From: an uncultured Tropicimonas sp.
GTDB taxonomy: Bacteria; Pseudomonadota; Alphaproteobacteria; Rhodobacterales; Rhodobacteraceae
Reading direction: 5' to 3'
Length of the DNA: 64,000 nucleotides
NCBI GenBank assembly: GCA_947495685.1
Contig: CANLZY010000012.1
Span: 1-64,000, forward strand
In this document: piece after piece, positions 1 to 64,000 of the stretch
How the letters are laid out: each line of letters opens with the position of its first letter
Numbering within the stretch: the stretch's first letter is position 1
Translations under genes and position numbers: made by a program
The notes under the pieces: generated by a model
Databases searched by the model: none
What the model was told of the DNA's origin: nothing
What the model saw: the letters and a program-made list of their open reading frames with translations, nothing else

Positions 1-244
1 ATAGCGATCCTCGGCGCTTCAGCGCCGCAATATACTTCGACCAGTTCGTGGTCTTGTACTTTGTAGGGGCCCAACTGTTCATACCGCCCAGCTATCAAAC
101 TGGATTCATGAGGTGAATCCTGCACGCGATTTGTGCAACAAAGCCGGGCCGAAACCACAAAACGCTGCTCGTTCATTCAAACCTCCATTTTGGAAGTTTG
201 AATCAGAAATCAAACCGAATGGGAATCCTGATTGTCCACAGACC

Positions 245-625
245 CTAGCTCATCTCAGCTTTCTGTCGGATGCCGCGAAGCTACGCAGTGTGACGGACGA
301 GAACGCCGAGCTGAAGCGCGTGCTGGCGGATGCGGTGCAGGAAACGTTGTTCTGACGGATCTGCCAGGAAAGAGCTGACAACGCCGATCAAGCGGCGATA
401 GGCAGCGCGACGTGCGATGCGGGGGCAAGATATCTCGCAGCGCCAGGCCAGCCAACTTGGCCATTGCCAGGCAGTGTATGCGAAGCAAACCCGAGAGGGG
501 GGTGATCTCAAAACTGACCGGTGTGATCGTCCGCCGGACAATCCCGAGATACGCGTGGAGATGAAGGCCGTTGCCAACGAGAGGCGGCGGTTCGGCTCGC
601 TCGGGCTGCATCCGGCAGAATAACT
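245..625 (+). pseudogene. IS3-family transposase relic (OrfA end and OrfB start)
   Basis: The stretch translates into pieces of an IS3-type OrfAB transposase. The OrfA-like tail reads DENAELKRVLADA (about 298-338), the usual C-terminal leucine-zipper segment. After a frame change comes an OrfB start with TTPIKRR, an in-frame TAG, SQRQASQLG, and the family-typical EMKAVANERRRFG at about 558-597. The frame then ends near 623, long before the DDE domain. It is therefore broken by a frameshift, a stop and a 3' truncation. Upstream, at 128-145, GATTTGTGCAACAAAGCC resembles the terminal repeats of common IS elements, but its partner was not found. The family call rests on motif similarity only. Confidence 0.7.
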
Positions 626-654
626 GCAAACCATCACAACTTGGAGGAGCCGGA

Positions 655-2208
655 TCAGTCTTCACCGCGTGCGTTTCTCTGCGTGATGCGTGCTCCGGCC
701 TTGACGATTTCCCAGGCTCCGCGTCTCGACCGCTTCAGGTTGGTCGCAATGCCAGCGGGTCGGGCTTCGCGTCTCGCTCTGTTCCTTTGGGTCTTCAGGC
801 CTTCAGCGTAAAGTCCGACCAACGCGCGGCGCACCGACGCGACGTTCCAGGGGGTCGTACCCGTGGAGGCGGGGATTGGTCGCTTGATCTCAAGCTCATG
901 TGCGGCTGCGTCACATACGTTTTCAAACAAATCCCACACGTCGTGCGGCAGTGAGTTTTCCGGATAGGGCCAGGTTGGCGCGAGTTGGTCGACGAAGGTT
1001 GTAACGAAGAGAATTGGCGGCTGCAGGCGTTCCGGCTCAGCCTCAAAGAACTCCTGGAACCGAGCCAGAGAAGACCTGTCGATCTCGCGGCTCGGTCTGT
1101 TGGCCTTCAACACCCAGACAACGATATCGGCGTCCAGGGCTTCTTCGACCACTCGCTTCATGATCTGGGAGCTGCCGTCCAGTCCGGGCGTGTCGAGAAC
1201 CCTGAAATCTGCGTCGCCGACCGACACTTCGTGAATCGTTGCAGTATCCGTTGTGGGCAGAGAATCGACTTCAGCGATGTCCTGGCCGGTCAGTGCGTTG
1301 ATGAGGCTTGATTTTCCAGAGCTGATCTGACCGACAAACGCCACCCGAAGTGCGCCATCGGGGCGGGCCAGGCGGCGCCTGTCGCCGGCTATCTCCTCCA
1401 GTTGAATCTCAAGAAGCTCCTGGTCGGATAGTCTGAGGTTGTCCGAATAAAGATCCACGGCCACCTGTCCAACGACTTCAAAGAGGGCTCTCTGCATTTC
1501 GAGGAGCAGTTCCCTGGAGACCGAGACACCAAGGTAGTCCTGAGAAGACCGCCAGACCTCGCTGATAACACCGTGCACAGGATTCGTCAGAAAGCGTTGA
1601 GCACGCCATAGAACCGATCCGGTCTCAAAGGCGTTCTGAAGGGTCTGCCGATGGCGCCAGGCCTGAGCCGGACGGTACAAGGAAACAGCATCAATGTAGG
1701 GAACATGTTTCTTGAGGATACGCCGATATCGACTGGGGACCTGTTCGGCAAAAAGCAGGAACTCCGGCAGTGTCGCATCGAAACTGTTCCTCCGGCGGCC
1801 TTCGAATTGCTTTGCCGCGGTTTCAATTACGGACACCGCAAGATCCTGGGCGGCGCCTGGCGCGTCGATTGGCTCCAGCAGCCTTTCGGCGATATGCGCA
1901 CATACGATCTTGTAGGCCGCTTTCTGATGGTCATCCCATTCCGGATTGGGATCGACATGTAGATCGGTCGAAACCTCCGAAGAACGGGCGGCTTCATCTG
2001 TGCCTTGATCGCTTAGAACTCGGTGGATGATGGCCACCAAGACGACAAAGGCTGCTATCGCGACGACGAACGGCAACAGCAGTCCGTTTTCCCTGAGCCA
2101 GACCCACCCCAACACGAATACGGCCAGCAGCGGCAACGCCACCCCAACGATGGCCAGCACTACCTCGGTTCTGAGGAGGAGTTTCCTAATGCTTCTGGGA
2201 GGTTTCAT
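655..2208 (-). CDS. Membrane-anchored GTPase of unknown role
   Basis: This is a 517-aa protein when started at the ATG at 2208. An in-frame start at 2235 would add nine residues. Two hydrophobic segments near residues 15-38 and 43-62 form a membrane hairpin, followed by a helical linker and a C-terminal GTPase domain. The P-loop GQISSGKSS lies at about 293-301 and DTPG at about 339-342. A TFVD sequence sits where (N/T)KxD is expected, so the base-specificity motif is weak. The C-terminus is basic. The layout recalls YcjX/YcjF-like and dynamin-like bacterial GTPases. The start lies inside the end of the upstream GTPase gene (about 23 bp overlap), so the two are translationally coupled and may work as a pair. 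Function is unknown; membrane association is inferred. Confidence 0.75.
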   Translation of the reverse strand: MKPPRSIRKLLLRTEVVLAIVGVALPLLAVFVLGWVWLRENGLLLPFVVAIAAFVVLVAIIHRVLSDQGTDEAARSSEVSTDLHVDPNPEWDDHQKAAYKIVCAHIAERLLEPIDAPGAAQDLAVSVIETAAKQFEGRRRNSFDATLPEFLLFAEQVPSRYRRILKKHVPYIDAVSLYRPAQAWRHRQTLQNAFETGSVLWRAQRFLTNPVHGVISEVWRSSQDYLGVSVSRELLLEMQRALFEVVGQVAVDLYSDNLRLSDQELLEIQLEEIAGDRRRLARPDGALRVAFVGQISSGKSSLINALTGQDIAEVDSLPTTDTATIHEVSVGDADFRVLDTPGLDGSSQIMKRVVEEALDADIVVWVLKANRPSREIDRSSLARFQEFFEAEPERLQPPILFVTTFVDQLAPTWPYPENSLPHDVWDLFENVCDAAAHELEIKRPIPASTGTTPWNVASVRRALVGLYAEGLKTQRNRARREARPAGIATNLKRSRRGAWEIVKAGARITQRNARGED

Positions 2209-3280
2209 GCTCTGAGCCTCTAAGCGCTTTCTCAAAAACAGCCTTTAATTCATCGTGCGTGGTCTCCTCGTTCTTGTCGCTCTTGAACAGGTAATAGGCG
2301 GCAGCTCGCCCCAAGGCGAAGGTCGTCGAGAAGCTGATTGCAGCAGCCGAGGCGGCACCAATTGTCTGACCCCATCCGGGCACGAGCTTTGCTGCCTGAC
2401 GAACGCCCAGGCTCGCGGTGAACCTGAGCACTGTGCTTGCACCCAGTGTTCCGGCAAAGCTCAGGCTCGTCTTGCGACTCCAGTCAGTGCCGTAGTGCTT
2501 GCCGATTCCGCGCAGCATCGCTCCCTGAATGCTCGGCACACCAATCAGGCCGACAACCGGTGCAACATCAACCGCGCCTGCGGCGGTTGCGAACTTCAGG
2601 ATCATTGGTCGGATACGTCGGAACGCATCGGACTCAGCATCGCGACCGTCATCGCGCAGTTTTGAGAAGGCGACCAGGGGCAACCATTGTGCGAGTAGGT
2701 CAAGAACTTCGCTCGTATCTGGGATTTCTCCAAGAGAAGCTTGTGCCGAAGGAAGTTCCTTCTTCGCGGCATTTTCGAAGATCTTCTGGTTGGACAACCG
2801 CGCGCGCTGCCGTTCTTGTTCGCTGTCGATCAGGTCTGTACCTGTGTGAACGATCCCTACCGGCGTCTTTGGGCTCTTTGAAAGAATACCGGCAAGGACC
2901 TCGGCGATTTCCCCCTGAACCGGGTCGTCCTTGCGAGCGACAATCAGGAGAGCGTGGCTCCTGCCTTCGCATTGCGCAATATCATCTTGTGGATTGTATC
3001 CAGCCTCGCCCAGACCGCGTGTGTCGAGGAAGCGGATCAGCGGTTGACCGGTCGGGTAGTCAAAAGCCTTCGACTGCTTCGTACAGGAAACAAATCCATT
3101 TCCGATCTCCAGGGCATCAAGCCCGGTGAGCGCAGCAACGAGCGAGGTTTTTCCTGCTCCGGTTTTTCCGAGCAGCCAGATCACAGGCCGAACTGACTGA
3201 ACCGCTTCCCAGATTTCATTGTCCGATGTCGGGGCCCCGGTCGCCGATCCAGTCTTCCACTGCGAGAAGTCGAACTCCAA
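2186..3280 (-). CDS. GTPase with DUF697-like C-terminal domain
   Basis: This is a 364-aa protein. The frame opens at a TTG at 3280, with GAAGGA upstream on the minus strand, and there is no ATG or GTG before the upstream in-frame TAG. The GTPase domain has P-loop GKTGAGKT (about 38-45), DTRG (86-89) and TGTD (146-149) in the place of TKxD. Residues from about 230 onward contain AAGAVDVAPVVGLIGVPSIQ and Gly/Ala-rich hydrophobic stretches, as in the DUF697 (YcjF-type) membrane-associated domain. The gene is first in a two-gene operon and overlaps the second GTPase gene. Pairing of a DUF697 GTPase with a second membrane GTPase suggests a heteromeric, membrane-acting machine; this is inference. 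Confidence 0.75.
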   Translation of the reverse strand: MEFDFSQWKTGSATGAPTSDNEIWEAVQSVRPVIWLLGKTGAGKTSLVAALTGLDALEIGNGFVSCTKQSKAFDYPTGQPLIRFLDTRGLGEAGYNPQDDIAQCEGRSHALLIVARKDDPVQGEIAEVLAGILSKSPKTPVGIVHTGTDLIDSEQERQRARLSNQKIFENAAKKELPSAQASLGEIPDTSEVLDLLAQWLPLVAFSKLRDDGRDAESDAFRRIRPMILKFATAAGAVDVAPVVGLIGVPSIQGAMLRGIGKHYGTDWSRKTSLSFAGTLGASTVLRFTASLGVRQAAKLVPGWGQTIGAASAAAISFSTTFALGRAAAYYLFKSDKNEETTHDELKAVFEKALRGSEHETSQKH

Positions 3281-3437
3281 TGCCGAATCCTTCGTCGATG
3301 CGTCAGAAGAAGCCTACGCCTGTGGTGGCGGGTCAAACAAGACGGACCTAAAATGAAGTGTTCCGATCGCGAGCTGTCCTCGCACCATATGTCAGAGAGA
3401 ACCGTCCCAGGGCCTGGCGTCGAAGCTGACGCAGGAG

Positions 3438-4052
3438 CTACGGTCCCCGGAGCTTTGCCAACTCTGATTTGAGAGCCTCGTTTTCGGCCTGAAGCTTCGC
3501 GATCTGCGGGCCTACGATCTCTTGAAGCGCATCCTCGGGATAAAGCGTCGGGATGTACTTTGGGCAGTTCCAATCAATGGCCACAACATCGACCACGAGA
3601 ATGCGCTCGGCTGGCGCCTCCGGGTTGTCCAGTCGAGCCACAAGATCGGTATCAACCTCGGAAACCAGTCTCAGGGTTGCCTTGCCTTGGATTTTCAGTC
3701 GGGCATGGTTCAGGTAGTCCATGAAAAACAAGGAAACGCGCGGTTCGTTTTGAAGGTTGCCCATCGAGATGAACTGGCGGTTTCCCCGATAGTCTGCGCA
3801 AGCCAGCTGGGCCGGGCCAATCACGTGCACGAAACCGCGCCTACCTCCACGATGCTGAACATAGGGCCACCCATCTTCCGTGATGCTGGCAAGATAGAAG
3901 CTGTCCCGCCTGCGAATGAAGTCGACGTCGTCTGATCCCAGATCGGCGCTTGTGCGATGCTTGTAGGCAGTCTGGTACTTGTTATAGGTGCCGTCGGCCC
4001 TTTGTAGATCGGCGACCGCACCGTGAAACATCACGTCAGCATAGCTTTCCAT
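3438..4052 (-). CDS. Pyridoxamine 5'-phosphate oxidase-family flavoprotein
   Basis: This is a 204-aa protein from the ATG at 4052 (MESYADVM), preceded by a purine-rich GGGGGCG. A start at 4118 is open but gives an unlikely N-terminus. The core reads DFIRRRDSFYLASITEDGWPYVQHRGG, split here as DFIRRRDSFYLASI then TEDGWPYVQHRGG, followed by GPAQLACADYRGNRQFIS and VSLFFMDY. This is the split-barrel FMN-binding fold of PNPOx-like proteins. Residues from about 170 form a coiled coil (LQAENEALKSELAKL). Proteins of this type often bind FMN, F420 or heme and act as general oxidoreductases; the substrate is not predictable. It lies on the same strand as the GTPase pair, with a 157-bp gap before that operon. 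Confidence 0.8.
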   Translation of the reverse strand: MESYADVMFHGAVADLQRADGTYNKYQTAYKHRTSADLGSDDVDFIRRRDSFYLASITEDGWPYVQHRGGRRGFVHVIGPAQLACADYRGNRQFISMGNLQNEPRVSLFFMDYLNHARLKIQGKATLRLVSEVDTDLVARLDNPEAPAERILVVDVVAIDWNCPKYIPTLYPEDALQEIVGPQIAKLQAENEALKSELAKLRGP

Positions 4053-4667
4053 CGTCGCGCCCCCACATTGGCCTGAGAAAACACAGTCAAGACCTCGTCC
4101 ACGCAAAGGGCAACTCACTTTTCTTTCCGATGCTGGCTTCTAACCATCGTAAGAAAGCGACCGGCTCCGGATTTGCCGTGCCGAGACAAAGACGCCGTTC
4201 ACGCTGCGAGGGGGCCTGTCGCCTCTGAATGGGCGGGACCAATGTCGGCAAACTCGGCGTGGACCATGTGAGCCTCCGTGCCGCCGGACAGATGGATCCA
4301 GAGACCACACCCGATGTCAATGAAATGCATCATCAGGTCGGCTGGACGATCCAGAAATGGGAAGAACGCGATCTCACGTTTGATAAGTTCGTCGTAGTAG
4401 GGGCGGCTATTCCCGTCGTGCCAGGAGATTTTCAACATCATCTGTGTCTCGCATTATTTGGATCCGGTCGACATCGATCTCTGTGGCAGCAGGATCATTG
4501 CGCATATGGGTTGGTCCGCCCGCCAGTTTCAGTCCCGCAATCGCGGGAACCTGAGGTGCACTTTGGATTTCAGGGTGCAACTATGACCGAATACCCGGGC
4601 TCAAGATGTTCTTGGCGCAAGCGTCGTTGATCCCGCGCCCGAGATAGAGCATTCGACAGGAGAAGCC
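4053..4667. other. Gap without a confident gene
   Basis: About 600 bp lie between the PNPOx-like gene and the membrane protein. A minus-strand open frame at 4199-4441 (80 codons) starts with two Met codons and has a protein-like composition (ISWHDGNSRPYYDELIKREI). No family was recognised and its ribosome site is poor. It may be a remnant of a longer gene. A promoter for the gene at 4668 must lie here, but no clear -35/-10 pair was picked out. Confidence 0.4.
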
Positions 4668-5342
4668 ATGTCTCGCACATCCATTCCCGTCATTACGTAC
4701 CGCTCAATCACGTTCGTGCTCGCGATTGGCTATGTGGCGTACCAAGTCGGGACGGGCGACTGGTCCAGTCCCGGTGGTCCGCTGAGGTTCCTGACAATCT
4801 GGGCCTTGGTGCTTTCGGCATACTCTGCGTGGAAGATGCTTTCGATCAGCCTTGGGAAATCAACTCGACCGGGTGAAGTTCCAGCAATGACGGCTGCTGT
4901 TTTCAACATCATGGTCGTCTACCTCTACTGGCAGTTGTTCCTCATTGATCCTGCGCTGGTGAATGGAAACGGACCGGTCGTCTGGCATCAGGAGTACTAT
5001 CTGCACGGGCTCGGACCGGCTTTGCAGCTGATCGATGCGTTGTTCATCGGGAGGGTCTTTCGCCGGATCTGGCGTGGAGTTGCGGCTTTGCTCGTCATGG
5101 TGCCGCTTTATGTCCTCTGGGCCGAGGTTTTCGTACGAGTTCACAACGATACGCCTGTTGGAAGCGTCACGTCGGGCCTGCCCTACCCGTTTCTCAACAA
5201 CATGGAATGGCCAGAGCGAGCGGAGTTCTACCTGCTCTACGGTGGCATCGCCTTGGCCATTCTAACGGCACTCAGCGGCGTCGGATGGGTGGCCAAACGG
5301 GCAATGCCTACTGGTGTGCCCGAAGAGCGCCCGCCGCGTTGA
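4668..5342 (+). CDS. Pr6Pr/FAR-17a-like integral membrane protein
   Basis: This is a 224-aa protein with a good ribosome site (ACAGGAGAAGCC before ATG). Six hydrophobic segments are visible, near residues 10-28, 40-58, 75-95, 112-130, 138-158 and 187-207. The pattern of a WQLFLIDP loop, then YYLHGLGPALQLIDALF, resembles the Pr6Pr and FAR-17a/AIG1 membrane families, where a conserved His in the central region is common. In eukaryotes AIG1-type proteins hydrolyse fatty-acid esters of hydroxy fatty acids. Whether this bacterial relative does so is unknown. It stands alone, followed by IS relics. Confidence 0.6.
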   Translation: MSRTSIPVITYRSITFVLAIGYVAYQVGTGDWSSPGGPLRFLTIWALVLSAYSAWKMLSISLGKSTRPGEVPAMTAAVFNIMVVYLYWQLFLIDPALVNGNGPVVWHQEYYLHGLGPALQLIDALFIGRVFRRIWRGVAALLVMVPLYVLWAEVFVRVHNDTPVGSVTSGLPYPFLNNMEWPERAEFYLLYGGIALAILTALSGVGWVAKRAMPTGVPEERPPR

Positions 5343-5582
5343 TCGGGATCGATTGCTTTTCCAGGAATTGGTGGAAACACCCCGTTCTGGTTTGTGGCAG
5401 CCGGTTCAGGGTTCAACCTCACGATCGCGAGGTTCAGGCAAGCGGCGACCGACAGCCATGCGATGTACCGGATCGAGCCTCCCGCTTTTAGGTGCTCGGC
5501 CCCCATGTTTGGGAAAGGGAGGGCTGGACCTCTCCCCGCCGTTGGACCACCCGGCTGAAAATCTACCGCCGGTTTGGGCTCA

Positions 5583-5729
5583 AGGTGCTTTCCGCAGGCC
5601 TGAACCGTTCATCAGCGCCGTCGGCGCGTTGTGCCCGATGGAGCCGTTGTGACGGACTTCGGTGTAGTCCCTGCGCCACTCCTCCGATTTTGACCGGGCA
5701 TCGGCAAGGTTCCTGAACCAGTGTGTGTT
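5583..5729 (-). pseudogene. IS3-family transposase C-terminal relic
   Basis: On the minus strand the translation NTHWFRNLADARSKSEEW followed by RRDYTEVRHNGSIGHNAP and ALMNGSG matches the extreme C-terminus of IS3-family OrfB (usual pattern HWF.sLaDAR...W..dYNevRPHsaig). Only about 49 codons remain and no DDE motif is left. It is embedded in about 700 bp of apparently non-coding sequence (5343-6049) and faces away from the IS256 relic next to it. Confidence 0.7.
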
Positions 5730-5784
5730 CCGGCCTCCGACCCCGGCCTCATCCATCGAGGCGAGGACGTGGTTCAGGCACTTG

Positions 5785-6055
5785 AACGGGTACGTCGGAA
5801 AATCGGCTGTCCTGCCCAGCGAGGCCAAGGTGTTCTGGGATGGATGTCTGCGCTTGTTGGGGAATCACGGCCTGCGAGAGGTCAAGCTGATCATCTCTGA
5901 CCAACATGAAACTCAGGGGGGGGCTGCTGCCAGAGTGCTGAGATCGACCATTCAAAGTTCGCCGTCAATGCTGTCTCAGGCAAACCAACCTCCCCAAGAC
6001 CGGCTCGTTTCAGGCGGCATTTGCTCCGGCTTTCGTTCTCAATTCCAACTCATTC
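5785..6055 (+). pseudogene. IS256-family transposase relic
   Basis: The translation LPSEAKVFWDGCLRLLGN followed by HGLREVKLIISDQHE and AAARVL corresponds to the central region of IS256 (mutator-type) transposases, which normally reads (G/S)LR.VkLVISDaHEG.kaA...vL. A frame change follows, after which GSFQAAFAPAFVLNS recalls the later RR.VsaAlr.aF segment. The catalytic D of ISD is kept, but the enzyme is incomplete on both sides. The relic ends at the stop codon of the TauE-like gene and so marks the left border of the catabolic island. Confidence 0.65.
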
Positions 6056-6898
6056 GACCAAGGCTGAGATTTGGCCGTAGAGATCCGCGAACATACGTGC
6101 GGACGTGAGCGCCAGGAAAAGCCCGAACGCCAAGCGCAGTGCGCGCCGCGGGATGGCGTGTGCGATGGATACGCCCACCCGCGCGAAGATCACGGTGAGC
6201 GGTACGATGACAGCCGCTGCCAGCAGATTGACGTAGCCCAGTGAGAACGGCATCAGCCCGTCGGCGCCCCAACCCGTGATCATGTAGATGACCGCACCGG
6301 GCAGCCCGATAATGAAGCCGATGGCGGCCGATGTCCCGACTGCCCGGCGTATGTCGTAGCCAAGGAAGTTCAACAGCGGCACGCAGACGGTACCGCCGCC
6401 GATGCCCATCATCGCCGAGACTGCCCCGGCGAGAACCCCCAGGCCAGCCCAGACCGGTTTAGGAAACGAGCGCGGCTCCGACTCCTGGCTCGGCTTGCGC
6501 AGGATCATGTCCAACGCAACCAGCGCCGCGACCACCGCAAAGACAGCCATCAGGATCAGGCCGCTCACGATCCCGCCGAGGGCGGCGCCGATCAGAACGC
6601 CGACCAGGATCGAGGGGCCCCAGAGCTTCAGCAGCCCATAGTCGACGGCACCCTTCTTGTGATGCCCCATTGCCGACGACAAGGAGGTGAACACGATGGT
6701 GGCGAGCGACGTCCCTACCGCAACCTGCATCGTAATCGCAGGCTCCATTCCCACGAGCGAAAGCGCGATATAGAGGGCGGGAACGATGACAATGCCGCCG
6801 CCGACGCCCAGTAGCCCAGCAAGCACGCCGCCGAAAACGCCCGCCCCGACGGCGACCGAGACAAGCGTCGTGAGTTGCCCCGCGTCGAGTCCTTCCAT
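6050..6898 (-). CDS. TauE/SafE-family sulfite/organic anion exporter
   Basis: This is a 282-aa membrane protein with about eight predicted transmembrane segments and the duplicated glycine-rich signatures of the family: GLLGVGGGIVIVPAL near residues 28-42 and MGIGGGTVCVPLL near 163-175. Relatives export sulfite, sulfoacetate or related anions, or act as permeases for small organic acids. It lies 79 bp downstream of the first FAH-family hydrolase on the same strand, so co-transcription is likely. It may carry the substrate or a product (possibly sulfite) of the island's pathway. The substrate is not shown by sequence. Confidence 0.85.
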   Translation of the reverse strand: MEGLDAGQLTTLVSVAVGAGVFGGVLAGLLGVGGGIVIVPALYIALSLVGMEPAITMQVAVGTSLATIVFTSLSSAMGHHKKGAVDYGLLKLWGPSILVGVLIGAALGGIVSGLILMAVFAVVAALVALDMILRKPSQESEPRSFPKPVWAGLGVLAGAVSAMMGIGGGTVCVPLLNFLGYDIRRAVGTSAAIGFIIGLPGAVIYMITGWGADGLMPFSLGYVNLLAAAVIVPLTVIFARVGVSIAHAIPRRALRLAFGLFLALTSARMFADLYGQISALVE

Positions 6899-6977
6899 GT
6901 GCTGTCCCTTCCGCGACGGCTTGGCAGAGACCGGCCCGGAGGGTTCCGCGCCGGCCGATAGTTCCAGATCGTCGGTC

Positions 6978-7664
6978 TCAGGTGACGCGCACCGTCAGAT
7001 CGCCAAGGCCGTCGACATGCACGATCATCTCGTCGCCTTTCTCCACCGGTCCCACGCCCGAGGGAGTGCCCGACTGGATCACGTCGCCTGGCGCCAACTC
7101 GAAATAGTTCGACAGGTAGGAGATCATCTCCGGCACTTTCCAGATCATCTGGTTCAGGTCACCCTCTTGCCGGACCTCGCCGTTGACCTTCAACTCGACG
7201 CGACCCTCGCTGAGGTGACCCACGCTTTCAACCGGGTGGATCGGTCCAATGGGGGCCGACCGTTCGAAGGCCTTCCCGATCTCCCAGGGGCGCCCCATCT
7301 TCTTTTGCTCGCCCTGCAGGTCCCGCCGTGTCATGTCCAGCGATACGGCATACCCGTAGACGTGGTCGAGCGCGTCCTCGACCGCGATGTTCGTCCCGCC
7401 GGATTTCAACGCAACGGCCATTTCGATCTCGTGGTGCACGTCCGAACTTTGAGTCGGGTAGGGGAACTCGCCCGAAGGGTCGAGGTTGTCAGGGTTTTTC
7501 TGGAAGAAGAAGGGCGGCTCGCGATCCGGGTCGTGCCCCATCTCGACGGCGTGAGCGGCGTAGTTGCGACCAATGCAATAAACGCGACGGACCGGGAACT
7601 CGGCGTCTGTGCCCACGATGGGCAGGCCCACGGGTTTTGGCGGGTCGATGATGAAATCTGTCAC
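6978..7664 (-). CDS. Fumarylacetoacetate hydrolase (FAH) family enzyme 1
   Basis: This is a 228-aa protein. The start is GTG at 7664, chosen because AGGAGG lies six bases upstream and the family N-terminus (TDFIIDPPKPVGLPIVG) begins there. The open frame continues upstream without family similarity. The divalent-metal ligands of the FAH fold are present: E79 and E81 in HHEIEMAVAL and D110 in YAVSLDMTRRD. The C-terminal GD.I.SGTP.GVGP motif is also present. Members hydrolyse acylpyruvates or decarboxylate/tautomerise 2-oxo acids. The gene is divergent from a GntR regulator, and the intergenic element at 7763-7782 is shared with the second FAH gene. The exact substrate is unknown. Confidence 0.85.
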   Translation of the reverse strand: MTDFIIDPPKPVGLPIVGTDAEFPVRRVYCIGRNYAAHAVEMGHDPDREPPFFFQKNPDNLDPSGEFPYPTQSSDVHHEIEMAVALKSGGTNIAVEDALDHVYGYAVSLDMTRRDLQGEQKKMGRPWEIGKAFERSAPIGPIHPVESVGHLSEGRVELKVNGEVRQEGDLNQMIWKVPEMISYLSNYFELAPGDVIQSGTPSGVGPVEKGDEMIVHVDGLGDLTVRVT

Positions 7665-7762
7665 GGAAGTCCTCCTCTGTATCCCATCTCCTTTAGTCAG
7701 AACTTGCATCGAGATCAATCCGAACCAATCCGAAAGATATTCATCGTCGTCGCTATGTTCGG

Positions 7763-7782
7763 CCCAATTTGATATTGGTTGG
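7763..7782. promoter_or_regulatory. Putative GntR operator between FAH 1 and its regulator
   Basis: The element reads CCCAATT-TGAT-ATTGGTTGG and contains the inverted repeat CCAAT-N5-ATTGG. An almost identical element in opposite orientation, with a 5-nt spacer, lies at 18628-18648 in front of the paralogous regulator. It ends 41 bp before the GntR start codon. A separate direct repeat CAATCCGAA/CAATCCGAA lies at 7716-7734. Binding by the local GntR proteins is inferred from position and conservation. Confidence 0.55.
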
Positions 7783-7823
7783 CTCCTGTGCGACACTCCA
7801 GCCAAACGCGGAAGAGACGATAG

Positions 7824-8510
7824 ATGCTGGAACGAATCGAAGCCAAGAATGCCGAAGCCCTGGCTCGTATCCGGGACTACATCCGCGAAGGGAATTTCAC
7901 CCAAGGGGACCGGATTCCTCCAGAGCGCCAGCTGATGGAGCAACTTGGCTTGAGCCGCGCGACCCTGCGGCAGGCACTCGAAGCGCTTGAACGATCAGGG
8001 GCGATCTGGCGCCACGTTGGGAAGGGAACGTTCATCGGCGACGGCCCCGAGAGCCTCGCTGTGGGCGAGGATACATTGGTAGATCTGGGCAGGCAGCTCA
8101 CGCCGATGCGCATGATGAACGCGCGTCTCTGTCTCGAACCGGCCTTGGCACGTGAGGCGGCGGTGCATGCCACAGGGGAGGCGATGGCTGCCATCAGTCG
8201 GACGACCAAGCAGGCGCGGGCCGCAGCCACATGGAGCGAATACGAGGCGCAGGATGACCACTTCCACCGCACCATTGCACAGGCGTCGGACAACGTGCTG
8301 CTTCTGTCCTTCTTCGACCAGCTGAACGGGGTGCGGCGCAAGGTGACCTGGGGCAGTGTCGAGCGGCGCAATGTGAAACCGCCGGCGGACCATTCCAGCT
8401 TCGACGAACACGAAGCGATCCTGCAAGCCATCGCAGACCGCGATGCCGACAGGGCGTGGAGCGCCATGCGAGATCACCTGAAGTCGGTTTCGGCGCGGCT
8501 GTTTCCATGA
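7824..8510 (+). CDS. GntR-family (FadR/FCD) transcriptional regulator 1
   Basis: This is a 228-aa protein. The N-terminal winged helix-turn-helix (about residues 10-75) has RIPPERQLMEQLGLSR, RQALEALERSG and IWRHVGKGTFIG. The FCD effector domain (about 95-220) has the metal-site residues expected in EYEAQDDHFHRTIA and, later, DEHEAILQAI and MRDHL. It is closely related to the regulator at 18655 (shared IWRHVG(K/R)GTF and DHLKSV motifs). It is divergent from FAH 1. FCD-type regulators usually repress and respond to organic acids, so it probably senses an intermediate of this island. Confidence 0.9.
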   Translation: MLERIEAKNAEALARIRDYIREGNFTQGDRIPPERQLMEQLGLSRATLRQALEALERSGAIWRHVGKGTFIGDGPESLAVGEDTLVDLGRQLTPMRMMNARLCLEPALAREAAVHATGEAMAAISRTTKQARAAATWSEYEAQDDHFHRTIAQASDNVLLLSFFDQLNGVRRKVTWGSVERRNVKPPADHSSFDEHEAILQAIADRDADRAWSAMRDHLKSVSARLFP

Positions 8511-8811
8511 GGCGACGCCCGACTGAATGCGGGCGCCGGCGACGAGAAACAATCGGCACTAGACCATCTTCTTCGGGCCGGGGGGATGGCTTTGGCGCAG
8601 ATACTTCATGAACTCAGGTCTGTCCTGGCCGCCGATTGACGGGTCGATACCTGCGACAGCGCGGGGACATCGTCGGGAGCAGCGGCCATGCCATGCTGAC
8701 CGGCGAGCTCCGAGTCGTCACGGGCGGCTGAAACGAAGTCAGGCCTTGGAAAACGGTCGACGCCGTGATCCAGAGGCCCTGACATTGAACAGCGAAAACT
8801 GGCTTCGGAAT
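8511..8811. other. Gap, no gene recognised
   Basis: About 300 bp lie between convergent genes. The minus strand carries a short open end translating as GIDPSIGGQDRPEFMKYL then RQSHPPGPKKMV and a stop at 8561. It looks like a C-terminal fragment of a protein but was not recognised. No clear terminator hairpin with a T-run was found. Confidence 0.3.
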
Positions 8812-10014
8812 CTACGCGCCCGCGCCGTCCCCGGCGGCGGAAGACTCCGAGCCTACGCCCTTGAGGTGCTCCATGGCAGCCTGTGCGCCGCCTGGCCGAT
8901 GCGGGACCCCGGCCTTGGCCAGCCCCATCTCCACCCCCGAAAGTGTCGCCATCAGCATCAGGTCGTTGAAATCGCCCAGATGCCCGATGCGAAACACCTT
9001 GTCCGCGACCTTGGACAGGCCATTTCCGAGCGAAATGTCATAGTGCTTCAATGTTGTCGCCCGGAAGGCATCGGCCGAGTGTCCTTGCGGGACCACAACG
9101 GCGGTGAGAACGCCCGATTCCTGCCCCTGCCGCGCGCACAGGACCTCAAGGCCCCACCCGCGAACGGCCGCGCGAGTGGCGGCGCCGTGGCGCGCATGAC
9201 GGGCGAAGACGTTGTCCAACCCCTCTTCATGCAGCATGTCGATGGCTTCGTTCAGGCCGTACAACAGATTGGTCGCGGGCGTATAAGGGAAGTACCCGGT
9301 TTCGTTCGGCCCCACCATGTCCTGCCAATCCCAATAGCCGCGCGGCATGGTAACGTCTTTCGAGTTCGCCAGTGCCCGCGCGCTCACGGCGTTGAAGCTC
9401 AGTCCGGGGGGCAGCATCAGTCCTTTTTGCGATCCTGAAACGCAGACATCGACCCCCCATTCGTCGAAGCGGAAGTCAATCGACCCGAGGCCAGAGATCG
9501 AATCAACCATCAGCAGGGCGGGATGGTTTGCTGCATCGATCGCCTTGCGTATCTCGGCAATCGGCGAAACCGATCCGGTCGAGGTCTCGTTGTGCACGAC
9601 ACAGACCGCCTTGATCTCGTGCGCCGTATCTTCCCGCAACCGCGCTTCGATACGATCCGGCTCCGCGCCGCCGCGCCAGTCGCCTTCGAGCAACTCCGGC
9701 ACCAGCCCGATCTTGCGCGCGATCTTGCTCCACAAGGCTGCGAAATGCCCTGTTTCGAACATCAGCACCTTGTCGCCGGGGGACACGGCGTTCACGAGCG
9801 CTGCCTCCCATCCTCCCGTTCCGGATGAGGGAAAGATGAAGACGTTCTGCCCAGTCTTGAAGATCGTCTTCATGCCCTCGAGAGCCTTCGTGCCCACCGC
9901 CGCGAAATCCGGGCCACGGTGGTCGATGGTCTGTTGGCCGATGGCCTTGAGAATACGGTCGGGCACCGCGCTTGGTCCCGGGATCTGCAGGAAATGTCGA
10001 CCGGCCTGACGCAT
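8812..10014 (-). CDS. Class V aminotransferase (serine/alanine-glyoxylate type)
   Basis: This is a 400-aa PLP enzyme. The start at 10014 is chosen because GGGAGG lies nine bases upstream; an upstream in-frame ATG at 10053 is less likely. It carries the family landmarks FLQIPGPSAVP at the N-terminus, SSGTGGWE (phosphate-binding), DSISGLGSIDF and the PLP lysine K197 in SGSQKGLM. It resembles serine-glyoxylate and alanine-glyoxylate aminotransferases, and is also related to ureidoglycine-glyoxylate and aspartate-glyoxylate aminotransferases. The neighbouring genes of the beta-hydroxyaspartate cycle are absent, so that assignment is not supported. It is divergent from the D-2-hydroxyacid dehydrogenase, across a strong palindrome. 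A glyoxylate or other 2-oxo acid acceptor is likely. Confidence 0.85.
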   Translation of the reverse strand: MRQAGRHFLQIPGPSAVPDRILKAIGQQTIDHRGPDFAAVGTKALEGMKTIFKTGQNVFIFPSSGTGGWEAALVNAVSPGDKVLMFETGHFAALWSKIARKIGLVPELLEGDWRGGAEPDRIEARLREDTAHEIKAVCVVHNETSTGSVSPIAEIRKAIDAANHPALLMVDSISGLGSIDFRFDEWGVDVCVSGSQKGLMLPPGLSFNAVSARALANSKDVTMPRGYWDWQDMVGPNETGYFPYTPATNLLYGLNEAIDMLHEEGLDNVFARHARHGAATRAAVRGWGLEVLCARQGQESGVLTAVVVPQGHSADAFRATTLKHYDISLGNGLSKVADKVFRIGHLGDFNDLMLMATLSGVEMGLAKAGVPHRPGGAQAAMEHLKGVGSESSAAGDGAGA

Positions 10015-10070
10015 CTTTCTCTTCCTCCCACGCGCCAGAAGACTGGCGCTCATCGCTGTTGATTAAACGT

Positions 10071-10088
10071 AATTATGAATTCATAATT
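10071..10088. promoter_or_regulatory. Perfect 18-bp palindrome, putative operator
   Basis: AATTATGAATTCATAATT is a perfect inverted repeat in the 136-bp divergent region between the aminotransferase (start 10014) and the FAD/Fe-S dehydrogenase (start 10151). It is much more AT-rich than its surroundings. FCD-type GntR regulators bind short palindromes of this size, and one is encoded in the same operon as the dehydrogenase (13034). It differs from the CCCAATT-type elements at 7763 and 18628, so a different regulator is likely. Assignment is inference. Confidence 0.6.
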
Positions 10089-10150
10089 CAAACTAGAGCA
10101 AAAGTGGACCTGCTTCAACGCTCCAAGTGCGGAAAGGAAGGTAAAAGCGC

Positions 10151-13021
10151 ATGCATGAGAACGCACGACTTCTCAGCCGGTTATCGTCGAGCGTTGCCGG
10201 GGCGGTCGCGACCGATCCTGCCTCGCGCGGGCGCTATGCATCCGACGCGTCGATCTACCAAATGCTTCCCGAAGCCGTGGTTCTTCCGCAATCGACGGAG
10301 GACGTTGAGGCCGCCATGAGCATCGCGCGGGAAGAGGGCATTCCCGTTCTGCCGCGCGGTGGCGGCACATCGCAATGCGGCCAGGCGGTGAACCGCGCCA
10401 TCGTTCTGGACAACACCCGACACCTGAACCGAATCCTCGACATCGATCCGGAAACCCTCACGGCGCGCGTCGAGCCAGGGCTCGTGCTCGATGAACTGAA
10501 CCGGGCATTGAAACCGCACGGCCTGTGGTTCCCCGTCGATCCCTCAACTGCCTCGCGCTGTACGCTGGGCGGCATGGCAGCGAACAATTCCTCGGGTGGC
10601 AAATCCCTGCGCTACGGCATCATGCGCGACAATGTTCGGGCGATTTCGGCCATTCTGCCGGATGGCACCAAGGCGCGGTTCAACCGGAATGATCCCGCAC
10701 CGGGGCCATACGCGGACCTGGTCGCTGACATGCGCGCCCTGGGGCGTCGCGAAGCCGGCGAGATCGACGCCCGTTTTCCGAATGTGCAGCGCCGCGTGGG
10801 GGGCTACAACATCGATGCCCTGACCGGCCCCGACGTGAACATGGCGCATCTTCTGGTCGGGTCCGAAGGCACGCTGGCCTATTTCACGGAGCTGGAGTTG
10901 AGCCTCGCCCACCTTCCGGGGGAGAAGGTCACCGGCATCTGCCATTTTCCGAATTTCTATGCCGCGATGGATGCCGCGCAGCATCTGGTCACGCTGACCC
11001 CGCAGGCGGTGGAACTGATCGATGACACGATGATCGCGCTTGGCCGCGACATCCCGCTTTTCCGCAAGACGATCGAAGCCTTTGTCGAGGGCGACCCTGC
11101 CGCGTTGTTGCTGGTCGAATTTGCCGAGGGCAGCGGAGAGGCCAACGCGGCAAAACTCGTGGCGCTGTCGCAAATGATGGGCGATCTTGGCTTTGCGTTC
11201 ACGGAAACGGGGGACAGGTGGGGCGGTCTGCTTCCCGTCATCGACCCGGCCCTGCAAGGCGCCATCGCGGAATTTCGAAAATCCGGCCTCAACGTCATGA
11301 TGTCGATGAAGGAGGCTGGCAAGCCGATCTCCTTCGTCGAGGATTGCGCCGTCGCCCTGCCCGATCTCGCCGACTACACGCAGGGCCTGACCGAGATCTT
11401 CGCCCGCCATGGCACCAAGGGCACGTGGTATGCACATGCCTCTGTCGGCTGCCTGCATGTGCGTCCCGTTCTCAACATGCGGCAGGACACGGACGTCAAG
11501 ACCATGCGCGCGATCGCCGAGGAGGCCTTTGATCTGGTCAAACGCTACAAGGGGTCCCATTCAGGCGAGCATGGCGACGGGATCGTTCGGTCGGAATTTC
11601 ATGAGAAGATGTTTGGTCCGCGCATCGTGAGGTCGTTCGAGGAGGTCAAAGCCCGCTTCGACCCCGAGGGCCTGATGAACCCCGGCAAGATCGTGCATGC
11701 ACCGGCCATGGATGACCGCCGGCTCTTCCGCTACGGGCCGGACTATGCGGTGCCTGAGTTCGAAACTGCGCTGGACTGGTCAGACTGGCCCGGATCGGGC
11801 GGCGGCTTTCAGGGTGCGGTCGAGATGTGCAACAATAACGGGGCCTGCCGAAAGCTGAAGGGCGGCGTGATGTGCCCGTCCTTCCGCGCCACGCGCAACG
11901 AGCGGGACGCGACGCGCGGGCGGGCCAACACGCTGCGCCTTGCGATCAGCGGCCAGCTGCCCGGTGGGCTGACCTCCGATGCGATGCAGGACACGATGAA
12001 GTACTGCGTCTCCTGCAAGGCCTGCCGCCGGGAATGCCCGACCGGTGTCGACATGGCACGGATGAAGATCGAGGTGCTGGCCGCAAGGCGCAAGGAGAAT
12101 GGCCTGACGCTGGCGGACAGGATCGTGGGATACCTGCCGCGCTACGCCCCGAACGCGGCAAGGCTCGCCTGGCTCATGAACCTGCGCAACAGAATCGGCC
12201 TGGTGCGCAAACTGACAGAGGGGATGACCGGCATTTCGCATCGCCGCGACCTGCCGGTCTGGTCGTCCAACCCGTTCCGAGATGACGAGGCACAGGACAG
12301 CGACCCGCAGGTGCTGCTCTTTGCCGATGTCTTCAATCGCTATTTCGAGCCCGAAAACCTGCGCGCTGCGGTCCGCGTCCTGCGCGCTGCGGGTCTGCGC
12401 GTGGCTGTGGCGCGAGACGGTTCGGGAAAGGCGCTGGATTGCGGGCGCACCCTTCTGGCGGTGGGCTGCGTGGAGGAAGCGCGCGTTGAGGCCCGCCGCG
12501 TGATCGACGCGACACGGGACGCCGTTGCCGCTGGCGTGCCGGTCGTCGGCCTCGAGCCCTCCTCGATCCTGACCTTCCGCGACGAGTTTCTCGCACTTTG
12601 CCCCGGCCCGGACGCAGATGCGCTGGCCATGGCGACCCACACTTTCGAGGAGTTCCTTGCCGCGCAGGCCGATCTCCCGTTGAAGCCCCTGACCTCCCCG
12701 ATCTACGTCCATGGTCATTGCCACCAGAAAGCACAGGACGCCGTAACCCCGATGCTCGAACTGCTCGGCCGGATTCCCGACGCAAAAGTGACCCTGATTG
12801 AAAGCGGATGTTGCGGCATGGCGGGCAGTTTCGGCTATGCGACGGACACGATCGACATCTCGCTGAAAATGGCTGAACTCGATCTTTTCCCGGCGCTGGA
12901 GGCCGCCCCGGAGGACGCTATTATCGTCGCCGACGGAACCTCTTGTCGCCACCAGATCGCGGATGGGACGCCCCGCCGGGCGGTTCACGTTGCGCGATTG
13001 CTGGACCAGGCCCTTGATTGA
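10151..13021 (+). CDS. Fused FAD- and Fe-S-binding D-2-hydroxyacid dehydrogenase
   Basis: This is a 956-aa protein that joins three modules. First is a FAD_binding_4 (PCMH-type) domain, about residues 35-250, with PRGGGTSQCGQ and the NNSSGGKSLRYG segment. Second is a FAD-linked oxidase C-terminal domain, about 260-530, with SVGCLHVRP and HSGEHGDGI. Third is a GlpC-like Fe-S/CCG part with cysteines C560, C566 and C575 and then C619-x2-C622-x2-C625-x3-C629P for [4Fe-4S] clusters, followed by HGHCHQKA and ESGCCGMAGSFG. Such fusions oxidise D-lactate, D-2-hydroxyglutarate or glycolate-like acids and pass electrons to the respiratory chain. It is divergent from the aminotransferase and followed 12 bp later by a GntR regulator. 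The substrate is not predictable. Confidence 0.9.
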   Translation: MHENARLLSRLSSSVAGAVATDPASRGRYASDASIYQMLPEAVVLPQSTEDVEAAMSIAREEGIPVLPRGGGTSQCGQAVNRAIVLDNTRHLNRILDIDPETLTARVEPGLVLDELNRALKPHGLWFPVDPSTASRCTLGGMAANNSSGGKSLRYGIMRDNVRAISAILPDGTKARFNRNDPAPGPYADLVADMRALGRREAGEIDARFPNVQRRVGGYNIDALTGPDVNMAHLLVGSEGTLAYFTELELSLAHLPGEKVTGICHFPNFYAAMDAAQHLVTLTPQAVELIDDTMIALGRDIPLFRKTIEAFVEGDPAALLLVEFAEGSGEANAAKLVALSQMMGDLGFAFTETGDRWGGLLPVIDPALQGAIAEFRKSGLNVMMSMKEAGKPISFVEDCAVALPDLADYTQGLTEIFARHGTKGTWYAHASVGCLHVRPVLNMRQDTDVKTMRAIAEEAFDLVKRYKGSHSGEHGDGIVRSEFHEKMFGPRIVRSFEEVKARFDPEGLMNPGKIVHAPAMDDRRLFRYGPDYAVPEFETALDWSDWPGSGGGFQGAVEMCNNNGACRKLKGGVMCPSFRATRNERDATRGRANTLRLAISGQLPGGLTSDAMQDTMKYCVSCKACRRECPTGVDMARMKIEVLAARRKENGLTLADRIVGYLPRYAPNAARLAWLMNLRNRIGLVRKLTEGMTGISHRRDLPVWSSNPFRDDEAQDSDPQVLLFADVFNRYFEPENLRAAVRVLRAAGLRVAVARDGSGKALDCGRTLLAVGCVEEARVEARRVIDATRDAVAAGVPVVGLEPSSILTFRDEFLALCPGPDADALAMATHTFEEFLAAQADLPLKPLTSPIYVHGHCHQKAQDAVTPMLELLGRIPDAKVTLIESGCCGMAGSFGYATDTIDISLKMAELDLFPALEAAPEDAIIVADGTSCRHQIADGTPRRAVHVARLLDQALD

Positions 13022-13033
13022 CAGGAAACGGAC

Positions 13034-13717
13034 ATGAGTCTTACCGAACGCATCAGACGCCCGTCCTTGCACGAGGAATTGGTTGAACGGCTGCGCAACC
13101 TCATTGTCGAGGATGCACTGAAACCGGGAGAGAAGGTGCCGGAGAAAGAGCTTTGCGCCTCCTTCGGCGTGTCGCGCACACCGTTGCGCGAGGCGCTCAA
13201 GGTGCTCGCCTCCGAAGGCTTCGTCGTTCTGAATGCCAATCGCGGTGCCACGGTCGCAAAGGTCACCCGCGAAGAACTGGACAGTACCTTCCCGGTGATT
13301 GCGGTGCTGGAACAACTGGCCGGCGAACTGGCATGCCACCATCTCGATGCGGCTGGCATCGCCCGGATTGAGGAACGTCACGCTGCGATGCTTGCGGCCT
13401 TCGCATCCCGCGACCGGACGGCCTATTTCCAGGCCAACCAGGATATTCATCAGGCCTTGATCCAGGGCGCGCAGAACGACGTGCTCGAAAGCCAGCACAA
13501 GCTTCTGGGGTCGCGAATCCGCCGGGCCCGCTTCCTGGCCAATCTGTCCGAAGAGCGCTGGGCGCAAGCGATCGAGGAGCATGAAGCCATGATGGAACGG
13601 CTTCGTGTGCGCGACGGAGAGGGGCTTGGTCAGCTCATGAAACGCCACATGACCAACAAGCACGCGGCGTTGCTCCGAGCGCTTGATGCCGAAGGCGGCA
13701 GCGAAGTGGCGCGCTGA
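13034..13717 (+). CDS. GntR-family (FCD) transcriptional regulator 3
   Basis: This is a 227-aa protein. The winged HTH (about 10-75) shows LHEELVERLRNLIVEDAL, KPGEKVPEKELCASFGVSR and TPLREALKVLASEGFV. The FCD ligand domain follows, with the metal-site pattern in NQDIHQALIQGA and EEHEAMMERL. It lies 12 bp behind the dehydrogenase gene and so is co-transcribed with it. It belongs to a different FCD branch from the two FAH-linked regulators. It likely controls the divergent promoter that carries the AATTATGAATTCATAATT palindrome, which would make it autoregulated. The effector is probably a hydroxy acid or oxo acid; that is inference. Confidence 0.9.
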   Translation: MSLTERIRRPSLHEELVERLRNLIVEDALKPGEKVPEKELCASFGVSRTPLREALKVLASEGFVVLNANRGATVAKVTREELDSTFPVIAVLEQLAGELACHHLDAAGIARIEERHAAMLAAFASRDRTAYFQANQDIHQALIQGAQNDVLESQHKLLGSRIRRARFLANLSEERWAQAIEEHEAMMERLRVRDGEGLGQLMKRHMTNKHAALLRALDAEGGSEVAR

Positions 13718-13725
13718 TCCGCCGG

Positions 13726-13762
13726 CCTGCCGGTTGTCTGGATCACCCGGACCACCGGCAGG
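13726..13762. terminator. Hairpin between convergent genes
   Basis: CCTGCCGGT (13726-13734) pairs perfectly with ACCGGCAGG (13754-13762), and the loop carries a smaller imperfect stem (GTCTGG/CCGGAC). It sits between the GntR gene and the Ldh2-family gene, which converge here. There is no U-tract, so it may be a bidirectional hairpin that helps factor-dependent termination or 3'-end stability. Confidence 0.45.
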
Positions 13763-13770
13763 TCGACATG

Positions 13771-14847
13771 TCAGCCTGCCTTGTCGTCTGCGAAGGGCGC
13801 CGCCAGCCCGCAATCGGCGGCCAGCGCATTCAGGTCGCGACGCAGGGCGGGATTGAGTGACACGCCGTCCTCGCGGCGGGCCGCGGCGAAAGCCGTCTTG
13901 CCATCTCCGGGAAGGCGCACCGGATCGTGCCCCGGGAGCGGCTCTGAGGCCCGCATCTCGTCAAAGACGCGTGCGGCAGCCTCCGCAAAATCGTCACCAA
14001 TGCCAAAGGCGGCGGGATCGAGCGCGACAACGAACTGCCCCGTATTGGTCGAAGATGTCGTGTCCTTGGTGAAGTCCACCACATCCGATCCAAAGGCCGC
14101 GCCATTCAGGATCCCGGCCATCAGGCCGACTGCAACAGACAGTCCGAACCCCTTCGGCCCCCCGATCGGCAGCAGGAACCCTTCGGATTTTCGGGCGGGA
14201 TCCGTCAGCGACTTGCCATCCCGCCCGACCATCCAGCCTTCGGGCATCGGCTCGCCCTGTTGCAGCAGGGTCTTGATCTTGCCCATCGCTGCCACGGTCG
14301 TGGCCATGTCGAAAACAAACGGGTCGGGTCCGGCGGCCGGAGCCGAAAAGGCGATCGGATTGGTACCCAGAAGCAGGTCCGTGCCACCATATGGCGGCAC
14401 GTGGTTTGCACTGCCCACGGCAGCGGCCATCCCGAGCAGTCCGGCCTCGGCCTGAGGGCGAACATAAAGGGCCAGGGGCCCCGCGTGGTTCCCCCGGCGC
14501 ACGCCGACCCAGCCGATCCCGGCAGCGCGCGCCTTTTCGATGGCAAGGTCGCGGGCGGCTGCCATGGCGAGGTGGCCGAGGCCGTTGTCGCCATCGATGA
14601 CAGCGGTTGCGAGCGACTCATGTGCCACGGATACGGATGGGGTTGGATTGCATCCCCCTCCAGCCAACCGCGCCAGATATTGACGCAACCGGAACACGCC
14701 GTGTGTGCCGTATCCGAAGATGTCGGCTTCGACCATGAGAGACGCGACCTTGGCCGCATCCCCCTCCGGCACGCCCTGTGATCCGAGCGCCTGGGCCACA
14801 AAATCGCGCAGGGCTCCGGCAGAGATGGTACTTGGCTCAGTGGTCAT
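13771..14847 (-). CDS. Ldh2/MDH2-family NAD(P)-dependent 2-hydroxyacid dehydrogenase
   Basis: This is a 358-aa protein of the malate/L-lactate dehydrogenase type 2 family (YjmC, ComC, AllD, DpkA relatives), not the Rossmann-type LDH. Visible landmarks are ADIFGYGTHGVFRL with the catalytic His at 49, GDNGLGHLA, VRRGNHAGPLA, NPIAFSAPA and GGPKGFGLS. Members reduce 2-oxo acids or oxidise L-2-hydroxy acids, including malate, ureidoglycolate and sulfolactate; the substrate cannot be chosen from sequence. It is the last gene of a five-gene operon and overlaps the permease gene by 11 bp. Its stereochemistry is expected to be opposite to that of the FAD-dependent dehydrogenase at 10151. Confidence 0.85.
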   Translation of the reverse strand: MTTEPSTISAGALRDFVAQALGSQGVPEGDAAKVASLMVEADIFGYGTHGVFRLRQYLARLAGGGCNPTPSVSVAHESLATAVIDGDNGLGHLAMAAARDLAIEKARAAGIGWVGVRRGNHAGPLALYVRPQAEAGLLGMAAAVGSANHVPPYGGTDLLLGTNPIAFSAPAAGPDPFVFDMATTVAAMGKIKTLLQQGEPMPEGWMVGRDGKSLTDPARKSEGFLLPIGGPKGFGLSVAVGLMAGILNGAAFGSDVVDFTKDTTSSTNTGQFVVALDPAAFGIGDDFAEAAARVFDEMRASEPLPGHDPVRLPGDGKTAFAAARREDGVSLNPALRRDLNALAADCGLAAPFADDKAG

Positions 14848-15703
14848 CGCCGCCCACCCGTTCCTTGTGCCAGAACACGACCTTTCGCTGCGTCCAGGTC
14901 ACCGTGGCGTAGACCGCCAGGCCGACAAGACTGAGGTAGAGGATGAGTGAAAAGACGCGTGGCGTATTGAGCTGCGAGGCGGCGACCCGGATCAGTTCGC
15001 CAAATCCCTTGCCGCCGCCCAGAAACTCGCCCGTGATCGCGCCGGCCATGACACCAACCGCGCCGATCTTGAGACCAGTGAAGATCTGCGGCAGGCCCGT
15101 CGGCAGTTTCATCTTGAACAGCGTTTGCAACCGGCTTGCCCCCATCGTCTTGAAGAGCATCCGGGCGTTTTCATCGGCGGCGTGAAGCCCGGCGGCGGTG
15201 CCGACCACGATCGGGAAGGTCGCGATGAAGGCTGCAAGAGCCACCTTGGACTCGATCCCGAACCCCAACCAGGCAACGAACAGCGGTGCGAAGGCCACTT
15301 TCGGCATGGTATCGATGGCCACGAGGTAGGGCATCACGGCCTTTTCACCGAAGGCCGTCTCGCCCACGAGGATCCCGAGTGAAAACCCGAGAGCAATGGC
15401 CAGTGCGAAGCCGTAGATCACTTCCTTGAACGTGATCCAAAGCGCTCCGAGCATGTAGCCACCGGTCAGGAGGTTCTGACCGACAAAGATCATGTCCTCC
15501 AGCGTTTCCAGAGGCGAGGGCAGGATGATCGGCGAAACAAGCTCGAAGCTTGTGACGATTTGCCAGCAGGCGATGAAGACCAAAAAGACAGCGCTCATGG
15601 CGATCCATCGCGGAACGGAGTCGATGAAGTGGACTTCCTGCACCCAGACGGTGTCTTGCCCTGCACCGTCAGCGGAAGATTGGTTGGCCTGAGCGTCGGT
15701 CAC
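14837..15703 (-). CDS. ABC transporter permease, NitT/TauT (SsuC) type
   Basis: This is a 288-aa integral membrane protein with about six transmembrane helices. The start is GTG at 15703, overlapping the stop of the ATPase gene as GTGA. The EAA loop that contacts the ATPase is visible as KTMGASRLQTLFKMKLP TGLPQIFTGLK, around residues 185-215. It belongs to the permeases of taurine, sulfonate, nitrate and pyrimidine-precursor importers. Together with the adjacent ATPase and binding protein it forms a complete importer, which presumably feeds the substrate to the flanking FAH and dehydrogenase enzymes. Confidence 0.9.
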   Translation of the reverse strand: MTDAQANQSSADGAGQDTVWVQEVHFIDSVPRWIAMSAVFLVFIACWQIVTSFELVSPIILPSPLETLEDMIFVGQNLLTGGYMLGALWITFKEVIYGFALAIALGFSLGILVGETAFGEKAVMPYLVAIDTMPKVAFAPLFVAWLGFGIESKVALAAFIATFPIVVGTAAGLHAADENARMLFKTMGASRLQTLFKMKLPTGLPQIFTGLKIGAVGVMAGAITGEFLGGGKGFGELIRVAASQLNTPRVFSLILYLSLVGLAVYATVTWTQRKVVFWHKERVGGDDH

Positions 15704-16509
15704 ATGTCTTCTCCCTTGTCCAGAAGGCCACGGATATGGTCGACGATTTCGCCGAACTTCGGCGTTGTCATCATGTCGAGCGTGCGTGGCCGAGGCAGGT
15801 CAACCTCGATGATCTCCGCCAACCGGCCAGGGCGCGGTTTCATGACGACGATGTCGTCCGACAGGATCACGGCCTCCTGGATCGAATGGGTGACCAGGAA
15901 AGCGGTCGCGTGTTGTTCACGACAGATCCGCTGCAACTCCATGTTCATCATGTCACGCGACAGTTCGTCGAGCGCGCTGAAGGGTTCGTCCAGCAACAGA
16001 ACAGCCGGCTCGGTGATCAGCATCCGGCAGATCGCGGCGCGCTGCGCCATGCCCCCCGAAAGCTCGTTCGGGTACACATTCTCGAACCCCTCGAGGCCCA
16101 CCATTTCCAGAAGCTCGTGCGCCGATTCGATGGCCTTTTGGGCGGCCGCCTTGCCGTCGCGTATTTCGATCGGAAGGACGATGTTTTCAGCCGCTGTTTT
16201 CCATGGGAAAAGCGTTGCCTGCTGGAACATCATCCCGATGTCGTGACGGGGGCCGGTCACTGGCTTTTCCTGAAGAACCACCCGCCCCTTGGTGGGCGGA
16301 ATGAGGCCTGCCATTATCTTGAGCAGCGTTGATTTCCCGCATCCGCTCGACCCGATAACGGATGTGAAACTCCCCTTTCGCAAGGTCAGGCTGACATCCT
16401 CCAGCGCGACCACGAGGTTGCGCGCGTAGGTCTTGCTGACGTTGGTCAACTCGTAGACCGGCGCGCCTTTGGGCGCGCCGGAGGAGTCTTGGGCAAATGC
16501 CGCGGTCAT
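15700..16509 (-). CDS. ABC transporter ATP-binding protein, NitT/TauT (SsuB) type
   Basis: This is a 269-aa ATPase started at the ATG at 16509, which overlaps the stop of the binding-protein gene (TAATG). The upstream open frame has no family similarity. It carries Walker A GSSGCGKST, Q-loop MMFQQATLFPW, signature ELSGGMAQRAAI, Walker B AVLLLDEPFSALD and the switch His in LVTHSIQEAV. It energises import with the permease downstream. Methionine replaces the usual Gln in the LSGGQ-like signature region (LSGGMAQR), which is normal for this subfamily. Confidence 0.92.
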   Translation of the reverse strand: MTAAFAQDSSGAPKGAPVYELTNVSKTYARNLVVALEDVSLTLRKGSFTSVIGSSGCGKSTLLKIMAGLIPPTKGRVVLQEKPVTGPRHDIGMMFQQATLFPWKTAAENIVLPIEIRDGKAAAQKAIESAHELLEMVGLEGFENVYPNELSGGMAQRAAICRMLITEPAVLLLDEPFSALDELSRDMMNMELQRICREQHATAFLVTHSIQEAVILSDDIVVMKPRPGRLAEIIEVDLPRPRTLDMMTTPKFGEIVDHIRGLLDKGEDM

Positions 16510-17534
16510 TATTGGGCCGCCTCGCTTCCGATAGCGGCGAATTCGTTGGTCCACGCCGCAGACAAATCGTCGAGAGCCTTGGGAATCTCGCCCCCGGCAA
16601 CGAGCGCTTCCTGCCACTCCTGCCAGACTGCTTCGGGATACCAGCCGAGATGCTTGCTGTCGTCGGTCGGTATGGTCTTGGAGCGCACCGCGTCGAACAG
16701 CGCGGACTGGAATTCCTTGTCCTCGCCTTCCTGCGGGTTGCCAGCCGCCAGATGCTCCAGGACCGTGTCACGGTTGGCGTCGTCCAACGCAAAGGCGTGG
16801 CCACGAGCGAAAGCACGGCTCCAGGCTTCCACGAGTTCGCGATCGTCGCGGATGGTGTCGCCCAACGTGGCAATGCCATTCCCGAAGAAGCGCGCGAACT
16901 CCGAAGGTGTGATGTCGCGTACCGCCATGCCACGCTGGTTCAGGATGGCCGTGTCTGCTGTCGAGGACGAATAGGCGGAGATCGCGTCGCTGAGGAAGGC
17001 CGCCGTCGCCGGGCCGCCGTCGCCGACGGTCAGGAATTCGAAATCCTCGCCCGCCGTCATGCCTACACTGGACATCACGTTGCGGGCAAAGCCCACTTCC
17101 GCGCCGTCTGCCGTGCCGGTGCCGATCACCTTCCCCTTGAGCTCCTCGACGCTTTGGATCTCGGAGTCCTGCTGAACCGCGATTCCAAAGTTGCTGCGCG
17201 CGGCCACGTTGTAGATGTGGACGGCATCCACGCCACGTGAGCGCGCCGCGATCAGGGGGCCGGGACCGGGCCGGCCGAAGTGCGCCTGACCTGCCGACAG
17301 GGCTTGCAGCACCGCGCCAGAGCCGTTGATCGCCTCGACCGTCACCTTCAGACCTTCTTCCTCGAAATACCCTTCACCGATGGCGACGAAGACGGGGAAC
17401 GAGTTGATGGCGGACGGGCTGGGCTGTACGAATGTGATCTCGCGCAGGTCCTGTGCGAAGGCCACCGTTCCCATCAGGCCGACAGCGGGAATCGCCGCGA
17501 GTACCGATGCCGTGAATGTTCTTCTCTTGATCAT
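16509..17534 (-). CDS. ABC transporter substrate-binding protein, NMT1/SsuA type
   Basis: This is a 341-aa periplasmic protein with a signal peptide (MIKRRTFTASVLAAIPAVGL, cleavage near AFAQ-D). The mature part shows the SsuA/THI5 pattern: PVFVAIGEGYFEEEGLKVTV, followed by GSGAVLQALSAGQAHFG and LKGKVIGTG. It binds an anionic or aromatic small molecule for the importer; relatives bind taurine, alkanesulfonates, nitrate and thiamine precursors. A GGGAGG ribosome site precedes the start. It is 60 bp downstream of FAH 2 and 1 bp overlapped with the ATPase, within one operon. Confidence 0.9.
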   Translation of the reverse strand: MIKRRTFTASVLAAIPAVGLMGTVAFAQDLREITFVQPSPSAINSFPVFVAIGEGYFEEEGLKVTVEAINGSGAVLQALSAGQAHFGRPGPGPLIAARSRGVDAVHIYNVAARSNFGIAVQQDSEIQSVEELKGKVIGTGTADGAEVGFARNVMSSVGMTAGEDFEFLTVGDGGPATAAFLSDAISAYSSSTADTAILNQRGMAVRDITPSEFARFFGNGIATLGDTIRDDRELVEAWSRAFARGHAFALDDANRDTVLEHLAAGNPQEGEDKEFQSALFDAVRSKTIPTDDSKHLGWYPEAVWQEWQEALVAGGEIPKALDDLSAAWTNEFAAIGSEAAQ

Positions 17535-17594
17535 GATCTTCTTTCCTCCCTGGTGTGTTCGCCCCCTTGTCGCGCTCCTCCGCGCGGGGGCCTT

Positions 17595-18515
17595 TCAAAC
17601 GGCGCGCACGGTGTTCTCGAGCGTTCCGATTTCGGAAATTTCACAAACCACCGTGTCTCCGTCTTTCAGGAAACAGGGCGGGTCCATTGCGTAGCCGACG
17701 CCCGACGGGGTGCCGGTGGCGATCATGTCGCCGGGCTCCAGCGTCAGGCCTTCGGAGACCGAGGCAATCAGCGTCGGAATGTCGAAGATCATGTCCGCCG
17801 TGTTGCCAAGCTGGCGTTGTTCGCCGTTGACCTTGCAGCCTATCGATAGGGCGTGCGGATTCTTGATCGCCTCGGCAGTGACGATCCAAGGACCGATTGG
17901 GCAGGATCCGTCGAGCCCCTTACCCTTGAAATACTGTCCACCATGACGGCGCTGGATGTCTCGGGCCGTGATGTCGTTCAGAATAGTATAGCCGAAAACG
18001 TGATCCATGGCATCAGCCCTGGAAATGTTGCGGCCGGGCTTGCCGATCACGACCGTCAGTTCGACCTCGTAATCGATCGCCTCCGAAACCTCCGGGAAAA
18101 TCAGAACATCGCCACTAGGGGGCACGATCGCAGTGGGCGGCTTGGTGAAGAAAACCGGGTACTCCGTCACACCGATCTTCTGTTTCTGCGCCCTTTCACC
18201 CTCTGCGATATGTTCGGCATAGTTGCGTCCAACGCAAAACACGTTCTTACGTGGATCGGGGATCGGTGCGAGGGTCGGTGCATCCGCCGGAGCCAGCGCG
18301 CCGACATGTTTGCCTTCCTCTGCTTCGGCCACGAGGCCACGCAGCACCTCCAGCGCTTCCGGGCCACCAGCGATCAGCTGTTGCATTGACCCCGGGCGCA
18401 ATGCGTCTGCGGCAGGAAGATTGGCCGCAGCCCTTGCGATGTCCAGTTTGGCGCCGCTCTTGAGAATGGCGACGCAGGTTGGCCGCCCATTTAGATGGAT
18501 CGTAGCAAGTCGCAC
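17595..18515 (-). CDS. Fumarylacetoacetate hydrolase (FAH) family enzyme 2
   Basis: This is a 306-aa protein with a GTG start at 18515, supported by AGGAG six bases upstream. An N-terminal extension of about 85 residues precedes the FAH core. Metal ligands are E150 and E152 (YEVELTVVIG) and D181 (NDITARD), with FTKPPTAI and ATGTPSGVGYA also conserved. It is longer than FAH 1 and belongs to the common ureidoglycolate-lyase/acylpyruvate-hydrolase-like group, whose members cleave or hydrate 2-oxo-acid derivatives. It heads the operon FAH-SBP-ATPase-permease-Ldh2 and is divergent from GntR 2, repeating the arrangement of FAH 1 and GntR 1. Confidence 0.88.
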   Translation of the reverse strand: MRLATIHLNGRPTCVAILKSGAKLDIARAAANLPAADALRPGSMQQLIAGGPEALEVLRGLVAEAEEGKHVGALAPADAPTLAPIPDPRKNVFCVGRNYAEHIAEGERAQKQKIGVTEYPVFFTKPPTAIVPPSGDVLIFPEVSEAIDYEVELTVVIGKPGRNISRADAMDHVFGYTILNDITARDIQRRHGGQYFKGKGLDGSCPIGPWIVTAEAIKNPHALSIGCKVNGEQRQLGNTADMIFDIPTLIASVSEGLTLEPGDMIATGTPSGVGYAMDPPCFLKDGDTVVCEISEIGTLENTVRAV

Positions 18516-18627
18516 TCGGCACTCCTCCCTCGAGCTTTGGTTCGCATCGGCCGCAGTTCAAAAAACTACGAGTTTCTGCAGAATCTATCTTTTCATCGAC
18601 TTTCCCCCCGCATACGTTTTCGATCAA

Positions 18628-18648
18628 CCAACCAATCAGTGAATTGGG
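18628..18648. promoter_or_regulatory. Putative GntR operator between FAH 2 and its regulator
   Basis: Read on the minus strand, this element is CCCAATT-CACTG-ATTGGTTGG. It matches the element at 7763-7782 in all 16 arm positions, with a spacer one base longer. It ends six bases before the start codon of GntR 2, so binding there could block that gene directly and also affect the divergent FAH 2 promoter. The orientation relative to the regulator is reversed compared with the first copy. Operator function is inferred. Confidence 0.55.
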
Positions 18649-18654
18649 TGAGTC

Positions 18655-19347
18655 ATGACCAAGACAATTGACCTCGCGCAGGGCCTGCGTGATCTGATCG
18701 AGACAGTCGGATATCGGCACAACGACCGAATGCCGCCGGAACGCGAGCTGTGTGAGATGCTTGGCACAACGCGCAACAAGCTGCGTGGTGCGCTGGCCGA
18801 ACTGGAGGCGGAAGGCCGAATCTGGCGCCATGTAGGTCGCGGGACTTTTGTCGGAGCGCGACCCGTCCTGAACCTCAAGGACGTCACCTATCTTCGCGAT
18901 CAGATCAAACCGGCCCAAGTCGTGGCAGTACGGTTCTCCATCGAAGCAGAATTGAGCCGACTGGCCGCGCGCCATGCCAACAATACGGATCGCGACCAAA
19001 TGCAACTCTGCGTCGAACGCTGCCGTGCTGCCGAGGACTGGCGCGCCTACGAGGCATGGGACAACAACCTGCACCACGCCATCGCGCGCGCGACACACAA
19101 CCAGTTGTTCCTGTATTTCTTCGAAACGCTGAACTCGGTCCGCAGATCGATCGTGTGGGGCCAAGCACGCAAGACGCGCAAGCCGGCGAGCGACTATTCC
19201 AGCTACATCGAACACGACGCCATCGTGGCGGCCATCACTGCAGGCGATTGCGATCTTGCCGCGCGCACGATGATCGATCACCTGAAATCCGTCTACTCAC
19301 GCGTTTTGCCTGAAAGCATTCCGACGGAGCATCGAACAGGCCAGTGA
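18655..19347 (+). CDS. GntR-family (FadR/FCD) transcriptional regulator 2
   Basis: This is a 230-aa paralogue of GntR 1. The wHTH has NDRMPPERELCEMLGTTR, KLRGALAELEAEGR and IWRHVGRGTFVG. The FCD domain has RAYEAWDNNLHHAIARA, FFETLNSVRRSIVWG, YIEHDAIVAAI and MIDHLKSVYSRVLP. The parallel motifs in GntR 1 and the nearly identical upstream elements imply overlapping regulons. It is divergent from the FAH 2/ABC/Ldh2 operon. The C-terminus is some residues longer than in GntR 1. An IS6-family relic follows, marking the right border of the island. Confidence 0.9.
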   Translation: MTKTIDLAQGLRDLIETVGYRHNDRMPPERELCEMLGTTRNKLRGALAELEAEGRIWRHVGRGTFVGARPVLNLKDVTYLRDQIKPAQVVAVRFSIEAELSRLAARHANNTDRDQMQLCVERCRAAEDWRAYEAWDNNLHHAIARATHNQLFLYFFETLNSVRRSIVWGQARKTRKPASDYSSYIEHDAIVAAITAGDCDLAARTMIDHLKSVYSRVLPESIPTEHRTGQ

Positions 19348-19389
19348 CGCCAAGCAAGTTTCGAAGTGGCCCGAGGCGGCGGACGTGGC

Positions 19390-19825
19390 AAGGAGGTGTT
19401 TGTGAAGATCACTGGTGAGCGGCGCTACCTATGGTAGGGCTTCGACCACGAGGGCGAGGTCGTGGAAGGCTTCGTCACAAGGCGGCGGGACAAGAAGGCC
19501 GCTTTGGAATCTCCAAGAGACATCAATGAAACGGTACGGCCGGCCGCAAATCTCCATCAAGGACAGGCTTCGGTCCTTCGCGTCGGCGTTGAAATATATC
19601 GGCGCGCTCGATCGCCAGAGCACTGGGTGCTGCCTCAGTGATCGGGCGGAGAACTCGCACTTGCCATTCCGACGACGAGAACGGGCGATGCAACCCTTCC
19701 GGCGGCTGCAAGGCCCGCAGATGCTCGTCGCCGTCAAGGTCTTCAATCAATTCAACTCTGAGCGCAGGCTCCTTTCCAGAGAAAACTCCGAGAAAAACCG
19801 CGCAGTGGCTCTTGCTCGGTGACCG
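19390..19825 (+). pseudogene. IS6-family transposase relic
   Basis: Two frames together give the C-terminal two thirds of an IS6/IS26-type transposase. First come a degraded RRYLW, a stop and then GFDHEGEVVEGFVTRRRDKKAA. After a frame change come MKRYGRPQISIKDRLRSFAS, ALKYIGALDRQSTG and the hallmark RAENSHLPFRRRERAM, then FRRLQGPQMLVAVKVFNQFN. The catalytic ITTDGLRS is altered to SIKDRLRS, so it could not be active even apart from the frameshift. Terminal repeats were not found. Confidence 0.8.
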
Positions 19826-19930
19826 CACGAGCATCCAGCGATTTCAGGTTTGTCGGAGCGCCTGTTTGTTTCTCAAGGCTGTGTAACTGAACGCACTTAC
19901 CCACCTCGTTTTGCGCATGAACCCGACGGT

Positions 19931-20875
19931 TCAACGCCTAACACGGACGACGTTCTCGGCATCCTCGTCAAATTCCCACGGGCGGTAGAGACGGAACTTC
20001 GCCTTCAGGAATTCCACGAAGGCACGAAGGTTCGGCGCCATACCGCGATGCGGCTGGAAGACGATATTGAAGTCAACCGAGGGGCCTTGAAACCCCGGCA
20101 GAACCTTTGCCAATTCGCCGTTGTGCACATGATCATGAGTCATCCAGGCCGGGAGGAGCGCCACGCCCAGCCCCTCCAGGGTCATGCGCAGGAGTGCCTC
20201 GTGGTCCTTCACTGACAGCTTTGGTGTGACTCGCTTCACGATCAACTCGTCGTCGTGCCAGATCTCGATGTCCGCCGGGCCATAATAGATCCTGCTGGCA
20301 AGGAAAGGGTGGGTATCCAGATCCGCAGGATCTTCCAGCGTCGGGGCATCGGTCAGGTATGTGGGGCTGGCGAAGAAGTACTGCGTCGAGGAACCGATGG
20401 AGATTGCGCACAGAGACTCGTCTTCGATCTCGCCCTTGCGCACGGCGACATCGACCCGCTCGTCGCGAAAGTCGATCTTTCGGCTGGTGATCGTGAGGTT
20501 CAGGCGCACATCCGGGTAAGTCTTCATGAATTCCGGCAGCAGCGGGAGGATATAGGCCCGGCCCAACGTTTCCGGCAAGCTCACATTCAACACACCGCTC
20601 GGGCTGGCATGCATCGCCCTGATTGCATGATCGGCATCGCGGGCTTCGGTAACCAGTCTGGCGCAATGCTCGTAATAAACGCGTCCACTCTCCGTCAGGG
20701 TCATCGAGCGCGTCGTCCTGTGCAGGAGCGTCATTCCCAGTCGGTCCTCAAGCAAGGCGATACGGCGAGAGACGTTCGATTTCGACATCTGCATCACGTT
20801 GGCCGCACCGGAAAAGCTGTTCTGTTCCACGACAGCAGCGAAGATCGCCATGTCTGTCAGCAGGTCGGTGTGCAT
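19931..20875 (-). CDS. LysR-family transcriptional regulator
   Basis: This is a 314-aa protein. The N-terminal HTH (about 8-65) reads MAIFAAVVEQNSFSGAANVM, SKSNVSRRIALLEDRLGMTL and LLHRTTRSMTLTESG. The LysR substrate-binding domain follows from about residue 92. The HTH variant (SKSNVSRRI) and length fit the CrgA/PgrR-like branch. It is divergent from the tctC-headed operon and about 205 bp from it, so it is the likely regulator of that operon, probably in response to the transported acid. No clear T-N11-A box was singled out. Confidence 0.9.
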   Translation of the reverse strand: MHTDLLTDMAIFAAVVEQNSFSGAANVMQMSKSNVSRRIALLEDRLGMTLLHRTTRSMTLTESGRVYYEHCARLVTEARDADHAIRAMHASPSGVLNVSLPETLGRAYILPLLPEFMKTYPDVRLNLTITSRKIDFRDERVDVAVRKGEIEDESLCAISIGSSTQYFFASPTYLTDAPTLEDPADLDTHPFLASRIYYGPADIEIWHDDELIVKRVTPKLSVKDHEALLRMTLEGLGVALLPAWMTHDHVHNGELAKVLPGFQGPSVDFNIVFQPHRGMAPNLRAFVEFLKAKFRLYRPWEFDEDAENVVRVRR

Positions 20876-21080
20876 CGTGATTGCTCCAGTCTATTGTTCC
20901 TTCAGCGGGACAAAGAGTTCATTTTCGTTGCAATTGTCAAATCTACAGGACTACCCTACTCAGGTAAAGCACCTTCGTCTGAACTCGATTCCCTGCGGCA
21001 TCGTGTGCGGACGAGCAAAGGTTTCGGGCGTGGGAAGGAGGACCCCGCGCTTCGAGAGAAGCAAAAAAGGGAGGACACCA

Positions 21081-22058
21081 ATGCAACTTTCAACGACTCT
21101 TAAGGCGACGGCTGCCGCGATCGCGGCCCTCGTGGCTGTCTCGACGACGCCGGCGCAGGCAGTCGAACTGCCCTGTTCCACGGCCAAGCTGATCGTTCCC
21201 TGGGGGCCGGGTGGCGGAACTGCCGTGATCTTCGGTATCTTCGAAAAGGCGATCGGAGCAACGGACGCACCGACCAAGATCAAGGTCGTGACCGTCCCCG
21301 GTCAGGGCGGCGGCCTGGGTGCCAAGGAGGCCCATGCGGCCAAACCGGACGGCTGCACGCTCTTTGCCATCCACCAGCATCTGGTCCCCAATTACATCAA
21401 CGGCGTCACCGATTTCAGCTGGGACGGGTTCGAGCCGGTCGCCATGTTGACGGATACGCCTGAGATCATCGGCGCCGGCGGCCATGTCCCCTACGATGAC
21501 CTCGAAGGCATGCTGGCAGCCGCCAAGGAGAAGCCGGGCGAGATTCCGACCGGCGTTTCGATGGGTGCCACGAGCCACTTCTTGTGGATCCTGCTCGGAT
21601 ACAAGACCGGTGTGGAATTCGGCTACGTACCCTTCCAGGGTGGCACCGGCGACCGGGTGACCGGCCTCATGACCGGGGCAATCGATCTCGGCGGAATCAA
21701 CATGGCTGCCGCCCGCACCCAGCGGGATGATGGCGCACTCAAGGCCTTTGCGATTGCCGCCGACGAGCGCAGCCCGTTGATCCCCGATGTCCCGACGCTG
21801 AAGGAATCCGGAGTTGACCTGACCTTCTCGCTCACCCGGGGCATCATGGTGCCGAAGGGAACGCCGAAAGAGATCATCGACTACTGGGCAGAGGTGTTCA
21901 AGGCCCCCACTCAGGACGCGGCCTTCGTCGAGGAGCAGGCCGCCAAGGGGACCGCGGTACTCTACCTTGGGCCGGAGGACTATGCTGTCTGGTGGAAGAA
22001 AACCGAAGCCGACTTCCTGAGTGCTGCCAAGGAATTGCAGATCGGCCGCTTCCAGTAA
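21081..22058 (+). CDS. Tripartite tricarboxylate transporter solute-binding protein (TctC/Bug)
   Basis: This is a 325-aa periplasmic binding protein. The ATG at 21081 is preceded by GGGAGG; an open frame reaching upstream to 20799 has no family similarity. A Sec signal peptide ends near PAQA-VE at residue 25. Bug-family landmarks are LIVPWGPGGGTAV, VVTVPGQGGGLGA, KPDGCTLFAI and the later VPFQGGTGDRVTGLM and SPLIPDVPTLKE. Bug proteins bind carboxylated ligands through conserved loops. It begins the TTT transporter operon and supplies the ligand to TctBA. The ligand is unknown. A strong hairpin follows its stop codon. Confidence 0.92.
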   Translation: MQLSTTLKATAAAIAALVAVSTTPAQAVELPCSTAKLIVPWGPGGGTAVIFGIFEKAIGATDAPTKIKVVTVPGQGGGLGAKEAHAAKPDGCTLFAIHQHLVPNYINGVTDFSWDGFEPVAMLTDTPEIIGAGGHVPYDDLEGMLAAAKEKPGEIPTGVSMGATSHFLWILLGYKTGVEFGYVPFQGGTGDRVTGLMTGAIDLGGINMAAARTQRDDGALKAFAIAADERSPLIPDVPTLKESGVDLTFSLTRGIMVPKGTPKEIIDYWAEVFKAPTQDAAFVEEQAAKGTAVLYLGPEDYAVWWKKTEADFLSAAKELQIGRFQ

Positions 22059-22066
22059 GCCAATCC

Positions 22067-22093
22067 GCCCGTGCCGCTCACTTCGGCACGGGC
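22067..22093 (+). terminator. Intercistronic stem-loop after tctC-like gene
   Basis: GCCCGTGCCG (22067-22076) and CGGCACGGGC (22084-22093) form a perfect 10-bp stem with a 7-nt loop, 8 bp after the binding-protein stop and 22 bp before the tctB-like start. There is no U-tract. Hairpins in this position often protect the 3' end of the binding-protein mRNA so that it is made in excess over the membrane subunits. That role is inferred. Confidence 0.6.
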
Positions 22094-22115
22094 ATTCCCC
22101 TCAACGGGCAAATCC

Positions 22116-22595
22116 ATGACACTCAATCGCGATTTCTTTACGGCGGTCGTCTTCCTGCTGGTGACAGCAGGCATGTACGTGGCCACCTATTCCCTGCCGG
22201 AGCCGATGTTCAACCAGCTGGCATCCTGGACCTGGCCGCGCGTGATCCTCGTGCCGCTCGGGCTTCTCTCTGTTGTGCTCCTGATCCAGTCCCAGCAATC
22301 CGGACAACCGGCAACCTCTTTTGCCGGGCTGGTCGTCTGGGCGAGAGAGAACGTGAACCCGTTCATCTGTTTTGGGCTGTTTTTCCTCTTCCTGCTCGCC
22401 CTGCCGACGCTCGGGATGTTGCTGGGCGGTCTGAGCTACGTCTTCCTGACGCTCTGCGTGCTGGGCGGATGGCAGCCACGGCAGTTGGCGGTACATGCGG
22501 GCATATCCATCTTTTTCGTAACTGGCATGTGGGCGATCTTCTCCTTCCTGCTTGGCGTGATCTTGCCTGAAGGCACGATCCTGAGGGTGTACTGA
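22116..22595 (+). CDS. Tripartite tricarboxylate transporter small membrane subunit (TctB)
   Basis: This is a 159-aa protein with four predicted transmembrane segments, near residues 8-25, 38-55, 77-108 and 120-150. The start at 22116 (MTLNRDFF) is chosen over an upstream in-frame codon at 22071 because it gives the usual TctB N-terminus and lies outside the hairpin. TctB is poorly conserved, so the call rests on size, topology and position between tctC and tctA. It forms the membrane complex with TctA; 1 bp separates its stop from tctA. Confidence 0.85.
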   Translation: MTLNRDFFTAVVFLLVTAGMYVATYSLPEPMFNQLASWTWPRVILVPLGLLSVVLLIQSQQSGQPATSFAGLVVWARENVNPFICFGLFFLFLLALPTLGMLLGGLSYVFLTLCVLGGWQPRQLAVHAGISIFFVTGMWAIFSFLLGVILPEGTILRVY

Positions 22596-22596
22596 C

Positions 22597-24249
22597 ATGT
22601 TCGAGAACATCGCCCTCGCCATACCCGAGCTCTTCACGCTCACCAACATGATGCTGATGATGGTCGGCACCACTGCCGGCCTGCTCGCCGGTGCGATTCC
22701 GGGCTTCACCATCGCCATGGCCGTCGTGCTCGTGCTGCCGTTCACCTTCACCATGTCCCCCGTGCAGGGGCTCGCCACGATGATCGCTGTCTACGTCGGT
22801 GGCCTCTCCGGGGGACTCATGTCCGGCATCCTGACCGGCATCCCGGGAACGCCGTCCTCGGTGGCGACCACTTTCGACGGCTACCCGCTGGCGCGCTCCG
22901 GAAAACCTGGGCTGGCGCTTGGCATCGGCGTCTGGTCGAGCTTCTTTGGCGGCGTCTTCGCCTCCATCGTGCTGATGCTCGTCGCACCGCAACTGGCCCG
23001 CATCGGGCTGGAGTTCCAGCCCGTAGACTATTTCTCGCTGGTCATCTTCGCCCTGACCGTGACGGCGAGCCTGGCGGGCGACCAAATGGTCAAGGGTCTG
23101 ATGGCGGGCCTCGTCGGCCTTCTGGTGGCAACCGTCGGCTCCGATGTCGTTTTCGGGCAGCCGCGCTTCACCTTTGGCATCGACGCGATGGAGCAGGGCT
23201 TCGCCTTCCTGCCTGTGCTCGTCGGCATCTTCGCGTTCGGGCGTCTTCTGGGCGATGTGAAAAACCGAGAGAAGGCGCACCAACCGCTGGGCGGCGAAAC
23301 ACATGTTGTTCATATCGACTATCTGGGTGCAGCGAAGGAGGTGATCCGTCGTTGGGGCAACACGCTGCGTTCCTCGGCTATTGGTGTCTTCGTCGGCGTC
23401 CTGCCAGCGGCCGGTTCGACGATTTCCAACATTCTGGCTTATGATCAGGCCAAGAAGACCTCCAAGGAACACGAGCAGTTCGGCAAGGGCGCCATCGACG
23501 GCATCATCGCGCCGGAGGCCGCCAACAACGCCACCGCGGGCGGTGCGCTCATCGTGATGATGGCGCTCGGCTTGCCGGGGGACATCATGACGGCGATCAT
23601 GCTCGGCGCGCTGCTGATCCATGACGTGATCCCGAGCCCGTCCTTCATCTCCGATGAACCCACGATCGCCTATTCCATCTTCCTCGCGTTCTTCGTGGCA
23701 CACTTCATGATGTTGGCGTTGCAGTCGTTCACCCTGCGTGGCTTCGTGATGATCACCAAGGTGAAACTCTACATGCTCTCGGCGGTGATCCTCTTCTATT
23801 GCGCGGTCGGAATGTTCGCGCTGAACAATGTCGCATGGGATATGTGGACACTGTTCATCTTCGGTATCGTCGGGTTCTTCATGCGGGCACTCGGTTTTCC
23901 GGTGGTCCCGTTGGTGCTCGGAGTCGTGCTGGGGCGGATCGCGGAATCGCGCCTCAGCCAGGTCTTTGCCCGCAGCGACGACATCGGCGTCTTTCTCAGC
24001 CGTCCGTGGTCGCTGTTCTTCTTGCTGCTGGCCTGTTTCTCGATCTTGTTCCCGCTCTATCAGAAAAACCGCGGAAAGGCCGCCTGGACGCTGTACTACG
24101 CGCCGGTGCTGCTGATCGTCATGGCCTGGCCGGTGTTCCAGATGCCCGGAAGCCTCCGGCCGATCCTCGCGATCTGCATGGTGATCACCGGCCTCGGGAT
24201 GGCAGCCCTCAACTTCAAGCGCGGTCTCGCACCGCAGGAAACCGAATAG
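22597..24249 (+). CDS. Tripartite tricarboxylate transporter large permease (TctA)
   Basis: This is a 550-aa permease with about 12 transmembrane segments. The TctA signature near the N-terminus is complete: GLLAGAIPGFTIAMAVVL, followed by GGLSGGLMSGILTGIPGTPSS and TFDGYPLARSGKP. The internal repeat shows GVLPAAGSTISNILAY and PEAANNATAGGALI. It moves the ligand delivered by TctC using an ion gradient. The length is slightly above the usual 500 residues because of a C-terminal extension with extra hydrophobic segments. It is followed 9 bp later by the SDR gene, so transporter and enzymes form one operon. Confidence 0.93.
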   Translation: MFENIALAIPELFTLTNMMLMMVGTTAGLLAGAIPGFTIAMAVVLVLPFTFTMSPVQGLATMIAVYVGGLSGGLMSGILTGIPGTPSSVATTFDGYPLARSGKPGLALGIGVWSSFFGGVFASIVLMLVAPQLARIGLEFQPVDYFSLVIFALTVTASLAGDQMVKGLMAGLVGLLVATVGSDVVFGQPRFTFGIDAMEQGFAFLPVLVGIFAFGRLLGDVKNREKAHQPLGGETHVVHIDYLGAAKEVIRRWGNTLRSSAIGVFVGVLPAAGSTISNILAYDQAKKTSKEHEQFGKGAIDGIIAPEAANNATAGGALIVMMALGLPGDIMTAIMLGALLIHDVIPSPSFISDEPTIAYSIFLAFFVAHFMMLALQSFTLRGFVMITKVKLYMLSAVILFYCAVGMFALNNVAWDMWTLFIFGIVGFFMRALGFPVVPLVLGVVLGRIAESRLSQVFARSDDIGVFLSRPWSLFFLLLACFSILFPLYQKNRGKAAWTLYYAPVLLIVMAWPVFQMPGSLRPILAICMVITGLGMAALNFKRGLAPQETE

Positions 24250-24258
24250 GACGACATC

Positions 24259-25044
24259 ATGGATCTTGGGATCAACGGCAAGACGGCCCTCGTGCTTGGG
24301 GCCTCTCAAGGGTTGGGAAGCGCCATCGCGGAGAAACTCGCCGCCGAAGGCGCCGATGTGGTCCTTGTGGCGCGAAATGCAGAAAAGCTCGACGCCAATG
24401 CGGCGAGACTCTCCTCCGCCTACGGAATCGACGCGACCACGGTTGTGGTGGACCTCTCGGATGCAGCAGCCGTGGCCGAGTTCGCCGCCCGCGTGCGCGA
24501 CGAGATCAAGCCGGACATGCTGGTCGCCAATGCCGGGGGCCCGCCGCCGTCGATTTCCACCGGAATCGATCAGACCGTCTGGCAGCGTTCCGCGCAGACG
24601 CTGCTCTTCTCGATCATCCAGGTGACCGAGGCCGCCGTGGATGCGATGAAGGAGAAAGGCTGGGGCCGCGTGTTGGCGATCGGCTCTTCCGGGGTTATCC
24701 AACCCATCCCGAACCTTGCCGTTTCGAACACGATCCGAGGCGCGGTCGCGGGGTTCTGCAAGACACTCGCGGCCGAGGTCGCCGGGGACGGGATCACGGT
24801 GAACATGATCCTGCCGGGCAAGATCGACACGGATCGGGTCGGCCAGCTCGATACCGCGCGGGCCGGCCGCGAAGGCAAGACGCTGGAGCAGGTCCGCACC
24901 GAAATCGCCGCCTCCCTGCCGATCAAGCGCTACGGACAACCCGAGGAGTTCGCCTCCGTCGCGGCGTTCCTGCTGTCCGACCCCGCCGGCTATGTCACCG
25001 GCCAGATGACCCGCGTCGATGGCGGAATGATCCGGAGTATCTGA
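24259..25044 (+). CDS. Atypical short-chain dehydrogenase/reductase
   Basis: This is a 261-aa SDR with the cofactor motif GASQGLG at 14-20, the NAGG motif at 91-94 and a C-terminal DPAGYVTGQMTRVDGG. The catalytic Ser is present (GSSG, 143-144), but the usual YxxxK is replaced by S156-N-T-I-R160 in AVSNTIRGAVAGFCKTLA. This substitution occurs in a recognised subgroup of FabG-like SDRs of poorly known function. It may use another proton-transfer route or act non-classically. It sits between tctA and the ThDP enzyme in the operon. Confidence 0.85.
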   Translation: MDLGINGKTALVLGASQGLGSAIAEKLAAEGADVVLVARNAEKLDANAARLSSAYGIDATTVVVDLSDAAAVAEFAARVRDEIKPDMLVANAGGPPPSISTGIDQTVWQRSAQTLLFSIIQVTEAAVDAMKEKGWGRVLAIGSSGVIQPIPNLAVSNTIRGAVAGFCKTLAAEVAGDGITVNMILPGKIDTDRVGQLDTARAGREGKTLEQVRTEIAASLPIKRYGQPEEFASVAAFLLSDPAGYVTGQMTRVDGGMIRSI

Positions 25045-25047
25045 GCC

Positions 25048-26769
25048 ATGTCCAACCATGATCGGCAAACCGCGGCGCCCGGCGCCGCCTCGATCGAGCG
25101 GCGTCATGGCGGGCGCATTCTTGCGGACCAACTGGCCATTCTTGGGGCGCGGAAGGTCTTCTGCGTGCCGGGTGAGAGCTTCCTCGGCCTGCTCGACGGA
25201 CTCTATGAACACCAGGAGCAGATCGACGTGATCACCTGTCGCCACGAAAGCGGCGCGTCGAACATGGCGGATGCCTATGGAAAGCTCACCGGGCAACCCG
25301 GTATCTGCGCGGTGACCCGTGGTCCCGGCGCAACCAATGCCTCCAACGGCGTGCACACGGCCTTTCAGGACAGCACACCGATGATCGTGCTGATTGGCCA
25401 GGTGGCGCGGGACATGATGGATCGCGAAGCGTTCCAGGAAATGGACTATCGCCGGATGTTTGGCGAAATGGCCAAATGGGTGGCGCAGATCGACGACATC
25501 GCCCGCATCCCCGAGTACCTGTCCCGCGCCTGGCATGTCGCGATGTCCGGCCGGCCCGGACCCGTGGTGCTGGCGCTGCCCGAGGATGTGCTGAGCGAGT
25601 ATGCCGAGGTGAAAGATGTTCGCCCGGCCCGGATTGGCAGAAGCGCGCCCGAGCCGCAGGCGATGGAAACCTTGGCCGGGATGCTGGCCAAGGCGCAGAA
25701 GCCGTTGCTCGTTCTGGGGGGGCCGGATTGGAGCGCAGTGGCAGCACGCCTCGCGGGCGAGGTCGCGACGCGCTTCAACCTGCCGGTCGCCACGACCTTC
25801 CGTTGCCAGGACTACATCGACAACGGCCACCCCAATTACGGCGGCGTCATTGGCATTGCCCCTCTCGCGGAACTCCGTCGAAAGGTGCGCGAGGAGGTGG
25901 ACCTGCTGATCACGATCGGGAGTCGCTGGGGCGAGATGACAACCCAGGGCTACACACTGATCGACAGTCCTGTGCCACAGATGCGTTTCGTGCATGTTCA
26001 TCCGGGCCCGGAAGAGCTTGGCCATGTCTATGCACCGGATCTCTCCATTGCGTCGCGCCCTGAAACGTTCCTTCGCGCCATGCTCGATCTTGAAACGGCT
26101 ACACCGGCAAGCAATACGTGGACGGCTGGTTTCCGGCCCGACTACGCCGCGTTCCTGAAGCCCACGGAGGTGCCGGGTCCGCTCAACATGGGGCGCGTCA
26201 TCCAGCACTTTTCCGAGACCCTTCCGGTGGACACAATCTACACGAACGGTGCGGGCAACTACTCCGTCTGGCTGCACCGTTTCCACGCGCACCGGGCCTA
26301 TCGCACGCAACTTGCGCCTACATCCGGATCAATGGGCTATGCCGTGCCCGCCGCCATCGCGGCCAAGCTTGAACATCTGGACCGGACGGTGGTTTCCGTT
26401 GCCGGGGACGGCTGTTTCCTGATGACCGCGCAGGAGCTTGCCACGGCAAAGCGCTATGGCCTCGCAATCATCTACCTGGTGGTCAACAACAACATGTACG
26501 GCACCATCCGCATGCATCAGGAGCGCAACCACCCGGGACGCGTGATCTCCACCGACCTCACCAACCCGGATTTCGTCGCCTATGCCGGTGCCTTCGGCAT
26601 CCCCGGAGAGGTTGTGACCCGCACGGAGAATGTTGCAGAGGCGCTTGAGCGGGCCCGTGCGTCCGAGGATGGATACCTGATCGAGCTTCAGGTCGATCCC
26701 GAAGCCCTTACACCAACCCAATCGCTTTCCGCTGCCCGTGCGCAGGGGGAAGCCGCGAACGCAGGATAG
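25048..26769 (+). CDS. Thiamine diphosphate-dependent enzyme (acetolactate synthase-like)
   Basis: This is a 573-aa protein with the three ThDP-enzyme domains. The N-terminal PYR domain has the activating Glu E67 (TCRHESGASNMADAYGK), the middle TPP_M domain spans about 205-340, and the C-terminal PP domain has the GDG...NN motif from about residue 452 (GDGCFLMTAQELATA to VVNNN). Relatives include acetolactate synthase, oxalyl-CoA decarboxylase, sulfoacetaldehyde acetyltransferase, glyoxylate carboligase and benzoylformate decarboxylase. Biosynthetic AHAS is unlikely, since no small subunit gene follows. A catabolic decarboxylation or carboligation of a 2-oxo acid is the best guess. It lies 3 bp behind the SDR gene. 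Confidence 0.85.
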   Translation: MSNHDRQTAAPGAASIERRHGGRILADQLAILGARKVFCVPGESFLGLLDGLYEHQEQIDVITCRHESGASNMADAYGKLTGQPGICAVTRGPGATNASNGVHTAFQDSTPMIVLIGQVARDMMDREAFQEMDYRRMFGEMAKWVAQIDDIARIPEYLSRAWHVAMSGRPGPVVLALPEDVLSEYAEVKDVRPARIGRSAPEPQAMETLAGMLAKAQKPLLVLGGPDWSAVAARLAGEVATRFNLPVATTFRCQDYIDNGHPNYGGVIGIAPLAELRRKVREEVDLLITIGSRWGEMTTQGYTLIDSPVPQMRFVHVHPGPEELGHVYAPDLSIASRPETFLRAMLDLETATPASNTWTAGFRPDYAAFLKPTEVPGPLNMGRVIQHFSETLPVDTIYTNGAGNYSVWLHRFHAHRAYRTQLAPTSGSMGYAVPAAIAAKLEHLDRTVVSVAGDGCFLMTAQELATAKRYGLAIIYLVVNNNMYGTIRMHQERNHPGRVISTDLTNPDFVAYAGAFGIPGEVVTRTENVAEALERARASEDGYLIELQVDPEALTPTQSLSAARAQGEAANAG

Positions 26770-26773
26770 TCCC

Positions 26774-27124
26774 ATGATCGTGGAAGAACGCATCTACACC
26801 CTGAACATCGGCGCCGTGCCGCAATACCTGAAGCTTTACGAGGAAGAGGGGTTGGCGATCCAGCGCCCGATCCTCGGTCGCTTGGTCGGGTACTTTCGGA
26901 CCGAAATCGGCCCCCAGCACCAGATCGTCCACATGTGGGCCTACAAGGATCTCGCGGAGCGGACCGAGCGCCGTGCCCGTCTGCTCGCCGACCCGCGATG
27001 GGTCGAATACGCCAAGAAAACGCGCCCGTTGCAGATCAGCCAGGAAAACAAGATCCTGGTACCAGCGCCATTCAGCCCCTGGGCGCAGGATGATCCCGCG
27101 CTCGACCTGGCCGCCAACACCTGA
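26774..27124 (+). CDS. NIPSNAP-family protein
   Basis: This is a 116-aa protein starting at the ATG at 26774, 4 bp after the ThDP gene stop. It shows the family pattern MIVEERIYTLNIGAVPQYL, LGRLVGYFRTEIGP, HQIVHMWAYKDLAERTERRA and the later NKILVPAPFSPW. NIPSNAP domains are ferredoxin-like dimeric alpha/beta barrels. In bacteria they occur in catabolic operons, where they may act as small isomerase-like or accessory proteins. No catalytic residue can be assigned here. Its conserved position between the ThDP enzyme and GST suggests a step in the same pathway. Confidence 0.85.
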   Translation: MIVEERIYTLNIGAVPQYLKLYEEEGLAIQRPILGRLVGYFRTEIGPQHQIVHMWAYKDLAERTERRARLLADPRWVEYAKKTRPLQISQENKILVPAPFSPWAQDDPALDLAANT

Positions 27125-27141
27125 ACTGAAAGCACACAGAC

Positions 27142-27771
27142 ATGATAGACCTCTACACCTGGACCACCCCGAATGGCCGAAAGGTCTCTATCCTGCTCGA
27201 AGAACTCGGGGTCGACTACGAAGTCCACCCGATCAACATCGGGCAAGGCGACCAGAAAACCGAAGACTTCCTCAAGATCGGCCCGAACAACAAGATCCCG
27301 GTGATCGTGGACCGCGACACCGGCCTGAGCCTGATGGAATCGGGCGCGATCATGTGGTACCTGGCGGAAAAGTATGGAAAATTTCTGCCGGAAGACCCGA
27401 CCGCCAAGATCAAGGTCATGGAATGGCTGATGTGGCAGATGGGCGGCCTTGGTCCGATGGCCGGACAGGCGCATCACTTCCTGCATTTCAATCCCGGCAA
27501 GGCCGAATATGCCGAGGAGCGATACGAGGCGGAGGTCCAGCGGCTCTATTCCGTGTTGAACACCCAGCTTGAGGGGCAGGACTACGTCGTGGGCGACTAC
27601 TCGATCGCCGACATGGCGATCTGGCCGTGGGTGTCGCGCTATGAATGGCAGCGGATCAACCTCGCCGACTATCCGAACGTGCGGGCTTGGTACCAGCGTC
27701 TGCTGGCCCGCGAGGCGGTGCAGAAGGGCTATCATGTGCCCAAGGTCATGGGCGAGATTCCGGCCGGCTGA
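27142..27771 (+). CDS. Glutathione S-transferase, YfcG/YghU-like
   Basis: This is a 209-aa protein. The N-terminal thioredoxin-like domain begins IDLYTWTTPNGRKVSILLEE, with the TxPNGxKV start typical of YfcG/nu-class GSTs, followed by PNNKIPVI and LMESGAIMWYLAEKYG for the glutathione site. The C-terminal helical domain runs from about 90 and includes YVVGDYSIADMAIWPWVSRY. Members reduce disulfide bonds of glutathione conjugates or act on organic hydroperoxides. Inside this operon it may act on an electrophilic aldehyde or conjugate; that is inferred. A hairpin lies after the stop. Confidence 0.88.
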   Translation: MIDLYTWTTPNGRKVSILLEELGVDYEVHPINIGQGDQKTEDFLKIGPNNKIPVIVDRDTGLSLMESGAIMWYLAEKYGKFLPEDPTAKIKVMEWLMWQMGGLGPMAGQAHHFLHFNPGKAEYAEERYEAEVQRLYSVLNTQLEGQDYVVGDYSIADMAIWPWVSRYEWQRINLADYPNVRAWYQRLLAREAVQKGYHVPKVMGEIPAG

Positions 27772-27789
27772 TCTACGCCCAAGCCCAAA

Positions 27790-27813
27790 GGCTCCGGTCT
27801 GAGGACCGGGGCC
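27790..27813 (+). terminator. Intercistronic hairpin between GST and aldehyde dehydrogenase genes
   Basis: GGCTCCGGTC (27790-27799) pairs with GACCGGGGCC (27804-27813), with one G-U pair, around a TGAG loop. No U-run follows, so full termination is doubtful. It lies in the only larger gap (73 bp) of the operon's enzyme part, and may weaken or process the mRNA before the last two genes. Confidence 0.5.
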
Positions 27814-27844
27814 GTTCCTGTCCTTCCAGTTTCGAGAGAGTCCG

Positions 27845-29350
27845 ATGCTCACAGGCAAGCACCTGATTGCAGGCGAATGGATCGCCAGCGCGACCACCTT
27901 TGAGAACACGCCAGCCGACGGCGTGCCAGATACCTTCGCCGTCGGGACGCCGGAGCTTGTCGATGCCGCTGCGCGCGCCGCCGAGGAGGCATTCTGGTCC
28001 TACGGCTTCAGCTCGCGCGACAAGCGAGCCGCATTCCTTCGCAAGATCGCCGTCGAGATTGACGCGCGCGGGGATGCCATAACCGCGATGGGCGTGAAGG
28101 AAACCGGTTTGCCGGAGGCCCGGCTCAACGGTGAGCGAGGGCGCACCGTGGGACAACTACGGCTCTTCGCGGATCATATCGAAGCCGGCGACTATCTCGA
28201 TCGCAGGCATGACGAAGCCCTTCCGGACCGGGCGCCGCTGCCCCGCCCGGACTTGAAGATGGTCCAGCGCCCCATCGGACCGGTCGCCGTCTTCGGTGCT
28301 TCCAACTTCCCACTCGCCTTCTCGACGGCGGGGGGAGATACCGCTGCGGCGCTGGCCGCCGGTTGCCCGGTTGTGGTCAAGGGGCACTCGGCCCATCCTG
28401 GCGTGTCCGACATCGTCGCCCAGGCCATTGATGCGGCGATCAAGGCCTGCGGCATCCATCCTGGCGTCTTCAGTCAGATCCAGGGCGGCAACCGTGCCGT
28501 GGGCACCGCCCTCGTTCAGCATCCGTTGATCAAGGCCGTTGGCTTCACCGGGTCGCTCACCGGTGGGCGCGCGCTTTTCGATCTTTGCGCCGCCCGGTCC
28601 GAGCCGATCCCGTTCTTCGGGGAACTCGGGTCGATCAACCCGATGTTCGTGCTGGAAAGCGCCCTCGCCAAGCGCGGGGAAGAGATCGCCGCGGGTTGGG
28701 CGGCCTCGCTCAGCATGGGCGCCGGCCAGTTCTGCACCAACCCGGGCGTCGCCGTGCTGCTGGTCGGCCCCGAGGCGGAGGCGTTCGAGGCCGCAGCGAA
28801 GGAGGCTCTCGCCGGTATCGGCGGGCAGACCATGCTGACCGACGGTATCGCCAAGGCCTATCAATCCGGGATGGACCGGATCGGCGGCGCCGAGACTGTC
28901 CGCAGCGTCCTTTCCACGGAGTGCTCGGGCAGGACCGCCACGCCTTTCCTCTTCGCCACCACGGCACAGGACTTCATGGCCAATCAGGACCTTGCGGAGG
29001 AAGTCTTCGGTCCCCTCGGCCTGATTGTCGTCGCGGCAGACGAGGCCGAACGCGCGAAGCTCGCCAGCTCCCTTGTCGGCCAGTTGACCTGCACCGTCCA
29101 TATGGACGATGCGGACCTGCCCGCTGCGAAGGCCCTGATGCCGATCCTCGAACGCAAGGCGGGCCGGCTGTTGGTCAATGGTTTCCCGACCGGTGTCGAG
29201 GTTTCGGACACGATGGTTCACGGCGGTCCATACCCGGCTTCCACCAACTTTGGCGCGACCTCCGTCGGCACGCTGTCGATCCGCCGCTTCCTTCGGCCGG
29301 TCTGCTACCAGAACCTGCCCGACGGCCTGTTGCCGTCCGATCTGTCGTGA
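27845..29350 (+). CDS. Aldehyde dehydrogenase, 2,5-dioxovalerate (KGSA) dehydrogenase-like
   Basis: This is a 501-aa protein with the catalytic Glu E260 (PFFGELGSINPMF) and nucleophile Cys C297 (GAGQFCTNPG). The N-terminal part has RPIGPVAVFGASNFPLAFS and GCPVVVKGHSAHPG, typical of the alpha-ketoglutaric-semialdehyde dehydrogenase (AraE/KGSADH type III) branch rather than of classical ALDH. Such enzymes oxidise 2,5-dioxopentanoate or other short-chain aldehydes with NADP+ or NAD+. This suggests that the pathway yields an aldehyde with a carboxylate. It is followed by the aldo/keto reductase 5 bp later. Confidence 0.87.
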   Translation: MLTGKHLIAGEWIASATTFENTPADGVPDTFAVGTPELVDAAARAAEEAFWSYGFSSRDKRAAFLRKIAVEIDARGDAITAMGVKETGLPEARLNGERGRTVGQLRLFADHIEAGDYLDRRHDEALPDRAPLPRPDLKMVQRPIGPVAVFGASNFPLAFSTAGGDTAAALAAGCPVVVKGHSAHPGVSDIVAQAIDAAIKACGIHPGVFSQIQGGNRAVGTALVQHPLIKAVGFTGSLTGGRALFDLCAARSEPIPFFGELGSINPMFVLESALAKRGEEIAAGWAASLSMGAGQFCTNPGVAVLLVGPEAEAFEAAAKEALAGIGGQTMLTDGIAKAYQSGMDRIGGAETVRSVLSTECSGRTATPFLFATTAQDFMANQDLAEEVFGPLGLIVVAADEAERAKLASSLVGQLTCTVHMDDADLPAAKALMPILERKAGRLLVNGFPTGVEVSDTMVHGGPYPASTNFGATSVGTLSIRRFLRPVCYQNLPDGLLPSDLS

Positions 29351-29355
29351 GTGGG

Positions 29356-30312
29356 ATGGAGTACACCACGCTTGGACGCACCGGACTCCGGGTGTCCACC
29401 GCAGGCCTCGGCTGCGGTGGACACTCCCGCCTTGGCCAGTCCTATGGACACAGCTTCGAGCAATCCGTTGCGGTGGTGCGTGCGGCGATCGATGCAGGCG
29501 TCAACTTCATCGATACTGCCGCAGCCTATCGTACCGAAGAGATCGTTGGGGCCGCAGTGAAAACGGGTCGGGACAGCGTTGTGATTTCTTCCAAGCTGGG
29601 CGTGGTGCGGCCCGGCACCTCGCCCTTGGGAGAGGACTATCTGACGGGCGACGACTACGTCGCGATGGCGGAACAGAACCTCGTCCGGCTCGGCACCGAT
29701 CACATCGATATCTTCCATCTGCACGGTGTCATGCCCGGGCAATATGCCTATTGCCGCGAAGAGCTGGTGCCGGCGTTGATCCGCCTCCGCGAGCAGGGAA
29801 AGATCCGCTATTTCGGCCTGACCGAACGCTTCATCCACGATCCACAGCACAGAATGCTGCAGATGGCCCTGAGGGACGATTGCTGGGACGTGGTGATGAC
29901 CGGATTCAACATGATCAACCCCTCCGCGCGCCACCGGGTCTTGAAGGAGACGCTGGAGCAGAACATCGGAACGCTGATCATGTTTGCAGTCCGCCGCGCA
30001 CTTGGAAGCGTGGAGGGGACGGCGGAGGTCGTGGCTGAACTGGCCGACCGGGGAGAGATCGACGCAAGCGTTCTGGACCCGCAGAACCCTCTTGGCTTCC
30101 TCCTGGATCCGGGGGATGCCACCTCGTTGATAGAAGCCGCCTACAGGTTCTGCAGGCATGAAGTGGGCGCAGATGTGGTGTTGACCGGAACGGGATCGGT
30201 CGCACATCTGGCCGAAAACCTATCGGCACTCTCCCGCCCGCCATTGCCATCCGAAACGCTTGCCCGGCTGGATAGGCACTTTGGCATGGTGGATTCAGTT
30301 TCCGGAAATTGA
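29356..30312 (+). CDS. Aldo/keto reductase
   Basis: This is a 318-aa protein starting at the ATG at 29356 after the ALDH stop at 29350. The catalytic tetrad is present: D53 and Y58 (NFIDTAAAYRTEEIVG), K80 (VISSKLGVV) and H121 or H123 (DIFHLHGVM). The TIM-barrel strands and the SVAHL nucleotide-binding segment near the C-terminus fit the AKR fold. It resembles galactose/fucose dehydrogenase-like AKRs. Together with the ALDH it could oxidise or reduce the same carbonyl intermediate. It is the last gene of the operon. Confidence 0.87.
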   Translation: MEYTTLGRTGLRVSTAGLGCGGHSRLGQSYGHSFEQSVAVVRAAIDAGVNFIDTAAAYRTEEIVGAAVKTGRDSVVISSKLGVVRPGTSPLGEDYLTGDDYVAMAEQNLVRLGTDHIDIFHLHGVMPGQYAYCREELVPALIRLREQGKIRYFGLTERFIHDPQHRMLQMALRDDCWDVVMTGFNMINPSARHRVLKETLEQNIGTLIMFAVRRALGSVEGTAEVVAELADRGEIDASVLDPQNPLGFLLDPGDATSLIEAAYRFCRHEVGADVVLTGTGSVAHLAENLSALSRPPLPSETLARLDRHFGMVDSVSGN

Positions 30313-30604
30313 GCGGGCGGCCGTTTGGAGGGGCCACATTTCTGGCCTGCGCCGTCGGGAGGAAACGCAATCAAGATGCGCATCGCAATTCGGGATGACC
30401 ATACAAACACCCCTCAAGACGCCGCGGACCAGTCCCTTCTTGGGGATGCGCTGGTGGAGAAGGGGAACACCTCCCTGATGCTGTCCGTCTTCAGGGGGGG
30501 GAGCGATTCCTGGTGCCCAAGACCCTGACGACGGACAACCTTTGGTGTCAGAATGCCTGCTGGGTCTCCATGCTTTCGGGACGTGCAAACACTTGGGGAT
30601 GGAT

Positions 30605-31209
30605 ATGAACACGTTGGTGATTGCGGCGTTGTCCGCCGCCAGCGTTGCCTTGAGTTTCTCAGATGCTCGCGCTGCCGCCATCACGCTCCGGTTGGCGTAG
30701 GGTCTATGTCCACAAACCCCACGCTGACCGGAGCGTCCGGTTTGGCGATCCTGGTTTTCGGATGAAGTTGGCGATGTGCGCCTCACCGTGGATGTCGAAC
30801 ACACCACGGGGCCACCGGCCTTCGGGGCTGGCGCAAAAGACTCCAAGCTCACCGCGTTTGCCGGGTCGGATCCTTCGTGGCCGGCACTTTTTTGGACACT
30901 CTCGTCCTCAATCCGAGCGCCGCGCTTCCCGAGGGCCTTTCGGACCACTCCTTCCTTGTGCTTGGCGCATCTGGGCTCAATGCGACGGAAATGGAGGCCG
31001 GTTTCCAGATTGGCTCGCGGCTCACGGCGGTGAGGTTCCGGCCGGTAAACGCCGGAGACGGCAACGACACGCTGACCGATCCCATGATCGTGTCGCCGAT
31101 TTCGCTACCGGCCGGCGGTGTGATCCTGTTTGCCGGGATCGGCACCTTTGCGCCATATCGGCGGCGCAAGCCCGCAACGGCGAGATGTCATGACTCCGCC
31201 GCGCCATGA
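30605..31209 (+). pseudogene. Broken VPLPA-CTERM exosortase-substrate gene
   Basis: A signal-peptide-like start (MNTLVIAALSAASVALSF then SDARAAA) at 30605 runs into a TAG at 30698 and a further stop. Downstream in the same frame is GDVRLTVDVEHTTGPPAFGA. A frameshift near 30875 then leads to TLVLNPSAALPEGLSDHS and a C-terminal anchor ISLPAGGVILFAGIGTFAP followed by YRRRK. That end matches the VPLPA-CTERM sorting signal of Rhodobacterales: motif, hydrophobic helix, basic cluster. At least two stops and one frameshift make it a pseudogene. The 290 bp before it (30313-30604) shows no gene. Confidence 0.55.
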
Positions 31210-31411
31210 GCGCTGCCTCCCGCCGCAACCGTGGTCGACTTTTTCTCCACCATTCTCACCAGTGTCTGCCATCAGGGGCGGATAGCAGGCTGCACTGGGG
31301 CGGGATACCAGACAACGGTGCTGTCCAGGCCGAGACTGGTTCGAATCCGCCTGACATCATCTGCCAACGTTCTGCGCATCCAGTTCAGAGGGTGAACTGA
31401 AAACAAAACCG

Positions 31412-31447
31412 TTGCGCCCGGTCGGAGCTTTCTCCGACCGGGCGCAA
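31412..31447 (-). terminator. Strong rho-independent terminator of the RTX gene
   Basis: TTGCGCCCGGTCGGAG (31412-31427) and its exact complement (31432-31447) form a 16-bp perfect stem with a CTTT loop. On the minus strand the hairpin is followed by CGGTTTTGTTTTC, a good U-rich tail. It lies about 70 bp behind the stop of the RTX gene at 31520, so it ends that transcript. Confidence 0.85.
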
Positions 31448-31465
31448 ATCAAGTGAGTTATCATT

Positions 31466-31511
31466 GGAACACCCGGAGGAGGCAGGCAGGTTTCCGGCCC
31501 CCGGGTGTTCC
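31466..31511. repeat. Second inverted repeat behind the RTX gene
   Basis: GGAACACCCGG (31466-31476) and CCGGGTGTTCC (31501-31511) form an 11-bp perfect inverted repeat with a 24-nt loop. It sits between the RTX stop codon and the main terminator. It could be an additional 3'-end hairpin that stabilises the mRNA. There is no U-tract on either side. Confidence 0.6.
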
Positions 31512-31519
31512 CGTCAGTC

Positions 31520-34363
31520 TCAGAAGATCAGAAGGTCGTTGACCAGATCGTTGACCTCGTTGTCTTCAAGGTAATCCACCAGGATAACCTTGTCGTTCTT
31601 GGAGAACCTTAGCACGAGATTGTCGCCATCCTCCTTGGCGAAGGCGTTCACGACCTGCTTGCGAGAAAGGTCTCCATCCCAAAGGTTGTCCTTGATCTTC
31701 AGCGTGTCGGAGTCGTCCTTGAAGTCGAAGACGGTGTCCTTGCCTTCCTCGACCCGGAAAACGATGGTGTCATTTCCGTTGCCCGTGGTGATCTTGTCGT
31801 TGCCCTTGCCACCATCAAGTGTATCGCCGCCCTTGCCGCCGTCGAGAGAATCGGTGCCCTTGCCGCCCTTCAGGTTGTCCTGGCCCTTGCCGCCATACAG
31901 CTTGTCAGGCCCATTGTTGCCCTGCAGAACGTCGTTGTGGTTTTCGCCGCGCAACTCATCTCCGCCGTCGCCACCTTTCAGGGTGTCGTTACCGTCGCCA
32001 CCTTTCAAGGTGTCGTCGCCGCCCTTGCCAACGACCTTGTCACTGCCGCCCAGGCTGTTGATCTTGTCGTTGCCAGACGTCCCGGTGAGCTTGTCAGGCC
32101 CTTCGGTGGGATCGGCGACATTTCCGATATCGATCGTAAAGCGCTCGGTGGTGAACAGCCCGTCCCTGTCTTCGGCCTCGACCGTGATCGTGCGGGTCTT
32201 GGATGCCTCGAAGTCGAGCAAACCGTTGACCACAACATCATTGCCGTCGAGTGCAAAGCGCCCGCCTGCAGAGCTGGTCAACGAGAAGAACAAGGAATCG
32301 CCATCCGGATCGTTCGCTGACAGGCTGCCAACGACAGTGCCCTTCTTGGAGTTCTCGTCAACCGACTGGTTGGACAGCTTGAGATCTTCGGGCCGCTCGT
32401 TCTCGTCCTCGACGTCGATGGTGAAGCTTTTCTCGATCGAGCCGCCTTGGCCATCGGACACCTCGACGGTGATCTCGTGGCTGTCCTCGTCCTCGAAATC
32501 GACCTGCTCGTTGAGCACAAGGTTGCGCCCGCTGAGCCGGAACAATCCGCCGGCATCATCGGTCAGCGCAAAGTCGAGATCATCGCCATCCGCATCAGTG
32601 GCCGAAAGCCGGCCGATGCTGGTGCCACGGCTGGCACCTTCGGAGACCCTGTCGCCATCCAGCTCCAAGTCTTCGGGGGCGTCGTTCACATCCTCGACCT
32701 CGATGGTGAAGGTCTTGGAAACCTTGAGCCCATTCGCATCAATGGCCTCGACGGTCACCTCGTGGCTCTCTTCATCTTCGAAATCGAGCGCGCCAACCAG
32801 AAGCAGGTTGTTGCCGTCGATCTCGAAGAGGCCATCAGCATCGTCGGTCAACTCGAAGGTCAACTCGTCGCCATCAGGATCCAGGGCCGACAACGTGCCT
32901 ACAACAGTGTCGCCCGAAGCCGTTTCAGGGACGCTCGCGCCGTCGAGCGCCAGTTCCGTTGGGGCACCGTTGATGTCGATCACCGCCAGAGGAACGGGGT
33001 CCGATCCGTTGTCCCCTCTGCGGATGTCATCGACCAGCCGGGTGCCCTCTTCGGTTCCGTCTGTCACCCAGAGCTCGACGCCATACTCCTTGTCGTCGTC
33101 TTCTTCGTAGGCATTGGCTGAAAAATAGACCAATCCGTCGACCTCGACGAAGTTGTAAGGGTCGGAACTGCCGCTGCCTTCGTAAATGTCCTTGAGCAGC
33201 TCGGTGCCGACTGCCGTGCCGTCGGTGATCCACAGCTCATAGCCATTGCTGCCGTCATGGGCGGTGAAGACCAGCTTGCTGCCGTCGCCCACGGGTGTGA
33301 AGTTTTGGGCGTCTGAGCTACTGCCGCCAGGCCAGATGTCAACCAACTGCTTGGTGCCGCCCGAGCTGCCATCGGTGATCCAGAGCTCGTTTCCATCGCT
33401 GCTGTCACGGGCGGTAAAGACCAGCATGTCGCCCAGTTGGGTCAAATAGGCCGGATCGGAACTTTCACTGCCTTCGTAAATGTCCTTGACCCGCTGGGTG
33501 CCGCCCGAGGTGCCATCCGAGCGCCAGAGCTCGTTCCCCGTGGTGCCGTCACTGGCCGAGAAATACATCGTCTCGCCGAGCGATTGGAAGTTTGTGGGAT
33601 AGGAGTCTCCGTTGGGGTTGATGTCGCGCACCTGTTCGGTGCCGTCTTCGGTCCCATCGGTGATCCAGAGCTCACGGCCGGGATCATTGAACGTGGTGCT
33701 GCCGTTTTCCCTTTCGCTGTAGGCACTGAAAAAGACCCTGTCACCGAGAACGCCGCCATCCTCGAACGAGGGATAGGAGTCTTCCGATCCTGAGTAGATG
33801 TCCTTGAGTTGCCGGGTACCTGTCTCGGTGCCGTCAGAGGTATAGGGCTCGTAGCCTGTTGCACCATCAGTGGCGCTGAACAGGAACAGGTCGCCGAAGG
33901 CGACGCCGACCTCTCCGTATTGGAGTGAATCCGAGTTCGAGAGATCCCGTGTAAGGCGGGTGCCGTCTTCGGTGCCATCCGTTACCCAGAGCTCGATGCC
34001 GAAGTCCTCGGTATAGGCATCAAAGAAGACCAGGTTGCCGACCTGGGTGAAGCCGATGTTGTACCCCGGGTAGGAGCTGTCATCCTGGCCGCCTTCGTTG
34101 ATGTCCTTGACGCGTTCAGTGCCGTCGGGCGTGCCGTCGGTCTTCCACAGTTCATAGCCCTCCTTGTCATCGTTCAAGGACATCAGGCCATAGGCACCAA
34201 AATCGCCAAGCCTGTCGGTTCCTGTCGCCCCGGACTCGATCGATCCGTCGCTCCCGGGGTAGAAGTCGCCGAGAATGGTAACTTCGGTGCCGTCTGCGTT
34301 GGTGACGTAAGGCTCGTAGCCCAGTGTGCCGTTATCGGCTGCGAAAAGCAGTACTTTGGTCAT
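31520..34363 (-). CDS. Large secreted repeat protein: ELW-repeats, cadherin-like domains, RTX
   Basis: This is a 947-aa, strongly acidic protein in three blocks. Residues 1 to about 460 hold nine repeats of the pattern (G)xELWxTDGTxxGTxxxxDI, a module found in bacterial extracellular proteins and likely a beta-propeller. About 470-770 holds three cadherin-like repeats with a DPDGD/DADGD motif and DFEDEESHE-type segments. About 775-860 holds RTX nonapeptides (GGKGNDTL type) that bind calcium. The C-terminal 90 residues (NDTIVFRVEEGKDTVFDF, then a hydrophobic NDLLIF end) fit a type I secretion signal. There is no N-terminal signal peptide, as expected. No secretion genes lie nearby. It is probably a cell-surface or matrix adhesin; function inferred. 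Confidence 0.9.
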   Translation of the reverse strand: MTKVLLFAADNGTLGYEPYVTNADGTEVTILGDFYPGSDGSIESGATGTDRLGDFGAYGLMSLNDDKEGYELWKTDGTPDGTERVKDINEGGQDDSSYPGYNIGFTQVGNLVFFDAYTEDFGIELWVTDGTEDGTRLTRDLSNSDSLQYGEVGVAFGDLFLFSATDGATGYEPYTSDGTETGTRQLKDIYSGSEDSYPSFEDGGVLGDRVFFSAYSERENGSTTFNDPGRELWITDGTEDGTEQVRDINPNGDSYPTNFQSLGETMYFSASDGTTGNELWRSDGTSGGTQRVKDIYEGSESSDPAYLTQLGDMLVFTARDSSDGNELWITDGSSGGTKQLVDIWPGGSSSDAQNFTPVGDGSKLVFTAHDGSNGYELWITDGTAVGTELLKDIYEGSGSSDPYNFVEVDGLVYFSANAYEEDDDKEYGVELWVTDGTEEGTRLVDDIRRGDNGSDPVPLAVIDINGAPTELALDGASVPETASGDTVVGTLSALDPDGDELTFELTDDADGLFEIDGNNLLLVGALDFEDEESHEVTVEAIDANGLKVSKTFTIEVEDVNDAPEDLELDGDRVSEGASRGTSIGRLSATDADGDDLDFALTDDAGGLFRLSGRNLVLNEQVDFEDEDSHEITVEVSDGQGGSIEKSFTIDVEDENERPEDLKLSNQSVDENSKKGTVVGSLSANDPDGDSLFFSLTSSAGGRFALDGNDVVVNGLLDFEASKTRTITVEAEDRDGLFTTERFTIDIGNVADPTEGPDKLTGTSGNDKINSLGGSDKVVGKGGDDTLKGGDGNDTLKGGDGGDELRGENHNDVLQGNNGPDKLYGGKGQDNLKGGKGTDSLDGGKGGDTLDGGKGNDKITTGNGNDTIVFRVEEGKDTVFDFKDDSDTLKIKDNLWDGDLSRKQVVNAFAKEDGDNLVLRFSKNDKVILVDYLEDNEVNDLVNDLLIF

Positions 34364-34442
34364 GGTAATGTCCCTGTTAATTTCCCGCGGAAGGCGGAGG
34401 TGTCATTCCGAAGCAAGCGGATTCCTGTAGTGCAATCCGTTA

Positions 34443-34472
34443 GCTATAGCACTTTTTTCGCGCATCGACCAA
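34443..34472 (-). promoter_or_regulatory. Possible promoter of the RTX gene
   Basis: On the minus strand TTGGTC (34472-34467) is followed after 18 bp by TATAGC (34448-34443), a plausible sigma-70-type -35/-10 pair. It is about 80 bp upstream of the start codon, in an AT-richer stretch. The call rests on consensus similarity only. Confidence 0.35.
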
Positions 34473-34637
34473 TTTTCGGGTGCTGTCATGCGCAACCTGA
34501 TCATCTGATACTGATCAACGCCGGCTGTCTGAGACGACATTCATTCGACCAATCCGGAAGATCGAGCAGCCGGACGGAAGTGATACTGTTTTTTCGGCCA
34601 CTGTTCCGCCGGGCCAAGCTACAGCATGGATTTCATT

Positions 34638-34835
34638 TCAGGCGGCGAGTTTCAGGGCCCGGGGTGGAGTGTCATGGGCTTGGGCTGGCGTCCGCAGCCC
34701 GTGCAAAAAGTGCGGGCGGCTTTCATTGCAGTACGTGATCCAGGTGCCGATCCGGTTTCGCGCTTCAGAGCCGATCTGCAAGGCCCTCAGGCAGATGCAT
34801 TGGTACTTCAACGACCGACAGGGCCGTTCGATCAT
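34638..34835 (-). pseudogene. IS3-family transposase C-terminal relic
   Basis: The translation RSLKYQCICLRALQIGSEAR followed by NRIGTWITYCNESRPHFLHG and RTPAQAHD matches the C-terminal end of IS3-group OrfB (usual pattern SLKYE..yL.a...G.ea...i..wi.fYN..RPHs.lgg.tP). Only about 65 codons remain, and the upstream DDE part is missing. It is not in frame with the relics at 245 and 5583 and is of a different IS3 subgroup. Confidence 0.75.
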
Positions 34836-34840
34836 CCGAT

Positions 34841-35282
34841 TGTCCGTTGGTCGACAGGAGATGTTTGCGTCATTGAGAGGAGGTTCAGTGGGTCAATTCG
34901 GCCGCGATACGGCAGGCTTACGCTTCGCGTTAGACACGCGGGTCCGCTGCGTCACTACAGCAGAACCGTTGACGGCCAAGCCTGCCTGCAGGAATGGCCT
35001 CCCAAATCATTTCGGGATCGAACCAACCTCTCGTTCATGCGGGCATCCCTTGCCGGTCAATGGATCATCTGAGGACCGTGCTCCGCCAGCGCCTCCCTCG
35101 CCATTGGGCTTGATCCAATGGCGCCTCAATGGCTCGGTCGTCCGGACAGTTTCCTGTCTTGTCGGATGCGAACTTCCAGCTGCTCATGCAGCTCCGCGAC
35201 CGCCTGGGATTTTCGCAATGAATCCCCGCAATCAGCTGGTGAAACAATACCTTGCATCAGCGCCGAACGGGCTGAAAGGACC
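34841..35282. other. Gap without recognised gene
   Basis: About 440 bp separate the IS3 relic from the coiled-coil gene. Several short open frames overlap on both strands, but none has a convincing ribosome site or recognisable family. The stretch is probably decayed sequence left by the IS event. Confidence 0.4.
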
Positions 35283-35540
35283 TTACTTCGCTTTGCCGAT
35301 TTCCTGTAGCAGCCATTCTGCCCGACTGATCTGGTCGTCAGCCAGCGCGATCTTTCGTGTCAGCCGGTCCTTTTTGCCGGGTTTCTCGGCCGTTTTCAGT
35401 TCCTCTTCCAGCTCTGATCGCTTGGCGTGGAGCCGATCAAGCACCTGTTCAACATGAGCCGGCTTGATCTGGTCGGCTTTCTTTTCTTCCAATCGTCGGT
35501 TGTACTCGTCGAGCTTGGCGACGGATTTCTTGAGTTTCAT
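35283..35540 (-). CDS. Small coiled-coil protein in operon with Na/Pi cotransporter-like gene
   Basis: This is an 85-aa, Lys/Glu-rich protein with heptad-like leucine spacing across almost its full length (VEQVLDRLHAKRSELEEEL, then KTAEKPGKKDRLTRKI and ISRAEWLLQEIGK). It has no signal peptide and no membrane segment. Its ATG overlaps the stop of the transporter gene as ATGA, so translation is coupled. It is not a recognised family. By position it may be a cytoplasmic partner of the PhoU-like tail of the transporter; that is inference. Confidence 0.75.
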   Translation of the reverse strand: MKLKKSVAKLDEYNRRLEEKKADQIKPAHVEQVLDRLHAKRSELEEELKTAEKPGKKDRLTRKIALADDQISRAEWLLQEIGKAK

Positions 35541-37405
35541 TGGGGGTGCTCTCCAAGTGTGGTGACATTCCTATCCTCATCAGACAGGTCTTGCTGACGG
35601 CCGGAATTGTCGGAGGCCATTTCCTCCACATCCTCGTCGTCGAGTTGGAGGAAACGTTCAACCTCGGCCAGCCCGCCTTCGGTCTCGATATAGTAGACAC
35701 GCGCGGCCTCGATCAGATCGTCCATGGCGTCATAGGCGTACCCGGAGTCGGTCATGAAGGACGTCGCGGCGGCGGCGTTGATTTTTCCTTCTCGGATCAA
35801 CCCTTCAATCACCTTCGTGGTGTGCTTCCTGTCATGTGCGATCTGAAGCCGCTCCTCATCCAGCCACAGGCTACTGCGCAGGTTCGGATCGGCGGCGTCC
35901 AGTTTGTGCATTTCGACAAGAATCCGGGCGATCTCGGTGCGCAGGCCGTTGTAGAGGTCGGTCACGATGCCGTGTGGGTACCGGGTGAATTCCGTCGCAT
36001 TCCGGCGCATGTGCTTGACGGCCTTGACCGCGTGCACGGTCAGCTGGGCGGAGTCCATCAAGGAATAGATGTGTTCTGTGATCTCGGACGGCAGTTTTCG
36101 TCCGCCCGCCCGGGTGGCGAAATCGACAATGGCCGAATAGAGCGTCTTGATGCGGGACTCGTATTTCTCGTCTATGTCGAATTCGAGCGGCTCTGTGCTG
36201 CTGGCCACGGTTTCCGCGATATCATCCGTCTCGAACAGCGCGTGGCGGTGAAGGTTCAGGCCATGGGCGATCAGCTCGGTGGCATTGTCCTGCAAATGCT
36301 TGACCTCGTTGCGCATGGCGACTTCCATCGTCATCGGGAACTCGTCGACCGCCGCGGACAGGTATCGCGGTTTGCTGACATCCGGCTCGGGTTCCGGGAT
36401 CGTCCTTTCCAGAAAGACGATCATGCGCCCCATCAGCGGCACCATGATACTGACACCGATCACGTTGAACATCGTGTGGAATACGGCCAATTTGAGTGCA
36501 TAATCGTCATCGGCAATGCCAACCGTTCGGCTGATCCAGTCGACAGCCGGAACCAGTTGGCCAATCAGCAGCAAACAGACGGTGGCAGTCACGACCTTGA
36601 AGATCACATGCGCCAGCGCAAGGCGCTTGCCTTGGAAATTCGCGGTCAGTGACGCGAGGATGGCCGTGATCGTCGTGCCGATATTGGCACCGATTACCAG
36701 CGCGATGGCGTTCTCGTACGAGACCTGGCCGGCCGCCATGGCCGTGATGACCAGAACCATCGTCGCGTGGCTCGATTGCATGACAACGGTCGCGATGGAG
36801 CCGATCAGGGTGTAGACAATCAGCCCCTGGAAGCCCGTCATCGCGTAACGCGTCAGATCGAACTGTTCCTTGAAGGCGTCAAAGCCCTCTTTCATGTAAT
36901 GGATTCCAAGGAACAGGAACCCCAACCCGGCCAGGACAAAACCGGCGCCGCGCACATATTTGGACTTCTGGAATACCAACACGATGCTGAAGGCGAGCAT
37001 GGGCATCGCGTAGGCCGAGATCTTTACCTTGAGGCCGAACCCGGCCACCAGCCAGGCGCCCGTCGTCGTTCCCACGTCGGCCCCGAACATGATGCCGAGG
37101 CCCGCGATCAGCTTGATCAGCCCGGCGCTCAGGAAAGAGATCGTGATCACTGACACCAGCGAACTCGATTGCAGGACAGTGGCAGCGGCAAACCCAAACC
37201 CGAGGGACTTCGGCACGGTATCTGTTGACGTGTCGAGGACCTTCTCCAACGCCCCGCCGCTGAACTGCCGGAACCCGTCTTCGAGCATGAGCATGCCGAA
37301 CAGGAAAATGGCAACGCCCGCGGCGATTTCCTGGAAGTCCCGACTGAACCAGAATCCGAACAGAAGGGTTCCGAGGATGATCGGGAGAAGGAATTTTTTC
37401 ATCAT
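35537..37405 (-). CDS. Na/Pi-cotransporter II-related protein with PhoU-like tail
   Basis: This is a 622-aa protein from the Met at 37405; an in-frame ATG at 37477 would add 24 residues. About 9-10 transmembrane helices carry the family's repeated QSSS-type motifs (VLQSSSLVSVITISFL and VVMQSSHATMVLVITAMA) and FGADVGTTTGAWL. The C-terminal 250 residues are soluble and helical, resembling PhoU. Such proteins (YjbB/NptA type) move phosphate or related ions, and the PhoU-like part may regulate flux. It is followed by the small coiled-coil gene. The ion is not determined by sequence. Confidence 0.87.
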   Translation of the reverse strand: MMKKFLLPIILGTLLFGFWFSRDFQEIAAGVAIFLFGMLMLEDGFRQFSGGALEKVLDTSTDTVPKSLGFGFAAATVLQSSSLVSVITISFLSAGLIKLIAGLGIMFGADVGTTTGAWLVAGFGLKVKISAYAMPMLAFSIVLVFQKSKYVRGAGFVLAGLGFLFLGIHYMKEGFDAFKEQFDLTRYAMTGFQGLIVYTLIGSIATVVMQSSHATMVLVITAMAAGQVSYENAIALVIGANIGTTITAILASLTANFQGKRLALAHVIFKVVTATVCLLLIGQLVPAVDWISRTVGIADDDYALKLAVFHTMFNVIGVSIMVPLMGRMIVFLERTIPEPEPDVSKPRYLSAAVDEFPMTMEVAMRNEVKHLQDNATELIAHGLNLHRHALFETDDIAETVASSTEPLEFDIDEKYESRIKTLYSAIVDFATRAGGRKLPSEITEHIYSLMDSAQLTVHAVKAVKHMRRNATEFTRYPHGIVTDLYNGLRTEIARILVEMHKLDAADPNLRSSLWLDEERLQIAHDRKHTTKVIEGLIREGKINAAAATSFMTDSGYAYDAMDDLIEAARVYYIETEGGLAEVERFLQLDDEDVEEMASDNSGRQQDLSDEDRNVTTLGEHPQ

Positions 37406-37680
37406 GCAGGCGGTTCCCACGAGGAAGTCTGCTGAAGGACCTTTCAGCGAGCCGATGTTTTTGTCATATTCTGTCAAGAGAATGCTCGCCGAATACCGCC
37501 GAGGATAGCCATTTCGGTCGTTTCTGCCAATGCCACCTCGATATCGGTTTTCTCGATTCTATCAAACAAGCTCGACCTCGTCTCGGCAACAACCATATCG
37601 AAAACGTTTCGCAGTCTGACCGCCCCTTTTTGCCACGTGCCGTGCGGCATAGCAGATCAGACATGGCATCCTGACCGGGA

Positions 37681-38080
37681 ATGGAGCTCGGCACCGAGGC
37701 TGTTCGGGCCGTATTGAGGAACGGATGGTCCCGCGACCAGGTGGCGACCGTTCTTGTGAAGTCACGGGCGTCGGCGGGTGTGGCGTGGATGCCGCGAACG
37801 CTTTCCAGAGTCGGTTTTATCGGTCAAGAACCGAGGTGTTGGGGAGGTCCGCTAATCGCGCCACGCAGGCTGCCCTGTCGTGGCACTGGGTCGACAGGGT
37901 CCTGGCACGTGTGCCGCCCAAATCGATCACGCTGGACAGGGACAATTGGATCAGCACATGGCGCGCGGCTATGTACGGATTGGTTTGCAAATTCCGGCTG
38001 CAAGGGCTGTCACCCACTATTGGTCCTCAACACGGTTGGCTCGTCCCAGCACAGCGCCTTTTGTCGATGGATTTGAAGCG
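37681..38080 (+). pseudogene. Probable IS30-like transposase relic
   Basis: Two frames give short similarities to IS30 transposases. An AVLRNGWSRDQVA segment near 37705 recalls the RGWSpEQIAg helix. After a frame change, PPKSITLDRDNWISTWRAAM near 37917-37976 recalls the catalytic R-S-I-T-(F/L)-D-R-G-x-E-F region, in which the expected Glu is lost. Nothing longer is preserved. The family call is tentative; the region is in any case non-functional as a transposase. Confidence 0.35.
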
Positions 38081-38235
38081 GATTTTGACAGGATGCGAAG
38101 CGAAATGGCGAAGGTCTCGTGATCCGGAAAGGCCAGGTGATGGCCCTTCCAGTCTCAAGCAGGTCTCGTCAGACAGTGCCACTCAACCAGTTGCGGATCA
38201 GCCTCGGGGATAGAGACGATCCCCGTCGCGCCGCT

Positions 38236-39666
38236 CTAGACCAACGCCCGCGTGATACGACGCGGCACCAGATATTCATGCAAGCTCAGATGCGAGCAGT
38301 CGCACCCGATCCCGGATTGGCCGATGCCAATATGCGGCAAGTCGATCTGGTATTTCACGCCGTTGATCTGCACCTCGCCGAACTGCAAGGCCTCGGCACA
38401 CCGGTCGGCCTTGGCGATGTTCCTGGTGAAAACGTAGGACGCCAACCCTGCATCGGTATCGTTCGCGGCCTCCAGAACAGCCTCCTCGTTCTGGAACTCC
38501 ATCAGGCTGACCACCGGGCCGAAGATCTCCTCGTGATAGATCCGCATCTGCGGTGTCACGCCGGACAGGACAGTGGGCGCGTAGAAGCTGCCGACCTCGA
38601 TCCCTTCTGGGCGGCCCCCGCCAACAAGCACCTTGGCGCCCTTCTGAACGGCGTCCTTCACCAGGGCGTCGACCCCATTCCACTGTTTCTGATCCACCAT
38701 CGGCCCCATGTCGATGTTGGCCGTCTTGTCGAACCCGACCTTCACGGCGCGGGCCCGTGTCAGGACCTTGGCGGTGAATGCCTCCGCTACCGGGCTTTCA
38801 ACAAACACCCGGTTGGGCGTGACGCAGATCTGGCCGGCATTGGCGAACTTCACGCCGCAAACGATATCGGCAGCCAGGTCCAGGTCGGCATCGGCAAAGA
38901 CCAGCACCGGGGCATTGCCGCCCAGCTCCATCGAGTAGCGTTTGATCGAACTCGCCCCGACCTTCATGATGTGCTTGCCGGTGTTGGTGGAGCCGATCAA
39001 TGTCAGCATTCCCGGAATGGGCGAGGCCGACAGGTGATCGCCGATCTCGGAGCCGGGGCCGCAGATCACGTTCACCACACCAGCGGGCAGGCCGATCTTG
39101 GCACACAGTTCCCCAACCGCATACGCCGACAGCGGGGTTTGCGACGACGGCTTGATGATGATCGGGCAGCCTGCGGCCAGCGCCGGACCGATCTTGTAGG
39201 CGAGGTTCAGCAGCGGGAAGTTCCACGCAAGGAACGCAACGACCACGCCCACCGGTTCGTGCACAAGCCTGTGCTCATGTGTCCCTTGAAGGTCCGGCAA
39301 GGACTCAGGGCGAACACGCTGAATTTCCTCGGCAAAAAAGTGCAGCGCGTCGATCAGCATCTGCGTGTCTTCCTTGGCGTTCTTCCAGCTCTTGCCCATT
39401 TCCTGGTGAATGCAATCGAGCAGGTGCTCTTCGTTCTCGATCACCGCGTCGCGCAGCTTTTCCATCCAGGCAGCGCGTTCGGCGATGGGCGTCTTGCCCC
39501 AGACCGGCAGCGCAGCCTTGGCGGCTTGCAACGCGGCCTCTGCCTCGACCGAGGAAGCCCATGCGACCCGACCGATCACCTGTTCCGTGGCCGGGTTGTC
39601 GACGTCCCGCATCCCGGTGCCGTCTACAAGGTCACCGCCGATGTACATCTTCTTGGAAAAACTCAT
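38236..39666 (-). CDS. NAD(P)-dependent aldehyde dehydrogenase
   Basis: This is a 476-aa protein of the classical ALDH superfamily with catalytic Glu E247 (SMELGGNAPVLVF) and nucleophile Cys C281 (NAGQICVTPNR). It also has the WNFPLLNLAYKIGPALAAG cofactor region and EEIFGPVVSLMEF. The C-terminus shows GQSGIGCDCSHLSLHEYL, close to the succinate-semialdehyde and lactaldehyde/glycolaldehyde dehydrogenase-like groups. It is intact, yet the upstream ribose-type ABC genes on the same strand are broken. It may be the surviving enzyme of a former sugar or polyol operon. Confidence 0.9.
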   Translation of the reverse strand: MSFSKKMYIGGDLVDGTGMRDVDNPATEQVIGRVAWASSVEAEAALQAAKAALPVWGKTPIAERAAWMEKLRDAVIENEEHLLDCIHQEMGKSWKNAKEDTQMLIDALHFFAEEIQRVRPESLPDLQGTHEHRLVHEPVGVVVAFLAWNFPLLNLAYKIGPALAAGCPIIIKPSSQTPLSAYAVGELCAKIGLPAGVVNVICGPGSEIGDHLSASPIPGMLTLIGSTNTGKHIMKVGASSIKRYSMELGGNAPVLVFADADLDLAADIVCGVKFANAGQICVTPNRVFVESPVAEAFTAKVLTRARAVKVGFDKTANIDMGPMVDQKQWNGVDALVKDAVQKGAKVLVGGGRPEGIEVGSFYAPTVLSGVTPQMRIYHEEIFGPVVSLMEFQNEEAVLEAANDTDAGLASYVFTRNIAKADRCAEALQFGEVQINGVKYQIDLPHIGIGQSGIGCDCSHLSLHEYLVPRRITRALV

Positions 39667-39766
39667 TTTGCTACTCCTGTTAGCTGGCCGGTCGCTCTGT
39701 CCGGTTTGACGGCAGGCGGATATTGGGTTGGGGTGCAGTGACCGACGTGACCGGTCGCCGGCTCCT

Positions 39767-40199
39767 TCAACTTGCCTTGGTTTCGGTGCGGCGCCGGCAG
39801 CCCATGACGATGGCGATCAGGATCATCAGCCCGGCCAACGCAGCCGGAAGGACAGGCGTCCTGAGGTCCATCAACGTCGCCGCCACCATCGAAGAGCGCG
39901 CCTGCGTTGCACTGATCGACACGTCCATGCCGGTCTTGGTGATCAACACCGTCATGCCGGTCGCCAAGAAGAGCATGAACGAGGCGTTTGTGAGAGTGCG
40001 CTCGAAGACACGTGTGATCAGGAAAAAGGGGGATGCCGGGCTGACGAACAGGCCAAGGATCGCCAGCGCGAGGATCGATCCCCAGCCTTCGCAAAATGCG
40101 CGAGGGGAGACAGAACATGCTCACGATGACGCTGGGCAGCATGGAGCCGTTCCCGGAAGGGGCGCGGCCGGCATCGCTGATTGTCCTTGCGTCGGTCAT
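39767..40199 (-). pseudogene. Truncated ribose-type ABC permease
   Basis: A good start (MTDARTISDAGRAPSGNG, with GAGGTGG before the ATG at 40199) leads to PSVIVSMFCLPSRILRR. A frame change near 40090 is followed by SILALAILGLFVSPASPFFL, FERTLTNASFMLFLATGM and TVLITKTGMDVS, which match the N-terminal helices of RbsC-like permeases. After LAGLMILIAIVMG the frame runs into a stop, so about 200 residues of the usual 320 are missing. Frameshift and truncation make it non-functional. It lies between the ALDH and the broken binding-protein gene. Confidence 0.7.
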
Positions 40200-40277
40200 G
40201 AGGGAACCACCTCTCAAAACGGGTATCCCAGGGCACACAGTCGAACGCGCGCGCCCCGGTGTGATCAAGCTGTCAGA

Positions 40278-41137
40278 TTACTTCGCCAGTTTGGCCAAGC
40301 AGGAAAAGTACCGGCCACGGTTCGCGATCTTGCCATCGATGTTCGACTTGCCCCAGATCTCCTGGCTGGCACACAACGTATCGGGGATCTTGTCGCCCCT
40401 GCCTTCGAGAAAGAAGAACGTGTTGAAGCGGTGTGATTTTGCATGACGGCCACGGAGGCTGCCAGTTCGTTGTTCTGGATCGCCGTCCCGGCATCGGGAA
40501 TACCGTCGCAGTCCGTTGCGAGCATGGCGTCCGACACATCCATCGCCTTCTTGCGGTCCCAGTCCGAAGGAAAGACGGCGACGTTTTGAAGTTTCGAGAG
40601 TTTCGCCAACTCGGTGTCGTAGCCTGCAAGCCGCTGCGTTGCCGCAGTCGACCCCGGCAAGCCCATGATCCGGGCGATTCGGCCGCTTTCATCGGCCAGC
40701 TTCTCCGCGCAGTCAGTTGAGATGAAGGAGATGATATCGATGTTGTGCTTTCCCAAAGCTTCCATCGAGATATCGGCGGCGCTCACATTGATCAGCGGAA
40801 TCCCCTTCTTTGTCGCACGCTCGGCGGGCTTCAGCAGGTTCGAGGTCGAGGGCGGGTCCAACGCGATCAAGTCGAACTGGCGCAGCAGTACGTCCTCCAT
40901 CCACTGCGTCTGGATCAGACGGTCGGCCTCGCCGGGCGCGGCAAAGAGTTCGACCTTCACACCATGGGTGTCAGCGCCGTTCTGAAAGCCATTCTTGAGA
41001 TCGGTGAAAAAATTGTTGTTTAACGTCTGCAGGATGATGGCGATCTGGTCTTTCTTGTTGGGAACCGGGAGCCTCTCCTCGTGCAGTTTCTTCTCGGACA
41101 GTTTGTCCCGCTTTCGTGGCGGACAAGTTTTCGACAT
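40278..41137 (-). pseudogene. Frameshifted ribose-type ABC substrate-binding protein
   Basis: The main frame gives a periplasmic-binding-protein (RbsB-type) body: QIAIILQTLNNNFFTDLKNG, FDLIALDPPSTSNLLKPAER, KGIPLINVSAAD and DVSDAMLATDCDGIPDAGTA. Near 40440 the frame is lost, and the family C-terminus (GDKIPDTLCASQEIWGK then IANRGRYFSCLAKLAK) continues in another frame to a TAA at 40278. The N-terminus has no signal peptide but a charged MSKTCPPRKRDKLSEKK, so the 5' end is probably also altered. The gap 41138-41994 before the next operon shows no confident gene. Confidence 0.7.
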
Positions 41138-41994
41138 CAGGATACCGATAGTGCAAATCATGATACTTAAATAAACATGCGATGTTTTCTGGTCCAGCCC
41201 TTTGTTGCCAGGGACGCGTGTTTCGCGTTCTTTCGCTCCATGGATCCGAAGTAAGGTGCCACGCAACGCGCTGAAGATTTCAGAATTAATGAACCTGTGC
41301 GGCGAAGGTGATGGTGAATTCCGGGTCGGGAACCTCTTGGGCAGCTCTGAAGCCAAAGGAAAGAGCGGGCATATTTCTGTAGCCACGGGCAGAAAGGGCA
41401 ACACGACGGACAATCGGCCCTTCCACGCGATGGTCTGCCGAAGAAGAGCAACCCCTCCGGGAAGTCACAAAAAAACGGGATGCCTGGAAGGTCATTGGCT
41501 TGCACTTGTCGTTCCAACCGGCCTCTTTCCGACGCTCCAAAGAAGACCTCGGGCTATGGCCATCTTGTGCCTGTTCAGGCGCCCCAACAGCCTGATCGCC
41601 GTGAAACCCCTCGTTGAGAAGGGACTGCTGGAGCGCGTCCTGCAATCGGGACAGGCGAAATGGATCGCAACAATTGGAATCTATTTGATGGCGGTGCGCT
41701 GACAGGGCACCGGTGGCTACCACCGAGCATCGAGCTCATTCTCGCCAAGGATCTCCTGACAGCGCAATGCGAGCGTGCGGGCGCATGTACTGGCTCCTGC
41801 GCCCGCACGGAAAGTTCTGGGTCGTCTGGGACGGGACCGGAAGTGTCCTGGGCTGGTGGGGTTCGCCAGCAGTGCGTTCCTGGCAACGGTGACCAAGCGG
41901 CATCCCGAGACCGATTCAATTTGACCCGTTGTTCAAATTTACTCAAAGTGCGTCTGCAATCAGACTGCAGAGTCTTCAACAGGGACACGATGTC
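41138..41994. other. Long gap without recognised gene
   Basis: About 850 bp lie between the broken binding-protein gene and the potD-like gene. Short frames exist on both strands; one on the plus strand ends in RRPNSLIAVKPLVEKGLLER near 41576-41640, but none has a recognised family or good start. The promoter of the potD-like operon must lie near its 3' end. It may contain decayed DNA continuous with the pseudogenes on its left. Confidence 0.4.
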
Positions 41995-43068
41995 ATGAAA
42001 AAACAATCCATTATGCTTTCGACCGCGGCAGTCGCTCTTGCGCTGTTGAGTGGTGGTGCGCCGGCCTCGGCGGATACGCTGCGACTTCTGACCTGGGGCG
42101 GGTACGCCCCCGATGACGTCATCGCAAAGTTCGAGGCGGAAACCGGCCACACGGTGGAAGTCACGAAATCGAACAACGAGGAAATGATCGCCAAGCTGCG
42201 CGCGACAGGCGGCGGTGGTTTCGATCTGGCCCAGCCCAGCCAGGACCGGATTGCCGGCCCGCAGGAGGAGTTCGGCATCTACAAGCCGATCGATATGTCC
42301 CAGATCGACACGTCGCTGTTCATCCCGTCCATGCTGGAGGCGACAAAGGGCAACACCATGGTCGGCGCCGACGTTTACGGGGTGCCGCATGTCTGGGGTA
42401 CCAGCGGGCTCGTCGTGGACACCAAAATGGCCGGAATGGTCAAGGACTACACGGACCTGTGCAGCGATGATGTGGCCGGCAAGGTATCCTATCGACTGAA
42501 GCGCCCGACATTGATCGGGTTTGCCTTTTCGATGGGGCTGGACCCGTTTGCCGCCTATGGCGACGAGGCGGCCTATGCCGACATCATGTCCAAGGTCGAA
42601 GCCAAGCTGGTTGAATGCAAGCCTGGCGTGAAGACCTACTGGGGTGGCGGTGACGAGTTGATGGGCTTGTTGCGCTCTGGCGAAGTCGTTGCCTCGATGG
42701 CCTGGGACACCGGTGGCTGGAAACTCAACGCCGACAATCCGGACATCACCTTCGTCGCTCCGGCGGCCGGTGCGCTTGGTTGGGTAGATACCTTCGTGTT
42801 GCCAGCCAAGGGCAAGTCTGATGCGGCGGCCTATGCCTGGATCAATTTCGTGATGCAACCGGAAGTGGCAGCGATGATCACCGCCGCTGCGGGCAACTTC
42901 ACGGCATCGCTCGGCGCCGATGAATTTGCCGACGCGGATCTGAAGGCACGATATCAAGCCAGCTTCCCGCAGGAAGCTATCGACAACATCAAGTGGTATC
43001 CGCCGGTTCCCGCCGGGCTTGAAGCCATCGAAGGTGGCGTTCTGGACCGTGTGAAAGCGGCCAACTGA
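41995..43068 (+). CDS. Polyamine-type ABC substrate-binding protein (PotD/PotF-like)
   Basis: This is a 357-aa periplasmic protein with a signal peptide (MKKQSIMLSTAAVALALLSG, cleavage near ASA-DT). The mature part starts LRLLTWGGYAPDDVIAKFEA, as in extracellular solute-binding family 1/PotD, and continues VYGVPHVWGTSGLVVDT and MAWDTGGWKL. Ligands of relatives are putrescine, spermidine, opines or other amines; the residues seen do not fix which. It begins an operon with ATPase and two permease genes, and a strong hairpin follows its stop. Confidence 0.88.
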   Translation: MKKQSIMLSTAAVALALLSGGAPASADTLRLLTWGGYAPDDVIAKFEAETGHTVEVTKSNNEEMIAKLRATGGGGFDLAQPSQDRIAGPQEEFGIYKPIDMSQIDTSLFIPSMLEATKGNTMVGADVYGVPHVWGTSGLVVDTKMAGMVKDYTDLCSDDVAGKVSYRLKRPTLIGFAFSMGLDPFAAYGDEAAYADIMSKVEAKLVECKPGVKTYWGGGDELMGLLRSGEVVASMAWDTGGWKLNADNPDITFVAPAAGALGWVDTFVLPAKGKSDAAAYAWINFVMQPEVAAMITAAAGNFTASLGADEFADADLKARYQASFPQEAIDNIKWYPPVPAGLEAIEGGVLDRVKAAN

Positions 43069-43082
43069 TACCCTGGCACCAT

Positions 43083-43118
43083 GAAGGTGGCGCTTGCCCG
43101 CGGGCCGGCGCCACCTTC
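43083..43118 (+). terminator. Intercistronic hairpin after potD-like gene
   Basis: GAAGGTGGCGC (43083-43093) and GCGCCACCTTC (43108-43118) form a perfect 11-bp stem. It is followed by CCCCTTTTG, a weak U-tract, 17 bp before the ATPase start at 43136. It probably acts as a partial terminator or mRNA-stabilising element that keeps the binding protein in excess, as does the hairpin after the tctC-like gene. Confidence 0.6.
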
Positions 43119-43135
43119 CCCTTTTGGGATACAGA

Positions 43136-44236
43136 ATGACTCCTGATCTAGAATGCACCGATCTGACCAAACGGTTCGGTGACACCACGGCCGTCGAAAA
43201 CGTGACCTTTTCCGTCCCGCCTGGCTCCTTCTTTTCGATCCTCGGGCCATCGGGCTGTGGCAAGACCACGATCATGCGGATGATTGCCGGTTTCCTGGAG
43301 CCGTCCCATGGGGATATCCGGATCAAGGGGCGGTCCGTCTTGAACGTGCCTCCCAACAAACGCCCCGTGAACATGGTGTTCCAGCATCTGGCGCTGTTCC
43401 CGATGATGAATATCGCCGACAATATCGGCTACGGGTTGCGCCGCGCCGGGTTGTCGAGGGCGGACATCGACCGCAAGGTTCAGGAGGCGCTGGAACGGAT
43501 CAGCCTTCCGGGCATCGGGGCCCGCCGGGTGGAAGAATTGTCTGGCGGACAGAAACAGCGCGTCGCAATCGCCCGTTGTATGGTTCTGGAGCCGGACGTC
43601 CTGCTGCTGGACGAGCCGCTCGGCGCATTGGACCTGAAGCTGCGGGAACGCATGAAGGTCGAGCTGAAATCGCTGCAAGCGGCGTTCGACACCACCTTTG
43701 TCTATATCACGCACGACCAGTCGGAAGCGCTTGTCATGTCGGACGCCATTGCCGTCATGAACGAAGGTCGCTTTGAACAGATCGGCACTGGGCGTGACCT
43801 CTATTACCGGCCCGACACCGCCTTCGTCGCGGGGTTTGTCGGAGACACCAACCGGTGGGGCGGCCGCATCGAACGGCTGGATGGCGATAGCATGGCATTG
43901 CGCACAGACACCGGCATGATCCTGCGGGGAGCGACGCATGGGCGGGCCTTCGCGGTGGGCGACAGGGCCGACGTCTTTGTCCGGCCCGAGGCGATCAGGA
44001 TATCCTATGCCGAGGACGACCTGTCTCAATTCGACAATCGGCTCTCGGGGCGGGTGACGTCCATCCTGTTCGACGGGGCCGCAAGCCGGGTCATCGTCTC
44101 GGGGGCCGACGGTCCGGGCGAGATCGAGGTCAACTTGCCCCAGTCCGGCGAGTTTGCCGCCCTTACCAAGGGGGCGGAGGTGCATATCGGCTGGGCCAGC
44201 GATCAGGGCAATTGCTTTGCTGCAGGGGCCAGGTAG
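43136..44236 (+). CDS. Polyamine-type ABC transporter ATP-binding protein (PotA-like)
   Basis: This is a 366-aa ATPase starting at 43136 (MTPDLECTDL); an upstream in-frame codon at 43094 lies inside the hairpin and is rejected. It has Walker A GPSGCGKTT at 37-45, Q-loop VFQHLALFPMM, signature ELSGGQKQRVAIAR, Walker B DVLLLDEPLGALD and switch His YITHDQSEAL. A C-terminal TOBE_2-like domain (about 240-366) with FVRPEAIRIS is typical of PotA/FbpC subunits. Its stop abuts the next start codon, so translation is coupled. Confidence 0.92.
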   Translation: MTPDLECTDLTKRFGDTTAVENVTFSVPPGSFFSILGPSGCGKTTIMRMIAGFLEPSHGDIRIKGRSVLNVPPNKRPVNMVFQHLALFPMMNIADNIGYGLRRAGLSRADIDRKVQEALERISLPGIGARRVEELSGGQKQRVAIARCMVLEPDVLLLDEPLGALDLKLRERMKVELKSLQAAFDTTFVYITHDQSEALVMSDAIAVMNEGRFEQIGTGRDLYYRPDTAFVAGFVGDTNRWGGRIERLDGDSMALRTDTGMILRGATHGRAFAVGDRADVFVRPEAIRISYAEDDLSQFDNRLSGRVTSILFDGAASRVIVSGADGPGEIEVNLPQSGEFAALTKGAEVHIGWASDQGNCFAAGAR

Positions 44237-45094
44237 ATGCGGAGCGAAGCCAGGCTCGGGTTGGCCCTCCTACTGACGCCGCTTTTGTTGTGGCTGTCGT
44301 TGCTGATTTTTCTCCCGCATGTCGATATTTTCCTGGTGTCCCTGCGAGAGAGGATCGGCGTCGGGAAATACCAGATCAGCTTTGCCAACTATCTGACATT
44401 CTTCAACGAACCGCTCTATCTGTGGACATTTTTCCGGACGGCTGTGATGTCCATGCTGGCGACCGTGATCACGCTGCTGATTGCGTTTCCGGTGTCCTAC
44501 TACATCGCCAAGATGGTGAAGGGACGGGTGCAGTCGGGGCTGTTCCTGTTGTGCCTGGTGCCGTTCTGGGTGTCCGAACTCGTCCGGACTTTCGGCTGGA
44601 TGATCCTGCTGCGGGAAACCGGAATTTTCTCGAAGCTGCTGCAGGCCATTGGCCTGTCGGATGGCCCGGTGGAAATGCTCTATAACGATGGCGCCATCAT
44701 GTTGGGGCTGGTTTACACCTCCATGCTGTTCATGGTCGTGCCGCTGGTCACCACCCTTGAAAGCCTGCCGGACGAAGTGATCGAAGCCGGCTACGATCTG
44801 GGTGGCAACGGCGTCAGCGTGCTGCGCGAGATCATCATTCCCCACGCGATGCCGGGGATTGTGTCGGGGTGCATCGTCGTCTTCATGTTGAGCCTTGGCA
44901 ACTACCTGACCCCGACCATGCTCGGCGGCAAGGAAAGCCTCTGGTTCACGGAGTTGATCTATTCCCAGTTCATTGTCCGCTTCAATTGGGAGCTGGGCGC
45001 CGCCTTTGGTTTCATGCTGCTGATCCTGTCGTCCGCGATCGTCTGGGGCATGCTCAAACTGACCGGCCAATCACTTGAAAAGACCATGGGATGA
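44237..45094 (+). CDS. Polyamine-type ABC transporter permease (PotB-like)
   Basis: This is a 285-aa integral membrane protein with about six transmembrane segments. The EAA motif appears as EAGYDLGGNGVSVLREIIIP HAMPGIVSG around residues 178-210. Its start directly follows the stop of the ATPase gene. The N-terminus (ARLGLALLLTPLLLWLSLLI) and the VSELVRTFGWMILLRETG segment fit PotB/PotH-like permeases. It forms the channel with the PotC-like subunit downstream. Confidence 0.9.
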   Translation: MRSEARLGLALLLTPLLLWLSLLIFLPHVDIFLVSLRERIGVGKYQISFANYLTFFNEPLYLWTFFRTAVMSMLATVITLLIAFPVSYYIAKMVKGRVQSGLFLLCLVPFWVSELVRTFGWMILLRETGIFSKLLQAIGLSDGPVEMLYNDGAIMLGLVYTSMLFMVVPLVTTLESLPDEVIEAGYDLGGNGVSVLREIIIPHAMPGIVSGCIVVFMLSLGNYLTPTMLGGKESLWFTELIYSQFIVRFNWELGAAFGFMLLILSSAIVWGMLKLTGQSLEKTMG

Positions 45095-45107
45095 GGGAGC
45101 CTTCGAC

Positions 45108-45959
45108 ATGATCCCATCGATCCCGCAACCGAGGTTCCTGACGGCCGCCTACACGGCTTACGTGGTGTTGTTTTTCATCTTTCTGGCGCTGCCCCTGGTG
45201 GTCGTGGCTGTCTTTGCCTTCAACGACAGCCAGTTCCCGTCACTCCCCTGGGAAGGGTTCACCTGGAACTGGTTTTTCGGTTCAGAACGTCCGATGATCG
45301 GTGTGTTCCATGAACGCTCGATCCTTCGGGCCATTGGCACCTCGGGGTTCGTCGCCCTCTTTGTGTCCGTCCTGTCCGTCTGTGTCGGGCTGTCGAACGC
45401 GTTCCTGTTCAACCGTTACAGGTTTCGCGGGCAGGGGGTCCTTTATGTGCTCATGCTGCTGCCGCTTGTCATCCCGGGCATCGTGCTTGGCATCTCCATC
45501 CTTGTCTTCTCCAGCCGGATCGCGAACGGGCTGTGGGACGGTTTCGGGATGGACGTAGAGGCGCTGCGGCCCGGTTTGTTGCTGGTCGTTCTCGGCCAGT
45601 TTTCCTTCATCACGACCATTTCGACGCTGGTCATCGGCGCCCGGCTCAAGAAGTTCGACCGGACGCTGGAGGAGGCGGCTCTCAACCTTGGCGCTGGCCA
45701 TCTGACGGCCATCCGGACAATCACCCTGCCGTATCTCGCCCCCGCCATGATCGGGGCGTTCGTCGTGGCGTTCCTGATGAGCTTCGAGAATTTCAACACC
45801 ACGCTGATGCTGGTGGGGTCCGACGCGCCGCTGACGATCGCGATGTTCGACCGTCTGAAGGAAGGCTCTACGCCGCTGCTGAACGCGGTCTCTCTGCTGC
45901 TGATGGTCGGATCGTCATGCCTCGCCTTGATCATGATCGCGTTCCAACGAAAGGCGTGA
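45108..45959 (+). CDS. Polyamine-type ABC transporter permease (PotC-like)
   Basis: This is a 283-aa membrane protein from the ATG at 45108 (MIPSIPQPRF), with GAGGGAG just upstream. An in-frame codon at 45075 would overlap the previous gene. It has about six transmembrane segments and the EAA loop EEAALNLGAGHLTAIRTITL P around 190-210. FAFNDSQFPSLPWEGFTWNW is typical for the PotC/PotI N-terminal periplasmic loop. It is the last gene of the four-gene importer operon, which converges on the cobalamin genes. Confidence 0.9.
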   Translation: MIPSIPQPRFLTAAYTAYVVLFFIFLALPLVVVAVFAFNDSQFPSLPWEGFTWNWFFGSERPMIGVFHERSILRAIGTSGFVALFVSVLSVCVGLSNAFLFNRYRFRGQGVLYVLMLLPLVIPGIVLGISILVFSSRIANGLWDGFGMDVEALRPGLLLVVLGQFSFITTISTLVIGARLKKFDRTLEEAALNLGAGHLTAIRTITLPYLAPAMIGAFVVAFLMSFENFNTTLMLVGSDAPLTIAMFDRLKEGSTPLLNAVSLLLMVGSSCLALIMIAFQRKA

Positions 45960-46029
45960 CGACTGGCGGTTCAGGTGGCGGTCGGGATCTTTGCGGAGTC
46001 GGCTATGGAGCCGCGCGCCAGTGATCCCG

Positions 46030-46947
46030 TCATAAGATCGCGAGCAGGACGACCAGAGCACACCCGATACCCCAACTGCGCCAGAGTGCCTGAACGGCCC
46101 TGGCGATATCATCAGGGCCCGGGGTCCGGTTTCCGGAGCGATTGATAAAGGGAAAGTTCCGCATCTGCCCATCGTAACTGCGCGGGCCTGACAGGGCGAT
46201 GCCGAGGCTGCGGGCCATTGCGGATTCTGGCCAGCCCGCATTGGGGGAACGGTGCAGGGCAGCGTCTCGGCGTACCTTTGGCCACACGCGGGCACGGCCA
46301 TACGCCAGCAGGATGAACCCGGCGGTGAGACGGGCCGGGATCCAGTTCAGAACGTCGTCAAACCGAGCCGCAGCCCAGCCAAAGGCCTCGTGGCGCGGGG
46401 TGCGGTGCCCGATCATGCTGTCGGCGGTGTTGGCAACCTTGTAGATCAGCAATCCCGGCAAGCCACCGACCAGGTACCAGAATGCCGGTGCGATCACCCC
46501 GTCCGAAAGGTTTTCGGCCGCACTCTCGATGGCGGCCCGTGCCACCGCCGGCTCGTCCATCGCCGACGTGTCCCGGCCGACGATCATTGCGACAGCGGAT
46601 CGTCCCGCTGACAGGTCCTGCCGCAGCGCCGTGGCAACTGCCGCGACGTGCTGGACCAACGACCGTTGGGCCAGCAGCACGGCAACGAGCACGACATCCA
46701 GCCAGCGTCCGGGTACGAGGCTCTGGAGAAACACGCCGAACAGTCCGGCGCCCAGCACAAGCGCCGCCATCGTGGCTGTGCCCTTCAACCGCCGAAAGTC
46801 ACCGCGGTTGAACCGGTCGTCGGCACGACCGATCAACCGTCCGATCATCACTGCGGGGTGCGGCACCCGCGACCAGATCCACTGCGGTTCGCCCAAGGCG
46901 GCGTCCAGCAACAACGCTGCCAGAAGGATGACGGGGGATCCGCTCAT
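46030..46947 (-). CDS. cobD: Adenosylcobinamide-phosphate synthase
   Basis: This is a 305-aa membrane protein of the CobD/CbiB family, which joins aminopropanol (or its phosphate) to adenosylcobyric acid in cobalamin synthesis. Conserved parts are LLLDAALGEPQWIWSRVPHP, VMIGRLIG, IVGRDTSAMDEPAVARAAIE SAAENLSDGVIAPAFWY and MIGHRTPRHEAFGWAAARFD. The ATG at 46947 overlaps the stop of the aminotransferase-like gene as ATGA; the longer open frame upstream is not part of the protein. Several hydrophobic segments place it in the inner membrane. (CbiB is the name in anaerobic-pathway organisms.). Confidence 0.92.
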   Translation of the reverse strand: MSGSPVILLAALLLDAALGEPQWIWSRVPHPAVMIGRLIGRADDRFNRGDFRRLKGTATMAALVLGAGLFGVFLQSLVPGRWLDVVLVAVLLAQRSLVQHVAAVATALRQDLSAGRSAVAMIVGRDTSAMDEPAVARAAIESAAENLSDGVIAPAFWYLVGGLPGLLIYKVANTADSMIGHRTPRHEAFGWAAARFDDVLNWIPARLTAGFILLAYGRARVWPKVRRDAALHRSPNAGWPESAMARSLGIALSGPRSYDGQMRNFPFINRSGNRTPGPDDIARAVQALWRSWGIGCALVVLLAIL

Positions 46948-47924
46948 CGCAGGGCCTCGTCGAGGCGCGCCCAATGCGCGGTGGTTCCCGGCAGGCCAAG
47001 GCGAATCCAGGTGTCGGAATAGGGGAAACGCCGGCTCCAGATATGGGCCTTGGCCAGCTTGTCCTGAAGCGCAGCCGCATCCGGGACCTCGTACAGGCGG
47101 AACAGCGACGTTCCCCCGGCCAGGCCCGCGCCGGCTGCAACCATCAGCGCGTCCAGCCTCAGCGCGTCGCGGGACAGCCGACGGCGGGTGGCGTCGGCCC
47201 AATCGGTATCGCTCAGCGCAGCCGTGCCGATGGCGAGGGCCGGACCGGACACGGCCCAAGGGCCGATCATGTCGCGCAGCGGGTCGATCATGTCCGGCCG
47301 TCCGATCACGAACCCGAGGCGCGCACCTGCCAGCCCCCAGAATTTGCCGAAACTCTTGAGCACGACCGTTTGGGGGCGTTTCAGTGCCACGTCCAACAGG
47401 CTGCGCTCCGGGACGACGTCGCAGAAACTCTCGTCCAACACCAGGACGCCGTGTGTCGGAACCTCGGAGCGTTCCCACAGGCGCCCGTCCGGGTTGTTTG
47501 GGTGCACCAGAACCGTGGCGTCAGCTGGCCCGTGCGTGGTTTGTACGGTCCATCCGCAGGCCCGAAATGCTGCCGCATGTTCGTTGTATGTCGGTGTCGG
47601 GATGCAAACGACGCCGGGGGGGCGCAGGCCCGGAACACGCGCGATGGGGGCTGAGGCACCGGCTGTCGGCAGGATTTTCAACGCGTCGGGCACGGACCAG
47701 AGGGCGCGAGCAGCCGCGATCAGGGCGTCGACAGCCGCGGTGTCGGGCAGGGCGGTCCAGGTTTCGGGGGCCAGCACGGGAACCGGGTAGGGCACAGGGT
47801 TGATACCGGTCGACAGGTCAAGCCAATCTTGGCGCGCACCGCCCCAGCGACGCCGGGCAGCGTCGATTCCACCGCCGTGGTCCCGCAACGCCGACATCGG
47901 CGGTTGATCCACAAAACCATTCAT
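46944..47924 (-). CDS. cobC: Threonine-phosphate decarboxylase-like PLP enzyme of cobalamin synthesis
   Basis: This is a 326-aa class I/II aminotransferase-fold protein. Its N-terminal segment (WLDLSTGINPVPYPVPVL) and PLP lysine region (VVLKSFGKFWGLAGARLGFV) match CobC/CobD-type L-threonine-O-3-phosphate decarboxylases, which make aminopropanol phosphate for cobalamin. LVHPNNPDGRLW and LVLDESFCDVVPERSL are conserved substrate-site parts. The start is uncertain: Met codons at 48005, 47951 and 47924 are in frame, and 47924 is preferred because GGGAC precedes it. The stop overlaps the CobD start, so both act in one operon. Confidence 0.85.
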   Translation of the reverse strand: MNGFVDQPPMSALRDHGGGIDAARRRWGGARQDWLDLSTGINPVPYPVPVLAPETWTALPDTAAVDALIAAARALWSVPDALKILPTAGASAPIARVPGLRPPGVVCIPTPTYNEHAAAFRACGWTVQTTHGPADATVLVHPNNPDGRLWERSEVPTHGVLVLDESFCDVVPERSLLDVALKRPQTVVLKSFGKFWGLAGARLGFVIGRPDMIDPLRDMIGPWAVSGPALAIGTAALSDTDWADATRRRLSRDALRLDALMVAAGAGLAGGTSLFRLYEVPDAAALQDKLAKAHIWSRRFPYSDTWIRLGLPGTTAHWARLDEALR

Positions 47925-48100
47925 GTCCCGCTGGTCCCTGAATTTGTCCATATCGGCTGTTTGCGGCTCATCTCTTGAAAGAAACATGCGGTAAATGGAA
48001 GTCATTAACGAAAATGACCGTAACGTTAATTCTTGTTTAGCATTTTGAGCGCAGGACAGAAGTGAGTGACAGTGCCGGGATTTTGCGGCACGGAGGCTGA

Positions 48101-48466
48101 ATGCGCATACTCATTGTTGAAAGCAATAGAGATCTTGGTTGGGTTTGGCAGCGACACCTTGAGCGGCAGGGGTTCGACGTCGTGCTGGTTGGCGGCCAGA
48201 CGGATGCCATCGATGTCCTGCGGGGCGGGGCGGTTCATGTGATCGTGATGGATGTCGTCCTCGAAGAGGGAAGCGCACTGGCAGTCGCCGATTTTGCATC
48301 CTACCGCAGACCGGATGCCAAGGTAATCTTCGTTACCAACACGACATTCTTTTCCGATGGGTCGATCTTCAGTCACGCCGCCAATGCTTGCGCGTTTTTG
48401 CAGTCCGAGACACCGCCCGAAGATCTCGCCGTCATGGTCGAACACTACGCCACGACCCGCCCCTGA
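48101..48466 (+). CDS. Single-domain response-regulator-like protein, degenerate
   Basis: This is a 121-aa receiver-fold protein without an output domain. The phospho-acceptor position D51 is kept (HVIVMDVVLEEG). The acidic pocket near the N-terminus is altered to VESN (one acidic residue instead of two), T79 is present in FVTN, and the conserved Lys is replaced by Q101 (AFLQSETPPED). Phosphorylation is therefore doubtful. It could act as a phosphate-independent adaptor. No histidine kinase lies nearby. It is divergent from the cobalamin genes and its stop is only 2 bp from that of the convergent reductase gene. Confidence 0.75.
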   Translation: MRILIVESNRDLGWVWQRHLERQGFDVVLVGGQTDAIDVLRGGAVHVIVMDVVLEEGSALAVADFASYRRPDAKVIFVTNTTFFSDGSIFSHAANACAFLQSETPPEDLAVMVEHYATTRP

Positions 48467-48468
48467 GG

Positions 48469-49470
48469 TCAGGCGGCCCGCGCCGTGCCGCCGATCCCTT
48501 CGCGCCCATGCGCAGCGGTCCAGTCGATCTGTGGAGCTACGGGCACGATCCGAGTCGGGTTGATCGTGTCGTGGCTGAAATAGTAGTGGCGGCGAATGTG
48601 ATCGAGGTTGACCGTTGTGGAGACGCCTGGCCACTGGAACAGTTCCCGCGCATAGGCAAACAGCGCGGGCATATCGGCAATCCGATTTCGGCTGCACTTG
48701 AAATGGCCGTGATAAACCGCGTCGAACCGCACCAGGGATGTGAAGGCCCGCCAGTCGGCCTCGGTCACGACGTCGCCCGCCAGATATCGTTGCCCCGACA
48801 GCCGTGCCTCCATCCAGTCCAATGTCTCGAACACCTCGGACACGGCAGCCTCGTAGGCAGCCTGCGTGGTGGCGAATCCGGCGCGGTAGACGCCGTTATT
48901 CAGGCCGGGATACGTGCGGGCGTTCACGGCATCGATTTCGTCGAGCAGGCCCGAGGGGCGCAGATCCAGTGAATTTCCGGTCAGGCCGTCAAAGGCGCTG
49001 CCGAACATCTGGATGATTTCCGAGCTTTCATTCGAGACGATGCGGCCCGTTTGACGGTCCCACAGCACCGGCACAGTCACGCGCCCGGTGAAATTGGCGG
49101 TGTCGCGGAGATAGATGTCGCGCAGGAACGGCACACCGAACAGCGTGTCTCCGGTCGCGCCGGCATAGTCCTGGGCAAAGCTCCACCCATCCGACAGCAT
49201 GTCCGGATGCACGACCGCCACGGTGACGTGGGTGCTCAACCCCTTTAGCTTGCGATAGATCAGGGCGCGGTGTGCCCATGGGCAGGCCAGCGACACGTAC
49301 AGGTGGTACCGGCCGCTCTCTGCCTTGAACCCGCCCGTGCCTGTGGGGCCGGCCGTGCCGTCTGCAGTCACCCAGTTGCGGAACCCCGCTTCGGTGCGGA
49401 CAAATTTGCCGTCGCTCCTGGAGGTGTCATACCATGTGTCGTGCCACGTTCCGTCGACCAGAAGGCCCAT
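48469..49470 (-). CDS. Glutathionyl-hydroquinone reductase (YqjG/ECM4 type)
   Basis: This is a 333-aa protein started at 49470 (MGLLVDGTWHDTWYDT), with GGGGAGA upstream; a longer frame to 49614 lacks family similarity. The catalytic Cys is C63 in YVSLACPWAHRALIYRKLKG, the diagnostic motif of xi-class GSTs. Later motifs are TVPVLWDRQTGRIVSNESSE and NNGVYRAGFATTQ, with a GST C-terminal helical domain. These enzymes reduce glutathionyl-hydroquinones to hydroquinones with release of GSSG. The stop lies next to the response-regulator stop. Confidence 0.92.
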   Translation of the reverse strand: MGLLVDGTWHDTWYDTSRSDGKFVRTEAGFRNWVTADGTAGPTGTGGFKAESGRYHLYVSLACPWAHRALIYRKLKGLSTHVTVAVVHPDMLSDGWSFAQDYAGATGDTLFGVPFLRDIYLRDTANFTGRVTVPVLWDRQTGRIVSNESSEIIQMFGSAFDGLTGNSLDLRPSGLLDEIDAVNARTYPGLNNGVYRAGFATTQAAYEAAVSEVFETLDWMEARLSGQRYLAGDVVTEADWRAFTSLVRFDAVYHGHFKCSRNRIADMPALFAYARELFQWPGVSTTVNLDHIRRHYYFSHDTINPTRIVPVAPQIDWTAAHGREGIGGTARAA

Positions 49471-49677
49471 TTTGCGTCTCCCCTTGTTGAAGCCACTACA
49501 TACCCGCTGTTGCTCTGATGAGTACCGGCGCCCGCGCAGGGCGGTGCCAGCTTTTCTGCACATCAGATTCCATGTCTCTGATTTAAATTGCTTTTTGCCG
49601 CACGAATGCCGCAAGGGTTGCCTTGACAGAATCTGTCAAGACCCGCTTGATGACCCTGACGGGTCTGGGAGGGCACG

Positions 49678-50031
49678 ATGTCGGAATTTCTGCCACAAGA
49701 CGTTCGCCGCGAACTGGAACAGGCCCGCCGCGCGAAGCGCCGCTTGCGGACCCACATGTGTGTTCGGGTCGGCGGACATGACTTCACGATCCTGCGCTAC
49801 TGGGAAACGGGATTTGCGTTGGAGGCCAGCGACGCGCCGGGATTGCGGGGGCTGGTGGATCTGTATGACCACGGTCGGCACCTGTGCCAGGCGCTCATCG
49901 TCGCCTCGTCCGAGCTCGACAACGAGCGTGTCTTCGAGGTCAAGCTCACGACCCCGGCGATCAAGACCGCACCGCCGGTGGATTTTGTGCGCGAACGCCC
50001 GGAACCGGCCGGGTTGCTGACCCGCGACTAG
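49678..50031 (+). CDS. Unknown small protein, PilZ-like in appearance
   Basis: This is a 117-aa soluble protein with a good ribosome site (GGGAGGGCACG before ATG). It begins with a charged helix (LEQARRAKRRLRTHMCVRVG) followed by beta-rich segments (DFTILRYWETGFALEASDAP, LVDLYDHGRHLCQALIV). An RRLR...-then-beta pattern is reminiscent of PilZ domains, but the (D/N)xSxxG motif is not present, so the comparison is only structural. No membrane segment or signal peptide is seen. It stands alone between divergent neighbours; function is unknown. Confidence 0.65.
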   Translation: MSEFLPQDVRRELEQARRAKRRLRTHMCVRVGGHDFTILRYWETGFALEASDAPGLRGLVDLYDHGRHLCQALIVASSELDNERVFEVKLTTPAIKTAPPVDFVRERPEPAGLLTRD

Positions 50032-50065
50032 CGCGCCGCATCTCCGCCCCGGTTCGGACCGGTTA

Positions 50066-50608
50066 TCAGGGCAGGATCTCCACGACCGTTCCCATCGGGG
50101 TGTTCTGGAACAATTCCTCGATTTCGGCATTGGTCAGCGCAACGCACCCTGCCGTCCAGTCACCTGGCAGCATCATCTCATCTGGCACCTTGTTGGGCTG
50201 ACCGTGGATGAAGATGTCGCCGCCCGGATCAACGCCCAGCTTGCGGGCCGCGGCCTTGTCGTCGGCCCGCGGGTAGTCGATGCCCAGCGACAGGTGAAAC
50301 CGGCTCTGGTTGTTGCGCCGGTCTATCCGAAAGGTGCCCTCCGGCGTGCGCCCGTCGCCTTCCTTGACCTTGTCGCCGTCCGGGGCGAACCCGAGCGCGA
50401 CGGCATAGCGTTTCTGGATTTCTCCGTCACGATAGACCGCCATCGTGCGGGCGCCCTTTTCGATGACGATCCGGTCGATCGGCTGTGTCAGCTCTCGTGG
50501 CGGGATCAGGTCCCAGGGGTGATAGTGTTGCCATAGCCCGACGCCCACGGCGCCCGCCGGGGCCAGGAACAGCGCCAGCAGCCAGCCGTGGACGATGGCG
50601 CCCATCAT
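50066..50608 (-). CDS. L,D-transpeptidase-family (YkuD) protein
   Basis: This is a 180-aa protein with an N-terminal hydrophobic segment (residues 4-24), so it is a membrane-anchored or exported periplasmic protein. The YkuD catalytic motif is present: H135 in DIFIHGQPN and C155 in DWTAGCVALTNAEI, spaced as expected. Such enzymes cross-link peptidoglycan or attach lipoproteins via meso-diaminopimelate. It lacks a separate peptidoglycan-binding domain. Its ATG overlaps the stop of the MalY-like gene (ATGA). Confidence 0.88.
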   Translation of the reverse strand: MMGAIVHGWLLALFLAPAGAVGVGLWQHYHPWDLIPPRELTQPIDRIVIEKGARTMAVYRDGEIQKRYAVALGFAPDGDKVKEGDGRTPEGTFRIDRRNNQSRFHLSLGIDYPRADDKAAARKLGVDPGGDIFIHGQPNKVPDEMMLPGDWTAGCVALTNAEIEELFQNTPMGTVVEILP

Positions 50609-51795
50609 TGCAGGTCCGAAAACGCCGCCGTCAGCCGTTCCATTGCCTCTGCCACTACTTGGCGCGGAGTGCCGAAGTTGAACCGCAGGAAGCTATCGCC
50701 GCCCTTGCCAAAGGTCGGGCCATGGTTCGCCGCGATCCGGGCGCCCTGTTCGACCCGGGCGGTGAATTCGTCACGCGCCATTCCGGTGCCGGAGAAATCG
50801 ATCCAGGCCAGATAGGTCGACTGCATGTCCATCGATTTCAGTCCAGGGATAGCATTCACCGCAGCGTCCACCAGCCGGCGGTTTTCGTCCAGGTAGGGGG
50901 TCAACTCGTCGACCCAGGCGGCACCTGCGGGCGAATAGGCCGCCTCGGTCATGAAGAGCCCGAAGCTATTGGGCGACATGCCAAGGCCCGCCATGCGCTT
51001 GGCAAAGGTCGCGCGCAGGTCCGAATCGGGGATGATGACCTGCCCGGTATGGGCGCCGGCGATGTTGAAGGTCTTGGACGGGGCGGTCATCATGACCAGC
51101 CGATCCGAAATGCCGTCGAGTTTGGCCATCGGGATATGGGTGGCACCGGAAAAGACCAGGTCGTGGTGGATTTCATCCGAAACGATCAACAGGTCATGGC
51201 GGCGGGCAAAGGCGGCAACCTGTTCCAGTTCGTCCCGTGTCCAGACACGGCCACCCGGGTTGTGGGGCGAGCACAGGATCAGCATTTTCTCGGCCCCGGT
51301 CATCTGGGTATCCCATGCATCGAAGTCCATGCGGTAACGACCGTTTTCGATCGGCATTTCGCACTCGACCACATCGCGGCCTGCTGCCCGGATCACCCGC
51401 GCAAAGGCATGATAGACTGGGGTGAACAGGACCACGCCATCGCCGGGGCGGGTGAAGGCCTCCAGACAGACGGCGGTGCCGTTCACCAGCCCGGCAGTGG
51501 TAAAGATCCACGAAGGGTCAACGTCCCAGTCATGGCGGGTCTTCATCCACCAGCAGATCGCAGCGCGATAGCTGTCGTCGTCACCGTGGTAGCCAAAAAC
51601 GCCGTGGTCCACCATGCCTCGAAGGCTGTCGAGCACGCACTGGGGCGGATGAAAATCCATGTCGGCCACCCACATCGCGATGCCGTCATCCGCTGATACG
51701 CCATAAATGGCTTCCATCCTGTCCCACTTTGCGCTGTGGGTTCCGCGGCGGTTGATCATTTCGTCAAAGGGCGATGGGCGTGCGTCTAGCGACAT
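50605..51795 (-). CDS. MalY/PatB-type PLP C-S lyase (cystathionine beta-lyase)
   Basis: This is a 396-aa class I/II aminotransferase-fold enzyme. The PLP lysine is K241 in TAPSKTFNIAGAHTG. The MalY/PatB branch is shown by MWVADMDFHPPQCVLDSL, YGYH-like VFGYHGDDDSYRAAICWW, CSPHNPGGRVWT and VSDEIHHDLVFSGATHIPM. Members cleave cystathionine or cysteine S-conjugates to pyruvate, ammonia and a thiol. It is the first gene of a two-gene operon with the L,D-transpeptidase gene. Confidence 0.9.
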   Translation of the reverse strand: MSLDARPSPFDEMINRRGTHSAKWDRMEAIYGVSADDGIAMWVADMDFHPPQCVLDSLRGMVDHGVFGYHGDDDSYRAAICWWMKTRHDWDVDPSWIFTTAGLVNGTAVCLEAFTRPGDGVVLFTPVYHAFARVIRAAGRDVVECEMPIENGRYRMDFDAWDTQMTGAEKMLILCSPHNPGGRVWTRDELEQVAAFARRHDLLIVSDEIHHDLVFSGATHIPMAKLDGISDRLVMMTAPSKTFNIAGAHTGQVIIPDSDLRATFAKRMAGLGMSPNSFGLFMTEAAYSPAGAAWVDELTPYLDENRRLVDAAVNAIPGLKSMDMQSTYLAWIDFSGTGMARDEFTARVEQGARIAANHGPTFGKGGDSFLRFNFGTPRQVVAEAMERLTAAFSDLQ

Positions 51796-51894
51796 GGGGG
51801 CCTCGTTGTCATGTTTGCCGCCAAGCTACCCGGAAAGACCGCAGGGACAAGAGCCGTTATTGCACAGGCGCGCGCCATCGCCTAAATGCCACGC

Positions 51895-52416
51895 ATGGCC
51901 CTGAAATCGATCCTCATTCACCCCGACCCGCGTCTGAAGAAGACATGTGCCCCGGTTGCCGATCTCAACGACGAGCTTCGGACGCTGGCAGATGACATGC
52001 TTCAGACCATGTATGATGCACCCGGCATCGGTCTTGCCGCGCCGCAGGTCGGCGTAACGCATCGGCTGATCGTTCTGGATTGCGTCAAGGAGGCAGACCT
52101 CGCCCCGCGCCCGCTCGTGATGTTCAACCCCGAGGTCATCGCATCCTCGGACGAGAAGAACGTCTACGAGGAGGGCTGCCTGTCGATTCCCGATCAGTAT
52201 GGCGAGGTCGAGCGCCCGGCCGAAGTCACGGTGCGCTGGCTGGATCAACATGGCAACGAACAGCAGGACGGGTTTTCCGGCCTGTGGGCGACATGTGTCC
52301 AGCACGAGATCGATCATCTGGATGGTGTCCTGTTCATCGACTACCTCAAGCCGCTGCGGCGGCAGATGATCACCCGCAAGATGCAAAAGCTCAAACGCGA
52401 ACGTGCGAGGGGCTGA
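51895..52416 (+). CDS. def: Peptide deformylase 1
   Basis: This is a 173-aa protein from Met at 51895 (MALKSILIHPDPRLKK); a Met three codons earlier (51886) is an alternative. All three PDF motifs are intact: GIGLAAPQVG, EGCLSIP with the metal-ligand Cys, and QHEIDHLDG with the catalytic Glu and two His ligands. It removes the formyl group from nascent proteins. It is the first of three deformylase genes in a row ahead of fmt and is the most canonical copy. Confidence 0.93.
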   Translation: MALKSILIHPDPRLKKTCAPVADLNDELRTLADDMLQTMYDAPGIGLAAPQVGVTHRLIVLDCVKEADLAPRPLVMFNPEVIASSDEKNVYEEGCLSIPDQYGEVERPAEVTVRWLDQHGNEQQDGFSGLWATCVQHEIDHLDGVLFIDYLKPLRRQMITRKMQKLKRERARG

Positions 52417-52420
52417 ACGC

Positions 52421-52915
52421 ATGTCGGTTCTGAAGATCCTGACCTGGCCACATCCATTGCTGGCCCGCGACTGTGACCCGGTCGAAGAAATCGACTCCGC
52501 TGTCCGGCACCTGGTCTCGGACATGCTGGAGACGATGTATGCCGCCGAGGGGCGTGGCCTTGCGGCGCCGCAGGTCGGGCAGGCGGTACGCCTGTTTGTC
52601 ATGGATACCGGCTGGAAGGAACGCGCGCCCGACCCCGTGATCTGCATCAACCCCGAAATCACGTGGTCGTCGCCCGAGACCACCGCGATGGACGAGGGGT
52701 GCCTGTCGATCCCCGGCGTGTCGGCACGGGTCAACCGCCCGGCCCAGGTGCATATGCGCTGGACGGCGTTGGACGGCAGCGCCAACGAAGACGACCTGTC
52801 TGGCCTTGCCGCCATCTGTGCCCAGCACGAACTGGACCACCTCGACGGGATCGTCACCCTGGATCGGGTGGATCGCCAGACCCGATTGGCCCTCATCGAG
52901 GAATACACTGCGTGA
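52421..52915 (+). CDS. Peptide deformylase 2
   Basis: This is a 164-aa paralogue. Motif 1 is GRGLAAPQVG (44-53), motif 2 DEGCLSIPGV with Cys C94, and motif 3 AQHELDHLDG with H136, E137 and H140, so all metal and catalytic residues are kept. The C-terminal tail is shorter than in copy 1. It begins 5 bp after the first copy and overlaps the third by GTGA. It is likely active, perhaps with another peptide preference. Confidence 0.9.
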   Translation: MSVLKILTWPHPLLARDCDPVEEIDSAVRHLVSDMLETMYAAEGRGLAAPQVGQAVRLFVMDTGWKERAPDPVICINPEITWSSPETTAMDEGCLSIPGVSARVNRPAQVHMRWTALDGSANEDDLSGLAAICAQHELDHLDGIVTLDRVDRQTRLALIEEYTA

Positions 52916-53409
52916 CCGCGCGCCCGTTCGTTCCCTGGCCCGACGCACGACTGCGCACAGCCGCCGCCCCCGTGGGCGAAATCACCGACGACATCCGCGC
53001 GATCTGGGCCGACATGGTTGACACGATGGAGGCCATGCCGGGTGTGGGTCTTGGTGCGCCCCAGATCGGGGTGATGCTGCAACTGGCCGTGGTCGATTGT
53101 TCCGAGGAACGGGGCAAGGCCGTCCTGCTGGCCAACCCGGAAATCATCTCGGCCAGCGACGACTTGCGGGCCCATGACGAGGCCAGCCCGAACCTGCCGG
53201 GGGTACATGCCCGGCTGAAGCGCCCGGCAAAGGTGGAGGTCGCCTTCACGGACCACCTCGGGGGGCGGGTGCGACAGACGTTCGAAGGGCTCTGGGCGAC
53301 CTCGGTCCAGCACCAGATCGACCACCTTGCCGGGCGAATGTACTTCGACCGGTTGAGCCGCACCAAGCGGGACATGCTGTTGAAGAAAGCCCGAAAGGCA
53401 CGCGAATGA
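52912..53409 (+). CDS. Peptide deformylase-like protein lacking key residues
   Basis: This is a 165-aa third copy with a GTG start at 52912, overlapping the stop of copy 2. Motif 1 is [10 protein letters not shown], with Gly replacing the first Ala. Motif 2 reads [10 protein letters not shown] instead of (E)EGCLSIP, so the metal-ligand Cys becomes Ser (S92). Motif 3 reads HQIDHLAG, so the catalytic Glu becomes Gln (Q135) while both His remain. Deformylase activity is therefore improbable. It is intact as a reading frame and embedded in the def-fmt operon, which argues for a kept, perhaps regulatory or ribosome-binding, role. Confidence 0.85.
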
Positions 53410-54305
53410 AGATCGTCTTCATGGGAACGCCGGAGTTTTCGGTCCCGGCACTGGATGCACTGATCGACGCCGGCCACGAGGTGGTTGCCGTCTACACGCA
53501 ACCCCCCCGGCCCGCGGGCCGGGGCAAGAAACAGCGCCCCAGCCCGGTTCAGGCCCGCGCCGAAGCTTTGGGACTGCCGGTGCGCCACCCCGCATCGCTT
53601 CGCCCACAAGAGGAAAAGGACGCCTTTGCCGCCCTGGGAGCCGACATCGGCGTGGTGGTGGCCTATGGCCTGATCCTGCCCCGGGCCATTCTCGACGCCC
53701 CAACACATGGCTGCCTCAACATTCACGCCTCGTTGCTGCCACGCTGGCGCGGTGCGGCGCCCATCCATCGGGCAATCATGGCCGGCGACAGCGAAACCGG
53801 GATCTGCATCATGCAGATGGAAGCCGGTCTGGACACAGGTCCGGTTTTGCTGCGGCAGGCAATGCCGCTGACGGACCAGGACACGACTGCGGATGTGCAC
53901 GACCGCCTGTCGGCGCTTGGCGGTGCGTTGATCGCCGAGGCGCTGAAGCGGCTCGCGGAGCTTGTCCCGACCGTCCAGCCGCAAGATGGCGTGACCTATG
54001 CCGACAAGATCGACAAGGCCGAGGCCCGCATTGACTGGACGCAGCCCGCAGTCGAGGTGGATCGACAGATCCGGGGCCTGTCTCCCTTTCCGGGTGCCTG
54101 GTGCGATGTCGATGGGGAAAGGGTGAAGCTGTTGCGCTCGCGGGTCGTTGACGGCTCCGGCATCCCCGGATCGGTTCTTGGTGGGTTCACCGTTGCCTGT
54201 GGCGATGGAGCGGTCGAAATTCTGCTTGCTCAACGGCAGGGCAAGCGCCCGATGGCTGTGGTCGAGGTGCTGCGCGGGCTGGACCTGCCCGATCGAATTT
54301 CATGA
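53406..54305 (+). CDS. fmt: Methionyl-tRNA formyltransferase
   Basis: This is a 299-aa enzyme that formylates Met-tRNA(fMet) with 10-formyl-THF. The N-terminal formyltransferase domain has [19 protein letters not shown], and the folate site region has [22 protein letters not shown] with the conserved N, H and the later D (GLDTGPVLL). The C-terminal OB-like domain has [19 protein letters not shown]. The start overlaps the third def-like gene (ATGA). The operon def-def-def-fmt joins the opposite reactions of formylation and deformylation. The gap 54306-54560 shows no gene. Confidence 0.95.
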
Positions 54306-54560
54306 CGTCCCCCCGAAGAGGAATTCTCATGCCTCCGGCGGGTATATCCTGAGACAGAAGAAATCATGAGACGCCCGCCGCCGTGGTATCGAGGCTGGGC
54401 GACGTCTCCTGACATTGTCATCTGTGGTCTCGTCTGTGCCACCCCGACACCATTGGCACTCGGTGTTGAACAGGCGTTTCTTCTGTCCAGGCCTCCCCCG
54501 CAGGACAGTACAGTGTGCCGGGAAACGGGCGGACGTTCCGCGCCAGGTCCGTGCGGAGGT

Positions 54561-55013
54561 TCAGGCCTTGTGCGGGGCCATGCCGGCGCGGGCCAGTTCG
54601 TCTGCCCGTTCGTTTTCCGGATGCCCGGCGTGCCCCTTCACCCATGTCCAGGTGACAGAGTGCTCTCGTTGGGCGGCGTCGATACGTTTCCACAGATCTT
54701 CGTTCTTGACCGGCTTGCGGGACGCGGTTTTCCAGCCGTTCTTCTTCCAGCCGTGAATCCAGCTGGTCACGCCGTTTTTCACGTAGGCGCTGTCCGTGAC
54801 GATGGTGATCGCCGACGGGCGGGACAGGCTTTCCAGCGCGTTGATCGCGGCCAGAAGCTCCATCCGATTGTTTGTGGTATTGGGCTCGCCGCCTGACAGC
54901 TCGCGCTCCTTGACGACGCCGGCGTCGCTTTTGGCTTGAAGCAGGACACCCCATCCGCCGGGGCCGGGATTACCGGAGCAGGCTCCGTCGGTATATGCAA
55001 AAAGATCTGACAT
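54561..55013 (-). CDS. rnhA: Ribonuclease HI
   Basis: This is a 150-aa enzyme from the ATG at 55013 ([20 protein letters not shown]). The catalytic acids are D9 (YTDGACSGN), E52 (NRMELLAAI) and D74 (TDSAYV), with the last one in [12 protein letters not shown] and the His in VKGHAGHP. It degrades RNA in RNA-DNA hybrids during replication and R-loop removal. A frame reaching upstream to 55049 adds a non-family N-terminus and is not used. Confidence 0.95.
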
Positions 55014-55125
55014 GAGGGCGCGGATACGGGAGGTCATCGGTCGGGGCAAGAGGGACGTTGAGGGTACCGGGCGACAATCTGTGATTGCGCCCCGAAATCG
55101 TCAGGTGGTTTGGAAGGTGTCGGCC

Positions 55126-55719
55126 TCAGGCGGTGGCGTGGTGGATGATCCAGTCTTCTGGTGTTCCGGCCAGGCCGCGATCACGGCCATGTTCCTTGTC
55201 CACAACGGTGAACCCGGCCGCAGACAGCATGTCGTCCAACTCCGCTTCTGAAAAATAGCAATAGTGTCGTCCGATGCTGTCCCGTTTCTCGCCGATGCCC
55301 GACTTCATGGCCAGGAGCAACCGGCCCGAAGGTTTCAGCGCACGGTTCAGGCGGTGCAGAAGGGCCGGCACACTGTCTCTGGGGGCGTGCAGGATGCTGA
55401 AATGCGCCCAGATCCCATCATAGGCCTCGATCTCACAGACATCGTCAAAGGTGCCGAGCCGTACATCTATCCCATACCGGTCACGGGCCAGGTCGACCAT
55501 TGCGGCGGAAGCGTCCAGCGCGTCGACCCGCAGGCCACGGGTCTTCATTCGCGCGGCCGCGTTGCCCGGTCCGCAGCCAAGATCCAGAACGTGACCGCCG
55601 TCGGGCATGGCATTGATGAATGCCTCGAGGCGGGGGTACGGCGCGTCGCTGGTGAGCTTACTGGCGTATTCTCCGGCCCGCTGGTCGTAGATGGATATGG
55701 TTTTGCGATCTGTCATCAT
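55126..55719 (-). CDS. Class I SAM-dependent methyltransferase
   Basis: This is a 197-aa protein from the double ATG at 55719/55716 (MMTDRKTISIYDQRAGEYAS). SAM-binding motif I is HVLDLGCGPGNAAARM, followed by VDALDASAAMVDLAR (motif post I), and AYDGIWAHFSILHAP and GRLLLAMKSGIGE in the later strands. It belongs to the broad Methyltransf_11/25 class. The substrate is not predictable. It is located behind rnhA on the same strand. Confidence 0.85.
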   Translation of the reverse strand: MMTDRKTISIYDQRAGEYASKLTSDAPYPRLEAFINAMPDGGHVLDLGCGPGNAAARMKTRGLRVDALDASAAMVDLARDRYGIDVRLGTFDDVCEIEAYDGIWAHFSILHAPRDSVPALLHRLNRALKPSGRLLLAMKSGIGEKRDSIGRHYCYFSEAELDDMLSAAGFTVVDKEHGRDRGLAGTPEDWIIHHATA

Positions 55720-56093
55720 CCGAACGCTACCAAACAAGGAGCACAAACCACAACAAACATAACCGGGATCTTGAATGGTCTCGACGACACCGCCCTGTGG
55801 CCCCGCGACAGGTACGTGAGGGAGGCGATCATGCATGTGTCGGCAGGTGGGAGGGCGCAAGGCGCAAGAGTGCCCGACAGGACGTCGGACTGGAGGGTGC
55901 GGTCGCCCGGATGCTGGCCGGAAGTGCTCAAGGCCGGAAAAAACGGAACACCCGATGACGCCCTGATACCGGTCTGAAATCAGGGCGATATCCCTTGTTT
56001 TGAGCGCAGTCGGTGCAAGATCCCTCTGGGATGGTTTCACGTCGGCATGACCGGGCGAAGCCCCGGAACACAATGGGGCAGGGGTGGGTGGCG
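55720..56093. other. Gap without gene
   Basis: About 370 bp lie between the methyltransferase start and the LysE-type gene stop. No convincing reading frame, terminator with U-tract or RNA gene was found. The promoter of the methyltransferase gene should lie at its left end. Confidence 0.4.
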
Positions 56094-56708
56094 CTAGAGC
56101 CGTTCAAGCGCCAGTCTGGCACCCAGTGCAACGAACAGCACCGCGAATGTGCGATTCAGCCAGCGCATGACCGCCGCACTGGAAACGATCCGATCGCGGG
56201 CGGCGGCTGCAAACACCCCGTACAGAACGAAGACCACGAACGTCATGACCATGAAAGTGCCGCCGAGCGCCAGCATTTCGACCGTCGCGGTTTCGGGTGT
56301 TCCCGACAGGAATGGCGGTAGCAGGGCGAGGAAGAAGATGGAGAGCTTCGGGTTGAGAAGGTTGATCAGGCCCCCCCGCCGGACAATGGTCCAAGGGTTC
56401 GGTTCTGCTTGCGAGGGAGAGAGGCCAAGCTGGCCGTCCGCCCTCACCATCTGCCAGGCGAGCCAGAGCAGATAGGCCACACCAGCGAACTTGACCAACT
56501 GGAACGCCAGGGCACTGGTGTGCAGAACGGCCGCCAGGCCAATGGCTGCGGCGGTCAGGTGTGGCAGGATACCGAACGTGCAGCCAAGGGCGGCCCAGAT
56601 TGACGCCTTGCGGCCTTGTCCCAGGCCGATCGCAAGCGTGTAGAGCACGCCCGTCCCCGGGGCGATGACAACGACGAACGCCGTGATCAGGAACTGAAAC
56701 GAAATCAC
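56094..56708 (-). CDS. LysE/RhtB-family amino acid exporter
   Basis: This is a 204-aa membrane protein with about six transmembrane segments. The family start is [20 protein letters not shown], with the PGPG-like element ([20 protein letters not shown]), and [30 protein letters not shown] is the usual second half. It starts at a GTG at 56708, overlapping the ispH stop as GTGA; the longer frame upstream lies inside ispH. It likely exports amino acids or homoserine lactones. It is co-transcribed with ispH. Confidence 0.85.
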
Positions 56709-57655
56709 GCTGGCTTTCTCAGGACCCGCGGGACCTTGAACTCGATCTGTTCCACGGCTGTCTCGATCTGTTCGACGGTCACGTCGTAGTGTTCGGAAAA
56801 GGCATCGATGACCTCCCGGACCAGCACTTCCGGCGCGGAGGCACCAGCGGTGATCCCCAGTGAGTGGACACCCTTGATGGCGCGCCAGTCGATGTCGTCC
56901 GCCCGCTGCACCAGTTGCGAATAGCTGCATCCGGCCTTGGCGCCCACCTCGACCAGACGGCGCGAGTTCGACGAATTGGGCGCGCCGATCACAAGGATCG
57001 CATCGACAAGGGGCGCCATCGCCTTGACCGCCTCCTGGCGATTGGTGGTGGCGTAACAGATGTCTTCCTTGTGGGGGCCGACGATGGCCGGAAACCGGGC
57101 CTGCAACGCGGCAACGACGCCGGCGGTGTCGTCGATCGAAAGCGTCGTCTGGGTGACATAGGCCAGCTGGTCCGGGTCGCGAACCTGCAGGCCGGCAACA
57201 TCACTTGCCGTTTCGACCAGCAGCACGTCACCGTCGGGCAACTGCCCCATCGTGCCGACGGTTTCAGGGTGCCCGGCGTGGCCAATCATGACAATCTGCA
57301 GGCCTTCCTCGGCGTGGCGCTCGGCCTCGATGTGCACTTTGGACACAAGCGGGCAGGTGGCATCCACAAACACCATCCGGCGTCGTTCCGCCTCGGCGGG
57401 AACCGATTTTGGCACACCATGGGCCGAAAAGATCACGGGGCGATCCGGCGGGCAATCGTCCAATTCTTCGACAAACACCGCACCCTTGTCGCGCAGGCCG
57501 TCGACGACAAACCGGTTGTGCACGATCTCATGGCGCACATAGACCGGTGCGCCCCATTTCTCCAACGCCATCTCGACGATCTTGATGGCACGGTCGACGC
57601 CGGCACAAAACCCGCGCGGCGCGGCCAGGTAAAGCTTCAGGGGTGGTTTGGTCAT
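56705..57655 (-). CDS. ispH: 4-Hydroxy-3-methylbut-2-enyl diphosphate reductase
   Basis: This is a 316-aa [4Fe-4S] enzyme, the last step of the MEP isoprenoid pathway, giving IPP and DMAPP. The three cluster cysteines are C17 ([13 protein letters not shown]), C101 ([12 protein letters not shown]) and C200 ([11 protein letters not shown]). Active-site residues H46 (EIVHN), H79 (SAHGVP), E131 in HPETVG and T171/T172 (QTTLSI) are kept. The start at 57655 ([15 protein letters not shown]) is supported by family alignment; the frame open to 57763 is not part of it. Confidence 0.95.
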
Positions 57656-57788
57656 GATCTGCCTCCGAGCCACACAGGTAAATCGCCCGGGGCCGTCCGT
57701 CCAGCCGCTATTGGCCCGGCCACGGTCGTCTGAGGGTGGCCGAGGAGCATTCTCGATGGCCACAATGGTGCAGCGGGCGTCGATAAAC

Positions 57789-57818
57789 GCAAAACGGCCC
57801 GCGCTGTTGCGGACCGTT
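57789..57818 (-). terminator. Terminator of the NYN-domain gene
   Basis: On the minus strand AACGGTCCGC, an AACAGC loop and GCGGGCCGTT form a 10-bp stem with one G-U pair, followed by TTGCGTTTA. It lies 27 bp behind the stop at 57845. The tail is short, but hairpin, spacing and position fit a rho-independent terminator. Confidence 0.65.
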
Positions 57819-57844
57819 GATTGATTGTAGCGAGGCCTGCGAGA

Positions 57845-58420
57845 TCAGTCGCGGGCGTATTCCTCGGAATGTGTCGGCTCCGGGCGCGGCTCGCGCGGAG
57901 GACGACCGATGACATCCTTCAGTTCGTCCAGCTCGATGAAGTTGTCGGCCTGCCGACGCAACTCGTCGGCGATCATCGGAGGCTGGCTGCGGATGGTCGA
58001 GACAACCGAAACCCGGACGCCAGACCGTTGCAGGCTTTCCACCATTGGGCGGAAGTCGCCATCGCCCGAGAACAGCACGATGTGGTCCACATGCGGCGCC
58101 AGCTCCATGGCATCGACCGTCAGTTCGATGTCCATATTGCCCTTGACCTTGCGGCGGCCCTGGCTGTCGATGTATTCCTTGGCCGGCTTCGTGACCATGG
58201 TGAACCCATTGTAGTGAAGCCAGTCCACCAGCGGGCGGATCGGCGAATAATCGTCGTTTTCCAGCAGCGCGGTGTAGTAGAAGGCGCGAAGCAGTTTGCC
58301 CCGACGCATGAACTCTTGCCTCAGCAGCTTGTAGTCGATGTCAAAACCCAGGGCCTTGGCAGCTGCATACAGGTTCGAGCCGTCGATGAAGAGCGCAAGC
58401 CGCTCGTCTCTGTAGAACAT
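57845..58420 (-). CDS. NYN-domain (LabA/DUF88-like) protein
   Basis: This is a 191-aa protein from the ATG at 58420 (MFYRDERLALFIDGSNLYAA), with GGAAGGA upstream. The PIN-like NYN fold shows the acidic residues of a possible nuclease site: FIDGSNLY near residue 13, KGNMDIELTVDAM near 97 and LFSGDGDFRPMV near 119. LabA-like proteins are thought to process RNA or act in regulation. It is divergent from folK, 97 bp away, and ends at a terminator. Confidence 0.88.
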   Translation of the reverse strand: MFYRDERLALFIDGSNLYAAAKALGFDIDYKLLRQEFMRRGKLLRAFYYTALLENDDYSPIRPLVDWLHYNGFTMVTKPAKEYIDSQGRRKVKGNMDIELTVDAMELAPHVDHIVLFSGDGDFRPMVESLQRSGVRVSVVSTIRSQPPMIADELRRQADNFIELDELKDVIGRPPREPRPEPTHSEEYARD

Positions 58421-58517
58421 TAAATATCCTTCCGGTATATCCTGCGCAGCCTTCGAGTGGTTGAGTGTGTGAGTGGTGTTAGCCAGCGCAGGCAATGACA
58501 AATAGGGAAATTCTACG

Positions 58518-59144
58518 TTGCTGCAAGCAATATCACGTCCCAAAACGGACACAAAGGCCTACATTGCCTTAGGTTCAAACGTCGCAGGCACCCTTCTTGG
58601 CCCGTTCGACGCCGTCAGGGAGGCGTTTTGGGCGGTTCAAACCGACGTGGTGCGGCTGGAGCGTGCGAGTGGGATTTTTAGCACACCCTGTGTGCCGGCA
58701 GGGGCAGGCCCGGATTACGTGAACGCAGTGGCTGTTCTCGGGACGGATCTGGATGCCGAGGGTTTGCTGGCGCATCTGCATGCGGTCGAGGCCCGCTTCG
58801 AGCGGCAGCGCGTCGAGCGTTGGGGCGCCCGGACACTGGACCTGGACCTGCTGGATTTCGGTGGGCAGGTTGCGCCGGATCGTGCCACCTGGGATCACTG
58901 GTATGCGCTGCCGTTTGCGCGGCAGAAGGTGGATCAACCCGATCAACTGATCCTGCCACATCCACGCCTGGCTGAGCGGGCCTTTGTGCTGGTGCCACTG
59001 GCCGAGATCGCGCCCGATTGGCGGCACCCGGTGCTGGGCCAGACGGCCGCGGATCTGTGCGCGCAATTGACAGATGAAGATCTTGCGGGCATCAGGTGCC
59101 TTGAACAGAGCGAATCCCTTGCACTTCCTGCAAAGGACCGATAA
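58518..59144 (+). CDS. folK: 2-Amino-4-hydroxy-6-hydroxymethyldihydropteridine diphosphokinase
   Basis: This is a 208-aa folate-synthesis enzyme that pyrophosphorylates 6-hydroxymethyl-dihydropterin. It opens with [11 protein letters not shown] and has the family motif [15 protein letters not shown] with the Mg-binding Asp pair, [20 protein letters not shown] and [11 protein letters not shown]. No ATG fits; the frame opens at a TTG at 58518, which places the family motif close to the N-terminus. A non-ATG start may keep expression low. It is followed by rpoZ 38 bp later. Confidence 0.9.
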
Positions 59145-59182
59145 GAGGCGCTCTCCCACCCCCGGCAGGACTGGAGTTTCCG

Positions 59183-59539
59183 ATGGCCCGCGTGACGGTC
59201 GAAGACTGCGTTGACAAGGTTCCAAATCGTTTCGAGCTGGTGATGCTCGCCGCCCATCGGGCCCGCGAAATCACGGCTGGATCGCAGATCACAGTGGATC
59301 GTGACAACGACAAGAATCCCGTCGTTTCCCTGCGCGAGATTGCTGACGAAACCCAATTGGCCGATGACCTGCGCGAGCGGATGATCGAAGCCAACCAGAC
59401 GCAGATCGAAGTCGATGAACCGGAAGAGGATTCGATGGCGCTGCTGATGGGGGCAGAATCCGCCGACAAACCGCAGGTGGACGACATGGACGAGGAAAAA
59501 CTGTTGCGCGCCCTTATGGAAGCGCAGGAACCCCGTTAA
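59183..59539 (+). CDS. rpoZ: RNA polymerase omega subunit
   Basis: This is a 118-aa protein. The N-terminal omega core ([35 protein letters not shown]) is conserved, with a long acidic C-terminal tail typical of alphaproteobacteria ([15 protein letters not shown] and later [15 protein letters not shown]). It aids assembly of beta' into core polymerase and, with DksA, the response to ppGpp. Position directly before the rsh gene is conserved in many proteobacteria and fits that link. Confidence 0.95.
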
Positions 59540-59569
59540 GATCTTTCACAGTGACGAGAACCAGCGCGC

Positions 59570-61690
59570 ATGATTGACGTCGAAGACCTTGTTGCGCTGG
59601 TCACGGCCTACAACCCGCACAGTAATGTAGACAAGATCCGTGAGGCTTATGCCTACGGAGAAGAAATGCATTCGGGGCAGACGCGCCATTCTGGCGAGCC
59701 ATATTTCACCCATCCTGTGGCCGTCGCCGCGCTGTTGACCGAGCAGCGCCTGGACGACGCGACGATCATCACTGCGCTGCTGCATGACACGATCGAGGAC
59801 ACGGGGGCGAACTATACCGATATCGTTCGGCTATTTGGGGCGGATGTGGCCGAACTGGTCGACGGCGTTACCAAACTGACCAACCTGCAATTGAGTTCGT
59901 CCGAAACCAAGCAGGCAGAGAACTTTCGCAAGCTGCTGATCGCCATGTCCCGGGACTTGCGGGTGATTCTGGTCAAACTGGCCGACCGCCTGCACAACAT
60001 GCGGACGATCAAATTCCAGCGCCCCAAGAAACAGGTCCAGAAATCCAGGGAAACCATGGATATCTATGCCCCGCTTGCGGGCCGCATGGGTATGCAATGG
60101 ATGCGCGAAGAACTGGAGGACCTGTCGTTCCGGGTGCTGAACCCCGAAGGCCGGTCGTCGATCATCCGCCGCTTCATCACGCTGCAACGCGAAACCGGCG
60201 ATGTAATCCACAAGATCACCCACGATATCCGGACCGAACTGGACAAGGTCGGCATCGAAGCCGACGTCTTTGGGCGCGCGAAAAAGCCCTATTCGATCTG
60301 GCGCAAGATGCAGGACAAGGGGCTGGGGTTCTCGCGCCTGTCAGACATCTACGGGTTCCGGGTCATCACCGATACCGAACAGGATTGCTACATGGTGCTT
60401 GGTGCCATCCACCAGCGCTGGAAGGCAGTGCCGGGGCGGTTCAAGGATTACATCAGCCAGCCCAAGTCGAACGGCTACCGATCGATCCACACCACGGTCT
60501 CGGGGCGCGACGGCAAGCAGGTCGAGGTGCAGATCCGCACCCGGCAAATGCACGAGGTCGCCGAATCCGGGGTCGCGGCGCACTGGTCCTATCGCGATGG
60601 CGTGCGGGCCGAGAACCCGTTTGCGGTGGATCCGGCCGAGTGGATCACCACCCTGTCCGAGCGGTTCAACGACAGCGACAATTCCGATTTCCTCGAGCAC
60701 ATGAAGCTCGAGATGTATTCGGACCAGGTGTTCTGCTTCACCCCCAAGGGCGACGTGATCAAGCTGCCGAAGGGAGCGACACCGCTCGACTATGCGTACG
60801 GCATCCACACCCGAATCGGCGACAAATGCGTCGGTGCAAAGATAGATGGCGTGCGCGTTCCTCTGTGGACGCGGCTGAAGAATGGCCAGTCGGTGGATAT
60901 CATTACCGCCGAGGGGCAGCGTCCGCAGGCGACATGGCTCGATATCGTGGTCACGGGGCGGGCCAAGTCGGCTATCCGCCGTAGCCTGCGCGAGGAAAAC
61001 CGCGAACGGTATATCAAGCTCGGAACGGAGCTGGCCCGGGTCGCCTTCGAACACATCGGCAAGAAATCCACCGACAAGGCGCTCAAGACGGCGGCAAAGC
61101 AACTTGGCCTGCATGACAGCGAAGAACTGCTTGCGCGGCTTGGTAGCGCTGAACTGAGCGCCGGTGACGTCGTATCGACGCTCTATCCGGAACTTGCCTC
61201 CCGCGAGGGGGAAGAGATCGATCAGACGCGTGCGGTGCTGGGCCTTGCGCCGGACCAGACACCGACACGCGGTACCTGTTGCCAGCCGCTCCCCGGTGAG
61301 CGGATCGTCGGGATCACCTACCGCGGCCAAGGTGTGGTCGTGCATGCCATCGACTGCCCGAGTCTGGTGGACCTCGAAGACCAGCCGGACCGGTGGGTTG
61401 ACCTGCACTGGCATTCGGGGCTGCACCCGGCGGCCTATTCGGTGACCATCCAGATGACCATTTCGAACGATGCCGGGGTGCTGGGTCGAATCTGCACATT
61501 GATTGGCGAGCAGAAGGCCAATATCTCTGACCTGCATTTCCTGGACCGGAAACCGGACTATTATCGCCTCGAATTCGACGTAGATCTACGGGATGTTGAA
61601 CACCTGCATATGGTCATGACAGCGCTTGAGGCCGATAACGATGTGGCCGAGGTTGCTCGAGTCAGAAACGCTGAGCGCAAGCCTGTCTGA
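59570..61690 (+). CDS. rsh: Bifunctional (p)ppGpp synthetase/hydrolase (RSH)
   Basis: This is a 706-aa protein. The N-terminal HD hydrolase domain has YFTHPVAVAALL and ALLHDTIEDTGANYTDI, with the HD..ED residues intact, so hydrolase activity is likely. The synthetase domain has KKPYSIWRKMQDKG, DIYGFRVIT and QPKSNGYRSIHTTVSG. A TGS domain (VFCFTPKGDVIKLPKGATPL DYAYGIHT) and a C-terminal ACT domain (TIQMTISNDAGVLGRICTLI) follow. Alphaproteobacteria normally have a single such enzyme. It senses starvation and sets ppGpp levels. It is downstream of rpoZ with a 30-bp gap. Confidence 0.95.
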   Translation: MIDVEDLVALVTAYNPHSNVDKIREAYAYGEEMHSGQTRHSGEPYFTHPVAVAALLTEQRLDDATIITALLHDTIEDTGANYTDIVRLFGADVAELVDGVTKLTNLQLSSSETKQAENFRKLLIAMSRDLRVILVKLADRLHNMRTIKFQRPKKQVQKSRETMDIYAPLAGRMGMQWMREELEDLSFRVLNPEGRSSIIRRFITLQRETGDVIHKITHDIRTELDKVGIEADVFGRAKKPYSIWRKMQDKGLGFSRLSDIYGFRVITDTEQDCYMVLGAIHQRWKAVPGRFKDYISQPKSNGYRSIHTTVSGRDGKQVEVQIRTRQMHEVAESGVAAHWSYRDGVRAENPFAVDPAEWITTLSERFNDSDNSDFLEHMKLEMYSDQVFCFTPKGDVIKLPKGATPLDYAYGIHTRIGDKCVGAKIDGVRVPLWTRLKNGQSVDIITAEGQRPQATWLDIVVTGRAKSAIRRSLREENRERYIKLGTELARVAFEHIGKKSTDKALKTAAKQLGLHDSEELLARLGSAELSAGDVVSTLYPELASREGEEIDQTRAVLGLAPDQTPTRGTCCQPLPGERIVGITYRGQGVVVHAIDCPSLVDLEDQPDRWVDLHWHSGLHPAAYSVTIQMTISNDAGVLGRICTLIGEQKANISDLHFLDRKPDYYRLEFDVDLRDVEHLHMVMTALEADNDVAEVARVRNAERKPV

Positions 61691-61719
61691 GGCTGGAATA
61701 CGATTGGGGGTCTTGAAGC

Positions 61720-62412
61720 GTGGTCTTCAAGCGAAGAAACAGGCGGAATTTGCTGCGTGTCGTGGCCGAGAGCTTTTGGCCGCGTGGCGGCTGGGGCCGT
61801 GCAGCGCTCTACGTCAAGCATCGCCTGCGTCGGCTTCCTGACAGCCCGCACCGAATCGCACGTGGGATCTTTGCGGGCGTCTTCGTCTCGTTCACGCCGT
61901 TCTACGGCTTCCATTTCGTGACGGCCTTCCTCGTGTCCAAGGCGATTGGCGGCAACTATCTGGCAGCCCTGTTGGCGACATTCTTTGGAAACCCGGTCAC
62001 ATTCCCATTCATTGCGGCCATTTCTTTGAAGCTCGGGTACTGGATTCTTGCACTCGAGGTTGACCCCGACGTGAGGCGGCAGTTGCACGAGGGCGGTGCC
62101 GAGCAGATGAGCAGCAACCTGATGACCAAGTTCTCAGGTGCCTTTGCGGACCTCTGGTCGAACTTCTGGTCGATGTTCACCAGCGATGTGGCGCATTGGT
62201 CACGGCTGGAGATCTTCTATGATCAGGTGTTCCTGCCATTTCTGGTGGGCGGAATCGTGCCGGGCATCATCGCGGGACTGGTCGCGTATTACGTGACGAT
62301 GCCGTTCATCACGGCCTATCAGAACCGCCGCCAGGTGAAGCTCAAGAAGAAGCTGGAACAGATCCGCGCCGCCGCCGCAAGCCAGGCCAGGCCGTCGAAG
62401 CTTGGGCAATAG
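61720..62412 (+). CDS. DUF2062-family membrane protein
   Basis: This is a 230-aa protein with a GTG start at 61720 and a basic N-terminus (KRRNRRNLLR). DUF2062 features are the DSPHRIARGIFAGVFVSFTP FYGFHFV segment with the GxFxxxTPxxG pattern, GNPVTFPFIAAISLKLGYWI, and a C-terminal membrane segment (FLPFLVGGIVPGIIAGLVAY). Three or four transmembrane helices are visible. The function of the family is unknown. It follows the rsh gene by 29 bp, so co-transcription is likely. Confidence 0.88.
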   Translation: MVFKRRNRRNLLRVVAESFWPRGGWGRAALYVKHRLRRLPDSPHRIARGIFAGVFVSFTPFYGFHFVTAFLVSKAIGGNYLAALLATFFGNPVTFPFIAAISLKLGYWILALEVDPDVRRQLHEGGAEQMSSNLMTKFSGAFADLWSNFWSMFTSDVAHWSRLEIFYDQVFLPFLVGGIVPGIIAGLVAYYVTMPFITAYQNRRQVKLKKKLEQIRAAAASQARPSKLGQ

Positions 62413-62438
62413 CGCCCGGCCAGGGAAGGCCGGAGCGC
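62412..62438. terminator. Hairpin between DUF2062 and RND genes
   Basis: CCGGCC (62416-62421) pairs with GGCCGG (62428-62433), and the flanking GCGC pairs extend the stem with one bulged A. It starts at the stop of the DUF2062 gene and lies before the convergent RND gene stop at 62466. No U-tract is present, so it is only a plausible terminator. Confidence 0.45.
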
Positions 62439-62465
62439 GTAGTTGATGGCCCCTCCCGGCGGGCC

Positions 62466-64000
62466 TCAGGTTCGGAACACCCGATAGATCGCCGGGATTA
62501 CCAGGACCGTCAGCAAGGTCGAACTGAGCAACCCGAACAGCAACGACAGCGCCAAACCCTGAAAGATCGGGTCGGCGAGGATGACCACGGCCCCGATCAT
62601 CGCGGCGATGGCCGTCAACAGGATCGGTTTGAAGCGGATCGCCCCAGCTTCGATCAGCGTCTCGATCTTGTCGACTGTCGGGTCGGCGTGCCGGATGAAA
62701 TCCACAAGCAGGATGGAGTTTCGCACGATAATACCGGCCAGCGCGATGAATCCGATCATTGAGGGCGCCGAGAACGGTGCGCTGAACAGCCAGTGCCCGG
62801 CCATGATCCCAAGGAAGGTCAGCGGGATCGGGGTCAGGATCACCAGCGGCAGCTTGAACGAGCCGAACTGGGCGACGACGAGGATGTAGATCCCCAACAG
62901 CGCCACGGCAAAGGCCGCGCCCATGTCGCGGAACGTCACCCAGGTGACCTCCCATTCGCCGTCCCACAGCAGCGAGACTGTGGATTCGTCCTCTGGCTGG
63001 CCGTTCATGCGGATCTCGGGCTTGGTGCCCTCGGGCCACTCCATCGCGTCCAGCGCGTCAGCGACAGCCAGCATGCCGTACAGCGGGGCCTCGAAGTCGC
63101 CTGCGAGTTCTGCCATGACCATCTCGGCCGCGCGCCCGTTGTGCCGAAAGATCGGGAAGCTTGCACGCTCTTCCTGCACGGTCACCACGTCGCCCAGTTC
63201 GACCACGCCCCGGGCCCCCGGCAGCACGTTCGCCGGGATCGGGGTCGACAGGAAGCGCTCGTCGATGACGCGGTCAGACTTGTCGCGCTCGATGGTGATC
63301 GGGATCGGATAGCGTCCGGCGCCGCGATGCGAATACCCGACGGTCGAACCGGCGTTCAGCAGCCCGAGCGTCGTGAACACGTCCTGCTCCTGTACGCCAA
63401 AGAACTCCAGCGAGTCGGACGAGATCACGGCACGCATCCGGCGTGGCTGCACGCCAAAGCTGTCGTCTACATCCACGATGAAGGGAACGCTTTCGAACGC
63501 TTCGCGGATCCGGGTCGCGGCAAGTCGGCGGGCCTCGCCATCGGGCCCATAAACCTCGGCCAGAAGCGTGGCGATGACCGGCGGCCCAGGGGGCGGTTCG
63601 ACGGTCTTCAGGCTGGTGCCCGGCGGGACATCGATCCCGGCGATCCGTTCGCGGATTTCCAGCGCGATGTCGTGGCTGGTGCGGTCGCGGTCACCCTTGT
63701 GCGCAAGGTTGATCTGCACGTCGCCCAGTTGTGGTTCTGCGCGCAGGTAATAGTGGCGGACCAGCCCGTTGAAGTTGAACGGAGCGGCCGCCCCGGCGTG
63801 GGTCTGGGTCGACAGGACTTCGGGGAGTTGCAGAACCTCCCGGGCGATGGCCTGCGCCACGGCGTCGGTGTCCTCGACCGAGGCGCCTTCGGGCAGGTCG
63901 ATCACCACCGACAGCTCCGACTTGTTGTCGAACGGCAGCAGCTTGACCGTCACGTCCCTGGTGTACAACAGCGCCAACGAGCCGAAGGACAGGACCGCCG
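62466..64000 (-). CDS. RND efflux pump subunit, AcrB/HAE1 type, C-terminal part
   Basis: The frame is open to the right edge of the window, so only about 510 residues of the usual 1,000-1,100 are seen; the first codons lie outside. The visible part has the second periplasmic porter region (KLLPFDNKSELSVVIDLPEG, VIATLLAEVYGPDG) and the last transmembrane helices (MGAAFAVALLGIYILVVAQF, MIGFIALAGIIVRNSILLVD F, and PILLTAIAAMIGAVVILADP). The IRNSILLVD helix is the family signature. DPIFQGLALSLLFGLLSST fits heavy-metal/acriflavin-type pumps of the HAE-1/HME group. The substrate is unknown. Confidence 0.93.
   Translation of the reverse strand, partial: AVLSFGSLALLYTRDVTVKLLPFDNKSELSVVIDLPEGASVEDTDAVAQAIAREVLQLPEVLSTQTHAGAAAPFNFNGLVRHYYLRAEPQLGDVQINLAHKGDRDRTSHDIALEIRERIAGIDVPPGTSLKTVEPPPGPPVIATLLAEVYGPDGEARRLAATRIREAFESVPFIVDVDDSFGVQPRRMRAVISSDSLEFFGVQEQDVFTTLGLLNAGSTVGYSHRGAGRYPIPITIERDKSDRVIDERFLSTPIPANVLPGARGVVELGDVVTVQEERASFPIFRHNGRAAEMVMAELAGDFEAPLYGMLAVADALDAMEWPEGTKPEIRMNGQPEDESTVSLLWDGEWEVTWVTFRDMGAAFAVALLGIYILVVAQFGSFKLPLVILTPIPLTFLGIMAGHWLFSAPFSAPSMIGFIALAGIIVRNSILLVDFIRHADPTVDKIETLIEAGAIRFKPILLTAIAAMIGAVVILADPIFQGLALSLLFGLLSSTLLTVLVIPAIYRVFRT

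Follow-up and report, generated by a model that had tools for sequence, protein, structure and literature searches.

Two neighbouring, locally regulated modules form a putative catabolic island in an uncultured Tropicimonas

An island of ~13 kb in the genome of an uncultured Tropicimonas sp. is organised as two neighbouring, locally regulated modules and not as a single operon. Module A is formed by a class V aminotransferase, divergent from a FAD/Fe-S D-2-hydroxyacid dehydrogenase and the regulator GntR2. Module B assembles a TauT-type importer, an Ldh2 dehydrogenase, two FAH-family proteins (the YisK-like FAHB and the YcgM/FAHD1-like FAHA), a TauE permease and two further GntR regulators. 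The island probably takes up and degrades a small organic acid via glyoxylate, and perhaps via oxalate. The best explanation, held tentatively at just under an even chance, is that of two cooperating modules in which the uptake and oxidation of a hydroxy-dicarboxylate would lead through an FAH step to an oxalate/glyoxylate node.

The island occupies part of a 64-kb window, the whole stretch of DNA analysed. Its twelve reading frames are all open and in place, as an earlier note on this DNA had described. A Pfam search confirms the TauE permease, two FAA_hydrolase proteins, Aminotran_5, Ldh_2, the NMT1-type binding protein, three FCD-GntR regulators, the FAD_binding_4, FAD-oxidase_C and Fer4 domains, and the ABC permease and ATPase. 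The complete TauT-type importer and the intact catabolic enzymes of that note are supported. The IS256 and IS6 relics that it reported are present on both flanks as weak matches below the Pfam cut-offs: an IS256/Mutator-type transposase fragment on the left (5812-5919, plus strand; PF00872, 19.0 bits, cut-off 21) and an IS6/IS240-type fragment on the right (19526-19729, plus strand; PF13610, 21.2 bits, cut-off 27). The island looks accessory, since G007, the sole same-genus genome sampled, lacks the module-B binding protein (at E<=1e-60) and the module-A dehydrogenase (at E<=1e-150).

The module-A aminotransferase (8812-10053, minus strand) belongs to the sister group of BhcA, an enzyme of the beta-hydroxyaspartate cycle (BhcABCD/BhcR). 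It forms a clade apart from BhcA in the tree (support 100/100) and reaches 445.4 bits against the BhcA equivalog model, whose cut-off is 650. Module A also lies near bhc genes in Tateyamaria, whereas the island itself has no bhcBCD; a search of the host genome for the BhcC aldolase gave no match and, being run without a positive control, is weak. The best solved relative of the aminotransferase is a serine-glyoxylate aminotransferase (352 bits), and we infer a role in glyoxylate metabolism.

The dehydrogenase (10151-13021, plus strand, 956 aa; PF01565, PF02913 and Fer4) shares with YdiJ-type D-2-hydroxyglutarate dehydrogenases a FAD domain, a GlpC-like Fe-S domain and the catalytic residues. 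It has other conserved gene partners, however, and is far below the YdiJ equivalog cut-off (494.9 bits against 1350); the GlcD model gives 201.7 bits (cut-off 567.9). Residues R376, Y427, H429, H436, E473 and H474 are kept in all 25 aligned relatives, and R438 in 24 of the 25. The Arg-His-His-Glu-His catalytic set of metal-dependent VAO-fold D-2-hydroxyacid dehydrogenases is present (R376, H429, H436, E473, H474), as matched via motif spacing to human D2HGDH in PMC7801405, the human chain lying outside the alignments. Among the D2HGDH specificity residues, Tyr432 is kept as Y427, while Asn443 is replaced by R438 and Thr390 by L380. According to the same paper (PMC7801405), this Tyr is characteristic of D2HGDH and missing from D-LDH and GlcD. 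We infer a dicarboxylate preference, which the pocket supports only in part, since human Lys401 has no clear counterpart in the alignment and Asn443 is an Arg. The pocket does not look like a lactate or glycolate type. GntR2 (13034-13717, plus strand; FCD type by Pfam) comes after the dehydrogenase in most Rhodobacteraceae-type loci. Further partners of module A are a PRK06144-type enoyl-CoA hydratase, a class III CoA-transferase and a GlcG-like protein. A literature search found nothing uniting at least four of the five components of the module-A gene set.

In module B, the three importer genes and the Ldh2 gene all lie on the minus strand. The importer comprises an ABC permease (14837-15703; PF00528, 94.9 bits), an ABC ATPase (15700-16509; PF00005, 120.5 bits), whose start is most likely at 16509 and not at 16617, and an NMT1/SsuA-like binding protein (16509-17534; PF09084, 98.1 bits). 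The TauE/SafE-family permease (6050-6898, minus strand; PF01925, 170.7 bits) follows FAHA on its strand after a gap of 79 bp, and the two genes probably form one operon; among 78 loci of relatives, four have it at 39-45% identity (L034, L060, L069 and L079). The transporter superfamily and the TauE-type permease recall taurine and alkanesulfonate uptake (TauABC, SsuABC), but the island scores far below the cut-offs. The binding protein reaches 20.4 bits with the taurine model (cut-off 304.25) and 71.5 with SsuA_fam (163.5), the ATPase 188.4 (357) and the permease 90.1 with the TauC model (342). No sulfonate-cleaving enzyme (TauD, Xsc, SuyAB, CuyA) was found by Pfam among the twelve genes. A sulfolactate route, considered because of Ldh2 and TauE, was likewise rejected: Ldh2 scores 223.5 bits (cut-off 500), and the island encodes no lyase.

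The Ldh2-type malate/lactate dehydrogenase (13771-14847; PF02615, 356.7 bits) reaches none of the curated equivalog cut-offs tested. Its best models are AllD-type ureidoglycolate dehydrogenases, with 236.2 and 228 bits, both below their cut-offs (356 and 496.2). This resemblance suggests a purine-ureide route, in which Ldh2 would act as ureidoglycolate dehydrogenase, one FAH protein as ureidoglycolate lyase and the aminotransferase as ureidoglycine-glyoxylate aminotransferase. In Aminobacter and Defluviimonas, relatives of the aminotransferase (62-63%) do occur in uric-acid/allantoin clusters, next to FAH-family genes. Yet the island enzyme matches solved PucG at 151 bits, far below the serine-glyoxylate aminotransferase, and no amidohydrolase is found in the island or in the labelled module-A and module-B loci, making such a route very improbable.

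FAHA (6978-7709, minus strand) scores 170.5 bits against the PRK10691/YcgM model (cut-off 201), and its closest solved chains are 6j5y (289 bits), 4maq (241), YcgM 1nr9 (161) and FAHD1 (154). Its start is most likely the ATG at 7709, a correction of the earlier call, with a putative operator upstream at 7764-7781. FAHB (17595-18515, minus strand; PF01557, 260.4 bits) carries an N-terminal extension and is closest to the solved chain 8sky (243 bits), which we take to be YisK. The FAHD/OAT1 proteins YcgM, YisK and FAHD1 are thus the nearest solved and modelled relatives of the pair; FAHA differs from them in falling below the YcgM cut-off, and both FAHA and FAHB in being local and co-regulated with the importer rather than housekeeping. 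The best curated model of FAHB, a 2,4-didehydro-3-deoxy-L-rhamnonate hydrolase (191.7 bits, cut-off 500), evokes a non-phosphorylative sugar-acid pathway: Ldh2 would yield a 2,4-dioxo-3-deoxy acid, to be cleaved by an FAH protein to pyruvate and a short 2-hydroxy acid, which module A would oxidise and transaminate. Relatives of Ldh2 (47-53%) sit in sugar-acid-like clusters, rhcF of Haloarcula has a distant FAD/Fe-S relative in its vicinity, and 7 of the 78 module-A loci also carry DenD, of the erythronate dehydrogenase family. Ldh2 enzymes, however, oxidise the hydroxyl adjoining the carboxylate, not C4; the island has no dehydratase, lactonase or kinase; and the dehydrogenase pocket is unlike the lactate/glycolate type. 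We consider it quite unlikely. The statement of the earlier note that the set matches no recognisable named pathway is supported, the taurine, ureidoglycolate, sulfolactate, glycolate, beta-hydroxyaspartate and D-2-hydroxyglutarate (YdiJ) models all scoring below their curated cut-offs.

Each module would be controlled by its own FCD-GntR acting at its own putative operator. A genome motif search places putative operator A (10071-10088), whose sequence AATTATGAATTCATAATT is a perfect palindrome, in the promoter region between the divergent genes of module A. It occurs at a single place in the 5.6-Mb genome at <=2 mismatches, and 35 of 37 relatives have it, at <=3 mismatches, in the 200 bp that precede the dehydrogenase gene. 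Putative operator B has two copies in the genome, both inside the island: CAACCAAT-N5-ATTGG in the FAHA/GntR1 gap (7764-7781, minus strand) and CAACCAAT-N6-ATTGG in the FAHB/GntR3 gap (18629-18647, plus strand). Of 25 module-B loci, 24 have a shorter form of the motif in the latter gap. For both operator types, none is expected in shuffled window sequence. The adjoining regulators GntR1 (7824-8510) and GntR3 (18655-19347), both on the plus strand and of FCD type (PF07729 and PF00392), are paralogues, the GntR3 region matching GntR1 at 43% (L087 locus). The gene set goes beyond chance, since it recurs in other genera and both operator types are confined to the island.

The search of other genomes that the earlier note had proposed shows the gene set in further genera as well, but not as one indivisible island. 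Among 78 module-A dehydrogenase loci, module B lies within about 10 kb in 17 and not in 61, some of the latter being truncated by contig ends. Conversely, module A is missing from two of the seven module-B genomes among 247 relatives, module B being defined by a 65% identity threshold set after a gap in the importer matches was seen. The two modules occur together in the other five (expected 0.88, P=0.0004), unlinked in four of them. Separate occurrence, which the note would have counted against a shared route, is thus partly observed, yet A and B co-occur beyond chance even when unlinked; the idea of a shared route therefore survives in a two-module form. At adjacent loci, module B mostly takes the place of the TRAP transporter that otherwise accompanies module A: of 31 dehydrogenase loci, 14 have module B and only 2 of these have TRAP, against 16 of the 17 that lack module B. 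Excluding Ruegeria, which contributes 8 of the 14, gives 2/6 versus 16/17.

The modules might instead be independent, two routes side by side by chance, their co-occurrence reflecting gene-rich accessory regions and a lifestyle common to metabolically versatile marine bacteria rather than a shared substrate. Operators and regulators do differ between A and B, each module is found alone in many genomes, and IS fragments flank the island at both ends. This is nevertheless rather unlikely in view of the TRAP exchange within otherwise conserved module-A loci, of the adjacency of A and B in at least three arrangements (B to the right of A in L029, inverted to the right in L034, to the left in L025), and of a more distant importer (44-58% identity), which shows no link to A (0 of 11 genomes).

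Module B is also tied to an oxalyl-CoA synthetase-like gene, present in six of the seven module-B genomes (expected 1.36, P=0.00025) and adjoined in all six by a PanE-type reductase gene. Related genes are grouped at one locus in Phyllobacterium (PanE-FAH-BhcR-frc) and in strain SC52 (FAH-ABC importer-synthetase-PanE). The best solved relatives of the Ruegeria synthetase are oxalate-CoA ligases (419, 398 and 354 bits), with malonyl-CoA synthetase at 200. This pair recalls oxalate assimilation through an oxalyl-CoA synthetase and reductase, PanE2 of Methylobacterium extorquens being, we assume, the oxalyl-CoA reductase of that pathway. Here, however, the pair is absent from the window, the importer, FAH proteins and Ldh2 are additional, and the host has only a synthetase-like gene on C13, unlinked to the island (64% to the Ruegeria gene, 700.8 bits). 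In the host genome no close PanE was found (best match 49.5 bits), nor an oxalyl-CoA decarboxylase over the cut-off (best 183.8 bits, cut-off 739.4), so an oxalate route would be incomplete there unless another enzyme serves. Module A is barely associated with the synthetase (10/31, expected 6.0, P=0.051), and G125 has both modules and no synthetase. A literature search for module B with oxalyl-CoA matched nothing beyond spinach oxalate.

Oxalate would play no part if the substrate were D-malate or a closely similar compound. The FAD/Fe-S enzyme and Ldh2 would then oxidise the two enantiomers to oxaloacetate, both FAH proteins would act as tautomerases clearing inhibitory enol-oxaloacetate, and the aminotransferase would form aspartate. 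The likeness of FAHA and FAHB to YcgM and YisK, described in PMC10825186 as efficient oxaloacetate tautomerases, favours this scheme, as does the clustering of FAHD genes with predicted D2HGDH/L2HGDH genes reported in the same paper; the nearest curated model of the aminotransferase is, moreover, the aspartate enzyme BhcA. Two FAH proteins would be redundant, though, the tie of module B to the synthetase and PanE would go unexplained, and YdiJ, the nearest characterised FAD/Fe-S enzyme though a distant one, showed no activity on D-malate (PMC9504171, section 3.6). The scheme is unlikely on balance.

In the preferred reading of two cooperating modules, the importer would take up a small hydroxy- or oxo-dicarboxylate, Ldh2 would oxidise it to a 2-oxo (or 2,4-dioxo) acid, and the two FAH-family proteins would act on this product by tautomerisation, decarboxylation or hydrolysis. 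The pathway of most relatives may stop at or beside oxalate, which the synthetase and the PanE-type reductase would convert to glyoxylate; this oxalate step and the exact substrate are conjectural. The module-A dehydrogenase would act on a D-2-hydroxy acid whose far end is charged, and the aminotransferase would exchange an amino group between glyoxylate and an amino acid. If true, this would define a catabolic unit spread through Rhodobacteraceae, its module A extending to Rhizobiales and Burkholderiales, with named operators allowing the regulon to be tracked. It would place FAH-family proteins, usually viewed as repair or aromatic-pathway enzymes, beside oxalate and glyoxylate metabolism, and unite several genes that are widely misannotated (serine-glyoxylate aminotransferase, FAD-linked oxidase, taurine transporter) in one testable pathway. 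A more specific new route is doubtful: Ldh2 would form a dioxo- or hydroxy-oxo-dicarboxylate, which a hydrolytic FAH protein would cut to oxalate, either from 2,4-dioxoglutarate (C5), with pyruvate, or from oxaloglycolate (C4), with glycolate. Glyoxylate derived from oxalate through oxalyl-CoA would then serve the aminotransferase as amino acceptor for the matching amino acid, and module B would therefore regenerate the co-substrate of module A. Related genes are grouped at one locus in Phyllobacterium (PanE-FAH-BhcR-frc) and in strain SC52 (FAH-ABC importer-synthetase-PanE).

The island (6050-19347) comprises 12 genes, all open in the reading-frame map of the window. Its left part holds, in order, the TauE permease and FAHA (both minus strand), GntR1 (plus) and the class V aminotransferase AT (minus); its middle part, the FAD/Fe-S D-2-hydroxyacid dehydrogenase and GntR2 (both plus); its right part, Ldh2, the permease, ATPase and binding protein of the importer and FAHB (all minus), then GntR3 (plus). 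The island described in the earlier note stands, and its gene identities are borne out by Pfam matches; the IS256 and IS6 flanks it reported are present as fragments of both types, but weak ones. To the right, a separate cluster (19931-26769) encodes LysR, a TctCBA-type transporter, an SDR and a PRK08199-type TPP enzyme (812 bits, model cut-off 539); it adjoins the island in the window and lies outside the island's gene set in the loci viewed. Further away are two neighbouring GTPase-like proteins with MMR_HSR1/dynamin-type matches (655-3280) and an ELWxxDGT-repeat protein with RTX-like calcium-binding repeats (31520-34363).

The window genes were mapped onto 78 named loci carrying a relative of the dehydrogenase. 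AT is close to the dehydrogenase in 63 of them, and in 48/50 of those with at least 6 kb on either side; together with GntR2 they form module A. The importer, Ldh2, FAHB, FAHA, TauE, GntR1 and GntR3 form module B, called present when three or more of the five genes for Ldh2, permease, ATPase, binding protein and FAHB are found. It is present in 17 of the 78 loci and absent from 61, some of which are truncated by contig ends; FAHA occurs alone in two B-less loci, L024 and L079. The earlier interpretation thus stands in part: the island is an uncharacterised catabolic unit, but a modular, composite one rather than a single closed pathway, module B being missing from those 61 loci. The position of B relative to A follows at least three arrangements (e.g. 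L029, L034, L025), the Ruegeria order being AT, dehydrogenase, GntR2, Ldh2, importer, FAHB, GntR3, FAHA, acyl-CoA synthetase and PanE (a PanE-type reductase).

Each module has its own predicted operator. Operator A, the palindrome AATTATGAATTCATAATT, lies in the AT/dehydrogenase gap (10071-10088), its single place in the 5,636,304-base genome (up to 2 mismatches). In 35 of the 37 relatives tested, a copy (up to 3 mismatches) precedes the dehydrogenase by no more than 200 bp, the exceptions being L079 and L041, the latter with a copy at 9924. In this stretch of L041 (~9924-10795), the dehydrogenase match begins only at 10795 and is preceded by a 294-aa frame of its own, so this gene may be broken or mis-assembled. 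Operator B, CAACCAAT-N4-8-ATTGG, has exactly two copies in a genome-wide pattern search, in the FAHA/GntR1 gap (7764-7781) and the FAHB/GntR3 gap (18629-18647); the reversed pattern in the genome and the shuffled window gave none. The shorter ACCAAT-N4-8-ATTGG is present in all 25 module-B loci listed, in the FAHB/GntR3 gap in 24 and, in L154, solely before FAHA; L025 and L152 have an additional copy before FAHA, and L032, L041 and L070 have one within the gene of the binding protein. It occurs in 2/61 other dehydrogenase loci and 1/13 loci with a more distant importer. Given this distribution, FAHA is assigned to the predicted regulon of module B, though it lies beyond AT in the window, and TauE, behind FAHA, probably belongs there too.

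Co-occurrence was counted over 248 genomes sampled from the family (our own and 247 others, one per genus); the binding-protein, dehydrogenase and synthetase searches were taken as covering this same sample because their genome handles agree. Seven relatives have the binding protein at 66-84% identity and another 11 have it at 44-58%, the 65% line for module B having been set after these identities were seen; the dehydrogenase is found in 31 genomes and the oxalyl-CoA synthetase-like protein of Ruegeria (the synthetase) in 48. With hypergeometric P values that ignore kinship, module B accompanies the dehydrogenase in 5/7 genomes (expected 0.88, P=0.0004) and the synthetase in 6/7 (expected 1.36, P=0.00025), the more distant importers accompany them in 0/11 and 5/11 (P=0.041 for the latter), and the dehydrogenase accompanies the synthetase in 10/31 (expected 6.02, P=0.051). 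In four of the five genomes with both modules (G035, G083, G125, G175), these are widely separated or on separate contigs. Partners were compared in 31 dehydrogenase loci (identity at least 64%, flanks at least 6 kb), 14 with B and 17 without. The TRAP transporter is found in 2/14 loci with B versus 16/17 without (Fisher 7.6e-6), the hydratase and CoA-transferase in 1/14 versus 11/17, and the synthetase in 7/14 versus 0/17; Ruegeria contributes 8 of the 14 B-bearing loci, and TRAP is found in 2/6 without it. Modules A and B may work together; where adjacent, they have their partners exchanged.

AT differs from BhcA of the beta-hydroxyaspartate cycle: it scores 445.4 bits against the BhcA model (cut-off 650), and a 37-row tree separates 31 AT-type from 6 BhcA-type sequences with 100/100 support, with a long-branch warning from the tool. 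Among solved structures it comes closest to a serine-glyoxylate aminotransferase (352.1 bits, compared with 150.7 for PucG), and AT presumably uses glyoxylate. FAHA is nearest to the YcgM/FAHD1 type and FAHB to 8sky, which we take to be YisK. Ldh2 reached no curated equivalog cut-off in the family-model search, and its relatives at 47-53% identity sit within sugar-acid-like clusters. PMC10825186 describes YcgM and YisK as strongly active in oxaloacetate tautomerisation and slightly active as decarboxylases, and reports that predicted D2HGDH genes cluster with FAHD genes. Residues of the dehydrogenase were matched to human D2HGDH via motif spacing and HMMER alignments to D-LDH and relatives, the human chain itself being left unaligned: counterparts of Arg386, His434, His441, Glu475 and His476 are invariant in 25/25 rows, that of Tyr432 is Tyr in 25/25, that of Asn443 is Arg in 24/25, that of Thr390 is Leu in the window protein, and Lys401 has no clear counterpart in these rows. 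With the residue roles given in PMC7801405, we read the pocket as fitting an anionic far end, not glycolate or lactate, and tentatively infer a preference for dicarboxylates. The enzyme shares its architecture with YdiJ, active on D-2-hydroxyglutarate only according to PMC9504171 (section 3.6).

A possible link to oxalate and glyoxylate comes from the synthetase and PanE. The best solved relatives of the Ruegeria synthetase are oxalate-CoA ligases (418.8, 397.9 and 354.3 bits), followed by a malonyl-CoA synthetase (199.7). In Methylobacterium, oxalyl-CoA is reduced by PanE2. PanE relatives occur in 107/337 class-level genomes (E<=1e-50); the synthetase adjoins PanE in 18/20 loci chosen among strong PanE matches (exceptions L212 and L221) and in 6/6 module-B genomes having the synthetase. 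Strain SC52 combines both with a FAH gene and an ABC importer, and Phyllobacterium a 54.5% PanE with a FAH gene, frc and BhcR, a regulator responding to glyoxylate (PMC11323563). On a Phyllobacterium plasmid (L237, 7001-14972), the order PanE-FAH-BhcR-sucCD-frc-TPP enzyme sets a FAH gene within an oxalate-type cluster. Counting against an oxalate node, our genome has no close PanE (best 49.5 bits), no oxalyl-CoA decarboxylase above cut-off, and a synthetase (at C13, 64% identity) around which no module gene was found.

The favoured mechanism runs from import through Ldh2 and FAH to an oxalate/glyoxylate node. Module B would import a small hydroxy-dicarboxylate, Ldh2 would oxidise it, and the product would be tautomerised, decarboxylated or hydrolysed in FAH-type fashion; the node would supply the aminotransferase of module A, whose dehydrogenase would supply the same 2-oxo acid pool. 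The analysis itself establishes the make-up of the two modules, their operators and their co-occurrence; the oxalate step and the substrate are conjectural.

A second version of the route, also uncharacterised, is seen in L009-L024, L118, L120, L150 and L171, where module A has its usual partners, a TRAP or MFS transporter, a PRK06144-type enoyl-CoA hydratase and a class III CoA-transferase. Several Bradyrhizobium-type loci (L043-L050, L067, L076, L080) carry two adjacent module-A aminotransferases falling in two tree clades. In L040 and L117 (a Tateyamaria plasmid), bhc genes lie within ~10 kb of module A, together with TRAP; L117 also has a malonyl-CoA synthase.
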